From a virus, in the IMG/VR virus record IMGVR_UViG_3300042305_002284, positions 1 to 64,000 of that record: DNA of 64,000 bases. One strand, given 5' to 3'. Below the pieces are notes generated by a model that saw only the letters and a list, made by a program, of their open reading frames with translations, had not been told where the DNA came from and searched no databases. Shown here one piece after another: positions 1 through 64,000 of this stretch. A program made the translations under genes and the position numbers. The stretch's first letter is position 1; each line of letters begins with the position of its first letter.

Positions 1-9
1 AAGAATAAG

Positions 10-228
10 ATGAAATACAATAAAAATGATATTGTTCTACTACATTTTAGAACAATAAAAGGAACAGAAACAAGAGTAGCAATAATCCAAGAAAAAGAAT
101 ATTCCGGAATAGTATATGGACAACCTGTATATAACTATTTTGTTCTTATGTGTGGAAAACCACAACCTGTATGGGCAAGAGAAGAAGAAATAATAGAAAA
201 GTTATATTCAGTCAATAACAATCAATAA
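10..228 (+). CDS. Small hypothetical protein, 72 aa
   Basis: Short acidic/basic mixed protein with no recognised domain. Several beta-prone stretches (KNDIVLLHF, YNYFVLMCG, VWAREEEIIEKL) resemble the many small barrel-like proteins of large AT-rich phages. It is AT-rich like the phage core, unlike the island that starts at 1.7 kb. No clear Shine-Dalgarno is visible in the few bases before the ATG. The gene may be first in this window only because the window is cut here. Confidence 0.6.
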   Translation: MKYNKNDIVLLHFRTIKGTETRVAIIQEKEYSGIVYGQPVYNYFVLMCGKPQPVWAREEEIIEKLYSVNNNQ

Positions 229-248
229 ACAATCAATAAACAATCAAT
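220..248. repeat. 11-bp tandem repeat AATCAATAAAC, 2.6 copies
   Basis: Two full copies (220-230, 231-241) and a partial one abut the ATG of the next gene and overlap the stop of the previous gene. Probably slippage-derived; a role is not evident. Confidence 0.75.
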
Positions 249-482
249 ATGAAAAATAATCAATGGGATGTTATAGAAATAGATAACTTTCTTGGACCAT
301 CTGTAATAGGAATAATAACAGAAGTATTACAAGATATAGAAGCATATTATGTTATTGTATGTGGTTCACCAGAAAGAGGACATGATATGCTGATATATGA
401 ACACGAGATAGTAGATAACATAACAAAGAATATACAGTCAAATAATAATCAAATAACCAGTATAAATAAACAGTATAAATAA
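249..482 (+). CDS. Small hypothetical protein, 77 aa
   Basis: Similar in style to the preceding gene: a short beta-rich protein (WDVIEIDNF, SVIGIITEV, YYVIVCGS) that could form an SH3-like barrel. No family recognised. The C-terminal tail (NNNQITSINKQYK) is encoded by low-complexity AT-rich sequence and runs into a 13-bp tandem repeat, so the end may have been extended by slippage. It is the last rightward gene before about 1.1 kb of gene-poor sequence. Confidence 0.55.
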   Translation: MKNNQWDVIEIDNFLGPSVIGIITEVLQDIEAYYVIVCGSPERGHDMLIYEHEIVDNITKNIQSNNNQITSINKQYK

Positions 483-508
483 CCAGTATAAATAAACAAT
501 ATATAATC
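457..508. repeat. 13-bp tandem repeat (MCAGTATAAATAA), about 3-4 copies
   Basis: Copies at 457-469, 470-482 and 483-495 differ only at the first base; a degenerate fourth copy follows. The array covers the 3' end of the preceding gene. The word CAGTATA recurs many times up to about position 1960. Confidence 0.7.
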
Positions 509-1192
509 AGTATATATACAATCAAAAAACAACCCGTGAAAACCAACTGGATCACCGGATAGATAAAAGGAATGTTTTGATTTATTTACAGTGTTTCTGT
601 GTTTGTAGGTGATTTTTTACTGAAAATGGGAGGTATATAGCCCCCCACTTTCCCCTGTAAAATCAAGCACTTACAGTAAGTAGTTAATGTAAAACACAAA
701 AGCCAAAAATAAATAAAAATAAATAAATATACTATAAAAACACCTGCACTGGCAGTATAACACAGATCGTTGTATATTGCAAGCGGCACTGTATATACCG
801 GTATATATAGAACAAACACAACATAGCAGTATAGCCGGTTTTTGAACCGAAAAGGCAATACACCCTATACTGTAACCAACAAGTTCATTGGGCACTTATA
901 GAGAAACTGCACTGGAATGGATAATGGCAGTTTATAGGGCAAAAATGCAGAACACCTAAACTGCATTCTTTAAACCCAGGGATTTTTGAACCAAAATACA
1001 AATATGCCAAAAATGGGGTCAAAAATGGCACCGGGTTTATCCAAAAAGTGATGATCCTCTATAAGGAAACAGTGAAGTGTATTGCGCAACGGCTGTGCGG
1101 AGATATAATACAGATATTTTTAGATGGATTTTTGATCTAAAAACAATGGGGATTTTTGATCTAAAAAAAGAAATATATTTAGTTCAAAACTC
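509..1192. other. Gene-poor region with short repeats
   Basis: About 680 bp without a convincing gene. Open frames on the minus strand (586-895) are hydrophobic, start with TTG or GTG and have no consensus promoter or ribosome site. What stands out is four copies of a TTTTTGAWCYRAAAA-like word and frequent CAGTATA/TATACTG words. It could be a regulatory or replication region; nothing proves this. Confidence 0.5.
839..1167. repeat. Four dispersed copies of TTTTTGAWCYRAAAA
   Basis: Copies at 839-853 (TTTTTGAACCGAAAA), 983-996 (TTTTTGAACCAAAA), 1129-1142 and 1154-1167 (both TTTTTGATCTAAAA). The last three are preceded by GGA or GGGA, and the last two start 25 bp apart. The word is partly self-complementary, as expected for an operator or iteron. 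No neighbouring gene indicates which. Confidence 0.55.
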
Positions 1193-1468
1193 TTAATCCA
1201 AAAATGCTATATGGTGTTTGTTGGTATCCCGCTCTAATGCACGCTGTTGCATATATGCTCTTATAACACTGTATATATACAGTGACACCAAAGCAACATA
1301 ACCAACAACCAATAACCATATCATATTGAGCACCCCGATACCCGGTAACACAGTATACCCGATATGCCGGCATATAACAGCGTATACTGTTGCCGGCAAA
1401 ACAAGTATAGCATTCAGTATATACAGAACAGTATGTAGCGGCCATAACACCACCGTATACCATTCCAT
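1193..1468 (-). CDS. Small predicted membrane protein, 91 aa
   Basis: Leftward gene. Two or more hydrophobic segments (about residues 5-33 and 45-68, e.g. VLNMIWLLVVGYVALVSLYIYSVI) are followed by a charged tail RAYMQQRALERD, the layout of a small inner-membrane protein with a cytoplasmic C-terminus. Support for a real gene comes from a consensus promoter (TTGACA, 17 bp, TATACT) placing the predicted transcription start about 4 nt before the ATG, as in the near-leaderless genes of the neighbouring island. No family recognised; antisense frames here are less convincing. Confidence 0.5.
   Translation of the reverse strand: MEWYTVVLWPLHTVLYILNAILVLPATVYAVICRHIGYTVLPGIGVLNMIWLLVVGYVALVSLYIYSVIRAYMQQRALERDTNKHHIAFLD
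1267..1284. promoter_or_regulatory. Perfect 18-bp palindrome, LexA-box-like
   Basis: CACTGTATATATACAGTG is a perfect palindrome. It resembles an E. coli SOS box (CTGT with an AT core and ACAG) but has CTG-N8-CAG instead of CTG-N10-CAG. It lies inside the 3' part of the small membrane-protein gene, so it may simply be part of the local AT-rich repeat background. Confidence 0.4.
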
Positions 1469-1478
1469 ATATAACGCC

Positions 1479-1507
1479 AGTATAACACACTATCACCGTG
1501 CTGTCAA
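1479..1507 (-). promoter_or_regulatory. Sigma-70-type promoter for the 1193-1468 gene
   Basis: On the minus strand: TTGACA (1507-1502), 17-bp spacer, TATACT (1484-1479). The -10 box ends 10 nt before the ATG, so the mRNA should be almost leaderless. Confidence 0.6.
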
Positions 1508-1641
1508 TGATGGTGGTTATATGGCTGTATATATATGGGCAACACCTGGTGATATATGCCATACACTATATGCCGGCAATCATGGGTCTGTTATATATAC
1601 AGTATATAAAGAATAGATAATGCCGATAATGTATACAGTAT

Positions 1642-1670
1642 ATACTGCCCGTGATGGCAGTATTTTTTTT
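1642..1670 (+). terminator. Intrinsic terminator, rightward
   Basis: Perfect 8-bp stem ATACTGCC / GGCAGTAT with a 6-nt loop, followed by a run of eight T. No confident rightward gene precedes it. A 37-codon hydrophobic frame at 1507-1620 is the nearest candidate but has no promoter or ribosome site. It may protect the island from upstream transcription. Confidence 0.65.
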
Positions 1671-1704
1671 ATATATATCTCCAAAATAGTGCGCACGATC
1701 CCCC

Positions 1705-1734
1705 ATTATCGCATATCCGGGATCAGTCTGTCAA
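1705..1734 (-). promoter_or_regulatory. Possible sigma-70-type promoter, leftward
   Basis: Minus strand TTGACA (1734-1729), 18-bp spacer, GATAAT (1710-1705). It would fire away from the island toward the gene-poor region. Its -35 touches the CRP-like box at 1734-1749. Confidence 0.35.
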
Positions 1735-1749
1735 GTGACTGGCATCACA
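1734..1749. promoter_or_regulatory. CRP-like box
   Basis: AGTGACTGGCATCACA, one mismatch from TGTGA-N6-TCACA. It ends 20 bp before the left arm of dyad 1. Confidence 0.5.
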
Positions 1750-1769
1750 CCCTGCGCTGCATTTTTCCC

Positions 1770-1813
1770 TTGCAAGATCTGTGCCAACGGAGGGGCTGGC
1801 ATGGTTTATGCTA
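1770..1813. promoter_or_regulatory. 44-bp dyad 1 (divergent sigma-54-like arms)
   Basis: Left arm 1770-1786 read on the minus strand is TGGCACAGATCTTGCAA, a full match to sigma-54 -24/-12 spacing. Gap 1787-1796. Right arm 1797-1813 is TGGCATGGTTTATGCTA. Arms are 17 bp and the gap is 10 bp, as in all eight copies. Only 24 bp separate it from dyad 2. Confidence 0.75.
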
Positions 1814-1837
1814 TATGCCGGAAGTGGTAGGGGAGAT

Positions 1838-1881
1838 ATGCAATAAGTATGCCAATCTCCCGCCTGGCACGGTTTTTGCAA
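1838..1881. promoter_or_regulatory. 44-bp dyad 2 (divergent sigma-54-like arms)
   Basis: Left arm 1838-1854 (minus strand TGGCATACTTATTGCAT), gap 1855-1864, right arm 1865-1881 TGGCACGGTTTTTGCAA, an excellent sigma-54 consensus match (TGGCACG-N4-TTGC). A CRP-like box starts 10 bp to the right. Confidence 0.8.
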
Positions 1882-1891
1882 GACATTTATT

Positions 1892-1907
1892 TGTGATCTA
1901 AATCACA
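1892..1907. promoter_or_regulatory. CRP-like box, consensus half-sites
   Basis: TGTGATCTAAATCACA has perfect TGTGA and TCACA half-sites 6 bp apart. It lies 10 bp from the right arm of dyad 2. Confidence 0.65.
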
Positions 1908-1919
1908 CAACCCCACTTG

Positions 1920-1948
1920 ACAAAAGAAAAGCCACCCTTGCGGGTGGC
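1920..1948 (-). terminator. Intrinsic terminator of the 1975-2370 gene
   Basis: Reading leftward, a 7-bp stem GCCACCC / GGGTGGC with loop GCAA is followed by TTTTCTTTTG. The rightward TTGACA seen here is just the complement of the T tract. Confidence 0.8.
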
Positions 1949-1974
1949 CATTCAGTATATTGTGAAAGCCCTGA

Positions 1975-2370
1975 TCAGGCGGTCACAACGATACGACCAT
2001 CGTGAAAGGTGACAGTAGCCGTTTCACCCTTTGCAAGACCGAGGAGAGAAACAGGAAGGCGGATAAACTCATCCATCTCGCCAACCTTCTGAACCTTATA
2101 AGCGCGGCTGTCACCGACCTTTGCAGCGGGACGCCCACGGGCACCCGGCTCGTCATCTCCGAAGATCTCGGCGCGGAGAGCCACGAGGGCCGACTGCGTT
2201 TCCGGCTGGCTTGCAAGCAGATCACAAGCACTGTCAAAGGTTGCAGCCGCAATCTCGCTTCCGGGGCTGTTGTGAAGGCGGGTCACAGCCGCGACACCCT
2301 CCGTCAATGCCAGAAAAGCGACAGTCTGAGCGGTGACGCGAACCTTGCGAGCGGGAGTAGCGTTGGTCAT
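1975..2370 (-). CDS. Putative AbrB/MazE-like regulator, paralog 1, 131 aa
   Basis: Leftward gene, paralogous to the gene at 2944-3348 over nearly its whole length. The C-terminus (FIRLPVSLLGLAKG, then VTFHDGRIVV) resembles the swapped-hairpin DNA-binding fold of AbrB/MazE proteins (I-x-IP-x-x-L-x-x-LGL-x-x-G...DG-x-I-V); the first 85 residues match nothing I know. The frame is open upstream to 2436, but that ATG overlaps the -10 box. I chose the ATG at 2370, which has AGGACAG before it and a leader of about 58 nt. The DNA-binding call is an inference from motif resemblance; it fits the many repeated sites nearby. Confidence 0.7.
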   Translation of the reverse strand: MTNATPARKVRVTAQTVAFLALTEGVAAVTRLHNSPGSEIAAATFDSACDLLASQPETQSALVALRAEIFGDDEPGARGRPAAKVGDSRAYKVQKVGEMDEFIRLPVSLLGLAKGETATVTFHDGRIVVTA

Positions 2371-2434
2371 TGTCTCTGTCCTACAAGCGGCTTTGTCAAG
2401 TATCGGCGGTGCCGCGAACCCTTCCGATGAACCC

Positions 2435-2462
2435 ATTATAGCAGATCACATCGGCAGGTCAA
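2435..2462 (-). promoter_or_regulatory. Sigma-70-type promoter of paralog 1
   Basis: Minus strand TTGACC (2462-2457), 16-bp spacer, TATAAT (2440-2435). The spacer contains TGTGATC, a CRP-box half-site word also present in other island promoters, so a repressor or activator could act here. Confidence 0.7.
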
Positions 2463-2491
2463 GCATAGCGTCTCCGCAGATCACCGATCAC

Positions 2492-2507
2492 TATGATGGG
2501 GATCACA
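2492..2507. promoter_or_regulatory. CRP-like box
   Basis: TATGATGGGGATCACA, one mismatch in the left half-site. It ends 10 bp before the left arm of dyad 3. The box at 4791-4806 has nearly the same sequence and spacing. Confidence 0.5.
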
Positions 2508-2517
2508 TAGATCTGCC

Positions 2518-2561
2518 TTGCAAATAGTGTGCCAGCGGGAGCACTGGCATGGTTCTTGCAC
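2518..2561. promoter_or_regulatory. 44-bp dyad 3 (divergent sigma-54-like arms)
   Basis: Left arm 2518-2534 (minus strand TGGCACACTATTTGCAA), gap 2535-2544, right arm 2545-2561 TGGCATGGTTCTTGCAC. It lies between the divergent genes at 2370 (left) and 2623 (right), so both arms point toward a gene. Confidence 0.8.
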
Positions 2562-2587
2562 GGTATATAATGATCGGCGATCTCATG

Positions 2588-2616
2588 TTGACAGAACAGA
2601 TCGGACAAGGTAGAAA
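2588..2616 (+). promoter_or_regulatory. Sigma-70-type promoter, leaderless arrangement
   Basis: TTGACA (2588-2593), 17-bp spacer, TAGAAA (2611-2616). The -10 ends 6 nt before the ATG at 2623, so transcription should start at the A of the ATG. Confidence 0.6.
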
Positions 2617-2622
2617 AAGAAT

Positions 2623-2793
2623 ATGCGATGCACTCATATGACCTGTTGGCAGTGTGAAGATGAAAAGGTTGCTAAACTGCAAAAGGAAAATGAAAGGCTG
2701 AAAACAATCATTCAAGGGCTGTTGGAAATCACACCGGATACACGACATGATGAGCCGATAGTGATTGACGCCATAGATGCACTAGATGATTGA
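2623..2793 (+). CDS. Small CxxC coiled-coil protein, 56 aa, leaderless
   Basis: Reads MRCTHMTCWQCEDEKVAKLQ at its start: a CWQC zinc-knuckle-like pair, then a heptad-like helix (KLQKENERLKTIIQGLL) and an acidic C-terminus. No family is recognised; small proteins of this kind are typical phage early proteins. It is too short for usual gene callers, but a TTGACA-17-TAGAAA promoter ends 6 nt before its ATG and dyads 3 and 4 bracket it. A second ATG at codon 6 is possible, but the promoter spacing favours the first. Confidence 0.65.
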   Translation: MRCTHMTCWQCEDEKVAKLQKENERLKTIIQGLLEITPDTRHDEPIVIDAIDALDD

Positions 2794-2807
2794 CGTCGGA
2801 AGCACAC

Positions 2808-2851
2808 TTGCAAATAGTGTGCCAGCCGCGCCTCTGGCACAGATCTTGCAT
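2808..2851. promoter_or_regulatory. 44-bp dyad 4 (divergent sigma-54-like arms)
   Basis: Left arm 2808-2824, identical to that of dyad 3; gap 2825-2834; right arm 2835-2851 TGGCACAGATCTTGCAT. It sits between the 3' ends of two convergent genes, an unexpected place for promoters. Confidence 0.8.
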
Positions 2852-2862
2852 AGCAAAAACTT

Positions 2863-2878
2863 TGTGATGCCGGTCACA
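2863..2878. promoter_or_regulatory. CRP-like box, consensus half-sites
   Basis: TGTGATGCCGGTCACA with perfect half-sites, 11 bp to the right of dyad 4. Confidence 0.65.
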
Positions 2879-2889
2879 CAGGGAAACTT

Positions 2890-2919
2890 GACAAAACAAA
2901 ACCGGCCTCCGGGGCCGGT
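2890..2919 (-). terminator. Intrinsic terminator of paralog 2
   Basis: Reading leftward, a 7-bp GC-rich stem ACCGGCC / GGCCGGT with a short loop is followed by TTTGTTTTG. It has the same layout as the terminator of paralog 1. Confidence 0.8.
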
Positions 2920-2943
2920 TATGCTATACACTGTATGTGTATA

Positions 2944-3348
2944 TCAGACAGTTACAACGATACGACCATCATGGAACGTGACAGTAGCCGTAGAACCCTT
3001 CGAAAGACCAAGCAGACTAACCGGGAGACGGATGAAAGGATCCATATCGTTCACTTGCTGAACCTTGTAGGAACGTGCATCGCCAACCTTTGCAGCGGGG
3101 CGACCACGCGCACCCGGTTCGTCATCGCCAAGCAGATCCGCACGGATGGCGGCAAGGGCAGACTGTGTTTCAGGCTGTGAAGCCAACAGATCAACCGCAC
3201 CGTCAAAGGTCGCTGCCGCGATCTCGTGTCCGGGCTTGTTGTGAAGCGAGGCGACGGCAGAAACACCCTCCGTCAGTGCCAGAAAGGCGACCTGCTGCGA
3301 CGTGATACGAACCTTGCGAACGGGAGCGGGAGCGTTGAGAGCCTTCAT
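2944..3348 (-). CDS. Putative AbrB/MazE-like regulator, paralog 2, 134 aa
   Basis: Paralog of the gene at 1975-2370. Shared stretches include VAFLALTEGV, LLASQPETQSAL, GDDEPGARGRPAAKVGD and LPVSLLGL. The last 35 residues resemble an AbrB/MazE swapped-hairpin domain; the N-terminal half is unassigned. The start is clear: AGAGGT lies 7 nt before the ATG at 3348, in a leader of about 65 nt. Two diverged copies suggest either an old duplication or exchange of gene/dyad units. As the only candidate DNA-binding proteins in the island, the pair may bind the dyads or the CRP-like boxes (inference). Confidence 0.75.
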   Translation of the reverse strand: MKALNAPAPVRKVRITSQQVAFLALTEGVSAVASLHNKPGHEIAAATFDGAVDLLASQPETQSALAAIRADLLGDDEPGARGRPAAKVGDARSYKVQQVNDMDPFIRLPVSLLGLSKGSTATVTFHDGRIVVTV

Positions 3349-3419
3349 GTGTTTACCTCTTGCAATGTCAGTCGGTTACAAGCGCCCCGTGGTGACTGAC
3401 AACCGCCCGGGACATGATC

Positions 3420-3448
3420 ACTATAGCCCGATCACACTCCCGTGTCAA
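3420..3448 (-). promoter_or_regulatory. Sigma-70-type promoter of paralog 2
   Basis: Minus strand TTGACA (3448-3443), 17-bp spacer, TATAGT (3425-3420). The spacer contains TGTGATCGGG, the same word found beside dyads 5 and 7. Confidence 0.75.
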
Positions 3449-3477
3449 CGGTTGCGGTGATAGCGATCGCCATGCAA

Positions 3478-3493
3478 TGTGATCGGGCGCACA
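3478..3493. promoter_or_regulatory. CRP-like box
   Basis: TGTGATCGGGCGCACA: perfect left half, one mismatch in the right. It ends 20 bp before dyad 5. Confidence 0.5.
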
Positions 3494-3513
3494 GGAAGAA
3501 AAGAAAATATCTC

Positions 3514-3557
3514 TTGCATAAAGTATGCCAGGGGGATGTTTGGCACGTTACTTGCAA
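3514..3557. promoter_or_regulatory. 44-bp dyad 5 (divergent sigma-54-like arms)
   Basis: Left arm 3514-3530 (minus strand TGGCATACTTTATGCAA), gap 3531-3540, right arm 3541-3557 TGGCACGTTACTTGCAA. It lies between divergent genes (paralog 2 and the 3618 gene). Confidence 0.8.
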
Positions 3558-3582
3558 GGATATAACAATCTAACGACGGTGC

Positions 3583-3611
3583 TTGACAGAGATCAGATCG
3601 CCTGTTATAAC
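3583..3611 (+). promoter_or_regulatory. Sigma-70-type promoter, leaderless arrangement
   Basis: TTGACA (3583-3588), 17-bp spacer, TATAAC (3606-3611), then 6 nt to the ATG at 3618. Confidence 0.7.
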
Positions 3612-3617
3612 AGTCCC

Positions 3618-3764
3618 ATGACGAACAAGACCGCACCTCGCAGCCTCTCCGACCTTGTCATCAACGACGACGCTTGGATCTGGCAGGATGACATGATCGT
3701 GTTTCAGGATGCCAGCGTCGACGCATACAAGGACGCATGGGCTGATGATATGAGCGACGATTGA
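3618..3764 (+). CDS. Small acidic protein, 48 aa, leaderless
   Basis: Begins MTNKTAPRSLSDLVINDDAW; very acidic and Trp/Asp-rich (AWADDMSDD at the end). No family recognised. A longer open frame starts at 3525 but would contain the promoter, so the ATG at 3618 is right; its A coincides with the predicted transcription start and there is no Shine-Dalgarno. A terminator follows at 3813. Its acidity would suit a DNA-mimic or host-takeover protein, but this is speculation. Confidence 0.65.
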   Translation: MTNKTAPRSLSDLVINDDAWIWQDDMIVFQDASVDAYKDAWADDMSDD

Positions 3765-3812
3765 TCGTTATAACATAGCCCGAAAGGGACAGCAATAGCG
3801 AACAATATATAT

Positions 3813-3840
3813 AAGCCCCGAACACAGGGGCTTCTTTTTT
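3813..3840 (+). terminator. Intrinsic terminator of the 3618-3764 gene
   Basis: Stem AAGCCCC / GGGGCTT with a 7-nt loop, followed by CTTTTTT. Confidence 0.85.
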
Positions 3841-3854
3841 GTCAATAGTGAATA

Positions 3855-3870
3855 TGTGACAGGCATCACA
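3855..3870. promoter_or_regulatory. CRP-like box, consensus half-sites
   Basis: TGTGACAGGCATCACA, perfect half-sites, ending 10 bp before dyad 6. Confidence 0.65.
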
Positions 3871-3880
3871 AGAATGCCTA

Positions 3881-3924
3881 TTGCATAAACTATGCCAACC
3901 GGGCCGCTGGCACGGATATTGCAA
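3881..3924. promoter_or_regulatory. 44-bp dyad 6 (divergent sigma-54-like arms)
   Basis: Left arm 3881-3897 (minus strand TGGCATAGTTTATGCAA), gap 3898-3907 ACCGGGCCGC, right arm 3908-3924 TGGCACGGATATTGCAA. The gap is identical to that of dyad 7. It lies between convergent genes. Confidence 0.8.
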
Positions 3925-3952
3925 CCCATGCCAACCTGTTATGTGTTATGTG

Positions 3953-4270
3953 TCACAGATACTGTGCTTGACAAGCCGCACAAGCCGGCAAGTGCTGTCG
4001 CATCCGTCCCGCACTGATCTTGCGATTGCAGGGAAGCGTTACATGAACGCGATGCTTGCGACGCCCGGGAACCGGAGGGGTAATCAGTGAAATGCCGATA
4101 TTGACATTTCGAAAGTGATTGGCGCTAAACGTGTGCTCCTTATTCAGGCGCAGATTGAAGCTATTCTCATGAAGAAAAGCGTACCTGTGCCAGATCTGAA
4201 ACCCGACCATGAACCGGTCAATACGGACACGAAGGGAAGGGGTCTGTGAGGTGTTTTCGTTGTTTGTCAT
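3953..4270 (-). CDS. Hypothetical protein, 105 aa, leaderless
   Basis: Leftward gene starting MTNNENTSQTPSLRVRIDRF; basic, Arg/His-rich, with a C-terminal CAAC. No family recognised. The frame is open to 4309, but that part contains the promoter; the ATG at 4270 lies 6 nt after a TATAGT box. Its promoter DNA resembles that of the 4489-4737 gene. The last residues are encoded by sequence resembling a decayed terminator (CTTGACAAG then GC-rich repeats), so the natural end may have been lost. Confidence 0.55.
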   Translation of the reverse strand: MTNNENTSQTPSLRVRIDRFMVGFQIWHRYAFLHENSFNLRLNKEHTFSANHFRNVNIGISLITPPVPGRRKHRVHVTLPCNRKISAGRMRQHLPACAACQAQYL

Positions 4271-4276
4271 GGGATC

Positions 4277-4305
4277 ACTATATCCACAGATCACTAATGG
4301 CGCAA
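4277..4305 (-). promoter_or_regulatory. Promoter, leaderless arrangement
   Basis: Minus strand TTGCGC (4305-4300), 17-bp spacer with AGTGATCT, TATAGT (4282-4277), then 6 nt (GATCCC) to the ATG at 4270. The -35 is weak. Confidence 0.5.
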
Positions 4306-4323
4306 GCATGGATCACTTGCCGA

Positions 4324-4339
4324 TGTGATCGGGAACACA
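4324..4339. promoter_or_regulatory. CRP-like box
   Basis: TGTGATCGGGAACACA, one mismatch in the right half-site. It ends 18 bp before dyad 7. Confidence 0.5.
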
Positions 4340-4357
4340 AGAGAGAAAAAATATCTA

Positions 4358-4401
4358 TTGCATAAACCGTGCCAACCGGGCCGCTGGCATAGATATTGCA
4401 A
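4358..4401. promoter_or_regulatory. 44-bp dyad 7 (divergent sigma-54-like arms)
   Basis: Left arm 4358-4374 (minus strand TGGCACGGTTTATGCAA), gap 4375-4384, right arm 4385-4401 TGGCATAGATATTGCAA. It lies between two leftward genes, so only the left arm points at a start codon. Confidence 0.8.
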
Positions 4402-4411
4402 GGGATTAATC

Positions 4412-4427
4412 TGTGACATACCTCACA
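4412..4427. promoter_or_regulatory. CRP-like box, consensus half-sites
   Basis: TGTGACATACCTCACA, perfect half-sites, 10 bp right of dyad 7. Confidence 0.65.
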
Positions 4428-4439
4428 CTATAACACTTG

Positions 4440-4470
4440 ACAAAAGAAAACCCCGCCGATGATGGCGGGG
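4440..4470 (-). terminator. Intrinsic terminator of the 4489-4737 gene
   Basis: Reading leftward, stem CCCCGCC / GGCGGGG with a 6-nt loop, followed by TTTTCTTTTG, the same tail as the terminator of paralog 1. Confidence 0.8.
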
Positions 4471-4488
4471 CAGGAAAAGAATATATAT

Positions 4489-4737
4489 TCAGTCCCGGAC
4501 AGAACGCATATTGCGCACACACTGCACAGTGAGACGGCTCACATACACACGATAATCGGCATCGGCGTTGTGATCATTGTCACTGTCAATAGCAGCGCGG
4601 ATCTCCTGCCGCTCACTGTAACGAACGGAACGGCGGGTAGCAATCTTCACATGCCGCTTCCATGCACTACCGGGGCCAACACAGTTACGGCACAGACATT
4701 CACGAGCGATGTTTCCAGCGAGGTGTCGGGTGTTCAT
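4489..4737 (-). CDS. Small basic protein, 82 aa, leaderless
   Basis: Leftward gene starting MNTRHLAGNIARECLCRNC. It has a CLCRNC cysteine cluster, many Arg residues and a central acidic DSDNDHNADAD stretch. No family recognised; it could be a small nucleic-acid-binding protein. The ATG at 4737 lies 6 nt after TATAGT. The frame extends to 4776 only through the promoter. A strong terminator follows, so it forms its own transcription unit between dyads 7 and 8. Confidence 0.6.
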   Translation of the reverse strand: MNTRHLAGNIARECLCRNCVGPGSAWKRHVKIATRRSVRYSERQEIRAAIDSDNDHNADADYRVYVSRLTVQCVRNMRSVRD

Positions 4738-4743
4738 GGGTTC

Positions 4744-4772
4744 ACTATAATGGGAGATCACTAACAATGCAA
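4744..4772 (-). promoter_or_regulatory. Promoter, leaderless arrangement
   Basis: Minus strand TTGCAT (4772-4767), 17-bp spacer with AGTGATCT, TATAGT (4749-4744), then 6 nt (GAACCC) to the ATG. Confidence 0.55.
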
Positions 4773-4790
4773 GCACAGATCACTGATCAC

Positions 4791-4806
4791 TATGACGGAG
4801 ATCACA
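4791..4806. promoter_or_regulatory. CRP-like box
   Basis: TATGACGGAGATCACA, one mismatch in the left half-site, ending 10 bp before dyad 8. Confidence 0.5.
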
Positions 4807-4816
4807 CACAGTGCTA

Positions 4817-4860
4817 TTGCATAAAGTGTGCCAGCGGAAGCCTTGGCATGATACTTGCAA
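4817..4860. promoter_or_regulatory. 44-bp dyad 8 (divergent sigma-54-like arms)
   Basis: Left arm 4817-4833 (minus strand TGGCACACTTTATGCAA), gap 4834-4843, right arm 4844-4860 TGGCATGATACTTGCAA. It lies between divergent genes and is the last copy in the window. Confidence 0.8.
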
Positions 4861-4871
4861 GTGTATAACGC

Positions 4872-4887
4872 TGTGACCTGCATCACT
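4872..4887. promoter_or_regulatory. CRP-like box
   Basis: TGTGACCTGCATCACT, one mismatch, 11 bp right of dyad 8. Confidence 0.5.
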
Positions 4888-4905
4888 GGCTGCATTGATC
4901 TGTGC

Positions 4906-4934
4906 TTGCATGATCTGATCGGGAGAGGTATAAA
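4906..4934 (+). promoter_or_regulatory. Promoter, leaderless arrangement
   Basis: TTGCAT (4906-4911), 17-bp spacer, TATAAA (4929-4934), 6 nt, ATG at 4941. GGGAGAGG in the spacer would otherwise pass for a ribosome site, but it is 12 nt from the ATG. Confidence 0.55.
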
Positions 4935-4940
4935 AAAAGA

Positions 4941-5102
4941 ATGAACGAACAAGACAAGGTCATGAACGGCTTTTATAACCTTGCAATCATGCAAGCAATC
5001 CACAACCTTGGAAACGCTTATCTGTATGATGCGGTGGCGTTGGAAGACCTTAGAATGTTTGTCGATGCCCTTGAACAGTATGGCGAAGCGGGTGAAGCAT
5101 GA
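4941..5102 (+). CDS. Small helical protein, 53 aa
   Basis: Begins MNEQDKVMNGFYNLAIMQAI and continues with an amphipathic helix (ALEDLRMFVDALEQYGEA). No family recognised. The stop overlaps the ATG of the next gene (ATGA), so the two are probably translationally coupled. The predicted transcript starts at the ATG itself. Confidence 0.65.
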   Translation: MNEQDKVMNGFYNLAIMQAIHNLGNAYLYDAVALEDLRMFVDALEQYGEAGEA

Positions 5103-5317
5103 AAGATAATCTCCAGGATCTTGCAAAGATTGTTACACTGAGCGACGGAGAAACGTGGGACGTAGCTAGCAACACTGTAACTGTAAAGTTTCTAACATGG
5201 GAAGGTGAAGGAGCTTTGTTTGACGGTGGAAGGATTGACACAGTAGAACCAGAACACATTGTTACTGAAGTGTCACTAAAAGATCTTATCCGATGTTGGC
5301 TTGGCCGCGATACTTGA
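5099..5317 (+). CDS. Hypothetical protein, 72 aa
   Basis: Begins MKDNLQDLAKIVTLSDGETW. It is beta-rich in the middle (NTVTVKFLTWEGEGALFDGG) and ends CWLGRDT. No family recognised. It starts inside the stop of the upstream gene, with no separate promoter, so it is second in a three-gene rightward unit. Confidence 0.65.
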   Translation: MKDNLQDLAKIVTLSDGETWDVASNTVTVKFLTWEGEGALFDGGRIDTVEPEHIVTEVSLKDLIRCWLGRDT

Positions 5318-5346
5318 TCGCTGTATAACAAACACAAAGGAACATC

Positions 5347-5427
5347 ATGGAAACCTTTATCACTGCTGCTAACTTCTCTGTGTTACTTTCTTATATCGCT
5401 TGCATTGTAACCGCTTTCACTGTATAG
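5347..5427 (+). CDS. Hydrophobic micropeptide, 26 aa
   Basis: METFITAANFSVLLSYIACI followed by VTAFTV: a single hydrophobic helix. AAAGGA lies 5 nt before the ATG, a good ribosome site, and the gene follows the previous stop by 29 nt. Small membrane peptides are common among phage early genes; no specific function is claimed. Confidence 0.45.
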   Translation: METFITAANFSVLLSYIACIVTAFTV

Positions 5428-5720
5428 TGTAGCCTATACTGACCCCTCCCTGTCGGAATGTATGTCCCTATGGGAGGGGGGTGGTGCCAGTGGGACCTTA
5501 GGTCCCCCGTGACACGCGGGAAAAATTTGTTAACTTCAGACTTTACGCACTGCGTTACAAACAGTAGCAATATAAAGCACACATTTTTCGAAAAATATAA
5601 AAAAGTTCTAAAAGTGTGGTGGGCAAAAAATTCCCCAAAAAATTTTGTCAGACTTTTGCTTTTTATCTATTTATATAAGTCTCTATTTATATAAGTCTAT
5701 TGGTATAAGAAGCAAAACAA
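5428..5720. other. Non-coding boundary with hairpins
   Basis: Marks the change from the GC-richer island to the AT-rich core. Inverted repeats: CCCCTCCC (5443-5450) with GGGAGGGG (5472-5479), and GGGACC / GGTCCC (5492-5506). From 5520 on it is strongly AT-rich and ends in a 16-bp tandem repeat. No gene is evident. Confidence 0.55.
5667..5698. repeat. 16-bp tandem repeat, two exact copies
   Basis: CTATTTATATAAGTCT at 5667-5682 and 5683-5698, 22 bp before the next ATG. CTATTTAT also occurs upstream of other genes in the core, so these copies may be promoter elements. Confidence 0.6.
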
Positions 5721-7169
5721 ATGATAAAAGTAAAAATAAACAACAAGACATTACAAGAGGCACGAACAATACCAGTAAGCAGATATCTTGTTGAACAGTT
5801 GTCTGTGCTCTATAAAAAGGCATTCCTAAAACTTGTTGATGTATATATAGAGGACGAAATTGCCGGCGCTGATCGCGCCGGGAAAAAATTTTTCACAGAA
5901 CTCCGCAATAAAATTGAAGAAAAATACCCAGAAGCAAAAAGTGGTTCAATACCAATAGATAAAAACTTCCTATATGATTTATTGGCAAAAATGAATCGAC
6001 CAAACCGGTATGACAGGCACAAACAAATAAGTGAAATACCGATTGATACACTATTACAAATAATAAAAAACGATCCCGCTGATCCACTAAAACAGTTCTT
6101 GCGCGGGAAGATGGATACACGAACAGCAATCAATAGAATAAAAAAATATTTCCAGGAACGAGATATAGATAGTTTATCTATTGGCGTAGAGTTACAGAAA
6201 ACAGCGCAAGCCAATAATCACAACCTAACAGCAGAGCCCGGAGATGAAATTGAAACATACGCCGGTCTATACTTTGCAGAGAGTGGAACAATTGCCGTAA
6301 CCTTTGAAGCAGGTTTCTTTACAGGAACGATTATAACCGACGACAGTGGCCGGAGAAACAGAATATCGCCAAGACTTAGTCCAGCAGCCGGAAAGCGCCC
6401 AGAAACGATTATAGGCTATTTGGAAGATGAGTTGCGCGAACTCTCTGTATCTGTTCGCCATGAACTTCAACACTTTTATCAAAGTTTATTTTCAAAAGTA
6501 TTTGGTGTTGCTGATTTCAGGGCAGGTCTTCCGCCAAGACAGGTTATAAAGCGCCATCTCTCCGGAGATACACGCGATCCACATTTTTCTGATCCCATTG
6601 AAATGCAAACCGATATTCAAGATGAAGTTGATAAATTTACAACTGGTCTTGATGCACTAATGAACCAATATGGCGATCAACTTGCCGATAAACCAGAACA
6701 AATAAAAAATATAAAAAAAATAATGGTAAAAATATTTACTGGTTCTACACTCAACGATGCAGAACGAGATATAGAAAAAACTTATAAACTATACAGATAT
6801 GTTCAACCAAGCGAAACATTGCGAGATATAAAGTCTGTTGATAAGAGTGGAGAACTATATAGATATGCACTCCGAGTATTGAATAACTCTGTTGCCGATA
6901 TTTTCGGGGAATGTTTGGACGTAAGCAATATTATGAAATTAGATAATAAAAATAAAATAACTGTTTTGTTATCTGAAAACTCAACCCTTGTTGAGAATAT
7001 GTCAAAAGATGAAATCCGCAAACTTGTTCGTGATGAACTTGAAAAGTTGCTGCGAGATAAAGAAACCAAAAAAGAAATTGCCGATATTACCAAGAAAATG
7101 CTGAAAAAACTATACCGTGAACTTTCATTCAATAGCACACACATTGTTGATCAACTTGATATAAGTTGA
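5721..7169 (+). CDS. Putative zinc metallopeptidase, 482 aa
   Basis: The central VRHELQHFYQ (about residue 246) holds an HExxH zinc motif, preceded by a beta-rich stretch (GTIAVTFEAGFFTGTIIT), as in zincin catalytic cores. The N-terminal 190 residues and the C-terminal coiled-coil-like region (LVRDELEKLLRDKETKKEIADI) are unassigned. It is much longer than a minimal zincin domain, so it may be a virion or processing protein. One of four HExxH proteins in this window. Peptidase activity is inferred from the motif only. Confidence 0.65.
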   Translation: MIKVKINNKTLQEARTIPVSRYLVEQLSVLYKKAFLKLVDVYIEDEIAGADRAGKKFFTELRNKIEEKYPEAKSGSIPIDKNFLYDLLAKMNRPNRYDRHKQISEIPIDTLLQIIKNDPADPLKQFLRGKMDTRTAINRIKKYFQERDIDSLSIGVELQKTAQANNHNLTAEPGDEIETYAGLYFAESGTIAVTFEAGFFTGTIITDDSGRRNRISPRLSPAAGKRPETIIGYLEDELRELSVSVRHELQHFYQSLFSKVFGVADFRAGLPPRQVIKRHLSGDTRDPHFSDPIEMQTDIQDEVDKFTTGLDALMNQYGDQLADKPEQIKNIKKIMVKIFTGSTLNDAERDIEKTYKLYRYVQPSETLRDIKSVDKSGELYRYALRVLNNSVADIFGECLDVSNIMKLDNKNKITVLLSENSTLVENMSKDEIRKLVRDELEKLLRDKETKKEIADITKKMLKKLYRELSFNSTHIVDQLDIS

Positions 7170-7176
7170 TATCAAG
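7155..7176. terminator. Bidirectional hairpin between convergent genes
   Basis: CTTGATAT (7155-7162), AAGTTG loop, ATATCAAG (7169-7176), then TGTGTTTT. The stop codons of both convergent genes lie within or at the edge of the hairpin. Confidence 0.55.
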
Positions 7177-7567
7177 TGTGTTTTAGTTCGTTCACGTATT
7201 CTATTGGCATTACTTTAAAAGGTGTTATTGTTTCCAAGATTTCCCAAACATTTACATTTCTGCCGTTTTTTTCTAATCTCAACATTTCTTCTTTTATAAA
7301 AGAATGTGCATCTCGGAAGTCACTGATTGATATTAAGAAGTCTGAATAGTTGTTATCAAGAACATAACTTTCATATTCTTCTTCATCGTGTAAGCATATT
7401 GATTGAAATTCAAAATTTCTGCTTGAAGCATATATCTCTGCTGATTTTTTGCTTTTGAATGCTTTTGTTGGGATATTTGTATCATATCCCATAAACTCTT
7501 GTTGATCGTATATAACAAGATATATTCTTTTCAGTGTCTTTGGCTTGCGAGAAGTTAATTTTTTCAT
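7172..7567 (-). CDS. Hypothetical protein, 131 aa
   Basis: One of only two leftward genes in the core. Begins MKKLTSRKPKTLKRIYLVIY; a basic N-terminus, then a mixed alpha/beta protein with an acidic DEEEYESYV stretch. No family recognised. It is convergent with the metallopeptidase gene and shares its terminator hairpin. Confidence 0.6.
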   Translation of the reverse strand: MKKLTSRKPKTLKRIYLVIYDQQEFMGYDTNIPTKAFKSKKSAEIYASSRNFEFQSICLHDEEEYESYVLDNNYSDFLISISDFRDAHSFIKEEMLRLEKNGRNVNVWEILETITPFKVMPIEYVNELKHT

Positions 7568-7630
7568 TTCCGTGTGTTATTATAAATAGTTATAGCATAT
7601 TTATAAATGAATAAACGGAGTTTTATAACA

Positions 7631-8107
7631 ATGAGAAAAAATCGCGATCCTTATCAAATGGGAAATGCAATAGAATATAACGAAGAGCCAGAATTGGCAG
7701 ATGCTATGCATTTTGATAAAAAACAACATGCACCTGGAAATCGCGAGGGTGGCTTCCGCGCCGGAACAATAGATAACGTGGCAGAAGGTGAGGATTCAGC
7801 TAGTTCAGTTCAAAATAGTGAAAAAGAACAAATCGATGCCATGCTTGAAGATTATAAAAATAAAATAAAAACTGCTGTTTCGGCTCGTCTTCTTGGTAAG
7901 CCGACAAAACTAAAAATGTCTGGCAATAAAAAACTTATCGGTCAGATTGTAAAACTTATAAAAATGGAAACAGATTACCTGAACAGCATTATGTCTGGTC
8001 AGGGTGCTGACGCCCCGATACTCATCAAGATGAAAGCAGAAATAGATCAGGAAGCAAACATGCTTGATAGAATGCTTGGAACCACTGATTTTTGGCCTTT
8101 CAAATAG
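7631..8107 (+). CDS. Hypothetical phage protein, 158 aa
   Basis: Begins MRKNRDPYQMGNAIEYNEEP; a polar N-terminus, then helices (QIDAMLEDYKNKIKTAVSARLL; ILIKMKAEIDQEANMLDRML). The frame is open from an ATG at 7607, but CGGAG lies 10 nt before the ATG at 7631, so I prefer the later start. No domain recognised. It precedes a similar helical gene and may belong to the same unit. Confidence 0.6.
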   Translation: MRKNRDPYQMGNAIEYNEEPELADAMHFDKKQHAPGNREGGFRAGTIDNVAEGEDSASSVQNSEKEQIDAMLEDYKNKIKTAVSARLLGKPTKLKMSGNKKLIGQIVKLIKMETDYLNSIMSGQGADAPILIKMKAEIDQEANMLDRMLGTTDFWPFK

Positions 8108-8116
8108 GAATACAGC

Positions 8117-8407
8117 ATGAAAAACGATAATAAAATTCTAATGGAAATGATAGAACAAGAACTATCAAATACTTCTGAACAGTCAAGAGTTGAAAAACAC
8201 GATCATGAAGGCAAAATGGCCAAGGGAGAACTTCGTGATATGATAAAAAATGCTATATCCTTATATAAAAAATTAGACGACAACGACGAGCTTCCTGGCT
8301 GGATTTCTTCATATATTTCTCTTGCCACCGATTATATTCATACTGTTTCTCAATACATGGCAGAAGACGATCAGTTGGCAAACAGAGAAGAAGAGACAGA
8401 TTTTTGA
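8117..8407 (+). CDS. Hypothetical helical protein, 96 aa
   Basis: Acidic and helical, with KGELRDMIKNAISLYKKL and a conserved-looking WISSYISLATDYIHTVSQYM segment. AGGA lies 7 nt before the ATG. The arrangement of helices is like the C-terminal half of the upstream protein, hinting at a shared fold. Function unknown. Confidence 0.65.
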   Translation: MKNDNKILMEMIEQELSNTSEQSRVEKHDHEGKMAKGELRDMIKNAISLYKKLDDNDELPGWISSYISLATDYIHTVSQYMAEDDQLANREEETDF

Positions 8408-8426
8408 ACAACATTTGCATCAGGAC

Positions 8427-8455
8427 TTGACATCGGAACGATTCGCAGGTAGGTT
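8427..8455 (+). promoter_or_regulatory. Sigma-70-type promoter
   Basis: TTGACA (8427-8432), 17-bp spacer, TAGGTT (8450-8455). The same unusual -10 word occurs in the promoter at 23073-23101. Confidence 0.5.
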
Positions 8456-8473
8456 TGATTTGTGAGGCTATAA

Positions 8474-8746
8474 ATGAAAAAAATAATCAATTCTATCACC
8501 ATTGGCGACATCCTTGTTTACTGCCCTGTTGATATGGATTCAAAAAGGCACGACATAGCTATAATATACGATATAGAAAATATAACAATATATTCTTCTG
8601 TAAAAAGAAAAACAAAAACAAAAAAATATAAAATATTTTGGAATCGTTCTCGCATGACTGACGTGTATTCTGAGAATACTCTGATGAGAAAACTACAACA
8701 TACAATAAACTCAAAAAAATATTTATTTCTTGTAAAACATAAATGA
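8474..8746 (+). CDS. Small basic protein, 90 aa
   Basis: Begins MKKIINSITIGDILVYCPVD; a barrel-like pattern with a Lys-rich middle (VKRKTKTKKYKIF). GAGG lies 6 nt before the ATG. It is the first gene of a run of four small genes (8474-9438) behind a clear promoter. GDILVY resembles the GDLFTE and GDLLIQ motifs of its neighbours, so these may be related small barrels. Confidence 0.6.
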   Translation: MKKIINSITIGDILVYCPVDMDSKRHDIAIIYDIENITIYSSVKRKTKTKKYKIFWNRSRMTDVYSENTLMRKLQHTINSKKYLFLVKHK

Positions 8747-8979
8747 AAAGTAAAAAAGACAAACCACTCTATAAAGTTGGCGATTTATTTACAGAACTTG
8801 TAGATGGCTTGAATTTATCTCTTGGTTTAGTTACAAAAGTTGTTTATAGTAAAAATGAACAAGAATATATATATGTAGTAATGTGGAACGACATGTCGTG
8901 CGAAACTCAAATAAATGAGTTTATAATAAAATGGCGTATTGAAAATAAAATATTTGGATACTATCCTGTCGTAAAATAA
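8743..8979 (+). CDS. Small barrel-like protein, 78 aa
   Basis: Overlaps the previous stop (ATGA). Contains YKVGDLFTEL near the start, then alternating beta stretches (LGLVTKVVYS, YIYVVMWND). Comparable in layout to the genes at 249, 9190 and 27640. No known function. Confidence 0.6.
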   Translation: MKSKKDKPLYKVGDLFTELVDGLNLSLGLVTKVVYSKNEQEYIYVVMWNDMSCETQINEFIIKWRIENKIFGYYPVVK

Positions 8980-8988
8980 GGAATGAAA

Positions 8989-9189
8989 ATGAAGAAAAAA
9001 ATAGAACCTTTTAGAATGCTCGAGCTACATCTTCAATTTGAAAAACTTGAAGAAAAATGGGAAGATGTAAAAAAACAATACGAAAACGATCAATCAAACG
9101 CAGAAGAATATACTAACAAACTTATAAAACTAACGGCTGAAAAGATAAAAGTTTTATCTGAAATATACTCAATGGAAAGCGAAGCATAA
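8989..9189 (+). CDS. Small coiled-coil protein, 66 aa
   Basis: Almost entirely helical (LHLQFEKLEEKWEDVKKQYE, then KLIKLTAEKIKVLSEI). Two ATGs are available; AAGGA is too close to the one at 8983 and well placed for 8989, so I use 8989. Function unknown. Confidence 0.6.
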   Translation: MKKKIEPFRMLELHLQFEKLEEKWEDVKKQYENDQSNAEEYTNKLIKLTAEKIKVLSEIYSMESEA

Positions 9190-9438
9190 GTGTTGGAATT
9201 CAAAAATATTTGTGTTGGAGATCTCTTGATACAAGAAGTCCCAGATCCATTAAATATAACTCAAAAAATAAACCGTAGAGGTATAATAATAGAAGTTTCA
9301 AATAATATTTCTACCATAGAATGGATGCCTGACGGAGAAAGTTATTTGCAGCAATATAAAAAAACTTCTATTTTAAATCTATCTTTGCGAAAAATGATAA
9401 TGGACGGCTATATAAAACATTACAGCGTCAGCAAGTAA
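9190..9438 (+). CDS. Small barrel-like protein, 82 aa, GTG start
   Basis: Begins at a GTG directly after the previous stop. Contains ICVGDLLIQEVPD, RRGIIIEVSNN and STIEWMPDG, a beta pattern like the upstream small proteins. TTG at 9193 is an alternative start. Function unknown. Confidence 0.55.
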   Translation: MLEFKNICVGDLLIQEVPDPLNITQKINRRGIIIEVSNNISTIEWMPDGESYLQQYKKTSILNLSLRKMIMDGYIKHYSVSK

Positions 9439-9490
9439 GCGTTTGCTCTCCGCGTCGCCGCGTGCTACTGTTGGCTTTCTCGGAGGTCAA

Positions 9491-10417
9491 ATGTCACTCT
9501 CGGTCTGCTGCCAGTGGCTTGAACCGCGCACAAAGCGCGATGGAACTATTGTATACGAAAACTCAATTGAAGAAAAGTTGCTTCAACTTGGTGCCTTCAA
9601 AAAAGGTAAATATACAGAAGAATATATCAAACAAGTTTATATAAACAATATCAACGAACTTATAAAGTTGATTCCAAAACTAAAAACAAATAATATCAAG
9701 TCTTTTCGTATGTCAAGCAATGTTTTGCCGTTGTTTGAGTTTTGTGAAAAGATTGCAAAAACACCTGAAATAACAAACCGGTTCCAAGTTCTTGGCAAGT
9801 TGTTTTTAGAAAACAATATTCGTGTTTCTTGTCATCCCGGACAGTTTGCTGTGATTAGTAGTGATAGCGATCAAGTTATCGCCAACAGTGTCAAAGAACT
9901 AAACTATCATGCTTGGATGTTTGAACAAATGGGTTTTGATAGAACTCCATATTATGCTATCAATATTCATGGCGGTAAAAGAGGAAACATTGAACGCGCT
10001 ATTGAAACCATTCTTGCTTTACCAGAAGCTACAAAAAGCCGGCTTACACTCGAGAATGATGAGAGTTCATACAGCGTATTAGAATTGCTAAAAATACACG
10101 AGAAAACAGGAACGCCAATCGTATGGGATAGTCACCACCATAGTTTCAACACCGGTGATATGAATTATGATGAAGCCTGCGAAGAAACAATGAAAACTTG
10201 GGGCAACATCAAGCCTCTTCAACATTTAAGTAATACAGAGCCTGGTCTTGAAACCGGTTCTTTTACTGAACGAAGAAAGCATAGTTATCATATTCATTAC
10301 ATACCAGAAAAACAAAAACAGGTTATGATGGAAAATATTGTAGATGTCGACATTGAAGCAAAAGGAAAAAATTTGGCAGTTATAAAAATGAAAAATGATT
10401 TTCCTGGTCTTATTTAG
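9491..10417 (+). CDS. uvsE: UV damage endonuclease (UvdE/UvsE family), 308 aa
   Basis: TIM-barrel nuclease that nicks 5' of UV photoproducts to start excision repair. Visible family motifs: CHPGQF, INIHGG, LTLENDE, WDSHHH and HIHYI, which supply the metal-binding His, Glu and Asp residues. The frame is open from 9443, but GGAGG lies 4 nt before the ATG at 9491 and the preceding 50 bp look non-coding and GC-rich. It would protect phage DNA in sunlit habitats. Confidence 0.93.
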   Translation: MSLSVCCQWLEPRTKRDGTIVYENSIEEKLLQLGAFKKGKYTEEYIKQVYINNINELIKLIPKLKTNNIKSFRMSSNVLPLFEFCEKIAKTPEITNRFQVLGKLFLENNIRVSCHPGQFAVISSDSDQVIANSVKELNYHAWMFEQMGFDRTPYYAINIHGGKRGNIERAIETILALPEATKSRLTLENDESSYSVLELLKIHEKTGTPIVWDSHHHSFNTGDMNYDEACEETMKTWGNIKPLQHLSNTEPGLETGSFTERRKHSYHIHYIPEKQKQVMMENIVDVDIEAKGKNLAVIKMKNDFPGLI

Positions 10418-10431
10418 TAAAGGTGATGAAT

Positions 10432-10776
10432 ATGCTAAATAATCTACTTGCTTCGCTTGCTTTTACCTATGATATAAGAATATCACCAAAATATATTATG
10501 GAATCTATTATGGACGATGATGAAAAGAAAAAACAAGAAAACATTTCTTGGCAAGAATACATGCAAGAATATAACTATCAATATTCAGACTTTTTTACAG
10601 ATGAAGAAGATAGTGAGCATCCCTATTATGAAAATAGCACAGTATTTGCAAACCCATTTTGTAATAAATGCTCAGTAGAAACTTTAACTCTTATTGAAAC
10701 TACCGAACAAGAAACTTTTTTATCCAAATGTCCCAAATGTTGGACAACATATAAAACAAAAATTAACGGAGAGTGA
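10432..10776 (+). CDS. Zinc-ribbon protein, 114 aa
   Basis: Acidic N-terminal two thirds, then CNKC and CPKC 31 residues apart, a four-cysteine zinc ribbon, with the sequence ending YKTKINGE. AAAGG supports the ATG at 10432 rather than those at 10423 (GTG) or 10426. Possibly a small nucleic-acid- or protein-binding factor. Confidence 0.6.
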   Translation: MLNNLLASLAFTYDIRISPKYIMESIMDDDEKKKQENISWQEYMQEYNYQYSDFFTDEEDSEHPYYENSTVFANPFCNKCSVETLTLIETTEQETFLSKCPKCWTTYKTKINGE

Positions 10777-10777
10777 G

Positions 10778-11347
10778 ATGCTAAAAATAGGTGATTGGGT
10801 AGAAATAACTCCACAGTCTGATTTGCGTTGGGGAACGTGGACATCATCAAGAGATGTGTATGATAGTTTCCGATCAAGGATTGGTGTGATAGAAAATATT
10901 TGCGAAGACTACGAAAGAGATGGTCATTATTTATATTCTGTAAAAGTTGATTTTCCAAATGGACTAAACAATCTTCCCGCAGGGGAATATTACGAATGGT
11001 TTCGCGACTATCATCTTATTTTGTCTTCAAAATCAAGAGCAACTTTACACAGCAACATGATCCAAGTCGGCAATGAACTTCAAGAGTGGGAAGCTTTGAA
11101 GAAGAGAAAAACTGATGAAATTCTAAAAAAAGTATTCTGCCCACCAGAAGAAAATCTAAAACCTATTAGAAAAAAACAAGACGATCCAAATCAATGGGAA
11201 CTCAAAACACCTGTTGATAATGCAGATGGCAACTACGATATGTATTATGATTATTATAGTTATAGTGGAAGTTATTCAAATACTACTAATATAGATCATT
11301 ACTATTATATGGATCTGCTAGGAGACGATGACGATAAAAATACTTGA
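10778..11347 (+). CDS. Hypothetical protein, 189 aa
   Basis: Begins MLKIGDWVEITPQSDLRWGT, then a barrel-like domain (IGVIENICEDY, LYSVKVDFPNG) and a Tyr/Asp-rich tail (DYYSYSGSYSN, YYYMDLLGDDDD). GGAG is 6 nt before the ATG; the longer frame from 10694 overlaps the upstream gene and is unlikely. The N-terminal part may share the fold of the small GDL-type proteins. Confidence 0.6.
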   Translation: MLKIGDWVEITPQSDLRWGTWTSSRDVYDSFRSRIGVIENICEDYERDGHYLYSVKVDFPNGLNNLPAGEYYEWFRDYHLILSSKSRATLHSNMIQVGNELQEWEALKKRKTDEILKKVFCPPEENLKPIRKKQDDPNQWELKTPVDNADGNYDMYYDYYSYSGSYSNTTNIDHYYYMDLLGDDDDKNT

Positions 11348-11513
11348 TAAACCTTTTGAAGTTGGACAACTGGTTTATCTCACAACACGCGATCCACCAG
11401 AGATAGCAGTTATTGTAAAAGTAAAAAAACTTTTACGATTATATGATATACTTCTTCAAAAGGAACAGTTATATCTAAAAGATGTTCACGAAAACTATAT
11501 AAAAAAAATATAA
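11328..11513 (+). CDS. Small barrel-like protein, 61 aa
   Basis: Overlaps the previous gene by 20 nt, with GGAG 3 nt before the ATG. Contains VGQLVYLTTRDPPEIAVIV, again a short beta-barrel pattern. A strong terminator follows. Confidence 0.55.
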   Translation: MTIKILDKPFEVGQLVYLTTRDPPEIAVIVKVKKLLRLYDILLQKEQLYLKDVHENYIKKI

Positions 11514-11525
11514 AACAAAACACAG

Positions 11526-11560
11526 CCCCGATAAACTATTTATGTTTATCGGGGTTTTTT
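11526..11560 (+). terminator. Intrinsic terminator
   Basis: Perfect 11-bp stem CCCCGATAAAC / GTTTATCGGGG, loop TATTTAT, then six T. The next start codon is one base after the T run, and the stem/loop junction contains CTATTTAT, a word found before other core genes. Confidence 0.9.
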
Positions 11561-11561
11561 C

Positions 11562-11993
11562 ATGTCTAAAATCGTTGTAAAGATACAAAATACAAAAACT
11601 TATCAAAGTGCGCATGTTGTTATAGTTCATGATGAAAATGTTCTTATTTTGAGAAGAAGTGAAAGCGATACTTGGATGCCTGGTCACTATGGTTTACCAG
11701 GAGGTAAAATAGAAACTGGTGAAGAGTTGCTACAAGGCGCTTGTCGCGAATGTAAAGAAGAAACAAATTTGGATATTTTTCCACAAGATTTAGTATTTTT
11801 GCCAAAATCCACCATTGATAATAATCACGCTTTCTTTTGCACTACAAAATATAACGGAAAAGTAAAGTTAGATTTTGAACACGATGATTATAAATGGATA
11901 AATCCAAAAAACCTGTCTAACTATAAAATAGTTCCAGATTTATTATCAATAGTTACAGAGGCTTGGGAGAAAATAAACAGTGTTCAAAGATAA
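11562..11993 (+). CDS. NUDIX hydrolase, 143 aa
   Basis: Hydrolyses a nucleoside diphosphate linked to another group; substrate unknown. The Nudix box is visible: GGKIETGEELLQGACRECKE followed by ETN, with the catalytic REx2EE intact but the usual Gly after it replaced. The ATG follows a terminator T run by one base, so no ribosome site fits; a promoter inside the terminator and a leaderless or very short leader is possible. Roles in phages include mutagenic-nucleotide clean-up and RNA decapping. Confidence 0.85.
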   Translation: MSKIVVKIQNTKTYQSAHVVIVHDENVLILRRSESDTWMPGHYGLPGGKIETGEELLQGACRECKEETNLDIFPQDLVFLPKSTIDNNHAFFCTTKYNGKVKLDFEHDDYKWINPKNLSNYKIVPDLLSIVTEAWEKINSVQR

Positions 11994-12573
11994 ATTCATT
12001 CAATTTTTTTATAAATTTACTTGGTTTTCAATGTTTTGGTATTCTTTTACTATGTTTTTTTCAAAAAAACTAAAAAAATGCCCCATTCCAATATATAATA
12101 ATGTTGAAGAAATAACAAAAACATTAAGAAAAGGGGCTCTATACAAGTATGATATTATTGCTGGTATAAGAAGCGACTATCTTATTCATCCTTCCGTCAT
12201 TCAATGTCGTTTGGAGAATAGTGAAAAGTTTGGTGACTGTGATGATCATGCTATCTATTGGTGTGCAGCGCTAAAAAAATCAAAAATAGCAAAAAAAGTA
12301 TGGTTTTCTTTCTTCACAATGAAGGGTATCGGAGTGGATCAATCGTATTTTTCTCATGCCGTATGTGTTTTTACAGATAATGAAGATAAAATGTATTGGT
12401 GTGACTACAAAAATCCAAAAAATATTGAAAAATTTAGTGATTTTCAAAAAGAATCCGCAAATAAGTACGGAAACGAACCGGTATGCTCTGTCATGTGGGA
12501 AGTCGTTGACGTGAAAGATGATGATACACCAGTGTTTGGAAAAATAACTCGTATTTTACCGGAAAAAATATAA
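11980..12573 (+). CDS. Transglutaminase-like cysteine protease, 197 aa
   Basis: FGDCDDHAIYWCAAL (about residue 85) carries the GDCDD-x-A signature of the bacterial transglutaminase-like cysteine protease fold; FSHAVCVF supplies the His and WCDYKNP the Asp. An aromatic N-terminal segment (FSMFWYSFTMFF) could anchor it in a membrane. Start is a GTG overlapping the NUDIX end, with GGGAG 10 nt before. It might act on cell-wall or virion proteins. Confidence 0.65.
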   Translation: MFKDKFIQFFYKFTWFSMFWYSFTMFFSKKLKKCPIPIYNNVEEITKTLRKGALYKYDIIAGIRSDYLIHPSVIQCRLENSEKFGDCDDHAIYWCAALKKSKIAKKVWFSFFTMKGIGVDQSYFSHAVCVFTDNEDKMYWCDYKNPKNIEKFSDFQKESANKYGNEPVCSVMWEVVDVKDDDTPVFGKITRILPEKI

Positions 12574-12577
12574 AAAT

Positions 12578-12802
12578 ATGCATAAAATAAAAATAATACT
12601 AAAAGAATCGGAAAAGATAAAAGGCGGAATTGGTGATAAAAGACCAGATAACGATTTTGATGCTGAACAACTAAAAAATGGTATAAAAGTTGAAATGGAA
12701 CACACAGGTGATCCAAAAATTGCTAAAGAAATCGCAAAAGATCATTTGACGGAAGATCCTAATTATTATAAAAAACTAAAAAAAATAGAAAAACATGGAT
12801 AA
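12578..12802 (+). CDS. DUF5661-like phage protein, 74 aa
   Basis: GGIGDKRPDNDFD, then KVEMEHTGDPKIAKEIAKDH and YYKKLKKIEKHG match the short conserved family often found in phages (MEHT-x-DP...A-x-EIA-x-DHL...YY-x-x-L). Function unknown. It overlaps the next gene by 8 nt. Confidence 0.7.
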   Translation: MHKIKIILKESEKIKGGIGDKRPDNDFDAEQLKNGIKVEMEHTGDPKIAKEIAKDHLTEDPNYYKKLKKIEKHG

Positions 12803-14021
12803 TACACCGAAAACAACAATAGACCCAACTATTCTGTCGCCAAAAAGCGATTTGTATCCAAAATTTTGGGATACGAATACGAAAAAACTAAATGATAATA
12901 TCAGAATAAAGTTGAAAGAAATAGCAGAGAATTTTGTAAAAGGTTTTGATTATCCTATAAAAATAAAAGACATTATTCTTACTGGTTCAATAGCAAACTA
13001 TAACTGGACTCGGTATTCCGATGTTGATTTACATGTATTGGTTGATTTCAGTGAAATACCAGACGAATACATGGACGCTTTTAGAGACTATTTTGATGCA
13101 AAGAAGCAAATATGGAATAAAACTCACAATATTTCTATTATTGGACACGAAGTAGAAATATATATACAAGATAGCAACGAGCCGCACTATTCTACTGGTG
13201 TCTATTCGATCACGAATGATAAATGGAATACAGAACCAGTATTTACTAAGCAAGATATTGAATACGAAGAAGTTTCTGAAAAAACTGAACATTTTGTTGA
13301 TCAAATAAATAAAGTGGCAAAACTTTTTGCTAAACAAGATTTCCAAAAAGCAAAAATCGGTGCTGATAATATTAGAAATAAAATAAAAAAATATCGTCAG
13401 GCTGGACTAGAAAAAGATGGCGAATATTCAACTGAAAATCTTGTATTCAAGATGTTGAGAAATGGTGGATATTTAGAAACTTTATCTAATCTAAAAATTC
13501 AATCAGTAGATCGTGAAATGGGAATAGAGGAAGAAATATTTGCCTTACAAAATACACTAGAAGAGGCTAAAAAAGATGCTTGTTATTATAAAGCAAAAGC
13601 AAAATATAAAGTCTGGCCAAGCGCTTATGCGAGTGGTTACCTGGTTAGGTGTAGAAAGAAAAAAGGCAAAATAAAAGAGGAAGAGTTGGAAGAAGAAATA
13701 GAACTTGATGAAGAAATAATAGAAGAACTATCTCAACTTGACGAAAAAGATACTTTCTCAAAAGAAAAAGAAAGTGGCTTGCACGGCTGGTTTTCTCGTC
13801 AAGGTGGTAAAGGAAAAAGTAAAGGCTGGGTAGATTGTAACACTTGTCGCAAAGATAAAAAAACAGGCAGAAAAACCTGTAAAACCTGTGGTCGTGGCGA
13901 CGGCGAAAAGCGAAGCAAATATCCTGCTTGTCGTCCAACACCATCAGCGTGCACAAAGGCTGGCACAAAAAGAAAAAAGAGTTCTAAACCAGTTTCTTGG
14001 AAATCTAAAAAGGAAGAATGA
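12795..14021 (+). CDS. Nucleotidyltransferase fused to a DUF5872-like Cys-rich domain, 408 aa
   Basis: N-terminal domain: ILTGSIANYNWTRYSDVDLH (about residues 57-76), the GS...DxDxH motif of polymerase-beta-type nucleotidyltransferases. Middle: helical and acidic, with YKVWPSAYASGYLVRCRKKKG. C-terminal: GLHGWFSRQGGKGKSKGWVD, then CNTC, CKTCGRG and YPACRPT, a Cys-rich basic domain of the DUF5872 type seen in large phages and viruses. It may be virion-associated and bind nucleic acid; the substrate is unknown. Confidence 0.75.
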   Translation: MDNTPKTTIDPTILSPKSDLYPKFWDTNTKKLNDNIRIKLKEIAENFVKGFDYPIKIKDIILTGSIANYNWTRYSDVDLHVLVDFSEIPDEYMDAFRDYFDAKKQIWNKTHNISIIGHEVEIYIQDSNEPHYSTGVYSITNDKWNTEPVFTKQDIEYEEVSEKTEHFVDQINKVAKLFAKQDFQKAKIGADNIRNKIKKYRQAGLEKDGEYSTENLVFKMLRNGGYLETLSNLKIQSVDREMGIEEEIFALQNTLEEAKKDACYYKAKAKYKVWPSAYASGYLVRCRKKKGKIKEEELEEEIELDEEIIEELSQLDEKDTFSKEKESGLHGWFSRQGGKGKSKGWVDCNTCRKDKKTGRKTCKTCGRGDGEKRSKYPACRPTPSACTKAGTKRKKSSKPVSWKSKKEE

Positions 14022-14022
14022 A

Positions 14023-14781
14023 ATGAAAAGTTATCTAACTGAATGGAAAAAATTCAAAAATAAAACAATACAAGAAAGCGTTGAATCAGCCGAAGTAGCA
14101 CTACAAAATTCTAAAGCAAAACTGGAGGGTGCCAAAAAACAAAAAGAAGCCGCTGAACTAGGATTGAAGTTAGCTCAACAAGAAGTTTCTGTCAATCAAG
14201 ATGTTTTAGAAAGAGAAAAACAAATAGAAATGTCTCAAACTGCGATTCCAAATACTGGACCGGCAACAACCGGTACCACCGGAACCACTGCAACAAAAAT
14301 GGAAGAAGCAAACAATATGAGTTTTGGTGGTCTTGCTGACGGATCAGTTGGAAACGTTCCATATTCAGTTCTTGACGAAGAAGAACTTACAGAAGAAGAA
14401 ATGGAAGAAGCTTCTGGCTGTCACGAAGGAATAGATGAAGCAGGAAGAAGTTGTCAATTAGAATTAGAATATGAAGAAATGGAAGAAGAAAAGCAATGCA
14501 ATGAATGTCGTGATTGCACTATGTGCGGTCTTCTTACAGAAGCAAAATATAAAGGCAGAACAGTAAAACTAAACAAACCAATGCGTGGAGATGTAAAAAA
14601 ATTCAAAGTGTTTGTGAGAGATCCAAGCACAGGGAATATAAAGAAAGTTAATTTCGGCGATAAAAAGATGAGAATCAAAAAAAGCAATCCAAAACGTCGT
14701 AAATCATTTAGAGCCAGACACAACTGTGCCAATCCGGGTCCAAAAACAAAAGCTCGGTATTGGAGTTGTCGTAAGTGGTGA
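14023..14781 (+). CDS. Conserved phage protein with basic C-terminal domain, 252 aa
   Basis: N-terminal coiled coil (SAEVALQNSKAKLEGAKKQK), a Thr/Gly linker, an acidic middle with CNECRDCTMC, then a basic C-terminal domain with KVNFGDKKMRIKKSNPKRRK followed by SFRARHNC and ARYWSCRKW. That C-terminus is a widespread module at the end of large-phage structural or head proteins. AAGGAAGAATGAA precedes the ATG at 14023; a frame from 13888 overlaps the upstream gene and is not the start. Confidence 0.65.
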   Translation: MKSYLTEWKKFKNKTIQESVESAEVALQNSKAKLEGAKKQKEAAELGLKLAQQEVSVNQDVLEREKQIEMSQTAIPNTGPATTGTTGTTATKMEEANNMSFGGLADGSVGNVPYSVLDEEELTEEEMEEASGCHEGIDEAGRSCQLELEYEEMEEEKQCNECRDCTMCGLLTEAKYKGRTVKLNKPMRGDVKKFKVFVRDPSTGNIKKVNFGDKKMRIKKSNPKRRKSFRARHNCANPGPKTKARYWSCRKW

Positions 14782-14794
14782 TTTTTGATATAAA

Positions 14795-16669
14795 ATGAAA
14801 AAAACAACGGAAACGATATCTCGGCTGATATCAGATCAAATTATACTTGAAACAAAAAGTGGAAGTGTAAAATTTTCTACAGATATTTCTGGTAAACTTT
14901 ATATCGGTGGCTATAAATCACCAGGATATTCTGACACTCTCATAATAGATGTTGTAAACAACTGCATTACTGCTTCTTGTTTATCGGTTGGAACTATTTC
15001 TGCCTCACAATATATTGGACCGATTAGTGGCAGCGGCGGCGGTGGTGGCAGCGGCAGTGCAACGCCAGGATTACCAAACAATTCAGTGCAATACAATAAT
15101 GCTGGTGATTTTGCTGGCTCTTCAAACCTAACATTCAATGGAACAATTCTTTCCGGAACACAGGCAAGTTTTGTTGGTATAACTGCTTCACTAAACGGAA
15201 ACGCGTCGACTGTTACAAATGGTGTTTATACAACTAATATTTCATCCTTCGCAACAACAGGTGTGACTGCCGGAAGTGGTCTAACTGGCGGAGGCACAGT
15301 AGGTGTTCTAACTGTAAATGTTGGTGCTGGTGATGGAATATCGGTAGCAGCCGATTCTGTCGCTGTTGACAATACAGTTATAAGAACAACTGGTAATCAA
15401 ACAATAGGTGGTTTGAAAAATTTTTCAAGTTATATTACCGGTTCAATCACTGGTAGTGATGCTAAGTTTACAACTATTTCCGGATCGCATACCGGTTCTG
15501 GCGCCGGTTTGTTTGGAATACCAAATTCAGGTCTTGTAAATAATTCAGTAACTGTTGGCACAACAACAATATCTCTTGGAAGCAGTGTCACAACAATACA
15601 AGGTATATCAGTTATAACTGGTTCAACAGTAACCGGTTCAATTGCTCTGTTCACAACCGTAACCGGCGCTATAGGAGTTCCACTTGGAAATTTGGCATCA
15701 CCATCATTTTCATTTATTGGCGATCCAAATACTGGAATATATTCACCCGCAGCAGATAATATATCTTTTGTAGAAGGAGGAACAGAAGCAATACGAATTG
15801 ACAGTAACGCAAGAGTTGGAATTAACACCAGTTCTCCAAATTTTACTCTTGCCGTATCGGGAACTCTTGGAGTAAGTGGAAGTACAAATCTTTCCACAAT
15901 TAGTGGAACAACAGCACAATTCACAACAATTACTGGCTCTACAATTGTATCAACAACTGAATTACCAAGTTTTATTGCTATAAATACTTCTTCAAATGGA
16001 GTTCATAGGTTGCTAATAAGCCAGTCTTCTGCTGCAGATAATGGTATAAGAATAACTGCTCCTGGAGCTACCATGAATATTTATGGTAGTACTGGAAATA
16101 TTGCAAATATAGAAACAACCAGTGCGTACCAGTTTGGTAATCTAACATCTGTTGCAGAAAACGGAACTGTATGGGCTGGCAGATCGGTTGTTTTGCGTTC
16201 TCACGATAATGCATCTCTTGGTAGTATCATTAATTTTATTGGCTCAACAGAAGTTATGAGAGTCCGTGGTGGATCAAATCTTGATGTTGTTATTTCTGGT
16301 ACAAACAACTCAACAGGTCAAGGACGCCTGCGTTTTTTAAATAGTGGTTCAGCAGCATTCCCACTGATAACTCAAATAAACGATACTAATACCGGTCTAT
16401 ACTTTCCAGGTGCAGATACAGTTGCTTTCAGTACAAATGGAACTGAAAGATTAAGAATAACTGGCAGTGGAGATATAGTAACTACAAGTATATTATCTGG
16501 GACAACAGCACAATTTACAACAATAACAGCATCAAATATAACCGGAACAATAAATTTCTCAGCAAGTAATCCAACACATTGGTCTGGTTCTGCTCCAACA
16601 ACAGTAGGAAGTGCCATAAATAGAATAGCAGCAGCAATATATTCTGGCATAACAGGTTCTATTGCTTGA
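14795..16669 (+). CDS. Tail-fibre or adhesin-like structural protein, 624 aa
   Basis: Low-complexity Ser/Thr/Gly-rich beta protein with repeats typical of phage fibres: a GSGGGGGSGS linker near residue 78, SVQYNNAGDFAGSSNLTF, and two copies of an NTGIY/NTGLY motif (DPNTGIYSPAADNISF and NDTNTGLYFPGADTVAFS) each followed by E-x-I/L-R-I. Such modules form trimeric beta-structures. It lies far from the baseplate block, so it may be a head decoration or accessory fibre. Confidence 0.7.
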   Translation: MKKTTETISRLISDQIILETKSGSVKFSTDISGKLYIGGYKSPGYSDTLIIDVVNNCITASCLSVGTISASQYIGPISGSGGGGGSGSATPGLPNNSVQYNNAGDFAGSSNLTFNGTILSGTQASFVGITASLNGNASTVTNGVYTTNISSFATTGVTAGSGLTGGGTVGVLTVNVGAGDGISVAADSVAVDNTVIRTTGNQTIGGLKNFSSYITGSITGSDAKFTTISGSHTGSGAGLFGIPNSGLVNNSVTVGTTTISLGSSVTTIQGISVITGSTVTGSIALFTTVTGAIGVPLGNLASPSFSFIGDPNTGIYSPAADNISFVEGGTEAIRIDSNARVGINTSSPNFTLAVSGTLGVSGSTNLSTISGTTAQFTTITGSTIVSTTELPSFIAINTSSNGVHRLLISQSSAADNGIRITAPGATMNIYGSTGNIANIETTSAYQFGNLTSVAENGTVWAGRSVVLRSHDNASLGSIINFIGSTEVMRVRGGSNLDVVISGTNNSTGQGRLRFLNSGSAAFPLITQINDTNTGLYFPGADTVAFSTNGTERLRITGSGDIVTTSILSGTTAQFTTITASNITGTINFSASNPTHWSGSAPTTVGSAINRIAAAIYSGITGSIA

Positions 16670-16688
16670 ACTAACCTATTTATATCAT

Positions 16689-17255
16689 ATGAATATAGAG
16701 CGTATAAAGAACCTTATAAGAGCATTTTATCCTTATGCTAAAACAAATCTTGGTTTTACAGAACCAGTAAAAATACGCTATATAACAAATGATATAAATA
16801 ACTATAAAGATCCTTTTGGTAAAACTGCTTACTATAATCCAGAACAAAAATGTGTTACATTATTTATACTCAATAGACATCCAAAAGATATTTTACGCTC
16901 CTTTGCCCACGAACTCACACATCACGCTCAACATTGCCGTGGAGATATATCTCACGACGTATCAACCGGTGAAGGATATGCACAAAAAGATCCACACATG
17001 CGCTCAATGGAAGAAGAAGCATATATGGAAGGTGGAATGCTTGTAAGAGACTGGACTGATACTTTACAGGAAAGTGAGAAAGAAATGCTTTTAGAAAACG
17101 AAGACAAACAACACAAAGATGTTGAAAGAACTAAAAAAACCTTGCGTGACAATGAAGAAATAGTTGACATGTTTGAAGAACGAAGAAATAGGTTGAATAA
17201 AAAACTTATGGATAAATTTATCAAACCAACCAAGAAAGAAGGAAACATAGAATGA
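16689..17255 (+). CDS. Putative zinc metallopeptidase, 188 aa
   Basis: LRSFAHELTHHAQHC (about residue 74) contains HELTH plus a third His, and EEEAYMEGG downstream could supply the third zinc ligand, as in gluzincin-like domains. The C-terminal half is charged coiled coil. The upstream frame begins at 16662 inside the previous gene; the ATG at 16689 follows a CTATTTATA motif at 16676 and is preferred. Confidence 0.65.
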   Translation: MNIERIKNLIRAFYPYAKTNLGFTEPVKIRYITNDINNYKDPFGKTAYYNPEQKCVTLFILNRHPKDILRSFAHELTHHAQHCRGDISHDVSTGEGYAQKDPHMRSMEEEAYMEGGMLVRDWTDTLQESEKEMLLENEDKQHKDVERTKKTLRDNEEIVDMFEERRNRLNKKLMDKFIKPTKKEGNIE

Positions 17256-17551
17256 CCTCGCCAAGACAAAGAAAGAAAAGAGCAGCATTTTTAGCAAAGC
17301 AAAAAGTTGCTGAAATGGTAGATACAATACCTGTAGTTGTTGCGCCAGTTGTTGCAACCCAACCCGAACAAGCGGTTGCAACATCGGCACCGCATGTGGT
17401 AGTATCGGCGTCTGTCGTCGCCGACACATCGATGTCCAAACCGAAGAAACTTGGAAGCAAGAAAGTTGAAGCAGAAGCAAAAGAAGAAAAATCACAAGAT
17501 CAAGTTGTAGAACAAAACAAAACAGAAGTCAAGACTGAAACAAAGGAATAA
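17252..17551 (+). CDS. Low-complexity hypothetical protein, 99 aa
   Basis: Basic start (MTSPRQRKKRAAFLAKQK), a Val/Ala-rich middle and a Lys/Glu-rich tail. Overlaps the previous stop (ATGA); AAGGA precedes the ATG. It looks disordered, like a scaffold or linker protein. No family recognised. Confidence 0.55.
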   Translation: MTSPRQRKKRAAFLAKQKVAEMVDTIPVVVAPVVATQPEQAVATSAPHVVVSASVVADTSMSKPKKLGSKKVEAEAKEEKSQDQVVEQNKTEVKTETKE

Positions 17552-17555
17552 AAAT

Positions 17556-20500
17556 ATGGGCGGAAAAGCCGGTCACATGAAGCATTTATATGAAAATCCA
17601 GAACTGACTTTTGGAGAAATAAAACAAATCTTCAAAAAAATAAATGATGGAAAAATGCTTGTTACTGAAAAGATTGACGGTCAGAACTGTCTTGTATCTT
17701 ATTCTGTAACAGAAGGCAGGATAAAAGCCGCTCGCAATAACAGCCACCTTGCCAAGGGTGGTCTTTCTGTTGAAAATATTTCAGAACTTACTGATGTTGC
17801 TGATTTTCAGCAATCACTTGTTGAAGCACTTTCTTCTTTTGAAGAAACAGTAAAAAAACTTTCAATAGAAGAACAAATAGATATATTTGGTCCCAATACA
17901 AACTATTATTTCAATACTGAAATACAAGATCCAAACAACAAAAACATCCTTTTATATGAAAACAAAAAGATATGTATTCATAGATCAGGTCATCTTCTAA
18001 ATAATAAATATAATAATATTATTACAGAAGAGATCCTATCAGATCAGTTTCGAAAACTTGAAGAAACTATCAATAAACAAACTGTTATAAATGAAACTGT
18101 AACAGATAAATTTATTGTATCAATCAATCCTATCAGAAAACTTGAACCTGTAAAGAACAAAAATTGTTATACAGAAGCAGTAAATAAACTAAATAAAGAA
18201 ATATTGACAAACAAACTTACTGATAGTAGTAGTTTGGCTGAATATATTCTATCAAGAATGGATAGTATTTTAGAAGAAAAGATACCAGAACTTCCAAAAG
18301 AAGCAAAAATAGTTCTTCTAAAAAGACTAATGAAAGTAAAAGAAATAACTGCTAAAAATGTTTATAAAGTTCTAAATGAAACAAACAACTCTCACTTGAT
18401 TGAGAAAGTAAAAAATATTATTGATAGTGAGAATAAACTACACAAAACCTGTATCAATCCAGTAGAAGAAATAGTAACTGAATACGGTGCCGAGGTTCTC
18501 AGCGAGTTTGCTTCATCAAATATCAAAGATACAATAACCGAATCAAATAGAATAAAAACAAGACTAAAAGAAATATTTGATATAGTCAATATGTCAAATG
18601 ATCTTCCAGCAAAAGAGTTTGTAAATAATCAACTTTCCAGAATGAAAAACCTTGACAAAGTCAATATAACTTGTGAAGGTATTGTTTTTAAGTTCAATGG
18701 TGATGTTTATAAAATGACTGGTTTCTTTTCTCCACTCAATCAGATCCTTGGTATGACAAAGTTTGCTCGTGGCAATATACAACCAATCAATATTGTTACT
18801 GAAAAAATCAGTAACAATAAAACAGCAGTTCTTTCTTGGGGTCGTTTCAATCCGCCAACAATAGGTCATGAAATAGTTTTCAAAACAGCCAGCGATCTTG
18901 CGGAAAGCAATAATGCTGACTTTTTTATTATTCCATCAAAAACAGTAGATAAGAAAACCAATCCACTGACATTTGAAGAAAAAGTAAAATATCTAAACAA
19001 ACTATTCCCAGAATATAAATCAAATGTTGTAACGGATGAAAGCATAAAAACTATTTTTGAAGCAGCAAAATATTTTCATCAAAATGGATATACAAATCTA
19101 AAAATAGTTGTTGGCTCTGATCGTAAAGAGCAATTTGAAGTTCTAAAAAAATATAATAATAAAGAATATGTTTTTGAAAATATTGAAATATTGTCAGCAG
19201 GAGAGCGTTTAGATGAAGGCGAAAGTGCAGCCAGTATGTCGGCAAGTAAGATGCGAGAAGCTGCAACACAAGGCGATATAGGCTTTTTTATGAAGGGTAT
19301 TGCTGGTCGTATGGAACTTGACGAAGGTGTTGAGTTGATGAATCTTATCCGTTCCAGAATAGAAATTGTTGATGATGGCAAAAAAAAAGTTTTGGAACCT
19401 ATCTCCCGTTCTTCACTGGATGAAGTTATTAGAAAATCTGGCACTAAATGGTGTTTATTTTCTAAAAAGAAAACTAAAGATGGAAAAAGAAAAAAACTCG
19501 GCTGTTATCCAACTCGTGCTGGTGCAGTAAAAAGAGAGAAACAAGTTCAGTATTTCAAGCACATGAAAGAAGAGCAAGAACTGGAAGAAATATCAGCAGC
19601 AGGAGGCGGTGGTCTTCACGGTGCGCCGAGCACAGATAAGCAAGAAGAAAATATTTTTTTACAAAGACCTGGAGTTGGTTCTGGGTTTACTTATCAATCC
19701 CGTTTTGGTTCTTCTCAGAAACGCGATGACGATGATTCTATAAGTAAAAAAGAAAAAATAAAAATACTATTTAGAGAAGAGGAACAATATATGGTTGATA
19801 GAAAAGATTTTCTTGAAGAAATACAACTTCGCAAAATAATAAGAGAAGGTATAAAGAAAAAAATAAAAGAAAGAGAAGAAAGTGTTCTAAAAGAAGAACA
19901 ACAACTTCGTTTGGTTATTCGCAAACTTCTTAACGAAAAACAAAAAGATGAACCAAGGCACGCAAATACCGGTATCAATCTACTAAAAGACCTACTAAAA
20001 ACTATTGTTCCTTCAATAGAAGATGATTACAAAGATCTAACAACAAATCCAGAACAAGTAAAATCATTTAGAGCACACCTTCTAAATGGAGTAATAAATG
20101 TTTTCAAGTCTGCTGACGGCCTCCAAGGACAACCAGAAGCAAGAGCAGAAGAAATAACAGAGCAAGAAGTGGTTGATCCAAATCAGCCAACCGATCCGAG
20201 ATTTATTCCAATCAAAAAGCCACAAGTAGTAAAACAAGAACCAGTAGACACATTTACCATACAAGGCTTGGACAGAACCGGTGCCAATGTTGCTAAAACA
20301 ACTTTTCGAAAAATAGAAAATAAGATAAAAAATACATATGAAAATCTCACAGATCCAAAAGATCGTGAAATGTTCAAAGACTATCTTATTACCAATCTAA
20401 AACTTCATATGGATATTTTTGATAACGATATGAAGGGTAGCGTGAAAGAGCCAACAACGCCAGAATACGAACAAGAAAAAGGCAAACTGGATACACAACA

Positions 20501-20558
20501 AGACGCGACCGCACCAGAAATGGCGGGTTCCACAGAAAAACCATCTCCACAAATGTGA
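17556..20558 (+). CDS. RNA ligase-nucleotidyltransferase fusion, 1000 aa
   Basis: N-terminal ligase domain: EKIDGQN with the probable adenylated Lys39 (motif KxDG), a later CEGIVFKFNG (motif IV-like) and YKMTGFF. Second domain, about residues 420-585: LSWGRFNPPTIGHEIVF and SASKMREAA, matching the GxFxPxHxGH and SxxxxR motifs of cytidylyl/adenylyltransferases. Then KWCLFSKKKTKDGKRKKLGC and RREKQ-type phage module, a charged helix-rich region, and a C-terminal RHANTGINLLKDLLKTIVPS domain. Roles could include RNA repair or NAD-type cofactor synthesis. AAAGGA is 6 nt before the ATG. Confidence 0.75.
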   Translation: MGGKAGHMKHLYENPELTFGEIKQIFKKINDGKMLVTEKIDGQNCLVSYSVTEGRIKAARNNSHLAKGGLSVENISELTDVADFQQSLVEALSSFEETVKKLSIEEQIDIFGPNTNYYFNTEIQDPNNKNILLYENKKICIHRSGHLLNNKYNNIITEEILSDQFRKLEETINKQTVINETVTDKFIVSINPIRKLEPVKNKNCYTEAVNKLNKEILTNKLTDSSSLAEYILSRMDSILEEKIPELPKEAKIVLLKRLMKVKEITAKNVYKVLNETNNSHLIEKVKNIIDSENKLHKTCINPVEEIVTEYGAEVLSEFASSNIKDTITESNRIKTRLKEIFDIVNMSNDLPAKEFVNNQLSRMKNLDKVNITCEGIVFKFNGDVYKMTGFFSPLNQILGMTKFARGNIQPINIVTEKISNNKTAVLSWGRFNPPTIGHEIVFKTASDLAESNNADFFIIPSKTVDKKTNPLTFEEKVKYLNKLFPEYKSNVVTDESIKTIFEAAKYFHQNGYTNLKIVVGSDRKEQFEVLKKYNNKEYVFENIEILSAGERLDEGESAASMSASKMREAATQGDIGFFMKGIAGRMELDEGVELMNLIRSRIEIVDDGKKKVLEPISRSSLDEVIRKSGTKWCLFSKKKTKDGKRKKLGCYPTRAGAVKREKQVQYFKHMKEEQELEEISAAGGGGLHGAPSTDKQEENIFLQRPGVGSGFTYQSRFGSSQKRDDDDSISKKEKIKILFREEEQYMVDRKDFLEEIQLRKIIREGIKKKIKEREESVLKEEQQLRLVIRKLLNEKQKDEPRHANTGINLLKDLLKTIVPSIEDDYKDLTTNPEQVKSFRAHLLNGVINVFKSADGLQGQPEARAEEITEQEVVDPNQPTDPRFIPIKKPQVVKQEPVDTFTIQGLDRTGANVAKTTFRKIENKIKNTYENLTDPKDREMFKDYLITNLKLHMDIFDNDMKGSVKEPTTPEYEQEKGKLDTQQDATAPEMAGSTEKPSPQM

Positions 20559-20595
20559 TCTTTACAGCCAATATCTTTTGTGATAAAACCAGCAT

Positions 20596-20889
20596 ATGAA
20601 AGATTATGTTGCAATAGCAAAAGATATTGGCTTGCTTGTAAGAGAAAAACAAGAAGCATATGGTGATAGTTTTTCAAAAAGTGAAGAAATAATAAAAGTT
20701 TTATATCCAAATGGAGTAAAACCAGAAAACTATCGTGATCTCTTAACAATCACCAGAATAATAGATAAACTGTTTCGTATAGCAACCAGAAAAGATGCAT
20801 TTGGAGAAAGTCCTTATCGCGATATTGCTGGCTATGCTTTGTTAGGGATAGCAAGTGACCTGGAAGAAAAAAAGAAAAGTCAAGGGTAA
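20596..20889 (+). CDS. Conserved phage protein, 97 aa
   Basis: All-helical, with EKQEAYGDSFSKSEEIIKVL, then NYRDLLTITRIIDKLFRIA and DAFGESPYRDIAGYALLG. This pattern recurs in many phage proteins of unknown function, and its YGDSF / DKLFRI / DIAGY motifs resemble small nucleotide-metabolism helices. Substrate unknown. Confidence 0.65.
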   Translation: MKDYVAIAKDIGLLVREKQEAYGDSFSKSEEIIKVLYPNGVKPENYRDLLTITRIIDKLFRIATRKDAFGESPYRDIAGYALLGIASDLEEKKKSQG

Positions 20890-21223
20890 ATACGAACAGT
20901 ATTCTTTCTCAAAAAAATTGAGGAGAGACAACAAAACATCAGATCAGTTTGAGATAATGCTGAATTCTCTAACATTAGAAGAATTGATAGCATTGAAACT
21001 TGAATTAGCAAACAAAGCAGCGGGAATGCCTATTTATGGTTTTCCAATATACAAGGCGATGAAGCATGTTGTCAAAGCAGCAGTCCTGATGTATGCTGCA
21101 TCTGCGACCAGATCAGAGCGGGAAGCCGCTGCTTTTCTAGGGATCACAAGATTGGAATACAGAACCTATATAAGGGACTATAATATTCTAAACTATTTTG
21201 AAGAGGATAACAAAAATGACTGA
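20855..21223 (+). CDS. Fis-like helix-turn-helix protein, 122 aa
   Basis: A GTG start overlaps the previous gene by 35 nt. The middle (LNSLTLEELIALKLELANK, then PIYGFPIYKAMKHVVK) is a conserved T4-like-phage pattern, and the C-terminus SEREAAAFLGITRLEYRTYI is a Fis-type helix-turn-helix. Likely a DNA-binding regulator; target unknown. Confidence 0.65.
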   Translation: MTWKKKRKVKGKYEQYSFSKKLRRDNKTSDQFEIMLNSLTLEELIALKLELANKAAGMPIYGFPIYKAMKHVVKAAVLMYAASATRSEREAAAFLGITRLEYRTYIRDYNILNYFEEDNKND

Positions 21224-21485
21224 AACAACACAAACACAAACAGAAACCGTAGAACAATCAGACGGCGGCATAGTGCAACTGGCAGAAACAGTTGTTGCCA
21301 CGCCACCAGTAACAGGTGAAGGCGAAGGTGAGGTAGTTACTACCGAAACCTCAACAGTAGAAGTTGTAGATGGAGACACTTCGGTAACAGCAACCGGCGA
21401 AACACCACTTGCTCTTACTGTTGCTGCTGCTCTTGGTCTGGTTCTTCTGCTTGGACTGGCAGCTAAAAAGTTTTTACTGAAATGA
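21216..21485 (+). CDS. Tail-anchored membrane protein, 89 aa
   Basis: A Thr/Glu/Val-rich extended domain with no strong structure, then one C-terminal hydrophobic helix (LALTVAAALGLVLLLGLAA) and KKFLLK. The layout resembles a surface protein with a C-terminal anchor, but there is no signal peptide or LPxTG motif. GAGGA is 8 nt before the ATG at 21216. Confidence 0.6.
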   Translation: MTETTQTQTETVEQSDGGIVQLAETVVATPPVTGEGEGEVVTTETSTVEVVDGDTSVTATGETPLALTVAAALGLVLLLGLAAKKFLLK

Positions 21486-21502
21486 TAAACTAAGCAACGA
21501 AC

Positions 21503-21625
21503 CCTGTTCCGGAAGGCACAGGTCTGTGAGGTAACACTAATAATTCTAGAAAAATTATTGTTACCAAACTGAGGTGTAAGTGTTCTACGCAGTTATAAAG
21601 GCGATAGTGGTAGCCTCATGAACAC
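21503..21625 (+). ncRNA. Candidate structured RNA upstream of tRNAs
   Basis: Inverted repeats: CCTGT/ACAGG (21503-21522); a 12-bp stem GTAACA...ATAATT / AATTATTGTTAC with a 3-nt bulge (21531-21564); and an interleaved pair TGAGG (21570-21574)/CCTCA (21614-21618) with GTGTTC (21580-21585)/GAACAC (21620-21625), which would form a pseudoknot. It does not fold as a tRNA. The order of stems is seen; a function is not known. Confidence 0.4.
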
Positions 21626-21638
21626 CCACTCCATTTAA

Positions 21639-21713
21639 GGCGGGTTAGTTAAACGGTTATAACGCTTGGCTTTCACCCATGTATCGCGGGTTCGATTCCC
21701 GCACCCGTCACCA
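21639..21713 (+). tRNA. tRNA-Glu (UUC)
   Basis: GGCGGGT/ACCCGTC acceptor, loop CTTTCAC with anticodon TTC, T arm GCGGG-TTCGATT-CCCGC, encoded CCA. A T-T mismatch lies in the anticodon stem. Confidence 0.9.
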
Positions 21714-21729
21714 AGTTTTTATTATTTGT

Positions 21730-21816
21730 GGAAGGATAGTCAAGTGGCTTACGACACCGGATTACTAACCCGGCATAGGGTAAAACCTATCGAGAGTTCG
21801 AATCTCTCTCCTTCCT
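21730..21816 (+). tRNA. tRNA-Ser, anticodon reads ACU
   Basis: GGAAGGA/TCCTTCC acceptor, class II variable arm (ATAGG GTAAAA CCTAT), T arm GAGAG-TTCGAAT-CTCTC. The loop TTACTAA gives anticodon ACU; bacterial tRNA-Ser for AGY normally has GCU. CCA is not encoded. An A-C mismatch closes the anticodon loop. Confidence 0.8.
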
Positions 21817-21822
21817 TTGTAT

Positions 21823-21899
21823 GGGCCTGTAGTTAAAGTGGCGATAACGCGAGCCTTGCACGCTCGAGTCGAGACTTCGATTTGTCTCCGGGTCCACCA
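21823..21899 (+). tRNA. tRNA-Ala (UGC)
   Basis: Anticodon stem CGAGC/GCTCG, loop CTTGCAC with anticodon TGC, acceptor GGGCCTG/CGGGTCC with two wobble pairs, encoded CCA. Confidence 0.9.
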
Positions 21900-21926
21900 A
21901 AAATTGTTCTATGACTATTTACTAAT

Positions 21927-22520
21927 ATGAAAAACTCACCTGTCAGTTTTTTACAGTTAGTTCAAAAGGACTGTTTAGAAAACGGAGTAGAGTTGGTTTT
22001 TCACCCAGACACAGAAATAAAACTTTCAAAAAGAATATCAGTAGCTGGTTATTGGTCTGATTACGATAAAGAGCTTCAAGTCGCTGTAATGAATCCAGAA
22101 TGGCTTGTAATTCTGGCACATGAATATGGTCATTTTTGTCAGTGGAAAGAAAAAAAGTTTGTTGACAAAAAAACAATAGATGCATATAACATGTTTGACG
22201 AATGGATAGAAAAAGAAATAGAACTTGACGATCTAATGATAGAACAGATGATTACTCTAATACAGAAATGTGAACTTGACTGCGAAAAGCGAGCGTTGAA
22301 GTTTATAAAAAAATACAAACTTTATTTTGACTACGAACTTTACATACAAAAATCTAATAGTTATGTTTTAGGATACGAAGCAGTAAAAATAAAAAGAAAA
22401 TGGTTTGTTGTTTCTCCTTCAAGAGTGAAGTCTGTCTGTAAGAATATGCCCAAAACTTTTACAAAGATACTGAAACCAACAAACAAGCAACTCAAACTAA
22501 TGTTGAAAAAATGTTTTTGA
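21927..22520 (+). CDS. Putative zinc metallopeptidase, 197 aa
   Basis: ILAHEYGHFCQW (about residue 62) is an HExxH motif, and KCELDCEKRALKF about 50 residues later may supply the third ligand, as in ImmA/IrrE- or SprT-type zincins. The C-terminus is basic. ATG lies just after a CTATTTACT motif. Third of four such proteins here. Confidence 0.65.
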   Translation: MKNSPVSFLQLVQKDCLENGVELVFHPDTEIKLSKRISVAGYWSDYDKELQVAVMNPEWLVILAHEYGHFCQWKEKKFVDKKTIDAYNMFDEWIEKEIELDDLMIEQMITLIQKCELDCEKRALKFIKKYKLYFDYELYIQKSNSYVLGYEAVKIKRKWFVVSPSRVKSVCKNMPKTFTKILKPTNKQLKLMLKKCF

Positions 22521-22532
22521 AACGAGAAAATA

Positions 22533-22775
22533 ATGTATAGTTTATATGTGTTTATGGATAGATATACAAAACATATTCTTCCTCCTCTTTTAGTTGAAAA
22601 AGACTGTGGAAGATATTTTGTAGAAAACAATATTTCTGGTCGTGTTTATCTTGTAAGGGGAAGTTTTGAAGATATTTTCAAATTTATCAAAGCACATAAT
22701 GAAATATGGCTTGGCTTCCACGATGTATCCACAGAAGATAATTTAGTTTTAGAAAAATGGGTAAGACCTCAATAA
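22533..22775 (+). CDS. Hypothetical protein, 80 aa
   Basis: Begins MYSLYVFMDRYTKHILPPLL; mixed alpha/beta with RVYLVRGSFEDIFKFI and WLGFHDVST. No family recognised. It sits 12 nt after the metallopeptidase gene, likely in the same transcript. Confidence 0.55.
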   Translation: MYSLYVFMDRYTKHILPPLLVEKDCGRYFVENNISGRVYLVRGSFEDIFKFIKAHNEIWLGFHDVSTEDNLVLEKWVRPQ

Positions 22776-22791
22776 AGAAAGCGAGAAACAT

Positions 22792-23037
22792 ATGTCAGAA
22801 CAAACAAAGCAACAGCACAAAGACGGTCCTCCTTGGGATTCAGTGCGAACCTTCTCAACATTTGAAGAAGCACAAGTGTTTCGCGATACCTGCCAGAAAC
22901 ACAAAGAACTGCAAGTAAAAGTAAAAAAATATGTCAACAATATTGGAGAAAGCGTTTTTGTTGTGAAAACAAGACGAGATCCAAGTTTTATAACAGAGGC
23001 TGTAAAAGAAAAGAAAAAAGACAAAAATAAAAAATGA
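22792..23037 (+). CDS. Hypothetical protein, 81 aa
   Basis: Contains TFSTFEEAQVFRDTCQKHKE and VKVKKYVNNIGESVFVVKTR, a small alpha/beta pattern with a Lys-rich end. Last gene before a terminator. Function unknown. Confidence 0.55.
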   Translation: MSEQTKQQHKDGPPWDSVRTFSTFEEAQVFRDTCQKHKELQVKVKKYVNNIGESVFVVKTRRDPSFITEAVKEKKKDKNKK

Positions 23038-23043
23038 AAAAAG

Positions 23044-23065
23044 AACCCGGAGAGATCCGGGTTTT
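23044..23065 (+). terminator. Intrinsic terminator
   Basis: AACCCGG, AGAGAT loop, CCGGGTT, then TT; stable stem with a short T tract. Confidence 0.75.
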
Positions 23066-23072
23066 GACTTGC

Positions 23073-23101
23073 TTGACTTCACGTCGCACATCGTGTAGGT
23101 T
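23073..23101 (+). promoter_or_regulatory. Promoter of the restriction-modification-like pair
   Basis: TTGACT (23073-23078), 17-bp spacer, TAGGTT (23096-23101). Same -10 word as the promoter at 8427-8455. Confidence 0.5.
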
Positions 23102-23117
23102 GTCAATGGAGTAGTTT

Positions 23118-23687
23118 ATGATGACAGTGGAAAAAGTTGATTCACTACTAAAAAATAGTGTTATAGAAGAGATAAAAAATCGTATTACAAAGCATCACGA
23201 ACTTTATGATAGTAAAATAACTTCTACACTGTGGGAAGAGATACTTCATAAATCATTCATAAAAAATAACATGAACTCAAACTGGAATATGTATGGTCAC
23301 CAGTCAGGTTCAGATGTAGAATGTGAAGGTGTGCAAATATCTTGCAAGTCTGGAATAATAAAGGGAAAGAAAATAAAAAAACTTTCCATATCTTCTTACA
23401 GAACAACTGCACTGAAAACGATAGAAGAAAAAATCACTTATCTTGATAAGCAACACGAAGATATAATATTTTCTCTTGTATTTGATAATGAAAGATATAA
23501 AATATTTACATTTATTCAGCCAAAAGTCGGTCCATTAGAATGGACTGAGACAAAAAGCCAGTGGAAGGCAATAGATAAAGAAATATGGAATGAGTTCAAA
23601 ATTTCCAAAAGTATGTCAGATCAGTTTTGGATGAATCTCAGTATTGATAACTGGGAAAAGTGGGGAATAAAAGTTTATGATCTATGA
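23118..23687 (+). CDS. Putative restriction endonuclease (PD-(D/E)xK type), 189 aa
   Basis: GSDVECEGVQISCKSG (about residue 65) has the spaced Asp, Glu and Lys of a PD-(D/E)xK nuclease core, with S-x-K in place of E-x-K; helices and the strands HEDIIFSLVF and YKIFTFIQP follow. It overlaps the next gene, a DNA methyltransferase, by 11 nt, the usual layout of a type II restriction-modification pair. GGAG is 6 nt before the ATG. Nuclease identity is inferred from motif plus context; the recognition site is unknown. Confidence 0.55.
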   Translation: MMTVEKVDSLLKNSVIEEIKNRITKHHELYDSKITSTLWEEILHKSFIKNNMNSNWNMYGHQSGSDVECEGVQISCKSGIIKGKKIKKLSISSYRTTALKTIEEKITYLDKQHEDIIFSLVFDNERYKIFTFIQPKVGPLEWTETKSQWKAIDKEIWNEFKISKSMSDQFWMNLSIDNWEKWGIKVYDL

Positions 23688-24663
23688 CTTTCTAAATGTA
23701 AGAAACAGCCTACGTAATCTCACAGACACCGACTTTGAAAGCAAGGTAGAACAACTTGCCGAAGAACTTGTTGATGTTGATTATAAAACAAAATATTCAG
23801 AAGACCAACTAAAAAAAGATTGGGCTGCTCTAAAAACATACAATACTGAAAGCAGCAATACTGCTTCCACTGTGCGTGTTGGCATGAAACTATGCGAACA
23901 TTTTTTTCCAAACTTTTATAATATCAAGAACTCCAAAGGTGTAAGTTTTGCAAGTTCATGGAATAAAGAAAACCTGGTAAAGATTCTGAAATGGAATAGA
24001 AAAAGTCACTCAACTCCTTATCTTTCAGAAATAAAAAGAGGAGTATACTTTTGCACTGGTCTTACTAAAAACACCATGTTCAGGCCACACTTGGCAAAAA
24101 CAGTTGTTTCGTATTTTCCAGGAAATACAGTATTAGATCCGTGTGCTGGTTGGGGTGGTCGCATGTTGGGAACTTTTGCGGCAGGAAAAAAATATATTGG
24201 TTTTGAACCAAATCAAGAAACATATGCAGGTCTAAAAAACCTTGCTGATTTCCTTGGAGAAAAACCAATCCTGCACAACACAGGAGCAGAAAAAATCAAC
24301 AAGCATGTGGGTCAACTTGTTGATATTGTTTTGACTTCTCCACCATATTTCAATCTTGAAGTTTATAGTGATGAAAAAACTCAATCAGAAAACATGTATT
24401 CCACATATGAAGAGTGGAAAGACAAGTGGCTGGCCGATGTTATACATCAAGTAACTGATTGTCTGAGCGAGACAGGTGTTTCTTGCTGGAATGTGCACAA
24501 TGTAGGAAAAATGAATATGATTGAAGATGTAAAAAAGTTGCATGAAAAATATAGACTTATCCCAGTAAAAACTTTTTCTCTTACTTCATCAAAACGACAA
24601 GCAAACCAGACTGTATCAAAAAATGAAAAAAATGCTGATGTAACGGTTTGCTATCGCCGCTGA
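23677..24663 (+). CDS. DNA methyltransferase, N4/N6 type, 328 aa
   Basis: SAM-binding motif VLDPCAGWGGRML (about residue 150) and catalytic TSPPYFNLEVYS (about residue 225) define an amino-methyltransferase of the N4-cytosine/N6-adenine class. The N-terminal 100 residues are helical and may read DNA. No ribosome site is seen, so translation is probably coupled to the upstream putative endonuclease. It would protect phage DNA from that enzyme or from host restriction. Confidence 0.85.
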   Translation: MIYDFLNVRNSLRNLTDTDFESKVEQLAEELVDVDYKTKYSEDQLKKDWAALKTYNTESSNTASTVRVGMKLCEHFFPNFYNIKNSKGVSFASSWNKENLVKILKWNRKSHSTPYLSEIKRGVYFCTGLTKNTMFRPHLAKTVVSYFPGNTVLDPCAGWGGRMLGTFAAGKKYIGFEPNQETYAGLKNLADFLGEKPILHNTGAEKINKHVGQLVDIVLTSPPYFNLEVYSDEKTQSENMYSTYEEWKDKWLADVIHQVTDCLSETGVSCWNVHNVGKMNMIEDVKKLHEKYRLIPVKTFSLTSSKRQANQTVSKNEKNADVTVCYRR

Positions 24664-24678
24664 TCCGCACCGCATGGC

Positions 24679-24707
24679 TTGACACGCCAGCAGATCGGTG
24701 CTATGAT
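24679..24707 (+). promoter_or_regulatory. tRNA promoter
   Basis: TTGACA (24679-24684), 17-bp spacer, TATGAT (24702-24707), with predicted start about 10 nt before the tRNA-Ile gene. Confidence 0.75.
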
Positions 24708-24723
24708 GGGTACATGGTTACGA

Positions 24724-24800
24724 ACTCCTGTAACTCAGTTGGTCAGAGTGTCGCTCTTATAAGGCGAAAGTCGTGAGTTCAAATCTCACCGGGAGTACCA
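24724..24800 (+). tRNA. tRNA-Ile (UAU)
   Basis: ACTCCTG/CGGGAGT acceptor, loop CTTATAA with anticodon TAT reading AUA, encoded CCA. AUA is a frequent codon in this AT-rich genome. Confidence 0.9.
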
Positions 24801-24803
24801 TTT

Positions 24804-24880
24804 TGTCCGGTAGCTCAGTAGGTAGTAGCGCCTGACTGTTAATCAGGAAGTCGTTGGTTCGAACCCAACCCGGACAGCCA
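24804..24880 (+). tRNA. tRNA-Asn (GUU)
   Basis: TGTCCGG/CCGGACA acceptor with the U1-A72 pair and G73 typical of tRNA-Asn, anticodon arm CCTGA-CTGTTAA-TCAGG, encoded CCA. Confidence 0.92.
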
Positions 24881-24893
24881 AACAGAGAATAAA

Positions 24894-25061
24894 ATGACAG
24901 AAAAAGAAAGCAAAGTTCAAATCATATCAACAGATACTTGGGCTGGAGCAGCAAAAGAATTTGCTAGACAGTTTGGAAGCGTAGCAACACTATTGATACT
25001 TGTTCTTACTGTGGGTCAATGCACTGACTGTATAGACATTTATCGGATTTTAGGAAAATGA
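24894..25061 (+). CDS. Small single-helix membrane protein, 55 aa
   Basis: Begins MTEKESKVQIISTDTWAGAA; a polar N-terminus, one hydrophobic segment (VATLLILVLTVG) and a Cys-x-x-Cys before the short tail. It lies between two tRNA genes. A small phage membrane protein such as a holin-like or lysis-control protein is possible but not shown. Confidence 0.5.
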   Translation: MTEKESKVQIISTDTWAGAAKEFARQFGSVATLLILVLTVGQCTDCIDIYRILGK

Positions 25062-25069
25062 AAGAAAAC

Positions 25070-25146
25070 GCCCTGTTAGCTCAGTGGATCAGAGCAAACC
25101 GTTTCTACCGGTCAGGTCGGGGGTTCGAATCCCTCACAGGGTGCCA
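25070..25146 (+). tRNA. tRNA-Arg (UCU)
   Basis: GCCCTGT/ACAGGGT acceptor, loop TTTCTAC with anticodon TCT (AGA), T arm, encoded CCA. A-C mismatch at the top of the anticodon stem. Confidence 0.88.
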
Positions 25147-25151
25147 AATAT

Positions 25152-25358
25152 ATGAATGAAAATAAAAAAGAAAGCAAAATACTGAAAGCCGTTTTGAATG
25201 CACATCGTGTTCTATCAAAAGCAAATAGAACAACGATAAAAGATATATCAAGACTCTGCGAATGTTGTATGAATGAATGGACATGGTTTTCAATAAAAGA
25301 AGAAAAACTGTGTGATGAGTGCTATAGGGAAAAATATGTCAAGACCGAAATGGGATGA
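25152..25358 (+). CDS. Small zinc-ribbon-like protein, 68 aa
   Basis: CECC and CDEC, 19 residues apart, form a likely four-cysteine zinc site; the N-terminus is a basic helix (KILKAVLNAHRVLSKANR). It overlaps the dCMP deaminase gene by 23 nt. Function unknown. Confidence 0.6.
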   Translation: MNENKKESKILKAVLNAHRVLSKANRTTIKDISRLCECCMNEWTWFSIKEEKLCDECYREKYVKTEMG

Positions 25359-25758
25359 AATATGGATCAGTTTAGCACTTCATGTATCGCAACGCTCACC
25401 TGATACAAGACTAAAAGTAGGTTGCGTTGTTGTTACAGAAGATAACTCATCAGTATTGAGTCTTGGATATAATGGAGATCAACATGGTGGAGCTAATAAG
25501 CCTGATAGCATGGAGCCGGGTAAAAGTGGATTCATCCACGCAGAAGCAAACGCTCTCATCAAAATGAACTTTGCAGATCACAGACAGAAAAAGATATATT
25601 TAACCCATTCACCTTGTTCTGTTTGTGCTCGTATGATAGTAAATGCTGGAATCAAAAAAGTTATATATTGCGACGAATATAGAGATACAAAAGGCGTAGA
25701 TATACTAAAAGATTCCGGTATAGTGGTAGAAAAATATGAAATGTATATGGCCAATTAG
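25336..25758 (+). CDS. dCMP deaminase family protein, 140 aa
   Basis: Converts dCMP to dUMP for dTTP synthesis. Zinc-site motifs FIHAEANAL and SPCSVCARMI are intact, as is the family N-terminus MSRPKWDEIWISLA. The frame opens at 25312, but AGGGA lies 5 nt before the ATG at 25336 and the family starts there. Useful to an AT-rich phage that needs much dTTP. Confidence 0.9.
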   Translation: MSRPKWDEIWISLALHVSQRSPDTRLKVGCVVVTEDNSSVLSLGYNGDQHGGANKPDSMEPGKSGFIHAEANALIKMNFADHRQKKIYLTHSPCSVCARMIVNAGIKKVIYCDEYRDTKGVDILKDSGIVVEKYEMYMAN

Positions 25759-25788
25759 GCCACTTGATAAACAAAAAGGAGTTATATT

Positions 25789-26103
25789 ATGTCAGATAAG
25801 CGTGAAATTGAACTAAATCTTGATCTTGAACTTCGTGCACGCGAAGATAATGAAGTTCTAAAACTCACTAAAACAGTTGAAGCAAACTTCGTTCCACAAC
25901 ACGGTATGGTTGTTATGGTAGACGAGATTCCATTCCGTGTAAAAACAGTTGCTCTCGCTAACTTGAGTGGTCTAAAACATGTTGCCTTTCCGGTCACTAC
26001 AAAAGGCATCAAGTTTATTTCTCGTACTGACACAGAAAAGGGACGAGACTGGTTTTCTACCAGAACTGAACACTTCAAGCGTCTTGGGTGGAAACTTATT
26101 TGA
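25789..26103 (+). CDS. Hypothetical protein, 104 aa
   Basis: Helical start (REIELNLDLELRAREDNEV), then a beta-rich part (GMVVMVDEIPFRVKTVALAN). AAGGAG 7 nt before the ATG is among the best ribosome sites here, and a strong terminator follows, so it may be highly expressed. No family recognised. Confidence 0.65.
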   Translation: MSDKREIELNLDLELRAREDNEVLKLTKTVEANFVPQHGMVVMVDEIPFRVKTVALANLSGLKHVAFPVTTKGIKFISRTDTEKGRDWFSTRTEHFKRLGWKLI

Positions 26104-26115
26104 TAAATATTTGAA

Positions 26116-26147
26116 AAGAACTGCCCGATAAAACGGGCAGTTCTTCT
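26116..26147 (+). terminator. Intrinsic terminator
   Basis: 12-bp perfect stem AAGAACTGCCCG / CGGGCAGTTCTT with a 6-nt loop. The T tract is short. Confidence 0.8.
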
Positions 26148-26159
26148 AAATGGTGTAAA

Positions 26160-26642
26160 ATGAAAATAAAAACCCTGCATGATGGAAAAGAAGTATGCCT
26201 AAAAGAAGTTCTGCGGGACAAACACGGTGTAAAATATCGTGTTGGATGCGACAGTCTAAATGTGAAAGAACACACCGTATTTATCACAACTCTTGTCGGT
26301 ATCAATCCAGAACACCGTGGTGCTTTTATACTTTATTCAAAAGAAAAAATAAATAAGATACAAGAACCACGCCTTCGTTTGTGGCAAGAAGTTGAAAAAG
26401 CAATAAACTTTGCCACACACCTACGCGAACAGATTGGTGTTGAGATAGAGTGTATTGACTTTGATCTAAACACAGACACTACATATGAGTCCAGTCGACT
26501 GGTTGCAAGCGCTCTTGGCTATGCCGAAGCAATGGGATTCAAAGCGTTTTGTAAGCCAAATGCTTTATATGCGATTTATGCTGCAGATTTTATAACACAC
26601 AAAAGCAACGATGCCTATAAAAGAAAAGGATTAGCAACATGA
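26160..26642 (+). CDS. YkuK-like (DUF458) RNase H-fold protein, 160 aa
   Basis: KYRVGCDSLN and a later ECIDFDLNTD match the acidic motifs of the YkuK family, a predicted RNase H-like fold; SSRLVASALGYAEAMGF, KPNALYAIYAADF and the RLWQEVEKAINFA helix also fit. The biochemical role of the family is not established; a nuclease is expected from the fold. It starts 13 nt after a terminator. Confidence 0.75.
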   Translation: MKIKTLHDGKEVCLKEVLRDKHGVKYRVGCDSLNVKEHTVFITTLVGINPEHRGAFILYSKEKINKIQEPRLRLWQEVEKAINFATHLREQIGVEIECIDFDLNTDTTYESSRLVASALGYAEAMGFKAFCKPNALYAIYAADFITHKSNDAYKRKGLAT

Positions 26643-27001
26643 AAAAAGTAAAAGATTTCTTTGTAAAAAATATGAAAAACATTATTGCGCTTATTAGTGG
26701 AGTTATCGTAGGCGCTTGTTTTATTGTTCTCGTGCTAACAATCCAACAGCGAGTGTCGCAGCAGCTATCTCAAAAAAACTCCAAAATAGCCTGTCATCAA
26801 GCATACAGGATGATGTGTGTTCAGGTCCATGCTTGCACCAGTTCGTCTGTTGCTGCTTGTGATAATTTTGTAGAGCAAACAAAACCATGCGAAGTAGAAG
26901 AACTGCCAAGTGAACAAGTTATTGAGCGATGCACAGAGCAACTTCGCCATGTAGAGTGTAGCGATGACCTTCCACCAACTTGTGGAACATTTATGGAGTG
27001 A
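26639..27001 (+). CDS. Membrane-anchored cysteine-rich protein, 120 aa
   Basis: One N-terminal transmembrane helix (IIALISGVIVGACFIVLVL) preceded by basic residues, then a probably exported domain with eight cysteines in its last 75 residues (CHQAY, MCVQVHAC, CDNF, PCEV, RCTEQ, ECSDD, TCGTF). Disulfides are likely in the periplasm. It overlaps the previous stop by ATGA. It might be a superinfection-exclusion or lysis protein. Confidence 0.6.
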   Translation: MKKVKDFFVKNMKNIIALISGVIVGACFIVLVLTIQQRVSQQLSQKNSKIACHQAYRMMCVQVHACTSSSVAACDNFVEQTKPCEVEELPSEQVIERCTEQLRHVECSDDLPPTCGTFME

Positions 27002-27004
27002 CAA

Positions 27005-27520
27005 ATGAGAACAGAAACTCGCCGCGAAAGATACAACAACAAACAAAAACTCTCTGTTAGATTTCCAGTAGAGGTTGCTTGTATAAATTTTAGACACGAA
27101 CCAAATATTGGTTATGTGCTGAGAGCAGCAGCATGTTTTGGAGCAAGCAAAGTAAATTTGATAGGTTCAGCGCCAGAACCAAAGTATCTGCGTGAGATCT
27201 CCGGAACAACAAGTGATTTTATTGATATTTCAACTTTTTCTACTCCACATGATTTTTTGGAATATGCAAGAAAAAACGATATTCATATAGTCTCAGCAGA
27301 GATCACACAAGAGGCTAAAAATATTTATGATTACACTTTTCCAAAAAATAAAAAAGTTTGTATTGTTGTTGGTAACGAACAAACAGGAATCACAGCGGAC
27401 ATTCTCAAACACAGTGAAGTTGTGGAGATTCCAATGCCGGGAGTAGGCTACTGTCTAAACACTGCGGTTACTGCTCACATACTTCTATACGAATATACCA
27501 AACAAATGTCAGTATCTTGA
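27005..27520 (+). CDS. SPOUT (SpoU/TrmH) RNA 2'-O-methyltransferase, 171 aa
   Basis: The three SpoU motifs are visible: NIGYVLRAAACFGASKV (motif 1, N-x-G...R-x-A), IVVGNEQTGI (motif 2) and EIPMPGVGYCLNTAVTAHI (motif 3), which form the SAM-binding knot. Length fits a minimal enzyme without an extra RNA-binding domain. Being beside tRNA genes, it may modify phage or host tRNA; the target nucleotide cannot be told. Confidence 0.9.
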   Translation: MRTETRRERYNNKQKLSVRFPVEVACINFRHEPNIGYVLRAAACFGASKVNLIGSAPEPKYLREISGTTSDFIDISTFSTPHDFLEYARKNDIHIVSAEITQEAKNIYDYTFPKNKKVCIVVGNEQTGITADILKHSEVVEIPMPGVGYCLNTAVTAHILLYEYTKQMSVS

Positions 27521-27545
27521 CAAAAAACAAGATCAGTGTTATGCT
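27517..27545 (+). promoter_or_regulatory. tRNA promoter
   Basis: TTGACA (27517-27522), 17-bp spacer, TATGCT (27540-27545), overlapping the stop of the methyltransferase gene. Confidence 0.7.
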
Positions 27546-27555
27546 GATCTCACAA

Positions 27556-27634
27556 GGGCACGTAGTCCAATTGGTCAGGAGACAGTTGACTTAAAATCAA
27601 TACAGTGTGGGTTCAAATCCCACCGTGCCTACCA
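27556..27634 (+). tRNA. tRNA with anticodon UAA (Leu), class I variable loop
   Basis: GGGCACG/CGTGCCT acceptor, anticodon arm GTTGA-CTTAAAA-TCAAT, T arm GTGGG-TTCAAAT-CCCAC, encoded CCA. Anticodon UAA would make it tRNA-Leu, but the variable loop is only 5 nt, not the long arm expected for Leu. Confidence 0.85.
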
Positions 27635-27639
27635 CTTAT

Positions 27640-27843
27640 ATGTTACAACTCAATCCAATGATTCCTGTATATTCCCTCCGTCACAAGATGGAGGGATATG
27701 CTTTTTTAGTTATTGATTATTCGCAAGAACACGATTTACTATTTACTGTTGCTCTTGATAACGGTGAAATCTGGACCTTGTCAAATAAAGAAATAAGATT
27801 TTGTAAAAATATCTCTCTTGACAGAGAGACGGTTGCAAAATAG
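27640..27843 (+). CDS. Small barrel-like protein, 67 aa
   Basis: NPMIPVYSLRHKMEGYAFLV, then DLLFTVALDNGEIWTL: a short beta protein like others in this genome. The longer frame from 27607 overlaps the tRNA and is rejected. Convergent with the protease gene, with no bases between. Confidence 0.55.
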   Translation: MLQLNPMIPVYSLRHKMEGYAFLVIDYSQEHDLLFTVALDNGEIWTLSNKEIRFCKNISLDRETVAK

Positions 27844-28590
27844 TCACTTTATAGTATTTTTGATTATATCAATAAGTTTTGTATTTCTATTCTCTAATAC
27901 AACTTTTAGTTCTTCTTGGAAAGCAACTGTAAAAGTATAATCAACAAATGTTTTTGTTCTGGCATGACTAACACACATCATAATGTGTTGAAAGCCAACT
28001 ACACCACGGGATACTATTCCTATTATTTGCCACTTACTGTCAAATATAGGAGAACCGGAACTTCCTCCCATGCCAGTTATGCTATGAATATCAAGAGCAT
28101 GTTTTTCTTCTTTTAGAGTGATTTGTCCTTGATAGTGTCCTTCAAATGATAGCGACATATTTGGCGCGTGTATTCCCATTGGTGCCGCTATATTATAAAC
28201 TTTATCGCCTATTTCTGGTTGCGAATCGCTAACCTCTATAGCTGGCCAAGCAATAAAGTCTGTAACCAATATACACAAATCATCTTCATTTGAACGAATA
28301 AAGGTTATGATTTCATATTCTTTTTCATAATGATCTAAAACTCTCATAGCAACTGTGTTATCTTTGCAAATATGACCAGCAGTAAGAACAAGAGTTTTTT
28401 CATCAATATGATTGACGATTACACCAGACCCGGTGCTGATGTAGTCTTCTGTAAGGATTTCTATCTTTACAAAAGAAGTTCTTGGAGCATTTTTCATGGC
28501 GATGTTTTCACCAACAGTAACGCAACCACAACTGGCACAGAAAACCAGAAGTGTTATAATACCAATAAGTTGTTTGAAAAACTGCGTCAT
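27844..28590 (-). CDS. Secreted trypsin-like serine protease, probable lipoprotein, 248 aa
   Basis: Leftward gene. N-terminal signal (FFKQLIGIITLLVFCASCGC) with cysteines at a lipobox-like position. Catalytic triad: His in VLTAGHIC (about residue 73), Asp in NEDDLCILVTD, Ser in MGGSSGSPIFD. This is a chymotrypsin-fold protease of the trypsin-like/DegP type without an obvious PDZ domain. A phage-encoded exported protease could modify the host surface or block superinfection. Confidence 0.8.
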   Translation of the reverse strand: MTQFFKQLIGIITLLVFCASCGCVTVGENIAMKNAPRTSFVKIEILTEDYISTGSGVIVNHIDEKTLVLTAGHICKDNTVAMRVLDHYEKEYEIITFIRSNEDDLCILVTDFIAWPAIEVSDSQPEIGDKVYNIAAPMGIHAPNMSLSFEGHYQGQITLKEEKHALDIHSITGMGGSSGSPIFDSKWQIIGIVSRGVVGFQHIMMCVSHARTKTFVDYTFTVAFQEELKVVLENRNTKLIDIIKNTIK

Positions 28591-28650
28591 ATAAGTAACT
28601 ATATTGCCACAGCCTAAAAGACAAAAACAATATAAAAAGTTAGGAATAAA

Positions 28651-29967
28651 ATGAAAAAAATATTCGTGTTAGATACAAGTGTATGCCTTGCGAGCGCCAA
28701 TGCTGTATATAGTTTTGGCAAAGACGATGTCTGTATACCTCTAAAAGTTCTTGAAGAGGTTGATAAGCATAAAAATCGTCAAGATGGAGTTGGACAAAAT
28801 GCTCGCATGTTTATCAAAATACTTGATGAACTACGCGATAAGGGCTCTCTACAAGAAGGCGTAAGACTTCAAAAGGGAAAAGGTTTTCTCCGTTCAATTG
28901 CGTTCACTCAAACTGACTTTCCAACTGATTTGGACCTATCTGTCCCAGATCATGTTATTATTGCCACTGCTTTTGGAGCGGCAAAGGCTCACCAAGATAA
29001 AAAAGTGGTTGTTGTATCTCGCGACATAAATATGCGTGTTATCTGCGATTCCATAGGTCTTGGTTCGCAAGACTATGATGCCAATCAAGTTATAACAGAT
29101 AGTTCTGAACTTTATTCTGGTATCTGTGAAATGGTTGTTGATGATGAGTTTATTGAAAGACTATACAAAGGAGAAGAACTTTTTCTTGATGATGAGAAAA
29201 CAGATAAACTATTTCCAAATCAGTTTATAACTCTTGTATCAAACAAGAATGTGAATAAAACAGCACTCGCAAGGTTTTTGACGAAAGAACAACCTTTACG
29301 TCGTCTTGCTGAGTTCAAGGGTCGTCACAAAGTTTTTGGAGTTGAATCAAGAAACCGTGAACAAAGTTTTGCTATGGATCTACTAATGGACCCAAGCGTT
29401 CCTATTGTTAGTTTGGTGGGAAAAGCAGGTTCAGGTAAAACACTGTCAGCAGTAGCGGCTGGCTTGGCCCAGTTGCTTGAAAAAGGTTCTTATACTCGCC
29501 TTATAGTGTCTCGTCCTGTTCAGCCTCTAGGAAGAGATATTGGATTCCTTCCAGGAACATTAGAAGAGAAAATGATGCCTTGGCTAACTCCAATACAAGA
29601 TAACTTACAGTTTCTTCTTGGAAATGATAAAGCGACTTTGGAAGAATATATGAGAAGCGGAAAAATAGAAATAGAAGCACTAACTTATATTCGTGGTCGT
29701 AGCATAGCCAAAGCATTTATGATAATAGACGAAGCACAAAACCTTTCTGCCCACGAACTAAAAACAATTGTTACGCGAGTTGGAGAAGGAACAAAAATAG
29801 TTTTGACAGGAGACATAGAACAGATAGATAATGTTTATGTAAATGACACAAGTAACGGTCTTGCTTATGCAGTAGAAAAATTCAAACATTATTCTCTTGC
29901 TGGTCATGTGACTTTGAGTAAGGGCGAAAGATCGGCTGTCGCAAGCCTAGCAGCCAAAGTTCTTTGA
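28651..29967 (+). CDS. phoH: PIN-PhoH protein (PhoH2-like ATPase), 438 aa
   Basis: N-terminal PIN nuclease domain (FVLDTSVCLA, VPDHVIIATA, VVVVSRDINMRV) followed by the PhoH ATPase: Walker A VGKAGSGKT (about residue 256), Walker B FMIIDEAQN and LTGDIEQID. PIN-PhoH fusions act as RNA-cleaving, ATP-dependent helicase-like enzymes. PhoH genes are common in T4-like and marine phages. It diverges from the protease gene across 60 bp. Confidence 0.9.
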   Translation: MKKIFVLDTSVCLASANAVYSFGKDDVCIPLKVLEEVDKHKNRQDGVGQNARMFIKILDELRDKGSLQEGVRLQKGKGFLRSIAFTQTDFPTDLDLSVPDHVIIATAFGAAKAHQDKKVVVVSRDINMRVICDSIGLGSQDYDANQVITDSSELYSGICEMVVDDEFIERLYKGEELFLDDEKTDKLFPNQFITLVSNKNVNKTALARFLTKEQPLRRLAEFKGRHKVFGVESRNREQSFAMDLLMDPSVPIVSLVGKAGSGKTLSAVAAGLAQLLEKGSYTRLIVSRPVQPLGRDIGFLPGTLEEKMMPWLTPIQDNLQFLLGNDKATLEEYMRSGKIEIEALTYIRGRSIAKAFMIIDEAQNLSAHELKTIVTRVGEGTKIVLTGDIEQIDNVYVNDTSNGLAYAVEKFKHYSLAGHVTLSKGERSAVASLAAKVL

Positions 29968-29977
29968 GGAGATAAAA

Positions 29978-30226
29978 ATGGAAGATAGAGAAATAGAAGA
30001 AAAAGTAGTGGAAAAAGATAATCCACTAAAAGAAATGTTTGTTCAGTATGTTGGAGAAAAACTAAAACCAGAAAATGGCGAAGTAAATGTTGAAATGTGT
30101 GTGCAAGTATTAGCAGATGAGTTCCCAGACTTTTTATTACTTGTAGCGCAAGAAAACTTTTTTAGAGGATATCGTCAGTGTCTAGTCGACATGGAGAATG
30201 CGCCAAGTGAACAAAAAACAGAATAG
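29978..30226 (+). CDS. Small acidic protein, 82 aa
   Basis: Acidic start, then EMCVQVLADEFPDFLLLVAQ and ENFFRGYRQCLVDME, a pattern I have seen beside PhoH in T4-like phages. GAGGAG is 6 nt before the ATG. Function unknown. Confidence 0.65.
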   Translation: MEDREIEEKVVEKDNPLKEMFVQYVGEKLKPENGEVNVEMCVQVLADEFPDFLLLVAQENFFRGYRQCLVDMENAPSEQKTE

Positions 30227-30893
30227 GTTTTTTAGATCTGGAAATCAGATCAAGTTGTTAGAGCAAACAATATTTGGCAGTGTCAATGTTATCCAACAGG
30301 AAACACTGCCAGATAATGTAAACATAAATAATATACTCAAAAAACTTGAAATAGTTATCCCAGAACACTTTATACAAAACCTTGATGGCATTTATATAGG
30401 AACATATAGTTTTTTATTAGACAGAGAACTGAATGCACAATATAAAGATGGCGTTATCTATGTTCTTGCAGATCAAGATAATGAAATGGATATATACGAT
30501 GATATTGTGCATGAAATAGCTCATTGCGTAGAGGAAACATATGGTGCAGATATATATGAGGACGGAGACTTGGAACAGGAGTTTTTACGCAAAAGGCGTC
30601 GTTTATTTGACATTCTGCGCTCCTACGGCTATACTGGTGGAATGCCCGAGGCCAAGTTTATGAATCCGGATTTTGATCCCAAATTTGATCAGTATCTGTA
30701 TTCAACTGTTGGCTATCCTGTATTAGCACAACTTGTACCGGATTTGTTTGTATCTCCATATGGTGCCACATCTTTGAGAGAATATTTTGCAAATGCTTTT
30801 GAACACTATTTTGCCCATAGAGGATACAAAAGAGTTCAAAATGTTTCACCATCTGTTTATGAAAAGATAGAAATGCTATTGGGCGATAACTGA
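30198..30893 (+). CDS. Putative zinc metallopeptidase, 231 aa
   Basis: DDIVHEIAHCVEETYG (about residue 102) is an HExxH motif, and SLREYFANAFEHYFAH near the C-terminus supplies a likely third ligand Glu, as in lethal-factor-like or phage-type gluzincins. It overlaps the previous gene by 29 nt; a GTG at 30207 is an alternative start. The fourth zincin-like protein in the window. Confidence 0.65.
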   Translation: MRQVNKKQNRFFRSGNQIKLLEQTIFGSVNVIQQETLPDNVNINNILKKLEIVIPEHFIQNLDGIYIGTYSFLLDRELNAQYKDGVIYVLADQDNEMDIYDDIVHEIAHCVEETYGADIYEDGDLEQEFLRKRRRLFDILRSYGYTGGMPEAKFMNPDFDPKFDQYLYSTVGYPVLAQLVPDLFVSPYGATSLREYFANAFEHYFAHRGYKRVQNVSPSVYEKIEMLLGDN

Positions 30894-30906
30894 AAGAGGT
30901 ATCGTT

Positions 30907-31716
30907 TTGACAAGTGTAAATAAAAAACCAGATTATGTAAGTTTTTCTTCAATCAAAGATTGGAAGTTTTGTCCTTTTTACTACAAACTTACTCGCGTAG
31001 AAGGTATTGTTGCCGGCAGAGAATCGATACACACTGCTTTTGGCAAAGCACTTCATTCAACTTTGGAAAAAGTTTTCGCACAAGAAAAAGAAGATTCTTT
31101 TGATTATTCAAAAGACTTTTCAAACAACTTTCAAAAAGAAATATCCGCATTGGCAGAAGAGATAAGAAAAACAATATCAGAAAAAGATATAAACGATTTT
31201 GATGCACAAGGTAAAGAACTTGCATATCTTGCGCTTCCTGCTGCAAAAGAATATTTTGGTGATTTTGATTTCGTTTCAGCAGAAGAAAATCTGATGGAAG
31301 ATATTGAAGAATATAAAATAGATGACTTCAAGTTCAAAGGATATATTGATCTTGTTATTAGAACAAAAGCAGACAAAAAATATCACATTATTGATTGGAA
31401 AACTTGTAGTTGGGGATGGGAACCTCAAAAAAAGAGCGATGCCATGACAACTTATCAACTTACCTACTACAAGCATTTCTTCGCAAAGAAAATGAATACA
31501 AGCCCAGAAAACATAGAAACACATTTTGGTCTTCTAAAAAGAACAGCCAAAAAAGATAAAGTAGAACTATTTCGTGTTAGTAGTGGAGAAAAAAAAGTAA
31601 ATAATGCTCTTAAACTTTTACAAGAATGTGTACATAATGTTGACCATGAAAGGTTTGTGAAAAACAGACTGTCTTGTTCAAAGTGTGCTTTTCATAAAAC
31701 CTCACACTGTCCTTGA
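30907..31716 (+). CDS. Cas4/RecB-like PD-(D/E)xK nuclease, 269 aa, TTG start
   Basis: Catalytic core FKGYIDLVIR...YHIIDWKT (about residues 140-165) gives D...D-x-K, with an upstream AFGKALHS and a downstream TYQLTYYKHFF helix. Cysteines at FCPFYYK near the start and CSKC / C at the end match the four-Cys iron-sulfur site of Cas4/AddB-type exonucleases. The start is TTG with GAGG 7 nt before it. Likely acts in DNA recombination or processing. Confidence 0.85.
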   Translation: MTSVNKKPDYVSFSSIKDWKFCPFYYKLTRVEGIVAGRESIHTAFGKALHSTLEKVFAQEKEDSFDYSKDFSNNFQKEISALAEEIRKTISEKDINDFDAQGKELAYLALPAAKEYFGDFDFVSAEENLMEDIEEYKIDDFKFKGYIDLVIRTKADKKYHIIDWKTCSWGWEPQKKSDAMTTYQLTYYKHFFAKKMNTSPENIETHFGLLKRTAKKDKVELFRVSSGEKKVNNALKLLQECVHNVDHERFVKNRLSCSKCAFHKTSHCP

Positions 31717-31725
31717 GGAAGTTTA

Positions 31726-32991
31726 ATGAGTAAAAAAATAAAAATATTAACTATAAGTGACCATATTTTGAGTCCCTCTGGTGTCGCTAATCAAACTCGC
31801 TATATTGTAGATTCAATGCTGAAAACTGGCAAATACCAGTTTATTTGTATTGGTGGAGCAGTAAAACACCAAGATTATAGACCACAAAAAACCCAAGAGT
31901 GGGGCGACGATCTAATAATATTACCTGTTGATGGCTATGGAACGCAAGATATTATAAGACAAGTTCTAAAACAACAAAAACCAGACATTCTTTGGTTTAT
32001 GACTGATCCAAGATTTTATACTTGGCTATGGGAAATAGAAGATGAAATAAGATGCAATGTTCCAATGGTTTATTATCATGTATGGGACAACTATCCTTAT
32101 CCAACATTCAATAATGCTTACTATCAATCAAATGATGTTATAGCAACAATATCAAAAGTAACAGACGACATTGTCAGAACAGTAAGTCCGGAAGTAGAAA
32201 CTCACTATATTCCTCACTGTGTAGATATGAATATATTTTGTAAAGTTCCAGAACAAAGTGTGATTGATTTTACAAAAAGAGTTTTTCCAAAAGATCTAAA
32301 TAAAAAATTTACAGTATTCTGGAATAGCCGAAATGCTCGTAGAAAAAACCCTGGCTCAATTGTATGGTGGTTTGCAGATTTTCTAAAACATGTTCCTGCT
32401 GGTTCTGCTCGTCTGCTAATGCATACAGATCCAAAAGATGTTCATGGGCCAGATCTTGAAGCGATAATAAACGAACTTGGTTTGACTAATGGTGAAGTCA
32501 TGTTTTCGCCAGCAAGAATAGGACCGCAAGATATTGCTATGATGTATAACCTTGCCGATGTAACTGTTAGTTTGAGCGATGCAGAGGGTTTTGGTCTTTC
32601 AACAATGGAAAGTCTTGCTTGCGAAACTCCAATCATTGTTCCAAGAACTGGCGGTCTACAAGAACAAGTAAAAGACAGTGATGGAAACCATTTTGGTATT
32701 GAGCTTCCAATAACGTCACAAATGATCGTTGGCTCTCAAGAAGTTCCATTTATTTATGAAGATCGTGTAAACAAAGAAGACTTTGTAAATGCTCTGCTAA
32801 AAATGTACAATATGAGCGATACAGAAAGAAAAGCACTTGGTGCAGCAGGAAGAGAACATCTAAATAAAAATTATGATATGGCAACACTTATGAACAAATG
32901 GGATGAACTCTTTACAAAAATACACAATGAGCGCGGTTCGTGGGAAAATAGAAAAGGTTACAGTCGTTGGACTCTAAAGGAGATAGCATGA
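31726..32991 (+). CDS. Glycosyltransferase family 4-like, 421 aa
   Basis: GT-B fold: N-terminal ISDHILSPSGVANQTRYIVD and C-terminal sugar-nucleotide site DAEGFGLSTMESLACETPII. Transfers a sugar from a nucleotide donor; acceptor unknown. Codon use is like the phage core (CTA rather than TTA for Leu), unlike the AT-richer cassette that follows at 34253. It overlaps the next gene by ATGA. Confidence 0.85.
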   Translation: MSKKIKILTISDHILSPSGVANQTRYIVDSMLKTGKYQFICIGGAVKHQDYRPQKTQEWGDDLIILPVDGYGTQDIIRQVLKQQKPDILWFMTDPRFYTWLWEIEDEIRCNVPMVYYHVWDNYPYPTFNNAYYQSNDVIATISKVTDDIVRTVSPEVETHYIPHCVDMNIFCKVPEQSVIDFTKRVFPKDLNKKFTVFWNSRNARRKNPGSIVWWFADFLKHVPAGSARLLMHTDPKDVHGPDLEAIINELGLTNGEVMFSPARIGPQDIAMMYNLADVTVSLSDAEGFGLSTMESLACETPIIVPRTGGLQEQVKDSDGNHFGIELPITSQMIVGSQEVPFIYEDRVNKEDFVNALLKMYNMSDTERKALGAAGREHLNKNYDMATLMNKWDELFTKIHNERGSWENRKGYSRWTLKEIA

Positions 32992-34256
32992 GAAAAAAAG
33001 TTATAGTTAGAGGTCCGGCCATGAGTATGTCTGGTTATGGCGAACAAACAAGGTTTGCTTTACGTTCCATGAGAGAACATGAAGATAAGTTTGATATATT
33101 TTTAGAAAATATTCCATGGGGAAGAACTGGATGGATAGCAGAAGAATCAGAAGAAACTCAATGGATTCAAATGCTCATGGCAAAAACCCATCATTATGCT
33201 CAACAACAGGGTCAGTTTGATATAAGTCTCCAAATAACTATTCCAAATGAGTTCGCAAAAATGGCTCCTGTAAATATTGGATATACAGCAGGCATAGAAA
33301 CAACAAAAGTCTCTCCACAGTGGATTGAAAAAGCAAAAATCATGGACAAAATAATTGTTGTTTCTAATCATTCAAAGCAAGTATTTGACAATACAGAATA
33401 CAAACTACAGAATCCACAAACCGGACAAATAATAGGCTTCCGAAACACGACTCCGGTAGAGGTAGTTCATTTCCCAGTAAAAATGGGAGAAAAAACAGAA
33501 ATAAATCTTGATCTAAAAACCGATTTCAACTTTCTTTCTGTCGCTCAATGGGGACCAAGGAAAAATGTTGAAGCAACGCTCGTATCGTTTCTAAGAGAGT
33601 TTGCAAACGATTCCGATCTTGGTCTTGTTCTAAAGTTGAATGTTGCAAAAAACTGCATTGCCGATAGACTGGTTTGTGAAAAAAGAATAAATAGCATTAT
33701 TAAAAATAATCCAAAAGCAAAATGTAAAGTTTATCTACTTCACGGCAATATGACAGATGCAGAAATGAGAAGTCTTTATGCTCATCCAAAAATAAAAGCG
33801 TTTGTATCAACAACTCATGGTGAAGGTTTTGGTCTTCCATTTTTTGAAGCTGCTGCAGCAGGATTGCCAGTTATTGCTCCAAAGTGGAGTGGTCACGTTG
33901 ATTTCCTTCTTGCTCCAATAAAAGAAGATGGCAAGGTACGAATGAGAAACCATTTTACAACTGTTGATTTTGATCTTGGGAATGTAAATAAAGAAGCAGT
34001 ATGGGACGGAGTTATTCAAGCAGATAGCCAGTGGTGCTTTGTAAAAGAACACAGTGTTATGGACGCTATGAGAAAAGTTCAAAAAAATCACGGTGCTGCT
34101 CTCGCTCAAGCAAGAAAATTGAAAGAGTACGTATTGGAAGAATTTGCTGAATATAAACAGATAGAAAAAGTGATTAATATTTTTAAAGATTATGTTAAAT
34201 CTGATGAAATAATGGATAATTGGCTTGCTTCAATCAATCAAGTGACTACATTATGA
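32988..34256 (+). CDS. Glycosyltransferase family 4-like, 422 aa
   Basis: Second GT-B enzyme: start MRKKVIVRGPAMSMSGYGEQ and donor site HGEGFGLPFFEAAAAGLPVI. AAAGGAG precedes the ATG at 32988. Composition matches the core. The pair may glucosylate or otherwise decorate phage DNA or virion surface, or the host envelope. Confidence 0.85.
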   Translation: MRKKVIVRGPAMSMSGYGEQTRFALRSMREHEDKFDIFLENIPWGRTGWIAEESEETQWIQMLMAKTHHYAQQQGQFDISLQITIPNEFAKMAPVNIGYTAGIETTKVSPQWIEKAKIMDKIIVVSNHSKQVFDNTEYKLQNPQTGQIIGFRNTTPVEVVHFPVKMGEKTEINLDLKTDFNFLSVAQWGPRKNVEATLVSFLREFANDSDLGLVLKLNVAKNCIADRLVCEKRINSIIKNNPKAKCKVYLLHGNMTDAEMRSLYAHPKIKAFVSTTHGEGFGLPFFEAAAAGLPVIAPKWSGHVDFLLAPIKEDGKVRMRNHFTTVDFDLGNVNKEAVWDGVIQADSQWCFVKEHSVMDAMRKVQKNHGAALAQARKLKEYVLEEFAEYKQIEKVINIFKDYVKSDEIMDNWLASINQVTTL

Positions 34257-35092
34257 AAAAATTAATTTTTATTGCTGACTATTTTGAAGATGAGATAATT
34301 GGCGGCGGCGAAAAATGTAATTCAGAAATAATTCAAAAATTGTCTAGCACTTTTGAAACAAAAGCAATCAAATCTTCACATATCAATTTAGAATTTTTAA
34401 AAAATAATAAAAATTCAACTTATATTATTGGAAATTTTCTTCTTTTATCTTTTGAATGTAAAGAATATCTACAAAATAATTGTAGATATTTTATTTATGA
34501 ACATGATCATAAATATTTAAAAAGTAGAAATCCTGCTTTATATAGAGATTATTTAATTCCAAAACAAGAGTTAATTAATTTAGATTTTTTTAAAAATGCA
34601 AAATTAATAATATGTCAAACAAATTTTCACGCAAACATTGTCAAAAAAAATTTAGAATTTGATAATATAGTATCTGCGTCGACTAATTTTTGGTCTAAAG
34701 AAGAAAAAAACATATTATTAAAATATTCTAAAACACAAAAAAAGAATATTGCTTTTATACTTGATACAAATATAGAACATAAAAATGCACTTGGTTCAAT
34801 AGAATATTGCAATAAAAATAACTTAAAATATTTTACTTTTCAAGATTTTAATTTTGAAAACTTTATTAAGAATATTAGTAAAGCTGATAAATTTATATTT
34901 TTTCCAAAAACCCCTGAAACATTTGGAAGAGTTGCAACTGAATGTAAAATACTTGGAATGAAAATACATACAAATGGTCTTTTAGGAGTTTCTCACGAAA
35001 ATTGGTTTAAAGAACTAAATGGAATTGAATTATTAAATTATATTGAAGAGTCAAATGATAAATTTTTATATTTCCTCAAGGAAAATTTATGA
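34253..35092 (+). CDS. Putative GT-B glycosyltransferase, 279 aa
   Basis: First gene of the AT-rich cassette. N-terminus MKKLIFIADYFEDEIIGGGE and C-terminal FFPKTPETFGRVATECKILG resemble a short GT4-like enzyme (E-x-F-G-R...E). It is shorter than most, so its donor is unclear. It overlaps the previous stop by 4 nt. Leu is mostly TTA and TTAA is frequent from here on, pointing to a different origin. Confidence 0.65.
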   Translation: MKKLIFIADYFEDEIIGGGEKCNSEIIQKLSSTFETKAIKSSHINLEFLKNNKNSTYIIGNFLLLSFECKEYLQNNCRYFIYEHDHKYLKSRNPALYRDYLIPKQELINLDFFKNAKLIICQTNFHANIVKKNLEFDNIVSASTNFWSKEEKNILLKYSKTQKKNIAFILDTNIEHKNALGSIEYCNKNNLKYFTFQDFNFENFIKNISKADKFIFFPKTPETFGRVATECKILGMKIHTNGLLGVSHENWFKELNGIELLNYIEESNDKFLYFLKENL

Positions 35093-35832
35093 ACAAAAAT
35101 ATAACTGTTATTTTGAATATGTATAGGCGTCCTCAAAATATGAATATGCAAATAGCCTCTGTCAGACAACAAACTATAAAGCCAAATGAAGTATGGATTT
35201 GGAAAAATCACCATGACGACAATAAATCTGTTGATTTAAATACTTTTGACGTAGATAGAAGATTTAATAATGATTTTAACTGGAAATTTTATGGTAGATT
35301 CGCCGGAGCCATGTTGGCCCAGACAGAATACGTAGCAATATTTGATGACGATACTATCCCTGGAAATAAGTGGTTTGAAAATTGTTTGGATACGATATCA
35401 AAAGTAAATGGAATATTAGGAACAGCAGGGGTTATATTGAATTCTAATATGTATGTTGATCACGAGAGATGTGGTTGGCCATCACAAAATGAACAAATAA
35501 CTAGAGTTGATTTAGTTGGACATGCATGGTTTTTTAGAAAAGATTGGTTAAAATATCTTTGGATGGAAAAACCAGCTACATGGGAAAATGGAGAGGATAT
35601 ACATTTTTCATATCTTGCTCAAAAATATGGCAATATTGAAACATATTGTCCACCGCATCCAAAATCTGATAAGATGTTTCACGGATCTTTATTAGGAATG
35701 AAGCTTGGAACTGATTCTGTTGCTACCAGCAATAATATAACAATGTCTCATAAACAGTTTTTCTCTGAAAGAGATTTGTGTGTACAAAATGCAATTAATG
35801 GTGGATGGAAAACAGTAAGGAATATCAAATGA
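35089..35832 (+). CDS. GT-A (family 2-like) glycosyltransferase, 247 aa
   Basis: Opens with ITVILNMYRRPQNMNMQIAS and carries the metal/donor motif VAIFDDDTIPG (about residue 87) and ENGEDIHFSYLAQ, the usual GT2 order. Inverting transferase with unknown sugar. Overlaps its neighbours on both sides by 4 nt. Confidence 0.8.
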   Translation: MNKNITVILNMYRRPQNMNMQIASVRQQTIKPNEVWIWKNHHDDNKSVDLNTFDVDRRFNNDFNWKFYGRFAGAMLAQTEYVAIFDDDTIPGNKWFENCLDTISKVNGILGTAGVILNSNMYVDHERCGWPSQNEQITRVDLVGHAWFFRKDWLKYLWMEKPATWENGEDIHFSYLAQKYGNIETYCPPHPKSDKMFHGSLLGMKLGTDSVATSNNITMSHKQFFSERDLCVQNAINGGWKTVRNIK

Positions 35833-36830
35833 TTTTAATTTGTTTCGGAACAAGACCAGAATATATTAAAATAAAACCAATATTGCAAGAATTTAATAAA
35901 AATAAATTTAATAATTACAAGATTCTTTTCACTGGTCAACATCAAGACTTAATATCTTTAAACAATCTAGATGTTGATTATAAATTAGAAATCCAATCTG
36001 GTTCAAATAGATTAGATTCTATATTTTGTTCATTGTTGAATAATGAAAGTATATTTGAAAAAATAACTCACGTTTTAGTGCAAGGAGATACTGCTTCCGC
36101 AGCTGCATTAGCCTTGGCAGCATTTCATAGAAATATTAAAGTAATTCATCTTGAAGCCGGATTGAGAACACACGATATCAACAATCCATATCCAGAAGAA
36201 TTTTACAGAAGAATGATATCAAATATGTCTTCTATAAATTTTTGTGTATCAGATATTAATAGAGCTTGGCTAGAACAAGAAAAATGCCCAGGTATCAATC
36301 ATGTAGTGGGAAATACTGTTTTAGATAATTTAAAAAATATTCCAACATTTTATGAAAATAAAATACTCATAACTTTACATAGAAGAGAAAATCACGATAT
36401 AATGGATAAATGGTTTGTTGAATTTGAAAAATTAGCCAATCAATATCTTGATCATGAATTTTTTTTACCGATTCATCCAAATCCAAATGTTTTAAAACAT
36501 GCTCATCTGTTAAAAAAAATTCAAGTAATAGAACCACTACCTCACGTGGACCTAATCAACTATATGAGTAGATGTAAGCTGTTAATAACTGACAGTGGAG
36601 GCTTACAAGAAGAATCATCTTTCTTAAAAAAGAAATCAATAGTTTGTAGAAAGGCGACAGAAAGAGTGGAAGGGCTAAATACTTTTAGCTTCTTATGTAA
36701 AGAACCTAATGAATTAGAAGAACTATTTTCAGAACTATTAACAAGTTACAAAATTGATGATATATGTCCATACGGTAACGGAAATTCTTCAGAAGTAATA
36801 TATGATATTATCAAACAGTACATTTACTGA
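35829..36830 (+). CDS. wecB: UDP-N-acetylglucosamine 2-epimerase, 333 aa
   Basis: Interconverts UDP-GlcNAc and UDP-ManNAc. Motifs: FGTRPEYIKIKPI at the start, VQGDTASAAALALAAFH, HLEAGLRTHD, TLHRREN and TDSGGLQEESSFL. Length is slightly short of the usual 370. With the UDP-sugar dehydrogenase at 39193 it could supply UDP-ManNAcA. The ATG at 35829 overlaps the previous stop. Confidence 0.9.
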   Translation: MILICFGTRPEYIKIKPILQEFNKNKFNNYKILFTGQHQDLISLNNLDVDYKLEIQSGSNRLDSIFCSLLNNESIFEKITHVLVQGDTASAAALALAAFHRNIKVIHLEAGLRTHDINNPYPEEFYRRMISNMSSINFCVSDINRAWLEQEKCPGINHVVGNTVLDNLKNIPTFYENKILITLHRRENHDIMDKWFVEFEKLANQYLDHEFFLPIHPNPNVLKHAHLLKKIQVIEPLPHVDLINYMSRCKLLITDSGGLQEESSFLKKKSIVCRKATERVEGLNTFSFLCKEPNELEELFSELLTSYKIDDICPYGNGNSSEVIYDIIKQYIY

Positions 36831-37524
36831 GCATTTTTCTTTCTTTAAAAATAAAATTCTAAATAAAGAAAATTTTGCTTTTGCAAGATATGCAGATGGA
36901 GAAAAAATAATATTAGAAAATAATATTATATCTTTTAATACACAAGCATATGTTGTTGATAAGTGGACTTATAATAATAATAAAATTTTTTCAAAAGATT
37001 TAATGCAAACTTGTTATCACAAAGAAGATAACTATTATTATGCTATATCTTGTAAATGTTGTGATGAAAATGGTTCAAATTATTATAAAAAATTATTAGA
37101 AAACCATAATATAACTTATTCTAATTTATTTATAAATGCAAATTACAATAAATTTATAGAATTTATTAATAAATTAGACAGAGATGTTGTTGTTTTGGCT
37201 AATAAAAATTGTTTACAATCAAATTATCCTTTTAATGTAATACAAAAAATACCTATAGAAAATGACTGCGTAAATTGGTATGAATCTAACAAAACAACAA
37301 TTATAAAAGGAATGAGTTTGTTAGCAAATAAATATAAAAATACTTTATTTTTTATTAGTGCCGGACCACTTTCAGAAATTTTGATTCATAACTTGTTTAT
37401 AGTAAATCCTGATAATACCTATATTGACATTGGTTCGGCATTAGATATATATACTCACAATAAAATAACAAGACCATATCAAAATAAAAATAGTGAATAT
37501 TCAACAAAAGAATGTGTTTTATGA
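36802..37524 (+). CDS. GT-D-type (DUF1792-like) glycosyltransferase, 240 aa
   Basis: FAFARYADGEKI near the start resembles the R-x-GDGE motif of GT-D-fold transferases, and a later LFFISAGPLSEIL and TYIDIGSALDIY also fit that fold. Very AT-rich. Overlaps the previous gene by 29 nt and the next by 4. Less certain than the neighbouring transferases. Confidence 0.55.
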   Translation: MILSNSTFTEHFSFFKNKILNKENFAFARYADGEKIILENNIISFNTQAYVVDKWTYNNNKIFSKDLMQTCYHKEDNYYYAISCKCCDENGSNYYKKLLENHNITYSNLFINANYNKFIEFINKLDRDVVVLANKNCLQSNYPFNVIQKIPIENDCVNWYESNKTTIIKGMSLLANKYKNTLFFISAGPLSEILIHNLFIVNPDNTYIDIGSALDIYTHNKITRPYQNKNSEYSTKECVL

Positions 37525-38396
37525 TTACTTTTATAAATTTAGGAAAATATGGTCGGCTTGGTAATCAGTTATATCAGTATGCAGCATTAAAAAGTTGTTC
37601 TTTAAAAAATAAATATATTTGTAAAATACCGGATATATCGAATACGTATTGGCACGGTCAGAAATGTTTATTAAATAATTTTCAATTAACTTCTGAACTT
37701 TTAACACAAGAAGACATAAGTTCAATAAGACATGAAATTAGTGAACCTATTGGATTTACAGGAGAATATTTAAATATTTTAGAAAATATAAAAGATAACA
37801 CAAATATTAATGGTTTTTTTCAAAATACAAAATATTTTTTAGAATATGAAAAAGAAATTAAAAATGAATTTAATTTTAAAGAAGATTTATTAAGAAAAGA
37901 AATAGATTTTATTAATAATTTAAAAGAAGATAAATATGATTTAGTTTCTTTGCATATAAGAACCGGTGATATGACAGACGGAACAAATTCAATTTATAAC
38001 AAATATTATGGGAAACATCCTTTGGATAAGAATAGTGTTTTTGGAAATTATATTAATAATGCACTAGAATATTTTTCAGAATTAAAAAATATTAAAATAT
38101 TAGTTTTTGTTGGTGGTAGTAGAACAGGAGATGATTCTAGCGATATACGCATGGCAAAAAATTATTTTAATGATTCTAAATTTATTGTAAATGATTCAAA
38201 TGAACCTATGACTGATTTTATTCGAATAAGCTTATGTAATCATAATATAATAAGTTTTAGTTCTACTTTTTCTTGGTGGGCAGCATTTTTAAATAAAAAT
38301 ATAAACAAAACAGTAATATGTCCAAAAAATTTTCATATTGAAAAAAATACTTCTTGTAATAACTATTTTTATCCAAAAGAATGGATACAGATTTAA
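37521..38396 (+). CDS. Alpha-1,2-fucosyltransferase family (GT11), 291 aa
   Basis: GRLGNQLYQYAALKS at the start, LVSLHIRTGDM (donor-binding H-x-R-x-GD) and FSSTFSWWAAFLN near the end are the GT11 signatures. The family transfers L-fucose from GDP-Fuc. No GDP-fucose synthesis genes are in the window, but a GDP-mannose 3,5-epimerase is, so GDP-L-galactose is a possible donor. The ATG at 37521 overlaps the previous stop and fits the family start better than 37512. Confidence 0.85.
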   Translation: MITFINLGKYGRLGNQLYQYAALKSCSLKNKYICKIPDISNTYWHGQKCLLNNFQLTSELLTQEDISSIRHEISEPIGFTGEYLNILENIKDNTNINGFFQNTKYFLEYEKEIKNEFNFKEDLLRKEIDFINNLKEDKYDLVSLHIRTGDMTDGTNSIYNKYYGKHPLDKNSVFGNYINNALEYFSELKNIKILVFVGGSRTGDDSSDIRMAKNYFNDSKFIVNDSNEPMTDFIRISLCNHNIISFSSTFSWWAAFLNKNINKTVICPKNFHIEKNTSCNNYFYPKEWIQI

Positions 38397-38407
38397 AGGA
38401 ATTTAAA

Positions 38408-39193
38408 ATGAAAGATAATAAAAATATAGAAGATGTAAAATCATATTGGAATAATAGACCATGTAACATAAGACATTCTTTTAAACAAATTGGTACAAAA
38501 GAATATTTTGATGAAGTAGAAAAAAAGAAATTTTTTGTTGAACCTCATATTATAACTTTTAGCGAATTCCAAAATTGGAACAATAAAAACGTTTTAGAAA
38601 TCGGATGTGGTATAGGTACTGCTGCCATAAATTTTGCTAGAAATGGAGCAAATTATACCGGTATAGAATTATCTGAAAAATCTTTAAATTTAACAAAAAA
38701 AAGATTTGAAGTATATTTTCAAAAGGGACAATTTTATTGTGGAAATGCAGAAAGTTTATCTTCTTTTTTACCACAATCGAAATATGATTTAATTTATTCT
38801 TTTGGAGTTATACATCACAGTCCAAATCCTGAAAAAATTATAAAAGAAATAAAAAACTACATGCATAAAGATTCTATATTAAAAATAATGTTATATTCTA
38901 AAAATTCTTGGAAAAACATAATGATTAATGGAGGGTTTGACCAGCCAGAAGCCCAATCTGGATGTCCAATTGCAATTACATATACAAAACAAGAAGTAAA
39001 AGAATTATTAAATGGTTTTGATATATTAGAAATAAAAAAAGATCATATTTTTTCTTATGATTTAGAAAGTTATAAAAATAATTTATATAAAAAACTTCCT
39101 TGGTTTGAAAGTATGTCAAAACAGCAATTTGAACATTTAGAAAAAAATCTTGGTTGGCATCTTTTAATAACTGCTAAATTAGGAGTTGATTAA
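38408..39193 (+). CDS. SAM-dependent methyltransferase, 261 aa
   Basis: Class I fold: NVLEIGCGIGTAAINFARNG (about residue 60) binds SAM; FGVIHHSPNP is the family's post-strand motif. Likely O-methylates a sugar, given its glycan neighbours. AAGGA lies 7 nt before the ATG at 38408, which I prefer to 38381. Confidence 0.8.
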   Translation: MKDNKNIEDVKSYWNNRPCNIRHSFKQIGTKEYFDEVEKKKFFVEPHIITFSEFQNWNNKNVLEIGCGIGTAAINFARNGANYTGIELSEKSLNLTKKRFEVYFQKGQFYCGNAESLSSFLPQSKYDLIYSFGVIHHSPNPEKIIKEIKNYMHKDSILKIMLYSKNSWKNIMINGGFDQPEAQSGCPIAITYTKQEVKELLNGFDILEIKKDHIFSYDLESYKNNLYKKLPWFESMSKQQFEHLEKNLGWHLLITAKLGVD

Positions 39194-40269
39194 TGAATAT
39201 AGGGATTCTAGGAATAGGTAAATTAGGTTTATGCTTTGCACTAACGCTAGAAAGAGCAGGATATAATGTAATTGGTGTGGATATAAATAAAGACTATATT
39301 GAACAAATTAATAATAAGTCTTTAAAATCCTCAGAAGAAAATGTTGAAAATTATTTAAAATTAAGTAAAAATTTTTATGCTACAATCGACTTATTTTATG
39401 CGATTAATAATTGTAAAATATTATTTATCATAGTTGCTACTCCTTCTTTACAAAACGGCGAATACGATCACTCACAAATAGAATCATTAATCGATAAAAT
39501 TAAACTTTTAGGAAAACAAAAACAGGAAAAGCATTTAGTAGTTTGTAGCACTACAATGCCTGAATATTGTGATACTATTCAGGAAAAATTAAAAAATTAT
39601 AATTATACTATAAGTTATAATCCTGAATTTATAGCACAGGGAACAATTCTAAAAAATCAAGAAAAACCAGATATGGTTTTAATTGGAGAAGGTTCGCCAG
39701 AAGCTGGAGATATAATAGAAAGCATATATAAAAAGCATACTACAAATAATCCATCAATTCACCGTATGTCTCGTACAGAAGCTGAATTGTGTAAAATATC
39801 TCTTAATTGTTTTTTAACAACTAAAATTGCATACGCCAATATGATTGGAGATATTGCAATTCGCGCAAAATGCAATCCAGAAAAAATATTAAAAGCCATA
39901 GGCTCTGATTCTAGAATTGGAAGTAAATATTTAAATTATGGATATGGTTTTGGTGGTCCTTGTTTCCCTAGAGATAATAGAGCACTTTCTATATTTGCAG
40001 AAAATAAAAATATTGATGCAATTATAAGTAAAGCTAGTGATAAAAGTAATGAAAAACATTTAAATTATCAAATTGAAAATTTTATATCTGAAAATCAAGA
40101 CAAAACAAAACAAATTTTTTTTGATTACGTAACATATAAAAAAGAATCTATACTTCTTACAGAATCACAACAACTAAAATTTGCTATAGCTTTAAAAAAT
40201 TTAGGATATAATATAGTTATAAAAGATTCTCGAGAAGAGGTAATTAAACAATTAGAAAGTATATTATAA
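39193..40269 (+). CDS. UDP-glucose/UDP-ManNAc dehydrogenase family, 358 aa
   Basis: Four-electron oxidation of a nucleotide sugar to a uronic acid. N-terminal Rossmann GILGIGKLGLCFALTLE, central LNCFLTTKIAYANMIGDI, and the catalytic Cys in YGFGGPCFPRDN. Shorter than typical (about 430), with a reduced C-terminal domain. With WecB it may make UDP-ManNAcA (inference). Confidence 0.85.
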   Translation: MNIGILGIGKLGLCFALTLERAGYNVIGVDINKDYIEQINNKSLKSSEENVENYLKLSKNFYATIDLFYAINNCKILFIIVATPSLQNGEYDHSQIESLIDKIKLLGKQKQEKHLVVCSTTMPEYCDTIQEKLKNYNYTISYNPEFIAQGTILKNQEKPDMVLIGEGSPEAGDIIESIYKKHTTNNPSIHRMSRTEAELCKISLNCFLTTKIAYANMIGDIAIRAKCNPEKILKAIGSDSRIGSKYLNYGYGFGGPCFPRDNRALSIFAENKNIDAIISKASDKSNEKHLNYQIENFISENQDKTKQIFFDYVTYKKESILLTESQQLKFAIALKNLGYNIVIKDSREEVIKQLESIL

Positions 40270-40273
40270 TAAT

Positions 40274-40999
40274 ATGTTAAATATTAAAATACCACAAAAT
40301 ATAACAAATATTTGTATAGACGTTGGTACTTCTTGTAATGCTCCATTTTCTGCAGAAATCTTAAAAAAACAAAAAAATACCATAATATTTGGCTTTGAAC
40401 CAAATCCACAAAATGTTGAAAGTTTACATACTGGACATGGAAAAGCAATAGAAAAATGGATTTTAAATCCTAGAATATGTTTAAGTGAAAATGCTATATA
40501 TGATAACAACATAAAAGTATGTTCTTTAAGTGATAATAATAATATATTTGAAATATTCGAATATGCAATAGATGATGTTCAGGAAGAAACTTTTAAAAAT
40601 TTTTATTGTACTTCAGAAGAGAATACTGGCTGTTCTAGTCTAAAAAAACCAATTGAAAATATATTAAAAGTTTCTATTAAAAATAAAATAAATGTAAAAG
40701 TAATACCTTTATTTTATTTATTACAACAAATAGACTGGAAAAAATATAATTATATTGATGTTTTAAAAACAGATACCCAATCAAATGATTTAAATGTTAT
40801 TAAAAGTTGTAAAGATTATATTAAAAATATAAAATATATTCAGTCAGAATATCATACAGGTGGTCAATATGAGGATGAAGATTCTCGAGAACAAAGTTTT
40901 AATAATTTTGAAGAATATATGAAAAAATATGATTTTAATTTATTAAATAGAGATTCACATGATATTATTTATATAAATAAAAGATTTAATAATGAGTAA
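40274..40999 (+). CDS. FkbM-like methyltransferase, 241 aa
   Basis: ICIDVGTSCNAPFSAEIL and FGFEPNP near the start, and YIDVLKTDTQSNDLNVIKSC later, match the FkbM family (D-x-G...F-E-P-x-P...LK-x-D-x-Q). A sugar O-methyltransferase is likely. Extremely AT-rich. Confidence 0.75.
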   Translation: MLNIKIPQNITNICIDVGTSCNAPFSAEILKKQKNTIIFGFEPNPQNVESLHTGHGKAIEKWILNPRICLSENAIYDNNIKVCSLSDNNNIFEIFEYAIDDVQEETFKNFYCTSEENTGCSSLKKPIENILKVSIKNKINVKVIPLFYLLQQIDWKKYNYIDVLKTDTQSNDLNVIKSCKDYIKNIKYIQSEYHTGGQYEDEDSREQSFNNFEEYMKKYDFNLLNRDSHDIIYINKRFNNE

Positions 41000-41855
41000 T
41001 TTATTTATATGCCATTCAAGTGATGCTGGAAATACTGAAGGTATTGGAGCAATGGTACAATATCAAATTTATACCTATGCTTTATCAAAAATTTTAAATA
41101 TTGGATTCGCTTTTAAGCCTTTTACTCGTATGCAACATTATCAATACTTTGATATAACACAAGAAAAATTTTGTTCTGATATAAATAATTTTTTTAATTT
41201 TCCAAATGATTTATCAGAAGAAGCTAAAGTAATTGATGTAAAATTAGATGATAATTTAATAAATCTTATCAGTAATTTTAGAACAAGTAATAATAAAATT
41301 TTATTTAATATAAAAGATGAATATTTTATGAAAAAAGCTGAACAATATTTAGATTATATAGAAAATTCAAATATATTAAACAATATTATAAAAAACATTA
41401 AAATTGAAGATAATTTAAAATATTTTAATAATGAATTTTTTAATATTTGTTTACACATTCGAAAAGCTACTATTACAGATTGCGATTTTTCACCTATAAG
41501 AGAACTTTTTGATCATCAATCTAAAGATAAAATAATCAATATTTTACAACAATCAATTAATAAATTTGCCAATAATGAACAATATAAAATTCATATTTAT
41601 TCACAAGGAAAGATAGACGATTTTGATTTTATTTTAAAAAATTTTAAAAATAATGTTATTTTTCACATAGACGAATATCCGATAGTATCGTTATATCACA
41701 TGATAAATTCTGATCTTTTAATTATGTCTAATAGTTCTTTTAGTTATATTGCTCATTTATTATCAAAAAATATAACTATAGTGAGAAATAATTTTTATCA
41801 TAGAACTTATAATAAAAATAAATATTTTTATGATTCAAGAGGAAATATAATATGA
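40992..41855 (+). CDS. Fucosyltransferase-like protein, 287 aa
   Basis: FNICLHIRKATITD (about residue 155) and SDLLIMSNSSFSYIAHLLS are reminiscent of the H-x-R and S-SFS motifs of GT11/GT23-type fucosyltransferases, but the whole sequence is divergent. It could use GDP-linked L-sugars. Overlaps the epimerase gene downstream by 4 nt. Confidence 0.5.
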   Translation: MSNLFICHSSDAGNTEGIGAMVQYQIYTYALSKILNIGFAFKPFTRMQHYQYFDITQEKFCSDINNFFNFPNDLSEEAKVIDVKLDDNLINLISNFRTSNNKILFNIKDEYFMKKAEQYLDYIENSNILNNIIKNIKIEDNLKYFNNEFFNICLHIRKATITDCDFSPIRELFDHQSKDKIINILQQSINKFANNEQYKIHIYSQGKIDDFDFILKNFKNNVIFHIDEYPIVSLYHMINSDLLIMSNSSFSYIAHLLSKNITIVRNNFYHRTYNKNKYFYDSRGNII

Positions 41856-42883
41856 ATAAAATAAAAACTGCTCTTATACTTGGAGCTGGCGGATTTATTG
41901 GTTCTCATCTTGTAAAAAGATTGAAAAAAGATGGATATTGGGTTTGTGGTGTCGATTTGAAAAAACAAGAATTTAGCGAAACACAAGCAGATTCTTTTAT
42001 TATTGGAGATTTGAGAAATCAAGAATTTGTTAAACAAATATTTCAAACTAAATTTGATGAAGTATATCAGCTAGCAGCAGATATGGGTGGTGCTGGATAT
42101 ATTTTTACTGGCGACCACGATGCAGATATTATGCATAATTCTGCTATAATAAATCTTCATGTTGTAGAACAGTGTATTAAAACTAAAGTAAAAAAAGTAT
42201 TTTATAGTTCATCTGCTTGTATGTACCCAGCTTACAATCAAGAAGATCCAGATAATCCAAAATGCTCAGAGGAAAGTGCATACCCAGCCGCTCCAGATAG
42301 TGAATATGGCTGGGAAAAATTATTTAGTGAAAGACTATTTCTTTCTGCTATGAGAAACTATGGATTACAAGTTCGTGTAGCAAGATTTCATAACATATTT
42401 GGCCCAGAAGGAACTTGGAGCGGAGGACGTGAAAAAGCACCCGCAGCAATGTGTAGAAAAGTCTCAGAAGCCAAAGATGGAACAGAAATAGAGGTTTGGG
42501 GAGATGGTAAACAAACACGTTCATTTTTGTTTATAGATGAATGTATTGAGGCTATTCGTAGACATATGGAAAGTGATTTTTCAGGACCGGTTAATATTGG
42601 AAGCGAAGAGATGGTTACAATAAATCAATTAGCTGAACTAGTAATAGGAATTTCTGGAAAAAATTTGAAAATAAAAAACATCTCAGGCCCAGTAGGAGTA
42701 CGCGGAAGAAATTCAGATAATCGATTAATTAGGCAAAAACTTGGTTGGGATTATAAACAACCTCTTAAAACTGGATTAGAAAAAACTTATTCTTGGATTT
42801 CTGAACAAGTAAAAAATAATCGTTATAGTGACAATAATCTTAAAATATTGTTAAAATTAGGAGATTTAGATGAACGAGAATAG
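41852..42883 (+). CDS. GDP-mannose 3,5-epimerase-like, 343 aa
   Basis: Short-chain dehydrogenase fold: ALILGAGGFIGSHLVKRLKK, then ADMGGAGYIFTGDHDADIMH, FYSSSACMYPAYNQ (Ser and Cys of the active site), YGWEKLFSER (Y-x-x-x-K) and RFHNIFGPEGTWSGGREKAP. These are strikingly like GDP-mannose 3,5-epimerases, which make GDP-L-galactose and GDP-L-gulose. Composition is intermediate between cassette and core. Confidence 0.85.
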   Translation: MNKIKTALILGAGGFIGSHLVKRLKKDGYWVCGVDLKKQEFSETQADSFIIGDLRNQEFVKQIFQTKFDEVYQLAADMGGAGYIFTGDHDADIMHNSAIINLHVVEQCIKTKVKKVFYSSSACMYPAYNQEDPDNPKCSEESAYPAAPDSEYGWEKLFSERLFLSAMRNYGLQVRVARFHNIFGPEGTWSGGREKAPAAMCRKVSEAKDGTEIEVWGDGKQTRSFLFIDECIEAIRRHMESDFSGPVNIGSEEMVTINQLAELVIGISGKNLKIKNISGPVGVRGRNSDNRLIRQKLGWDYKQPLKTGLEKTYSWISEQVKNNRYSDNNLKILLKLGDLDERE

Positions 42884-43208
42884 ACCATGGGGAAGTTATG
42901 AAATTTTATTAGAAGATGATAAATGTAAAGTTAAAAAGATTATTGTACAACCTGGACAAAAGTTATCTCTTCAAAGCCATGAAAAAAGAAATGAGTTGTG
43001 GAAAATAATAGATGGCGACGGCGAAGTGACATTGAATCAAGAAATAAAACCAGTTTTTGTTGGAAGTGTGATACAAATACCAGCAAAAATGATCCACAGA
43101 ATTGAAAATGTTGGTAACAAACCACTTGTTTTTATAGAAATACAAACCGGACAATATTTCGGTGAAGATGATATAAAAAGATACGAAGACCTATATGGGA
43201 GAGCGTGA
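42870..43208 (+). CDS. Mannose-6-phosphate isomerase-type cupin, 112 aa
   Basis: NRPWGSYEILLEDD, IIVQPGQKLSLQSHEKRNE and IPAKMIHRIENVG match the type II mannose-phosphate isomerase cupin, normally the C-terminal half of ManC; here it is alone. It would feed fructose-6-phosphate into mannose-6-phosphate and so to GDP-mannose, the substrate of the upstream epimerase. Overlaps that gene by 14 nt. Confidence 0.85.
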   Translation: MNENRPWGSYEILLEDDKCKVKKIIVQPGQKLSLQSHEKRNELWKIIDGDGEVTLNQEIKPVFVGSVIQIPAKMIHRIENVGNKPLVFIEIQTGQYFGEDDIKRYEDLYGRA

Positions 43209-43209
43209 A

Positions 43210-43416
43210 ATGAAACTAAAACTATCAGATCAGTCACTGGGAGCCATTATGATGGCATTACAAAACAGCCTACTAACACAAACAGATATTGTCCCAGTGC
43301 TAAAAGGCTTTGAATTGCTATCAGACGAAAATGGAGAACTGGTTGTCAGTAATCCTCCAACATTTCGTGCTTCATTGCCAGAAGAAGACGATATGCCACA
43401 GTTTGTAAGTGAATGA
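43210..43416 (+). CDS. Small conserved T4-like phage protein, 68 aa
   Basis: KLSDQSLGAIMMALQNSLLT followed by QTDIVPVLKGF is a pattern common just upstream of structural genes in T4-like phages. GGGAGAG precedes the ATG at 43210; the 43195 start overlaps the previous gene. Function unknown. Confidence 0.7.
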   Translation: MKLKLSDQSLGAIMMALQNSLLTQTDIVPVLKGFELLSDENGELVVSNPPTFRASLPEEDDMPQFVSE

Positions 43417-43417
43417 T

Positions 43418-43672
43418 ATGCCAAGATATGCATATCATTGTGAAAAGTGTAGTGGTAGTTTTGAATACTACCACTCTCTTTCTGAAAAAAAGACCGTTTG
43501 TGAAGTTTGTAACGAACAAACCTTATTAAAAGTTCCATCTTTTGGTGGTATTATCAAAAAAGAAGTGCAACAAAAAGTTGGCGCCATAGTGGATAACTAT
43601 ATTGAAGAAGCGCGAGAAGAAATACGACGAGAAAAAGAAGAGCTAAAAAAAGTTGAGTATAAACCTGAATGA
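43418..43672 (+). CDS. FmdB-type zinc-ribbon protein, 84 aa
   Basis: MPRYAYHCEKCSGSFEYYHS and CEVCNEQ show the FmdB-like layout (P-x-Y-x-Y-x-C-x-x-C...S...C-x-x-C). The C-terminus is a charged helix. Possibly a regulatory or assembly factor. The ATG at 43418 is used rather than 43409, which lies in the upstream gene. Confidence 0.75.
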   Translation: MPRYAYHCEKCSGSFEYYHSLSEKKTVCEVCNEQTLLKVPSFGGIIKKEVQQKVGAIVDNYIEEAREEIRREKEELKKVEYKPE

Positions 43673-44058
43673 TACTATTGATAATGTTATTGTTATTTTT
43701 TATTACTTCTACCATTTTGCTTGGTTGGTATTGTTATAAACTTACAAACAAACTTCTTTTTGTTTCCGAAAACATGGACGATCTATACGAAAGACTTGAA
43801 GAGTTTGACGAGCACATAAACTTTATTCATGAACTTGAAATGTATTATGGAGATGAAACTCTAAAAAATCTCATTCGTCATTCGCGCGATTTAAGAAACT
43901 ATATGTCAAAATACAAAGATATTATTGAGCTTGCTGGCGAAGAGGAAAATGATGACACAACAGAACAAGACAGCGAAACCGAAACAGAGGATAACAAGGA
44001 GGAGCAAGAAAAGTTCGTCTCCCCAGCAGGAAAAACAGTATTTTACCAAGGAACATGA
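43669..44058 (+). CDS. Membrane-anchored coiled-coil protein, 129 aa
   Basis: N-terminal transmembrane helix (LIMLLLFFITSTILLGWYCY), then helical segments (YERLEEFDEHINFIHELEMY) and an acidic tail. Such small proteins sit next to the late sigma factor in several T4-like phages. Overlaps the sigma factor gene by 107 nt in another frame. Confidence 0.65.
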   Translation: MILLIMLLLFFITSTILLGWYCYKLTNKLLFVSENMDDLYERLEEFDEHINFIHELEMYYGDETLKNLIRHSRDLRNYMSKYKDIIELAGEEENDDTTEQDSETETEDNKEEQEKFVSPAGKTVFYQGT

Positions 44059-44701
44059 AGAAGCAATAATAGCATATACTCTTACAACAGATCCAAAAGT
44101 AAGACAAGACCTTTATCGCAGCCTTATAGGTCCAGCATTCAATGAAATGGTAAATAAAATAGTTTTTACATACAAGTTCAATACTCTTCCAAATATAGAA
44201 GAACTAAAAGACGAATGTAAAATATGGATCACCACAATATTAGACAAGTTTGATTCAGAAAAAGGCTCAAAGGCTTTTAGTTATTTTTCTGTAATAATAA
44301 AAAACTGGTTTATCCATAAAATCAAAAAAGTAAATCGTCAAAATAAAAAAGAAATGTTTCTTGACGAAATAACCGATAAAAACGAATATGAAAACGATAG
44401 TTTGCTTGTATATACAGAATATGAAACCACAAGAGAAGGTGAAGAGTTTTGGACCTATCTCTGGGGCGAAATAGAAGACTGGAAAGCATTAGACCTGAAG
44501 CCAAATGAAAAAAAGATATTAGATGCTATTTGTATATTGCTTGAAAACCCTGATGAAATAGAAATATTCAACAAAAAAGCAATCTATTTCTACATGCGCG
44601 AGATAACCGGTCTAAACACCAAACAGGTTGTCAACAGTCTAAACAAGATAAGACAAAAATACAAAGACTTCAAAAGAGAGTGGGATGATGGGGGAATGTG
44701 A
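43952..44701 (+). CDS. Late sigma factor, gp55-like, 249 aa
   Basis: Directs host RNA polymerase to phage late promoters. Recognisable sigma-region-2-like stretches: RQDLYRSLIGPAFNEMVNKI, CKIWITTILDKFDSEKGSKA and SYFSVIIKNWFIHKIKKVNR. A basic, disordered N-terminus precedes. AGAGG fits the ATG at 43952; 43949 is an alternative. Its promoter motif in this phage may be the CTATTTAT-like word noted upstream of several genes (inference). Confidence 0.8.
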   Translation: MTQQNKTAKPKQRITRRSKKSSSPQQEKQYFTKEHEEAIIAYTLTTDPKVRQDLYRSLIGPAFNEMVNKIVFTYKFNTLPNIEELKDECKIWITTILDKFDSEKGSKAFSYFSVIIKNWFIHKIKKVNRQNKKEMFLDEITDKNEYENDSLLVYTEYETTREGEEFWTYLWGEIEDWKALDLKPNEKKILDAICILLENPDEIEIFNKKAIYFYMREITGLNTKQVVNSLNKIRQKYKDFKREWDDGGM

Positions 44702-44738
44702 GATAACAAATATTTTTGTTTAGGAAATATTTATTATT

Positions 44739-45038
44739 ATGAAAAAGAAACTCTCTCGCGATGAACTCATACAGGTAGCAATAGATAACATAAACCAAGA
44801 TCGTGAATCGGCACAAGAACTGCTACAAGATGTTGCGTCCCACATTGGTCAACAAAAAGACAGATATGCTACTGTTGGCATGGTAGCAGCAAAATACCTT
44901 GAAACTCTTCAAAGATCAAACGAACAACTTGTAAAACTGATTGGCTTGATGAAGAAAGGCCAAGAGGACAAGTATGGCGACTTAGATCCAGCAGACAAAG
45001 AAAACCTCTATAACGAAATAGAGGAGACAGGTGAATGA
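44739..45038 (+). CDS. Small helical protein, 99 aa
   Basis: Contains DELIQVAIDNINQDRESAQE and MVAAKYLETLQRSNEQLVKL, a pattern of small structural/assembly proteins located before baseplate genes in T4-like phages. AT-rich TATTTAT lies just before the ATG. Overlaps the next gene by 4 nt. Confidence 0.65.
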   Translation: MKKKLSRDELIQVAIDNINQDRESAQELLQDVASHIGQQKDRYATVGMVAAKYLETLQRSNEQLVKLIGLMKKGQEDKYGDLDPADKENLYNEIEETGE

Positions 45039-46288
45039 CAAACACCATACAAAGAAATAAGCCAAAAAAAACAACAAATACAGTTGCACCTGCCGAAATG
45101 CAGCATCCGTATGCTGTGCAAGATTCTGTTGTTCCTGGTGCTCGCAATCTAAGTGAAACAATAAAGCTTCTAAACCAAAAAGGTTTTTCAAAAACAGTAG
45201 AAAATGCTACTGTTTTAGAAGTTATAAGTCCTCCTGATTCACAAGATGGAAAAACAAAATACATTCTTCCACATTTGAATATGGCTGATGGAAAGTATCT
45301 TGAAGGATATCTTTGTAAAATAAGACTCCCAGAAGATGTTGGTTCATTACCAGATCCGGAAGATATGTTTGGCGATGAAATCGCTGGATCAAGAGAAGTG
45401 TTTGAAAAAACAACACAAAATCAAGAGCAAAAAAAAATAAAACTTATAAACTATTTTGAAGCAGTAGCAAATCATAAAACATTTGCTCCATTAGATCCAA
45501 AAAATACTAAAAGACCCAAACCAAACTCAAAAGTAAGAGTTTACTGTTTTAGCGAACCACACATGACTGCTGGAAGTTCAATAGAAGGTTTCTACGAAAT
45601 AATAGATCAAGACGATTCTATTTTTGAACCAGGAAAACTAAATGCTTTGCTTGCAGATTTTCGTAGTTTTATAGATACAACTCAAACAGTTGTTCAGTCA
45701 ACAACAAACAATATCACTTCTTTTGTAGCACAAGTTTTTTCTTCTCAATCACAAGTTTCATCCCAAGATTTAGAACACGAAGATGAAAGAGGGCAGGAAA
45801 CTAGCGGTCAAATATTGACAGACGGAGAAATGCTGTCTGAAAACTTTTCTCTACAACAACTCACTATAAGCAGAAGTTTTCCCAATATAGATAATGCTCC
45901 AAACGATCAACAAAAAGAAAATCTAAGACTTTTAGCGAATGATGTTTTGGAACCAATAAGAAGACAGTTTGGAGAGTTGATCATTACAAGCGCGTATAGA
46001 AGCCCAGAACTCAATCAAAAAGTTGGTGGTTCAAGAACTGGCGATCATCCACGGGGAATGGCAGCAGATATTGTTCCTGTAACGGGAACAAAAAATCTTT
46101 TAGAAGTAGCAAACTGGATAAGGGATAATCTTGCATTCAAGCAACTTATATTAGAAATGTGGCGACCAGAAGCAAATCGCGGATGGATACATGTTAGTTA
46201 TGATAAAGCAAACAATAAAAAACAAGCATTTGAAATGTATAAAGATGAAAACGGGCAAACAAATTCAAGACCGCTGAAAAAGGCGTAA
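45035..46288 (+). CDS. Baseplate hub-type protein with M15 peptidase domain, 417 aa
   Basis: The C-terminal 140 residues form an M15-family D,D-peptidase: ITSAYRSPELNQKVGG, GDHPRGMAADIVP (zinc-binding H and D, about residue 335) and WIHVSY (third ligand). The N-terminal part holds a barrel-like segment (KPNSKVRVYCFSEPHM). By position it is the tail-tip enzyme that cuts peptidoglycan cross-links during DNA entry, taking the role of the T4 gp5 lysozyme. Confidence 0.8.
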   Translation: MTNTIQRNKPKKTTNTVAPAEMQHPYAVQDSVVPGARNLSETIKLLNQKGFSKTVENATVLEVISPPDSQDGKTKYILPHLNMADGKYLEGYLCKIRLPEDVGSLPDPEDMFGDEIAGSREVFEKTTQNQEQKKIKLINYFEAVANHKTFAPLDPKNTKRPKPNSKVRVYCFSEPHMTAGSSIEGFYEIIDQDDSIFEPGKLNALLADFRSFIDTTQTVVQSTTNNITSFVAQVFSSQSQVSSQDLEHEDERGQETSGQILTDGEMLSENFSLQQLTISRSFPNIDNAPNDQQKENLRLLANDVLEPIRRQFGELIITSAYRSPELNQKVGGSRTGDHPRGMAADIVPVTGTKNLLEVANWIRDNLAFKQLILEMWRPEANRGWIHVSYDKANNKKQAFEMYKDENGQTNSRPLKKA

Positions 46289-46291
46289 CAA

Positions 46292-47203
46292 ATGACCAAT
46301 AAAGCAGAAGAACAAATAAAGAAAAAGTCTCAACTTAGTGCACCTATTTGGGTAAATACAAATAGACCAGGTTCTTATAACAATGCTCCAAACGAACAAG
46401 TATTACAAACAGAACTAAATGCTACAATAATACTTGGAGGAGCAACTAAAAATACTCCTGATATAGCAAAAACAAAAAATACCGCCACAATAACACTTGT
46501 TGCCGGCATGTCTACGGCAATAAAAGGCAAACAACCTCCATTGGATGCTGGAAAGTTAGAACTCAGCAATAAGTTTTATTACGATTCAGCAGTAATACAA
46601 ATAAGTGAAGAAACAAATGTAGATTCAAACTTTGGAGCAAGAATAGTAGATATAAATGCTCAAAACGCTTCTGCTGTTGCAATAAAAGCAGACGAAGTAA
46701 GACTTTTTTCTCGTGGCTCTTGTAAAATAATAACAGGAATAGATCAGATGGAAAAAGATCAGATTACAAAAGATCCAAATGGTCCATCTCATCCAAATAG
46801 AGATTTTAGTGGCATTCACCTGATAGCGAATAACGCAGTTGATGTTGAAGAACAACTACACCCATTAGTTCTTGGAAAAAATCTCGAGGAATTTCTAAAC
46901 AAAGTATTAGATGAGATACAAAATATACATGGAAAAATAAAAGAAGTTTTTGATGCACAAGCAGTAATAAATCAAGCATTAAGAGATCATACTCATATTT
47001 CTGATTTTACTGCTTCTCCGCTACCGCCATGGACAGATCCAAAAATGTTGGCATCCGTTGAACAAGGACAGATAAAAATAAATACTTTGACTGAACTTGT
47101 TACAACTACAAAAACTATTCCAAATATTGAAAATCTGCGAAATAACTATTTAGTAAAAAATCCTAACAAGTATATAAACAGTTATTATAACAAAACAAAC
47201 TAA
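46292..47203 (+). CDS. Virion structural protein, baseplate/spike region, 303 aa
   Basis: Beta-rich (SNFGARIVDINAQNASAVAI, EVRLFSRGSCKIITG), then a helix (FLNKVLDEIQNIHGKIKEVF) and DHTHISDF. This organisation occurs in T4-like spike-associated proteins next to the lysozyme gene. Exact homolog not assigned. Confidence 0.6.
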   Translation: MTNKAEEQIKKKSQLSAPIWVNTNRPGSYNNAPNEQVLQTELNATIILGGATKNTPDIAKTKNTATITLVAGMSTAIKGKQPPLDAGKLELSNKFYYDSAVIQISEETNVDSNFGARIVDINAQNASAVAIKADEVRLFSRGSCKIITGIDQMEKDQITKDPNGPSHPNRDFSGIHLIANNAVDVEEQLHPLVLGKNLEEFLNKVLDEIQNIHGKIKEVFDAQAVINQALRDHTHISDFTASPLPPWTDPKMLASVEQGQIKINTLTELVTTTKTIPNIENLRNNYLVKNPNKYINSYYNKTN

Positions 47204-47211
47204 TGTGACAA

Positions 47212-50200
47212 ATGATGAAAAACACTATATCAACAAGTTTCCGGATTGACCTGTCTACTATTGACCAAAAAATTGATAAACTTATAAAATTTTTACAGAA
47301 CTCATCTATCGATCTAAAAGATAGTGGTCTTGTTTTCAAATATACCGAACCAACTTACGAAACTATTGTAAGTTCTCTGCAAAATAGAAAATATAAAGAA
47401 ACATTATCAGAGTTTATTGATAATATATATGTAAACAGATTTCAGAATACAAAGCAAAAACTAATACAACAAGGAGTTGCTACCGAAACTGATTTTGTTT
47501 TTCCAACTCCAATGGATGATTTTGGTTCAACCTTTGATGCTTTTGCGGCAACCAATACAGATCCAAATAACTCAATATTGAATATATTGAATGTAAGGCC
47601 GTATAGGTTTTTGCAGGTTGATATTTTTGATAAAGAAGAAATAGAAACTTATTCTACAAACGCAGTATCAGTCATTTATGATATAAATAAACTTACTTAT
47701 TCAGTAAGCGTTCTTGATACAATAACAACATCATATGTTGATTCCCTAAATTTCAATTTTTCTTTTCGCAATTTTGCAAAAGAAGTTGAAGAAAAAGTAT
47801 TATTTATAAAAACAAAAGCACAAATACAACAAGAACAACAACCATTATCTGAACAACCGGTTGGCGATGCCCCGCCAAGTCCAGATGCAGAAGAACAGCA
47901 AGAATTTTTATTTTCACTGACTGGTGTTGTTGCAGGTGCGAATAATGCAATACAACTTATAAACATATATAATGAATCTTCTTTTCAAGATAGAAATAAG
48001 TTGGTACCATCCGGCGCGCAACAACTTCTAACAAAGTATCCACGAAGTGAAATAGCAAGTGTTGTAGGGCAAGATTTATATGATAATCAAATAGCAAACT
48101 TCAACGCAGACAAACAATACGATAGTAAAACAATAGAAACAGCAAAAATAAAAATTATTGATTATATTCTAAAAAATGAAATACAGCAAGTTTTAGAAGA
48201 AAAAATAAGTGCAACAAAGTTTCTAAATGATTTTAGATCAAAATATACTAACTATAACTTTTTTGAAGGCAGATTATTTGGAGACGGAATATCAAAAATA
48301 CTGCCAAAAGAAGAACTATTTTTTCGCTTGACTTACTTGCGTGAAACAGAAAACATAATAGTTCAACAACAAGAGCAACTATTTTCCAATCTAAATGTTG
48401 AATTTATAAACAGACAGTTTGCCTCTTTGCAAAGCGCTTTTGGACCAACTCAAAGAAACGATAAATTTGTTGCGATGATAGGCGGAACAGATATTGCTTC
48501 AAGCAAAAATGAGGTTGCCTTCTTCCAGCCAACAATACTTTCAATAATATCAAATATTGATTTTATATCTCTCAATATAAATGAAATTGATCCATTTTAT
48601 TGTCCTGTTCCACAAAGTTTACAGCCAAGTTTTAATGCACAAAAAGCCAACCTAAGACCAAGCGAATATGATAAAAATAATATTCAAAAATTTCGCCACT
48701 ATGTGGAATCAAACCCGGCAGCATTTACCCATATCACATTCCCAGACAAATATTTTATTCCTAACTTTCTTCGCGGTGCAGAAGACTTTTATGAATCAAG
48801 CAAGCAAACACTAACAAAAAATAAAATGGAACAAACTATACTCAGGTATAGTAAATACTATTATTCTGACGATTCTGAAACTCCTGCTGCCAATATAATA
48901 AGAGATCAAAATATAAGCAAGTTGTTGCAAGACTCTTTGCTTTATAATGGCTTTGGTCCTTATAATGTAAAGAAAAATTCTTTTTCTGATCCACTATCAA
49001 TAAAGCCAATAATAAACCAACTAAACAACCTATCAGAGAATGCCGCAGCACAAATTCAAAGTATTGTGTTTGCCAGAACAAACATAGCGTGCCTTCTAAA
49101 AGAGTTCCAAACCTGTTTTATGCCTCAAATGGGAAACTGCCGAGACATACTGCGGGGTTTTCGTTTTACTGAATTACAGCAGGTTATAGAAAGAGCATTT
49201 CCAAGAAGTATTTATTCAACCCTGTATGTTTCAATAGAACAGTTTCTTATTGACAATGCCAAGGATGAAAGAGAAAGAGCATTATTACGACAAATAAAAG
49301 ATATAGAAAAACAACTAAAAGATAGCGATAGAAAAGCAGTGGCTTTTGCCGAAATGGATAAAAGAAAAGAACCAGCCGAGGCTCTAAATATTTCAGATCA
49401 ACAGGTCGCTATTGGTGAAACAAACCTATCTCTTGAAGAACTTTATCAACAAAAACTTCAAGAATATAAAGAACTAAAACTAAATCAAGAAACCGCAGAA
49501 ACAACACAGCAAGATAAAATTGCTGCAAGAAGACAAATGCAGCCAGATGAATTGCAGCAAATAGATCAGTTTCTTGACTTTCTTGAAGAAAGAGGTATAA
49601 ATACCGATATACTTTGTAGTTTAGTTGATCTTTTCAATATAAGTCCAACATTTGGAACCATAACCTTACCAGAACTACCTCAATTTGATATTTACTCCGA
49701 AGTAAAACTTGGAGTAAACCTTGCTGTTGCGCAACTTATTATTGACACCATTGTTGCTTTTATAGTAAAAATACTTGAAGAACTTTTGACCTGTGGTGGA
49801 ATAAAAAATCTGCTATCTGCTGCAATAACAGGAGAGGCAGGTGACAGTGTTAGTGGTGCAGCCGCAGCAGCACTCAATCAACTATCTCGTAGTAGATTTG
49901 ATCTTGATGAATTCGTTGAAAAAAACCCACAAGTTGATCCGAATATATATGCAAGAGGTATGTCTGATATTGTAAATCGTTTACCAGAAAGCGTTACGGC
50001 GGAAGAAAATACTGCTTTTTTCACAACATTAGACTTTGGTTTTGGTGGAGAAATAAAAGTTGATGCAAAGACAAGAGCGCAAAGTATTTTGTTGAGTCCA
50101 AAAGCCGTGGCAACAACAGAAACAGAAGTAAAAATTGCCTTGGTTGGCCTTATTGATTCTCTTGCTCGTTTTCTGTCTCCTAATCAATTTATGGAACTTG

Positions 50201-53200
50201 TATCGGGTAATGCTGAAAAAAATACCATAACACAAGTATCCACATACATACAACAAAACCAGCCACAACTATCTTACCTGTCATCGCCAAGTATTGTTAG
50301 AAGTATGTTCTCATACATAGGAAGAATATCAGGACTTGATTCGGTGAGAAATGAACTTTTATCTGTTTCTACATTTTATATTACAAACAGACCAAGACAA
50401 GAACAACTTGTCTGCTTGGACCCTACATCTACTGAAATAATAGATGACGATAGAACATTAGATGACGATGGAACGTCAACTATTGTTGACTTCATTCAAC
50501 CAACACCTGATGATAAATACCGAGAGTTATTGGAAGAACTGCTAACTGCAAGTCCTAATACTCTAAAAAATAAAGTAGATGAAGAAATATTCAAACCACT
50601 ACTGATGGGTATGTTGCCAAATGGTAAAAAACTATCGTCTGTTGATAAGGCAAAAAAAAGTATAATAAAATCCGCTTTTGATATAACATCTAATGAGTTC
50701 AAAGAAAAAACAAACGATCTTTATTCAAAATTGGTTTATAAAAAACAAGTAACAAGAGAAGTAGAAAAAATAAAAAAAATAAAAAATGAAGAAGGTCAAG
50801 AAAACCAAATAGAAAACGAAGAATATAAAGACCTGGTAAACAAAGGTGGATATACCCCTGACTACTCGCAGCCAATAAATGTTACTGAAAAGAAGTATGT
50901 TTATGGTGGCTTATTTACTGAAAACTTTATAAAGAGTTCTAAAAATCTTGATATCTCATCTTCATTAGAGCAACTAAAAGTTTCTCTAAATGGAAATGTT
51001 GGATATAAAGACGATCAAGAAGAGCAAGTAAACTCCTCCCTTGGAAAAAAATGGAAATTTGAAAATACAATAAACACTACCGGTAGTGTTTATAAGTTCT
51101 TTGAAAATAATAGAGAAAAGTTTTCTTATATAACACCAACAACAGAAGCAAATATCTTATCGCAAACTCGTAATACAAGACAACAGTTCAATGCAGAACT
51201 AAAACTCTCTGTTGGTTCGGCTACAAACGGCAACATAAACGACCTACTATTCCAACAATATACAAATAAAGCATATTCTGACTTTATTTCTTTGATATAT
51301 GAAAAAATAACAAGTTTTATATCAAAAGATGGCTTGTTGCAACCAATGAACCTGGCTTCAATGAGTGGCGAAAGTTATATAACCGGAATAAGCAACAATC
51401 TGGCAGGAATATTTCCAGGTTTTGAAAACATAGCAAGTGCACTTGCTAACTTGCCGCCCATGGTAAGTCCTTTTGTTGATACACCGATGAAATATATAAA
51501 TTTCAGCCCAAAGCCAACAAGAGAACAAAAAAACAATAACATTGATCCTTCGCTTTATGGAAAACTTGAAGTAGAGCAGTTGGTATATAATATTTTAGAA
51601 AAAAGAGAAAAAGAAATAATAAACTTGAAAACTCTTCAAGAAGCATTGAAGGATGACGATAATAATATAAACTTTTCTCTAATAGACGGAATGTATTTCA
51701 GTTTGATAAGAGGTATTTGCATTGAACTCACCATGAGAGCAATATTCCCTCTAAGAGTTTTCAAGTTTGATAAAAGTATTATTGAAGATTTGATGATGCC
51801 AACTTATGGTTCGGATATTTTGTATGCTGAGATACAGCAATATGCTAACTCAATAAATAAAAGCAGCATGGTAGAACTAACCCAAAAGCATATCGCATAT
51901 CTACATGACTTTGTTTATGAATCAAAAATGTCAGCAGAAGAAAATAGCAAACTTTTCACAGAAATAAATGAAATAAAATCAAAAATAGTAAAACTTGAAG
52001 AAGACAAAGATATTGTTAGTTCGTATTATGGAAAGTTTTATACAACCATAAACTTATCTCAACAAGATAGGGAATACAAACAAAAACTAACAACATATTT
52101 GTCCTGTCTCAAACAAGAAATAGCACATTACAAAGAAAAACTTTGTAAGTTGCAAATGCGCAACCTCATATACAATGAAATGGTTGTGGTGTTGGATAAA
52201 CTATCTTATCTAACTTCAACAAATGAAAAAGTTAGATCAGAACTTGGAGTTGAATGTCAAGAAAGAGATAACAACGAACAACAAGTAAGTTTACAAACAC
52301 TTATAACCGATGCTCTTCTTCGTTCATCATTGCACGAAGTAACTTCAATCTTGCCGGCTGGCAATCTTTCTCTAAATACAAAAAATGAAGGAGCATTTTT
52401 ATCTTTACAAGATAAAAAGTTTGCCAATAGTATCAATCTTATTTTGGAACACTATGTAGAAGCTCCTTTCATAAAGACACAATACTCCTCCCAAAGACAG
52501 GAACAAATACAAAGAAAAAGTTTTGGAGTTATTACATTTTTACAGTTCCAAACACTTATACAAGCACTGCAACTTCGTGAAGATGAAAATATTGCACAAT
52601 ATTTTTCTGGTCCTTTGAAGTATGGGATGAGAATGATTTATGCTCCAAGCACAGCAATAACACAAGAAACCTCTGTTGAATATAGTGATACTGAAGGCTT
52701 GGATGCAACTTACCAAAATATAAAAAATCAAAATAAAAATAAGTTTATTATATTTGGAGACAACAATCAGAAAAGTGGTCTTGATTTTGTTCTTCAAGAA
52801 CAAACTCCTATAAATGAATATCAAAAAACATATTCTATACCATATCTAACAAATGCTGACACCGAAGGTAAAAGAAAACTTGGCCTAATAAATGTTTTTC
52901 CAATAGTGACAGAAGTTTTGGAACTATCCAGTATTGGCGTATCAACTGTTTCTCAGACAAAAGAGTTTATTACAGCCGTAGCAAATACGGATTCAAATAG
53001 ATACACCGATCTTTTGAAAGTAAGACTAAACTGTAACGGAAAACTAGCAAACTTCTACAAACTTCTCACAAACAACAATCTACTTTCAAATATGATGATT
53101 TTTTCAAGCATTGGAATACTTGGAAACGAAGAGATAAAACTAAACTTCTCGTCTCCAAGAACAAAGTTGATGAGTAGAATAGTAACAAAACTAACCTATA

Positions 53201-53703
53201 CTTATAGCGAAGACGACTTCGCTGAACTTATGGATAGATTTGGTTCTACTCAATATTTCAAAGAGTTCAACTCCGAACTTGCTTTGAAACTAAGTATAAG
53301 AGCGGCGATATATGTTTTACAATATTATTGTCAAATGACCGATCCAAATATAAGCATCGCTCTATTGATAAGAAATGCTATAAAAATAGCACTTAGCGTA
53401 GCGTCGCAAATACCTGGAACGCAAGGAAATATACCAAGCGAACTTCCCCTTCCTCTTACTCCATTGGCAATATATTCCATGGCTCAACTACCAATAACTG
53501 TCTTTGGTGTTCCTCCTGTCGGAATAGGTGTTGGACCTCCACTAACAATACCGGGTATGGTATTACTTGGTGCCGAAGCACTATTACTTGCTCTCGAGTT
53601 TTCTTTTGATATGGATGCAAACTCTAATAATGAAAAGATAAATAAAGAACTGAAAGACATGTGCTTTGATTTGGCAGGATATAAAAAATACAGTATTGAA
53701 TAA
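47212..53703 (+). CDS. Giant virion/baseplate protein, 2163 aa
   Basis: By far the longest gene here. Largely polar alpha/beta with coiled coils (LLRQIKDIEKQLKDSDRKAV). A hydrophobic central segment (GVNLAVAQLIIDTIVAFIVK, about residue 830) and a C-terminal one (TIPGMVLLGAEALLLALEF) could insert into membranes. It lies between the lysozyme-type hub gene and gp25/gp6, so a baseplate or tail-tip role is likely. No domain recognised; a tape measure is less likely because the sequence lacks long regular helices. Confidence 0.65.
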   Translation: MMKNTISTSFRIDLSTIDQKIDKLIKFLQNSSIDLKDSGLVFKYTEPTYETIVSSLQNRKYKETLSEFIDNIYVNRFQNTKQKLIQQGVATETDFVFPTPMDDFGSTFDAFAATNTDPNNSILNILNVRPYRFLQVDIFDKEEIETYSTNAVSVIYDINKLTYSVSVLDTITTSYVDSLNFNFSFRNFAKEVEEKVLFIKTKAQIQQEQQPLSEQPVGDAPPSPDAEEQQEFLFSLTGVVAGANNAIQLINIYNESSFQDRNKLVPSGAQQLLTKYPRSEIASVVGQDLYDNQIANFNADKQYDSKTIETAKIKIIDYILKNEIQQVLEEKISATKFLNDFRSKYTNYNFFEGRLFGDGISKILPKEELFFRLTYLRETENIIVQQQEQLFSNLNVEFINRQFASLQSAFGPTQRNDKFVAMIGGTDIASSKNEVAFFQPTILSIISNIDFISLNINEIDPFYCPVPQSLQPSFNAQKANLRPSEYDKNNIQKFRHYVESNPAAFTHITFPDKYFIPNFLRGAEDFYESSKQTLTKNKMEQTILRYSKYYYSDDSETPAANIIRDQNISKLLQDSLLYNGFGPYNVKKNSFSDPLSIKPIINQLNNLSENAAAQIQSIVFARTNIACLLKEFQTCFMPQMGNCRDILRGFRFTELQQVIERAFPRSIYSTLYVSIEQFLIDNAKDERERALLRQIKDIEKQLKDSDRKAVAFAEMDKRKEPAEALNISDQQVAIGETNLSLEELYQQKLQEYKELKLNQETAETTQQDKIAARRQMQPDELQQIDQFLDFLEERGINTDILCSLVDLFNISPTFGTITLPELPQFDIYSEVKLGVNLAVAQLIIDTIVAFIVKILEELLTCGGIKNLLSAAITGEAGDSVSGAAAAALNQLSRSRFDLDEFVEKNPQVDPNIYARGMSDIVNRLPESVTAEENTAFFTTLDFGFGGEIKVDAKTRAQSILLSPKAVATTETEVKIALVGLIDSLARFLSPNQFMELVSGNAEKNTITQVSTYIQQNQPQLSYLSSPSIVRSMFSYIGRISGLDSVRNELLSVSTFYITNRPRQEQLVCLDPTSTEIIDDDRTLDDDGTSTIVDFIQPTPDDKYRELLEELLTASPNTLKNKVDEEIFKPLLMGMLPNGKKLSSVDKAKKSIIKSAFDITSNEFKEKTNDLYSKLVYKKQVTREVEKIKKIKNEEGQENQIENEEYKDLVNKGGYTPDYSQPINVTEKKYVYGGLFTENFIKSSKNLDISSSLEQLKVSLNGNVGYKDDQEEQVNSSLGKKWKFENTINTTGSVYKFFENNREKFSYITPTTEANILSQTRNTRQQFNAELKLSVGSATNGNINDLLFQQYTNKAYSDFISLIYEKITSFISKDGLLQPMNLASMSGESYITGISNNLAGIFPGFENIASALANLPPMVSPFVDTPMKYINFSPKPTREQKNNNIDPSLYGKLEVEQLVYNILEKREKEIINLKTLQEALKDDDNNINFSLIDGMYFSLIRGICIELTMRAIFPLRVFKFDKSIIEDLMMPTYGSDILYAEIQQYANSINKSSMVELTQKHIAYLHDFVYESKMSAEENSKLFTEINEIKSKIVKLEEDKDIVSSYYGKFYTTINLSQQDREYKQKLTTYLSCLKQEIAHYKEKLCKLQMRNLIYNEMVVVLDKLSYLTSTNEKVRSELGVECQERDNNEQQVSLQTLITDALLRSSLHEVTSILPAGNLSLNTKNEGAFLSLQDKKFANSINLILEHYVEAPFIKTQYSSQRQEQIQRKSFGVITFLQFQTLIQALQLREDENIAQYFSGPLKYGMRMIYAPSTAITQETSVEYSDTEGLDATYQNIKNQNKNKFIIFGDNNQKSGLDFVLQEQTPINEYQKTYSIPYLTNADTEGKRKLGLINVFPIVTEVLELSSIGVSTVSQTKEFITAVANTDSNRYTDLLKVRLNCNGKLANFYKLLTNNNLLSNMMIFSSIGILGNEEIKLNFSSPRTKLMSRIVTKLTYTYSEDDFAELMDRFGSTQYFKEFNSELALKLSIRAAIYVLQYYCQMTDPNISIALLIRNAIKIALSVASQIPGTQGNIPSELPLPLTPLAIYSMAQLPITVFGVPPVGIGVGPPLTIPGMVLLGAEALLLALEFSFDMDANSNNEKINKELKDMCFDLAGYKKYSIE

Positions 53704-53727
53704 CTAAATAATATAGGAAATGTATAA

Positions 53728-54120
53728 ATGGCTGGATTTGGACCAAAACTACCACTAAAACTCGGAACAGAACAGGGTTACACACTGATTTCTGATCTGA
53801 AAAATCTAAGTAAGCAAAACTTTTTGATGCTTCTCCTAACAAATCCTGGGGAAAGAATAATGGATAACAACTTTGGTGTTGGTGTTCGTAGGTTGTTATT
53901 TGAAAATAACAGTGCTCTATTTAGATCAAACTTTGAACAGAGGTTGAGAACCCAGGCGCAGGAATATGTTCCCTATATAACTGTTACAAATGTTGACTAT
54001 TCTAATAGTAATGAAGATGGATATCTGCTCAGTGTAAAAATAACTTACTTTATTGTTCCTCTTGGCGAACTTGTGAATGTAACAATAGAAGCAAATGGAA
54101 ACATTGTAAGTTCTTCATAG
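53728..54120 (+). CDS. Baseplate wedge protein, gp25-like (GPW/gp25 family), 130 aa
   Basis: DLKNLSKQNFLMLLLTNPGE and RIMDNNFGVGVRRLLFEN are the family's signature: residues around NPGER and F-G-x-G-x-R. Forms the inner wedge of contractile-tail baseplates and starts sheath assembly. AGGAA precedes the ATG. Confidence 0.9.
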   Translation: MAGFGPKLPLKLGTEQGYTLISDLKNLSKQNFLMLLLTNPGERIMDNNFGVGVRRLLFENNSALFRSNFEQRLRTQAQEYVPYITVTNVDYSNSNEDGYLLSVKITYFIVPLGELVNVTIEANGNIVSSS

Positions 54121-54148
54121 TGTTCTATTTATAGTAGAGGAATACTTG

Positions 54149-55951
54149 ATGCCCAAAAAGAACATACCAATAGACTACTCAGCCAGAGACTTTCAAAGTA
54201 TCAAAAATGCTCTTGTAGAGCACGCTAAAAAATACTACCCAGATACCTACAAAGATTTTAGCGAAGTTGGCTTTGGCAGTTTGATGCTAGATACTGTTGC
54301 TTATATTGGTGATAATCTTTCTTTTTATTTAGACTATACAGCAAATGAAACCTTTTTGGATACGGCATCAGAGTTTGACAACATTCTCAAACTTTCAAAA
54401 CCTTTTGGATACAAATATAGCGAAAACCCATCATCGCACGGTATAGCAACATTTTATATACTTGTTCCAGCAAATAGTTTTGCGACAGCGCCAGATCCAA
54501 ACTATTTACCTATTCTAAAAAAGAACAGCACATTTACCAACAGAACTGGAACTTCATTTTCTCTTGTAGAGGATGTGTTTTTCAATAGAGAAGAAAATGA
54601 AGTTGTTGTTGGTTCCGTAAATGAAGATACCGGCTTGCCAGAAACATATGCCGTAAAAGCAAATGGTAAAGTTCAATCTGGATATCTTACACAGACCTTT
54701 TACGAAGTTGGCGAGTTTCAAAGATTTCTAAAAATACAAGTAAATATAGATTTCCTCACGGACATTATTTCGGTAACTGACGCAGACGGAAATGAATATT
54801 ATGAAGTTGATTATCTTAGTCAAGATATTGTATATCGTCCCATAATAAACAGAGATAATAACGACGAGAACTCCGAAGTAAAAAGCATACTAAAACCATT
54901 CTCTGTTCCAAGAAGATTTGTTGTTATTAGAGAAAGAGATAAAACATTTTTACAGTTTGGAACAGGCGATGCTTCGTCTGATACATACAACAGTGAGTTG
55001 GTTGATCCCGCTTCTGTGACAATAGATGTTTATGGGAAAAACTATGTTACCGATAAAGAGTTTGATCCAAATAATCTAATAAAAACTGATAAACTTGGTG
55101 TTGTTCCATCAAATACAACATTAAGAATAATAGTTAGAGCAAACACCTCAAATAATGTAAATACCGGTGCAGGAACCATTACAAGTGTTGGTAGCGCTAT
55201 ATTTGATTTTGGTGATACAAGAAATCTAAATGGAACCCTTGTAAACAATGTTCGTTCATCGCTTGAAGTAAACAATGAAGAACCAATCGTTGGAGATACT
55301 CCACAGGTAACACCAGAGGAGTTGAAGTTTAGAGTTTATAATACATTTGGTGCTCAAAATAGAGCAGTCACAGAAAAAGACTATGAAGCGCTCATGTATA
55401 ATATGCCACCGGAGTTTGGTAGTGTAAAAAGAGCAAGTATTGTTAGAGACTATAACTCTTTCAAAAGAAATATAAATATCTACGTAGTCTCGCAAGATTC
55501 CGCTGGAAAACTTACCAACTCAAATACCGTTCTAAAAGAAAATGTAAAAGTTTGGCTAAATAAAAACAAAATGGTGAATGATACTATTGATATTTTAGAT
55601 GCTAAAATAGTCAATCTTTCTATAAAGTTTAGTGTTGTTTCGGATATAGAGGCAGATAATGCAGAGGTTCTAAGAAACTGCATCTCTGCTCTTGAAACAG
55701 AATATTCAAAAACAAAGTTTATTGGCGAAGCGTTTTTTATAAGTGATGTTTACAATATTTTGAAAACTGTTCAAGGTGTAAATGATGTAAAAAATGTAAA
55801 AGTAGAACAAAAAAGTGGCATTGATTATTCTGATGTGTTTTTTGATATAAACCGTTTTATGTCAAGAGATGGTAGATATATAGAGGCGCCAAAAAATATT
55901 ATATTTGAAATAAAGTTTCCTCGTTCTGATATTTATGGAGAGATTAGTTGA
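54149..55951 (+). CDS. Baseplate wedge protein, gp6-like (baseplate J), 600 aa
   Basis: DYSARDFQSIKNALVEHAKK, SEVGFGSLMLDTVAYIGDNL and NRAVTEKDYEALM fit gp6/J-type wedge proteins, which form the dimeric ring around the hub. Length is close to T4 gp6. The ATG at 54149 has AGAGG 8-9 nt upstream; an in-frame TTG precedes it by one codon. A CTATTTATA word lies at 54125. Confidence 0.9.
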   Translation: MPKKNIPIDYSARDFQSIKNALVEHAKKYYPDTYKDFSEVGFGSLMLDTVAYIGDNLSFYLDYTANETFLDTASEFDNILKLSKPFGYKYSENPSSHGIATFYILVPANSFATAPDPNYLPILKKNSTFTNRTGTSFSLVEDVFFNREENEVVVGSVNEDTGLPETYAVKANGKVQSGYLTQTFYEVGEFQRFLKIQVNIDFLTDIISVTDADGNEYYEVDYLSQDIVYRPIINRDNNDENSEVKSILKPFSVPRRFVVIRERDKTFLQFGTGDASSDTYNSELVDPASVTIDVYGKNYVTDKEFDPNNLIKTDKLGVVPSNTTLRIIVRANTSNNVNTGAGTITSVGSAIFDFGDTRNLNGTLVNNVRSSLEVNNEEPIVGDTPQVTPEELKFRVYNTFGAQNRAVTEKDYEALMYNMPPEFGSVKRASIVRDYNSFKRNINIYVVSQDSAGKLTNSNTVLKENVKVWLNKNKMVNDTIDILDAKIVNLSIKFSVVSDIEADNAEVLRNCISALETEYSKTKFIGEAFFISDVYNILKTVQGVNDVKNVKVEQKSGIDYSDVFFDINRFMSRDGRYIEAPKNIIFEIKFPRSDIYGEIS

Positions 55952-57375
55952 TGTCTATCAAAAGATATATAGCAGAAAAAGATACGATGATAACTGATGC
56001 TTACAAGCAGAATCAGTTGACTCGCGGAACAAATGCAAACATGGGCGCCTCCGATGTTCTTGAAATCTTTTCCATATATGGACAAGTAACAACAAGTTCG
56101 TATGAAAAAGCAAGAATATTAATACAGTTTCCCATTCAAAACATTATAAATGATAGAAATAATAAAACAATAGCAGTAAGTGGTAGTTGTCAGTTTATTC
56201 TCAAACTAAGCAACGCTTCACACAGCGAATCAACACCAGAAAACATTACTGTTTCCGTAGCAGCAGTATCTGGTGCGTGGGAAGAGGGTCACGGTCTCGA
56301 TCTTGAAGGATATACAGATGTTGGAGTTGCCAACTGGTTGAGCGCTTCTTCTACTGCCGCATGGGCTTCACAAGGTGGAGATACTTATGCCGGCTCAATA
56401 CAGCAAACTATTGTAGAAGTCACAGATGACCTTGAAGTCGACATAACAAGTTTTGTTGAAGAGTGGATCGGTGGAACTAGGCCAAATAACGGTTTACTTA
56501 TTTCTCTTGATGCCGCACTGGAAGCAGATACTCAATCTTATTATACTAAAAAGTTTTTTGCAAGAAGAAGTCAGTTTTTTTACAAAAGACCATGGATAGA
56601 GGCGAGAAGCAACAGTTCAGTAAAGGATAAAAGAAATAGTTTTTATCTTAGTAGTGATTTACTTCCCTCGGAAGATAATCTAAATACATTATTTTTATAC
56701 AATAGTGTAAGGGGTCAACTAAAAAACATACCATCAGTTGGCACAGGAACGCTACTGGTTAGAATGTATTCTGGCTCATTTGACGAAGGTCCGACCGGTC
56801 CTCCTCTTATCCTTTTGAACGGTCCCGGAACTGCTGTGACTGGCGGATATTATTCAACCGGTGTATATACAGCATCAGTTGGTCTTAGTGGCTCTTTTAC
56901 TTGTTTGTATGATGTGTGGCAAACATTTTCTGGCTCACAAATATATACAGGTTCAGCAATAGTTCCAGCAACATATGACCCGGCAGAAGTTCAAGATATA
57001 CCAGAATATGTTTTGACAATACCAACTCTAAAACAATCTTATAGAAGCAAAGAGTTAGCAAGATTCAGAGTAGATGTAAAAGAAAGGCAGTGGGATTCAA
57101 ACATATATCACATTGCGGCATATGAACCAGATAAAACAATAGTTGAAAATCTTTATTATAGAGTGATAAGGTTAGCAGATAACTATGAAGTTGTATCTTA
57201 TGGAACAGGTTCTACAAAGCACACTTTGACTTCTTACGATCTTGAAGGAAACTATTTTGATCTTGATATGAGTTTGTTTGAGTCAGGATATGCATATAAG
57301 TTGTATTTTGGTTTTGACTATAATGGTTCTTTTTATGAAATAAAACATACTTTCAAGTTTAGGGTTGATAAATAA
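55951..57375 (+). CDS. Tail/baseplate structural protein, 474 aa
   Basis: Starts MSIKRYIAEKDTMITDAYKQ, then NMGASDVLEIFSIYGQV and EKARILIQFP, a block shared by T4-like marine phages; VEEWIGGTRPNNGLLISLDA resembles DNRLRE-type beta-sandwich domains. It overlaps gp6 by one base and the next gene by one. Probably part of the outer baseplate or a fibre base. Confidence 0.75.
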   Translation: MSIKRYIAEKDTMITDAYKQNQLTRGTNANMGASDVLEIFSIYGQVTTSSYEKARILIQFPIQNIINDRNNKTIAVSGSCQFILKLSNASHSESTPENITVSVAAVSGAWEEGHGLDLEGYTDVGVANWLSASSTAAWASQGGDTYAGSIQQTIVEVTDDLEVDITSFVEEWIGGTRPNNGLLISLDAALEADTQSYYTKKFFARRSQFFYKRPWIEARSNSSVKDKRNSFYLSSDLLPSEDNLNTLFLYNSVRGQLKNIPSVGTGTLLVRMYSGSFDEGPTGPPLILLNGPGTAVTGGYYSTGVYTASVGLSGSFTCLYDVWQTFSGSQIYTGSAIVPATYDPAEVQDIPEYVLTIPTLKQSYRSKELARFRVDVKERQWDSNIYHIAAYEPDKTIVENLYYRVIRLADNYEVVSYGTGSTKHTLTSYDLEGNYFDLDMSLFESGYAYKLYFGFDYNGSFYEIKHTFKFRVDK

Positions 57376-60300
57376 TGTCTATAAAAGATCTATTTGGTAA
57401 AAAATCTACAAAAATACTTTCTTCTACAAATCTTGAAGACCTATCTGCCGATGTTGAGTCGGAAGAATATGTCGTTCAAGAACTTGAAGAAAGAAAACTT
57501 ATAAAACCAGATATAGATTATACAGACCCTAAAAACTTTGCTTTCTATGGTTCGGCAAATAAATACTATACTGATGCGATAGAGGGAATAGCAAAAAAAT
57601 ATCCATATGATGGAAGTGCAGCAGAAAAAATAAAATGGAAAAAAGACTCATCCGATTTACAAAACTATATTTTTGACAATGAATATCCAAAAAATACCGG
57701 ATATATAAACATTGGTTATACATATGGCATAACCTCTTCTGTTTCAACAGATCAGTATTCAAATCCGATAACAAAAGAATATATTTCTGTAAAAGGCGGC
57801 CCAAATGCACCCATTGAAACAACTACAAAAACCTCTCAACTGTTCGGAACTTCAAATATTTTAGATGTATCCGAGAACAGAGAGAGCAATCTACTAATAG
57901 ATGGAAACAAAGGTCTGACCTTGGAGTTCTGGCTAAAAAAAGATAATATTAGTGGAAGCAAAAAGCAAGTAATATTTGATTTATGGAATAGTTCAAGTTT
58001 CGGCAGCGACTACGGCAGATTCAGAGCAGAAATACGTCCAGGAATATCTGGTGAAGAAAATAAAATATTTATTGAACTATCTTCTGGTTCAAATGGAGTT
58101 TTACAAACAAGTTTGGGACAAGGCTTATCCCTGAACAATGCTGAGTGGCAACATTTTTCCATATCTGCCATAAACTCTGGCAGTAACCTACAAATAAGAT
58201 TGTATAAAAATGGTATTCTAAACGATAGTGCTATAACAGGAAGTTCAATAGATAGAGTATATGGTCCAATGCTTGGCTGGATAGGTTCTCTTGGAGCACA
58301 AGTTAGCGGTGGCAATGCAGCGCTTGGTTATGGAAAACTTTCTGGCTCATTAGATGAGTTTCGTTATTGGAAGACAAAAAGAACAGAAAAAGATATTGCT
58401 CGCTATTGGTTTACAAATATAAACGGTGGAACCAATACAGATACAGCCAACACTGAACTCGGGGTCTATTATAAGTTCAACGAGGGTGTTTACAACACAT
58501 CATCAGTTGATACAAAATATGATAATAAAGTATTAGATTATTCTGGTCGTTTTTCAAATGGAGTTTGGACTGGTTATACTCTTGGTTCGCGCTCTACTTC
58601 TTCTGCGATAGTAGAGTCTGCGGCAGCAGAAACAGAACAAAAAGATCCTGTTATTTACTTATCTCATCCAGATGTTCAAAGTCTGCTGATAGAAAAACAA
58701 GAACTTGGAACCCTACACGACAATAATAACAGTGCCATGATATACTACACTATCCCAGCGTGGATAGTTGAAGACGATCAAGAAAACGATAGCAATAAAC
58801 TATACGAACTTACACAAATAATAGGTTCTTATTTTGACGAAGTCTTTATAAAAATAAAGCATCTTCCATCAATAAAAGAAGTGTCATACAAGAACGGAAG
58901 ACCTTTTCCCTATGCAATAAAACTACTTGAATCAATGGGCTTTGCCACACAAGATCTGTTTACAAACTCGAGCGTATTGGAAAATCTTGGAAATAGAAAC
59001 GAAACTTCTCTTTATGAAGATAGATTGTTCAATGTAAAAAATCATATATATCAAAACATATACAACAATCTTTCCTATATTCAAAAGAGCAAGGGAACAG
59101 AAAAATCAATAAGAAACCTATTGAGATGTTTTGGTGTTGATGAAGAACTTGTAAAGTTCAACATATATTCAAACGATTCCGTCTATACTTTTGATGACAA
59201 GTATCTCAATACATACTATAAAAAGAAAATCATAAACTTCAATGACCCAGACAGAGTCCAAGGTTCAGTTTACCAGATGACTTCAAGTCTTGACCCAAGT
59301 TCAACTTCGTTTATACAAGGAAACTTAGAACTTGCTTATCATGGCAGCACAATAGAGGCAGAGATAATAACTCCACTATCTTTTGCTCCTTCTGAAAAAC
59401 TTTATTTTCCTAAAAACTTTATAACTTCTTCTATATTTGGTTTACATTCAGCTAATCCGTCATCTCCTGGTAATACAACCTGGTTTGGTTCAGACCTTTC
59501 AAGTTTACAAGTATATTTGATAAAGCCTGAAATGGATTCGCCAGATGGATACTTCTATCTCACTTCCTCTCTTGGATTTACACTAACTTCTTCACTCATA
59601 AGAGATATTTATACAAATCAAAAATGGAATCTTTCTGTAAAAATAAAACACGAAAAATATCCAAATAGTCTAAAAGTTGTTGGGGGAACAACAGGAAGTT
59701 ATATTTTTGAGTTCCTTGCCATAAATACAATACAAGATTTTATACAAAATGAAATATCTCTTACTGCATCTGTAAGTCAAGCAGCCGGCGAGAACTATTT
59801 TGCCGATTCAAAGCGTCTTTATGTTGGCAGTCATAGAACAAACTTTACTGGTTCTATCTTGCAAAATAGCGATATAAAAGTTTCAAGCGTTAGATATTGG
59901 CTTTCATATCTTGAAGATGACATACTTAGACAACACGCGAAAGATCCAACAATATATGGCCCAGAATCGCCTATAAATAACTTAGAGACACTTTACAGTG
60001 GCGGTGTAGGGGAAATACCACAAAGCAAAACGTTAGCCTTACATTGGGATTTTAATCTTGTTACTGGTTCTGATAATGGAAGCGGAACAGGTCCATCAAA
60101 CACATTTGATGGAAAGTTTCAAGTAATAGATGTATCAAGTGCCTCTTTACCAAGCACATATGGCATAATAGGGCAAATAACAAATAATACTCATACAGGT
60201 CGCGGAGATTTCTTTTTTAGAAACAACAACGAAATGGTTGAAAACTCATATATCTCCATAGCAAAACACAGATTGCCGGAAAACTTGATGAGTTCTGATT

Positions 60301-61055
60301 TGATAAACATACTCCAAACAGATGATGAAATATTCACAAGAGATAGTAGGTCAATAAACTATTTCTTTGCCCTTGAAAAAAGTATGTATCAAACAATATC
60401 AGAGGAAATGATAAAGTTCTTTGGAACAATAACTGACTTCAATAATATTATTGGCAAGCCACAATACAGATACGAGAGAGAATATCGCGACTTGGTAAAA
60501 CTAAGAGAAATGTTTTTCCAAAATGTTTCAAACTCTCCGGATTTAGAAAAATATGTTGATTATTTCAAATGGATTGATACATCAATAACCAAAATGATAT
60601 ACCAACTTGTGCCAGCAAGTGCTGATTTTTCTCCAAATATTTCAGATGTAGTGGAAAGTCATGTTTTAGAAAGAAATAAATATGCTTGGAAACTTCCTTC
60701 CATTGAACTAGGCGCCGAGCCGCCAATAACTTCTGTAAAAACCATTGGACAACTAAAATATAACTGGAAATATGGCCACGCACCCATTCCGCTAAATCAA
60801 AATAGAAACTGTCTTTGGTGGAAAGAAAGAAGTGAAAGAACGCCAGAACTTGATGGTATATTCCAAGCGTTATCAAGTGCTTATAAAAGAAAGTTTACAG
60901 AAGTGGCACATCTCGGAACAGATATCCAAATAGAAGTAAATAAAAATCCAAGCAACTTGGATGTTATAAAACCTATAACAAAAATCGGTTCAGGTGGATA
61001 TTTAGAAATCGATATACTCAAAGTTATCGAGAAAAAAGATTGTTTGGACGAATAA
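57375..61055 (+). CDS. Large tail protein with LamG-like domain, 1226 aa
   Basis: A jelly-roll of the LamG/concanavalin type spans about residues 160-330 (NKGLTLEFWLKKDN, LDEFRYWKTKRTEKDIARYW). A second similar block lies near residues 700-860 (SSVRYWLSYLEDDILRQHAK). The rest is mixed structural sequence, including VSYKNGRPFPYAIKLLESMG. Such domains often bind sugars, which suits a receptor-binding or baseplate-fibre role. Confidence 0.75.
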   Translation: MSIKDLFGKKSTKILSSTNLEDLSADVESEEYVVQELEERKLIKPDIDYTDPKNFAFYGSANKYYTDAIEGIAKKYPYDGSAAEKIKWKKDSSDLQNYIFDNEYPKNTGYINIGYTYGITSSVSTDQYSNPITKEYISVKGGPNAPIETTTKTSQLFGTSNILDVSENRESNLLIDGNKGLTLEFWLKKDNISGSKKQVIFDLWNSSSFGSDYGRFRAEIRPGISGEENKIFIELSSGSNGVLQTSLGQGLSLNNAEWQHFSISAINSGSNLQIRLYKNGILNDSAITGSSIDRVYGPMLGWIGSLGAQVSGGNAALGYGKLSGSLDEFRYWKTKRTEKDIARYWFTNINGGTNTDTANTELGVYYKFNEGVYNTSSVDTKYDNKVLDYSGRFSNGVWTGYTLGSRSTSSAIVESAAAETEQKDPVIYLSHPDVQSLLIEKQELGTLHDNNNSAMIYYTIPAWIVEDDQENDSNKLYELTQIIGSYFDEVFIKIKHLPSIKEVSYKNGRPFPYAIKLLESMGFATQDLFTNSSVLENLGNRNETSLYEDRLFNVKNHIYQNIYNNLSYIQKSKGTEKSIRNLLRCFGVDEELVKFNIYSNDSVYTFDDKYLNTYYKKKIINFNDPDRVQGSVYQMTSSLDPSSTSFIQGNLELAYHGSTIEAEIITPLSFAPSEKLYFPKNFITSSIFGLHSANPSSPGNTTWFGSDLSSLQVYLIKPEMDSPDGYFYLTSSLGFTLTSSLIRDIYTNQKWNLSVKIKHEKYPNSLKVVGGTTGSYIFEFLAINTIQDFIQNEISLTASVSQAAGENYFADSKRLYVGSHRTNFTGSILQNSDIKVSSVRYWLSYLEDDILRQHAKDPTIYGPESPINNLETLYSGGVGEIPQSKTLALHWDFNLVTGSDNGSGTGPSNTFDGKFQVIDVSSASLPSTYGIIGQITNNTHTGRGDFFFRNNNEMVENSYISIAKHRLPENLMSSDLINILQTDDEIFTRDSRSINYFFALEKSMYQTISEEMIKFFGTITDFNNIIGKPQYRYEREYRDLVKLREMFFQNVSNSPDLEKYVDYFKWIDTSITKMIYQLVPASADFSPNISDVVESHVLERNKYAWKLPSIELGAEPPITSVKTIGQLKYNWKYGHAPIPLNQNRNCLWWKERSERTPELDGIFQALSSAYKRKFTEVAHLGTDIQIEVNKNPSNLDVIKPITKIGSGGYLEIDILKVIEKKDCLDE

Positions 61056-61069
61056 GGTAGGAGAATATA

Positions 61070-64000
61070 ATGTCTGATTTCAACACAAGAGGTAAACTTC
61101 CGTTTACTATTGTTAGTTCTTCTGTGAATACCGGCTATGCTGCCGCTCTGACTGCAAGTGTTGGTCGCAATATAGACATTGTAAACAAACACAAAGACGA
61201 ATACGGACAGACAAAAGACTCTCCTGCACAAGGTCCATTTACAAATCAACATGTTGGTGGTAATCAACACCGCCATCAACCAATAAATACTGGAAATGAT
61301 AATCAGAATAACCGAGGAGAAGCATATATCGTATCTGCCTCTGCGGGAAGTATAAAAGTATATGGACCAGATATAAATGGTTTAGATAAACCAAGAAGTC
61401 TTCTAACTCGCGATAATACGGCCAAGTCTCCGGTAAATATAAAAAATATACAAACAAGTGGAAATATTGCTGGTAACTTTGAATACAACTATCAAGTTGT
61501 TCAAAGTGTTGGCCGCAGAACTACAAACAATCTCATAAACGATGGTTTTGAAGCAAGTGGAAGTCTAACAACAAAGTTCGTTTCAGGTTCTCATGAAATA
61601 TACACTCTTCCAAATATAACAAACAATAGTAAAAGTATATTTGTTGAGCGTTTCAATGCTCCCGGTGGAAAAGAAGAAAGTTCAAGAGGAGCACTTGATC
61701 GTGAAGGTGAAGAATTTTCGCCCAATAACTCTCTTACAACAAGAAACATAAAAGTCAGGCAGCCATATTATAATCAACTAACACAACATGCTGCACAGTT
61801 CAATAGTGGCAGCACAAATAAACTATTGCCAGACACAGGAATAACTGATGCCGTAACGGTTCATGGTGTAAACAGAAATACAATAGAAAAGGTTTTGACG
61901 TTTCCAGAAATAATGTCACAAAAATCAATATTGAGTGGCTCTTTGGCGACGGATTCTAACGATAACTTTGGTTTTTCTATTGCAATGAACTCCACGGGTG
62001 ATCGTGTGGTTGTTACTGCCTATACTGATGAGAAAATTAGTGGAAATTCTAACATTGGTTTGGCTTATGTGTTCATCAGTGGAACCGGTGGCTGGTCTGA
62101 ACAACACATATTAAGCGGTTCTTTGGCAACAGGTTCTTCAGATCAGTTTGGCGATTCCGTAGCAATGAATGCTGATGGCGACAGAATAGTCGTTGGTGCT
62201 ATTTTTGATGAAAAAAGTGGAAGTGCTAATAGTTCTGGTTTGGCTTATATATTCGTTAGTGGAACCGGTGGTTGGGCAGAACAACACATATTGAGCGGTT
62301 CATTGGCAACAGGTTCAAGCGATGGTTTTGGTAATTCTGTTGCTATCAATGCTACTGGTAATTGTGTCGTGGTAGGAGCTAGAAATAATGAAAAAAGTGT
62401 CATCACCGCTAGTTCTGGTTTGGCTTATATATTCGTTAGTGGAACCGGTGGTTGGGGAGAACAACACATATTGAGCGGTTCATTGGCAACAGGTTCTTTT
62501 GATTTTTTTGGCACTTCTGTTGCTATCAATGCTACTGGTAATTGTGTCGTGGTAGGAGCTAGAAGTGATGAAAAAATCAGTGGAAATAACAATACTGGTT
62601 TGGCTTATATCTTTGTCAGTGGAACCGGTGGTTGGGCAGAACAACACATACTGAGCGGCTCATTTGCTTTAGAGTCTGATGACTTTTTTGGCAATCACAT
62701 TGCTATTAATGCCGCTGGTGACAGAATAGTGGTTGGTGCTTCTTTTGATGAAAAAAATAGTGGAAATATCAATACTGGCTTGGCTTATATATATGTCAGT
62801 GGGGCAAGTGGCTGGACAGAGCAACAGATATTGAGCGGCTCTCTGTCGACAGAAAGTAGCAATCAATTTGGCTATTCTGTTGCTATCAATAATAGCGGAG
62901 ATCGCGTCGTTGTATCAGACACATATGATCTTGCGAGTGGTCAATCGGGTATTGTTTATCTGTTTGTTAGCGGAGCAAATGGTTGGACTCAAAGACATAT
63001 ATTTAGCGGTTCCTTATCAACAGAGCCAAATGACTTTTTTGGTTCTTCTGTTGTTATGAATGCTGCCGGTAGTCGTGTTGTGATAGGCGCAACAAGTGAT
63101 GAAAATATTATTGGAAATACCGAAACAGGTCTTGCTTATATATTTGATACAACGCAAGAAGAAGAAATAATCAATCTAACAACCCATGATAACTTCTGGG
63201 TTCAACACGCAATACCATCAACTGATCTAAGGTACAAATGGATTGCTGAATCTGTATCAAGCAGTCAACAACCAATACAATATCAAAGTTACAATCTGCC
63301 ATATTCAACAGGTAGTTTATATAACTCCAATGGAGCATATACTGACATATCTTTTGAACAAACAGGACCATTTGGCGATCATTTAGGTATAAGTGGCGCT
63401 ATTGATAAAGATGAAATGTTTACAAGCAATTATACAAATACAATGTATAGAGATAGAAAATATTTATTCTTTACAGCAAGCAATGACTGTTTTATAAATG
63501 CTTCAAGTATAGCGCAAGAAATATCTGAAAAAGACTTTTCTGTTTCTTTTTGGGTAAGTTTTCCAACCAGCGCAAGCAATGGAGAAAAAACACTATTAGT
63601 CTATTCTGGTTCTTCAACTCAAAATGAACTTGTAATGAATGTTAGTTCTTCGCTTTGCGGTCTTACAATATCAGGATCTCAAACAACAACAGAATATCAA
63701 CTTAGTTCAAGTTTATTAGATAGTTCTTGGCATTTAGTAACAGTAACAAGTGATGTTACAACGAGAACGCGAAGAATAACAACTGTTGCTGGCAGCGTTA
63801 TTGAAACAACATCATTCCCAACTGTTACAAATGTTTATTTAGATGGCGGCTTGGTTAGCAGAATTTCACAGCCAAATAAAATATTCAACCTTTCTCAAAT
63901 AACACTTTCAGTTGGTAGAGGTTCTGAACTTCAAGGTGGAAGTTTAGATGAAGTATATTTCTGGAATAAAGCTCTAACAGAGCAAGAGATAGTAGAAATA
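61070..64000 (+). CDS. Tail protein with FG-GAP propeller and LamG domain, truncated by window end
   Basis: Begins MSDFNTRGKLPFTIVSSSVN with AGGAG 6 nt before the ATG; at least 977 residues, stop outside the window. After a 285-residue N-terminal part come seven repeats of about 60 residues (LSGSLATGSSDQFGDSVAMN, then RIVVGA...SGLAYIFVSG), matching FG-GAP blades of an integrin-like beta-propeller. A LamG-like domain follows (DFSVSFWVSF...GGSLDEVYFWNKALTEQEI). Probable host-recognition protein. Confidence 0.8.
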   Translation, partial: MSDFNTRGKLPFTIVSSSVNTGYAAALTASVGRNIDIVNKHKDEYGQTKDSPAQGPFTNQHVGGNQHRHQPINTGNDNQNNRGEAYIVSASAGSIKVYGPDINGLDKPRSLLTRDNTAKSPVNIKNIQTSGNIAGNFEYNYQVVQSVGRRTTNNLINDGFEASGSLTTKFVSGSHEIYTLPNITNNSKSIFVERFNAPGGKEESSRGALDREGEEFSPNNSLTTRNIKVRQPYYNQLTQHAAQFNSGSTNKLLPDTGITDAVTVHGVNRNTIEKVLTFPEIMSQKSILSGSLATDSNDNFGFSIAMNSTGDRVVVTAYTDEKISGNSNIGLAYVFISGTGGWSEQHILSGSLATGSSDQFGDSVAMNADGDRIVVGAIFDEKSGSANSSGLAYIFVSGTGGWAEQHILSGSLATGSSDGFGNSVAINATGNCVVVGARNNEKSVITASSGLAYIFVSGTGGWGEQHILSGSLATGSFDFFGTSVAINATGNCVVVGARSDEKISGNNNTGLAYIFVSGTGGWAEQHILSGSFALESDDFFGNHIAINAAGDRIVVGASFDEKNSGNINTGLAYIYVSGASGWTEQQILSGSLSTESSNQFGYSVAINNSGDRVVVSDTYDLASGQSGIVYLFVSGANGWTQRHIFSGSLSTEPNDFFGSSVVMNAAGSRVVIGATSDENIIGNTETGLAYIFDTTQEEEIINLTTHDNFWVQHAIPSTDLRYKWIAESVSSSQQPIQYQSYNLPYSTGSLYNSNGAYTDISFEQTGPFGDHLGISGAIDKDEMFTSNYTNTMYRDRKYLFFTASNDCFINASSIAQEISEKDFSVSFWVSFPTSASNGEKTLLVYSGSSTQNELVMNVSSSLCGLTISGSQTTTEYQLSSSLLDSSWHLVTVTSDVTTRTRRITTVAGSVIETTSFPTVTNVYLDGGLVSRISQPNKIFNLSQITLSVGRGSELQGGSLDEVYFWNKALTEQEIVEI
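61931..63150 (+). repeat. Seven in-frame FG-GAP repeats, near-identical in part
   Basis: Units start at 61931, 62111, 62291, 62471, 62651, 62831 and 63002. The first five spacings are exactly 180 bp. Units 3 and 4 share long stretches of identical DNA, including synonymous positions, suggesting recent duplication or gene conversion. Confidence 0.85.

Follow-up and report, generated by a model that had tools for sequence, protein, structure and literature searches.

Among the 64,000 nucleotides analyzed here (the window; positions 1 to 64,000 of the 124,360-base IMG/VR virus record IMGVR_UViG_3300042305_002284), a short region of this uncultured phage carries eight copies of a dyad whose arms resemble sigma-54 promoter elements. 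What do such paired elements do in a phage genome: do they start transcription, or do they bind a protein for some other end?

An island of intergenic dyads

Searching with the pattern TTGCA-N7-TGCCA-N10-TGGCA-N7-TGCAA and allowing up to three mismatches, we recovered exactly the eight dyads listed in the first-pass annotation, which start at positions 1770, 1838, 2518, 2808, 3514, 3881, 4358 and 4817. All eight deviate from the pattern by at most one mismatch and keep the proposed layout of a 17-bp arm, a 10-bp gap and a 17-bp arm. The pattern had no match in 100 shuffles and no additional match in the 124,360-base record, nor did the record yield another single arm (TGGCAYR-N4-[TA]TGC[AT]); its 16 arms are confined to one 3-kb island of 51% GC.

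Within this island, every intergenic gap holds a dyad, regardless of gene orientation. The outermost, D1 (1770..1813), lies 24 bp from D2 (1838..1881), which is located 94 bp past the 3′ end of AbrB-like gene 1 (1975..2370, minus strand). D3 (2518..2561) separates this gene from a divergent 56-aa ORF of no family (2623..2793, plus strand), which is followed by D4 (2808..2851). D5 (3514..3557) and D8 (4817..4860) also lie between divergent genes, D4 and D6 (3881..3924) between convergent genes, and D7 (4358..4401) between codirectional genes. The island further encodes AbrB-like gene 2 (2944..3348, minus strand), a 48-aa ORF with a DDAWxWxDDM motif (3618..3764, plus strand), an uncertain 105-aa ORF between D6 and D7 (3953..4270, minus strand) and an 82-aa ORF (4489..4737, minus strand), with homologs of the 48-aa and 82-aa ORFs found in related islands. 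Outside the island, genes were called mechanically.

Predicted sigma-70-type promoters were assigned to AbrB-like gene 1 (TTGACC-16-TATAAT, 2435..2462, minus strand) and AbrB-like gene 2 (TTGACA-17-TATAGT, 3420..3448, minus strand), and a third (TTGACA-18-GATAAT, 1705..1734, minus strand) points leftward outside D1. Putative intrinsic terminators lie between AbrB-like gene 1 and D2 (1930..1949, minus strand), between AbrB-like gene 2 and D4 (2900..2920, minus strand), behind the 48-aa ORF ahead of D6 (3813..3833, plus strand) and between the 82-aa ORF and D7 (4450..4471, minus strand). An Rfam search gave sub-threshold matches only, and the island proteins had no Pfam match above cut-off, no convincing PHROGs match and no plasmid relative.

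Arm sequence and the sigma-54 consensus

The window arms read TGGCAY-R-N4-[T/A]TGCA, ending in TGCA in 15 cases and in TGCT in one, and all 16 place GG and GC 10 bp apart (GG-N10-GC) as in the sigma-54 -24/-12 element. The earlier description of every arm as close to TGGCAY-N6-TGCAA is accurate overall, although the right arm of D1 (1797-1813) ends in TGCTA and a few others in TGCAT or TGCAC.

The extended sigma-54 consensus is mrNrYTGGCACG-N4-TTGCWNNw (PMC2725144), and its positions -4, -2, -1, 6, 7 and 12, though left unspecified in our searches, agree with the arms. In the four related islands a pyrimidine precedes TGGCA (position -1) in 63 of 64 arms, with a weak preference for purines at -2 (42/64) and -4 (37/64), and T12 is present in 11 of the 16 window arms. 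The 18 arms from outside the largest group show Y6 (18/18), R7 and T12 (15/18 each), Y at -1 (16/18) and R at -2 and at -4 (14/18 each). Mismatch tolerance follows the same pattern: GG and the TG of TTGC have no variants or almost none, and the accepted changes are C4 to T, T1 to A or C, and those at positions 12 and 16. A CytR-type or symmetric dimer operator was ruled out, as TG cannot stand in for GG and TTGCT is tolerated.

The likeness to a -24/-12 promoter spans the GG-N10-GC core, YTGGCAYR, TTGCW, the upstream R/Y positions and the mismatch pattern (PMC2725144). Judged by sequence, the resemblance noted in the first-pass annotation is much more strongly supported than could be shown there, being backed by the flanking consensus positions, the mismatch tolerance and the presence of pairs next to flagellin and sigma-54-activator genes in bacterial genomes that encode sigma-54.

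Occurrence in other viruses and in bacteria

Pairs of TGGCAYRNNNNTTGCW, arranged head-to-head, tail-to-tail or in tandem, are present in viral contigs of 154 groups. A control scan with the reversed motif found 1 contig as against at least 120, and 369 gammaproteobacterial genomes contained none. Across groups the arrays are almost always intergenic, and a single motif is common to unrelated phages of widely differing GC content. Of 18 bacterial genomes with head-to-head pairs, 15 encode sigma-54; pairs adjoin flagellin or sigma-54-activator genes, and in one case an AraC-family gene begins 52 bp downstream of the pair. Matches of the genome scan in Planctomycetes (gap 19, TGCACGGCACGTGCCA) belong to a separate palindromic repeat.

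No DNA match in isolated phages was obtained for the window, an L001 array, L222 or L040, and since protein-level relatives are distant, no host can be named.

Spacing, phasing and CRP-like sites

The constant 10-bp gap had been taken as a sign of one protein that reads the whole dyad. A search of related phages did find paired arms, but in relatives with the same island these are 26 bp (once 27 bp) apart around a central CCGAACCGGTTCGG-like palindrome, so that the constant spacing does not imply one protein on one fixed dyad. The 10-bp gap is a constant within this phage, not a general rule. Other phages have gaps of 5-10, 15-22 or 25-32 bp, tail-to-tail gaps can be as short as 1-6 bp, and gap lengths across groups bunch by helical turns. 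The first-pass annotation argued that two holoenzymes could not sit on both arms at once; such phasing suggests instead that neighboring arms are occupied together, by something compact.

CRP-like sites obey a similar geometry. In the four related islands they lie 2, 11-13, 18-21 or 29-30 bp beyond the arms and are helically phased to the adjacent arm. In the window, sites on the minus strand lie outside the left arms of D1 (1734..1749, 21 bp, 9/10), D3 (2492..2507, 11 bp, 9/10), D5 (3478..3493, 21 bp, 9/10), D6 (3855..3870, 11 bp, 10/10), D7 (4324..4339, 19 bp, 9/10) and D8 (4791..4806, 11 bp, 9/10). Those on the plus strand lie outside the right arms of D2 (1892..1907, TGTGA-N6-TCACA, 11 bp, 10/10), D4 (2863..2878, 12 bp, 10/10), D6 (3942..3957, 18 bp, 9/10), D7 (4412..4427, 11 bp, 10/10) and D8 (4872..4887, 12 bp, 9/10). 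This feature is peculiar to the island family, other groups having scattered CRP-like sites only, without a preferred distance. Known inhibition of sigma-54 promoters by cAMP-CRP (PMC3900584) offers a parallel in that CRP and sigma-54 control meet at one locus; in the phage, however, the CRP-like sites sit downstream of the -12 element. The helical rules as a whole (spacings of 10 or 20 bp head-to-head and 2-5 bp tail-to-tail, with CRP at 2, 12 or 20 bp) inform on the contacts of the bound proteins.

Candidate binding proteins

The phage factor suggested to mimic sigma-54 was not found among two known domain types: a sigma-54 DNA-binding domain is encoded in none of the records of 46 array-bearing loci, and an AraC-type domain in none of 30 array-bearing records. 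A mimic of some unknown family may still exist. Apart from terminase, every protein family is limited to at most 7 of the 154 contig groups. Taken with the lack of a phage sigma-54 domain, this makes the binder probably a host protein.

Free sigma-54 binds weakly to most promoters. RpoN is able to bind promoters without core polymerase (PMC2725144). Where a CRP-like site starts 2 bp past an arm, or tail-to-tail gaps measure 1-6 bp, holoenzymes could not fit on every site; any sigma-54 bound there would be without core. A transcription factor of the same specificity would account equally well for orientation-neutrality and phasing.

Promoters, operators or docking sites

The first-pass annotation proposed a forced-choice switch, in which the arms are true divergent sigma-54 promoters, each driving a gene or RNA, and overlap so that only one direction can be active at a time. 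The near-perfect -24/-12 sequences fit this idea, as do the three of eight dyads (D3, D5 and D8) between divergent genes and the array contexts counted by group, which are more often divergent (46) than convergent (16), with 53 codirectional. Yet the orientation toward gene 5′ ends expected of promoters is missing: in the window, 5′ ends and 3′ ends are each faced by 7 arms, and in codirectional contexts of other groups 124 arms point along transcription versus 134 against it, which is orientation-neutral. In addition, the positions where transcription would start are overlapped by CRP-like sites, the island genes have sigma-70-type promoters, and no sigma-54 activator (enhancer-binding protein) was found in 19 phage records. 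A divergent switch is thus quite unlikely. The phage arms also differ from -24/-12 promoters in forming phased pairs or arrays in every orientation, often at 3′ ends. Rather, their intergenic placement and helical-turn spacing suggest docking sites, in many phages, for sigma-54 or a look-alike.

Our preferred reading, which we hold tentatively and at slightly less than an even chance, is that the arms are sigma-54 (-24/-12) recognition elements and the dyads docking sites between genes, at which host sigma-54 or a protein of the same specificity would regulate or titrate without starting transcription. The sequences establish the motif with its geometry, phasing, conservation, intergenic placement and neutral orientation; beyond these, we infer a host protein, with sigma-54 the likeliest (either alone or together with core RNA polymerase), that would occupy both arms of a dyad in the same helical register. 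Its binding would be non-productive, and in this island it and a CRP-like protein bound 11-12 or 18-21 bp beyond an arm would make up a compact complex. Placed between independently transcribed small genes with their own sigma-70-type promoters and terminators, such complexes would modulate or insulate those genes; phage replication, by multiplying 16 consensus sites per genome, may also titrate host sigma-54. A broader version, rather unlikely in our estimation, has viral contigs of more than 150 unrelated groups capturing host sigma-54 or its holoenzyme on phased consensus arrays, shutting off the sigma-54 regulon (flagella, pili, phage-shock, nitrogen) and assembling control complexes in the gaps between phage genes.

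Docking by sigma-54 competes with other uses of the same sites. The arms could be operators of a compact non-sigma-54 factor, host- or phage-encoded, with the same 16-17 bp asymmetric specificity, for example an AraC/XylS-like protein that recognizes a pair of boxes 11-12 bp apart and acts together with CRP. Orientation-neutral, intergenic and helically phased pairs (head-to-head, tail-to-tail and tandem) would suit such a factor, as would CRP-like sites phased to the neighboring arm, the nearest at 2 bp, and the bacterial pair near an AraC-family gene. We consider it rather unlikely even so, given that phage-specific operators would not be expected to share one motif across groups of such different GC content, that an AraC-type domain is missing from 30 array-bearing records, that no DNA-binding protein is common to the groups, and that both the flanking positions and the tolerated mismatches match sigma-54. 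The inward-facing TGGCA...TGCCA ends that enclose every island gene might instead mark exchangeable cassettes or recombination or transposition ends, an idea in keeping with a dyad in each gap irrespective of orientation, with gene content that differs among related islands and with the two copies of the AbrB-like gene. It is very unlikely, as other groups carry arms in tandem arrays that contain no genes and have tail-to-tail gaps of 2-5 bp, the gaps differ in both sequence and length, and no recombinase gene was recognized in the island. Most improbable of all are origin, packaging or partition sites for a replication or terminase protein: terminase is the only family in many array groups (47/154; near the array in 26), and the largest group has its arrays between divergent operons, but terminase is simply the most recognizable phage protein, and neither the eight dispersed dyads nor the sigma-54 consensus would be explained.

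Comparison with other systems

Regulatory regions of Gammaproteobacteria controlled by CRP and AraC/XylS-type proteins contain asymmetric two-box half-sites of ∼17 bp, arranged as inverted pairs close to CRP sites and helically spaced from them. The island resembles them in its paired two-box half-sites and helically spaced CRP-like sites; it differs in that the phages lack a recognizable AraC-type protein and the dyad specificity is that of sigma-54. The stoperators of cluster A mycobacteriophages (PMC9283540) are likewise many copies of one asymmetric site spread over a phage genome, as are the sites scattered over the intergenic regions of the window. In contrast with stoperators, the dyads differ in sequence, are paired rather than single and come with no identified repressor gene, and their motif is common to unrelated phages instead of being confined to one group with its own repressors. 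A literature search for arrays of sigma-54 sites in phages found no description. If host sigma-54 binds, the arrays would represent a widespread phage interaction with a global host regulator that is undescribed in the literature searched; if another protein does, a transcription factor of sigma-54-like specificity, so far not known, would be used across many phage groups.

The AbrB-like proteins

The two AbrB-like genes are paralogs, 78% identical. Gene 1 is conserved in related islands, and its product, which has no Pfam match, gave weak swapped-hairpin fold matches. The AlphaFold model is of moderate confidence (pLDDT 71), and its top PDB matches are MazE/AbrB/VapB hairpins, none of them significant. 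Relatives are present in 4 IMG/VR contigs, as opposed to the 154 groups with arms, and we regard the AbrB-like proteins as candidate phage repressors for this island family only.

The dyads form a compact island

All eight dyads (17-bp arm, 10-bp gap, 17-bp arm) were recovered at exactly the positions first assigned to them, with none in 100 shuffles. Across the full 124,360-base record of this uncultured virus, all 16 arms fall within 1771-4859, and a search of the rest for a single further arm found none. The dyad island (about 1750-5350) has a GC content of 50.6%, versus 34.8% for the remainder of the record. Among the genes of this phage are PhoH and sugar-nucleotide genes. Relatives of its PhoH are below 40% identity, and megablast of the first 9 kb of the window against 50,697 phage records gave no match. 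A block of glycosyltransferase and sugar-nucleotide genes (34000-42000) drops to 21% GC, far under the rest of the phage.

Small genes of both orientations occupy the spaces between dyads, including two AbrB-like paralogues (minus strand, at 1975-2370 and 2944-3348), a 48-aa gene (3618-3764, plus) and an 82-aa gene (4489-4737, minus). Every intergenic gap of the island holds a dyad, the context being divergent for D3, D5 and D8, convergent for D4 and D6, and codirectional for D7, while D1 and D2 neighbour each other at the AT-rich island end. Sigma-70-type promoters are present upstream of both AbrB-like genes and on the strand leaving D1, and several genes end in intrinsic terminators. The AbrB-like paralogues have a conserved helical N-terminal part plus a GARGRPAAK linker. 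Outside the island, 13-bp tandem repeats (448-504) precede a long AT-rich stretch (about 500-1700) without convincing genes, in which TATATAC/GTATATA and TGCCGG motifs are numerous. In the related loci L258 and L261, DNA of a similar AT-rich kind lies beyond the island end.

Related islands keep the arms and change the gap

The AbrB-like gene was found in four further viral contigs only, all from uncultured phages (loci L258, L259, L260 and L261), each with a GC-rich island of about seven to nine dyads. L258 and L259 are identical in arm positions and spacings, and L164, on the contig of L260, shares its flanking genes with the window. The four share the window's arms, yet their gap is 26 bp (once 27) instead of 10 bp. 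Thus, the fixed spacing claimed in the first-pass annotation holds for all eight window dyads but not for the family, in which the arms stay constant and each lineage has its own gap. At the centre of the 26-bp gaps is a palindrome resembling CCGAACCGGTTCGG, which the window's 10-bp gaps lack and which probably binds an additional protein. The double dyad at the AT-rich end is kept in L258/L259 and L261; the L260 locus stops short of that point. Between the last AbrB-like gene and this double dyad lies a conserved, probably structured non-coding segment (L258:4215-4440, L261:12800-13090) that has a promoter-like start and a terminator of its own, and for which an Rfam search returned no match.

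Sigma-54-like arms are widespread in viruses

Searching other phages for the 17-10-17 dyad, we found the exact N10 form in 45 IMG/VR contigs by pattern scan. Head-to-head, tail-to-tail and tandem pairs with variable gaps each occurred in at least 120 contigs per scan; a reversed tandem motif, a control about twice as strict with its first letter fixed, matched one. Arms are widespread in viruses: 325 contigs among the matches listed form 154 groups, the biggest with 111 contigs, where contigs are partial, viral totals are lower bounds and grouping rests on shared proteins. In the 111-contig group (L001, L003, L005, L006 and relatives), arrays of about 8-12 arms lie between divergent gene clusters, one of which begins with terminase genes, and TTGACA occurs 15-20 bp past the last arm.

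The sigma-54 consensus from 186 promoters is mrNrYTGGCACG-N4-TTGCWNNw (PMC2725144). The exact-N10 scan specified TGGCA and TGCA only. Leaving aside the largest group, its hits have Y at position 6 (counted from the T of TGGCA) in 18/18, R at position 7 in 15/18 and T at position 12 in 15/18; immediately ahead of TGGCA they have Y in 16/18, and R occurs at -2 and at -4 in 14/18 each. Y likewise precedes TGGCA in 63 of the 64 arms of the four islands of the window and its relatives, while T12 is weaker in the window (11/16, the others A). One-mismatch variants near arrays almost never affect the GG or the TG of TTGC, and tolerate T1 to A/C, C4 to T and changes at 12 and 16. Agreement at unspecified positions and this mismatch tolerance both bear out the proposed sigma-54 likeness; judged by its letters, the arm motif reads as that of sigma-54.

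Arms and CRP-like sites are helically phased

Counting each group once per gap over the scanned ranges, head-to-head gaps cluster at 5-10 (36), 15-22 (24) and 25-32 bp (16), with none at 11-14 or 23-24. Tail-to-tail gaps cluster at 1-6 (70), and tandem gaps at 8-14 (51), with two at 15-18 before resuming at 19 and more. Periodicity exceeded 2000/2000 uniform controls in each pair class, the best period being 10.9 bp for head-to-head and 10.5 bp for the weakly periodic tandem pairs.

CRP-like sites (at least 8 of the 10 letters of TGTGA-N6-TCACA) number 72 in 19.9 kb of islands, versus 18 in the window's remaining 58 kb; shuffled islands had 7 on average. Outside the arms of the four islands, 36 such sites lie 2, 11-13, 18-21 or 29-30 bp away, and none at other distances within 44 bp of arms. 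These classes are the same with 10- or 26-bp gaps, so a CRP-like protein would be set by the adjacent arm. Other phage groups lack such an arrangement, with no more than scattered CRP-like sites at no preferred distance.

Proposed docking of a host protein rather than a promoter switch

The first-pass annotation had read the dyads as a forced-choice divergent sigma-54 switch, or as sites of a phage factor mimicking sigma-54. Arm placement in the island is unlike promoter placement: seven window arms point toward a gene 5' end and seven toward a 3' end. By mechanical gene calls, arrays nearly always fall between genes: at group level, 46 contexts are divergent, 53 codirectional and 16 convergent, versus 4 inside long ORFs, and codirectional gaps hold 124 arms with transcription versus 134 against. 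The window and codirectional counts argue against the switch. In addition, where tail-to-tail arms are 1-6 bp apart or a CRP-like site lies 2 bp past the -12 element, there would be no space for a holoenzyme on every site.

As to the binder, no sigma-54 DNA-binding domain was found in the array-bearing records searched (19 + 27), no sigma-54 activator in 19 and no AraC-type domain in 30, and protein families other than terminase each reach at most 7 of the 154 groups. The predicted binder is therefore most likely a host protein, the one known to have the specificity of the arms being sigma-54. RpoN can bind promoters without core polymerase (PMC2725144), a form that would fit compact, phased, orientation-neutral docking, and CRP inhibits a sigma-54 promoter (PMC3900584). 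We infer that sigma-54 may bind the arms for insulation, repression or titration.

Paired arms in bacterial genomes

Head-to-head pairs in bacterial genomes served as a positive control for sigma-54 arms. They adjoin flagellin genes in Stenotrophomonas (L054) and sigma-54 activator genes at three loci (L113, L057, L155), and 15 of the 18 genomes with such pairs encode a sigma-54 DNA-binding domain. Strict head-to-head or short-gap tail-to-tail pairs were absent from 369 gammaproteobacterial genomes, the density comparison with IMG/VR being inexact. Several planctomycete genomes (L051, L052, L067 and other Planctomycetaceae loci) hold plentiful TGCACGGCACGTGCCA-N19-TGGCACGTGCCGTGCA palindromic repeats, apparently unrelated to sigma-54 arms. 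Many Stenotrophomonas genomes carry a head-to-head sigma-54 pair with a gap of 18-19 bp (e.g., L054:1568-1617), adjoined by flagellin genes where checked, in which both arms are kept, though one would suffice as promoter.
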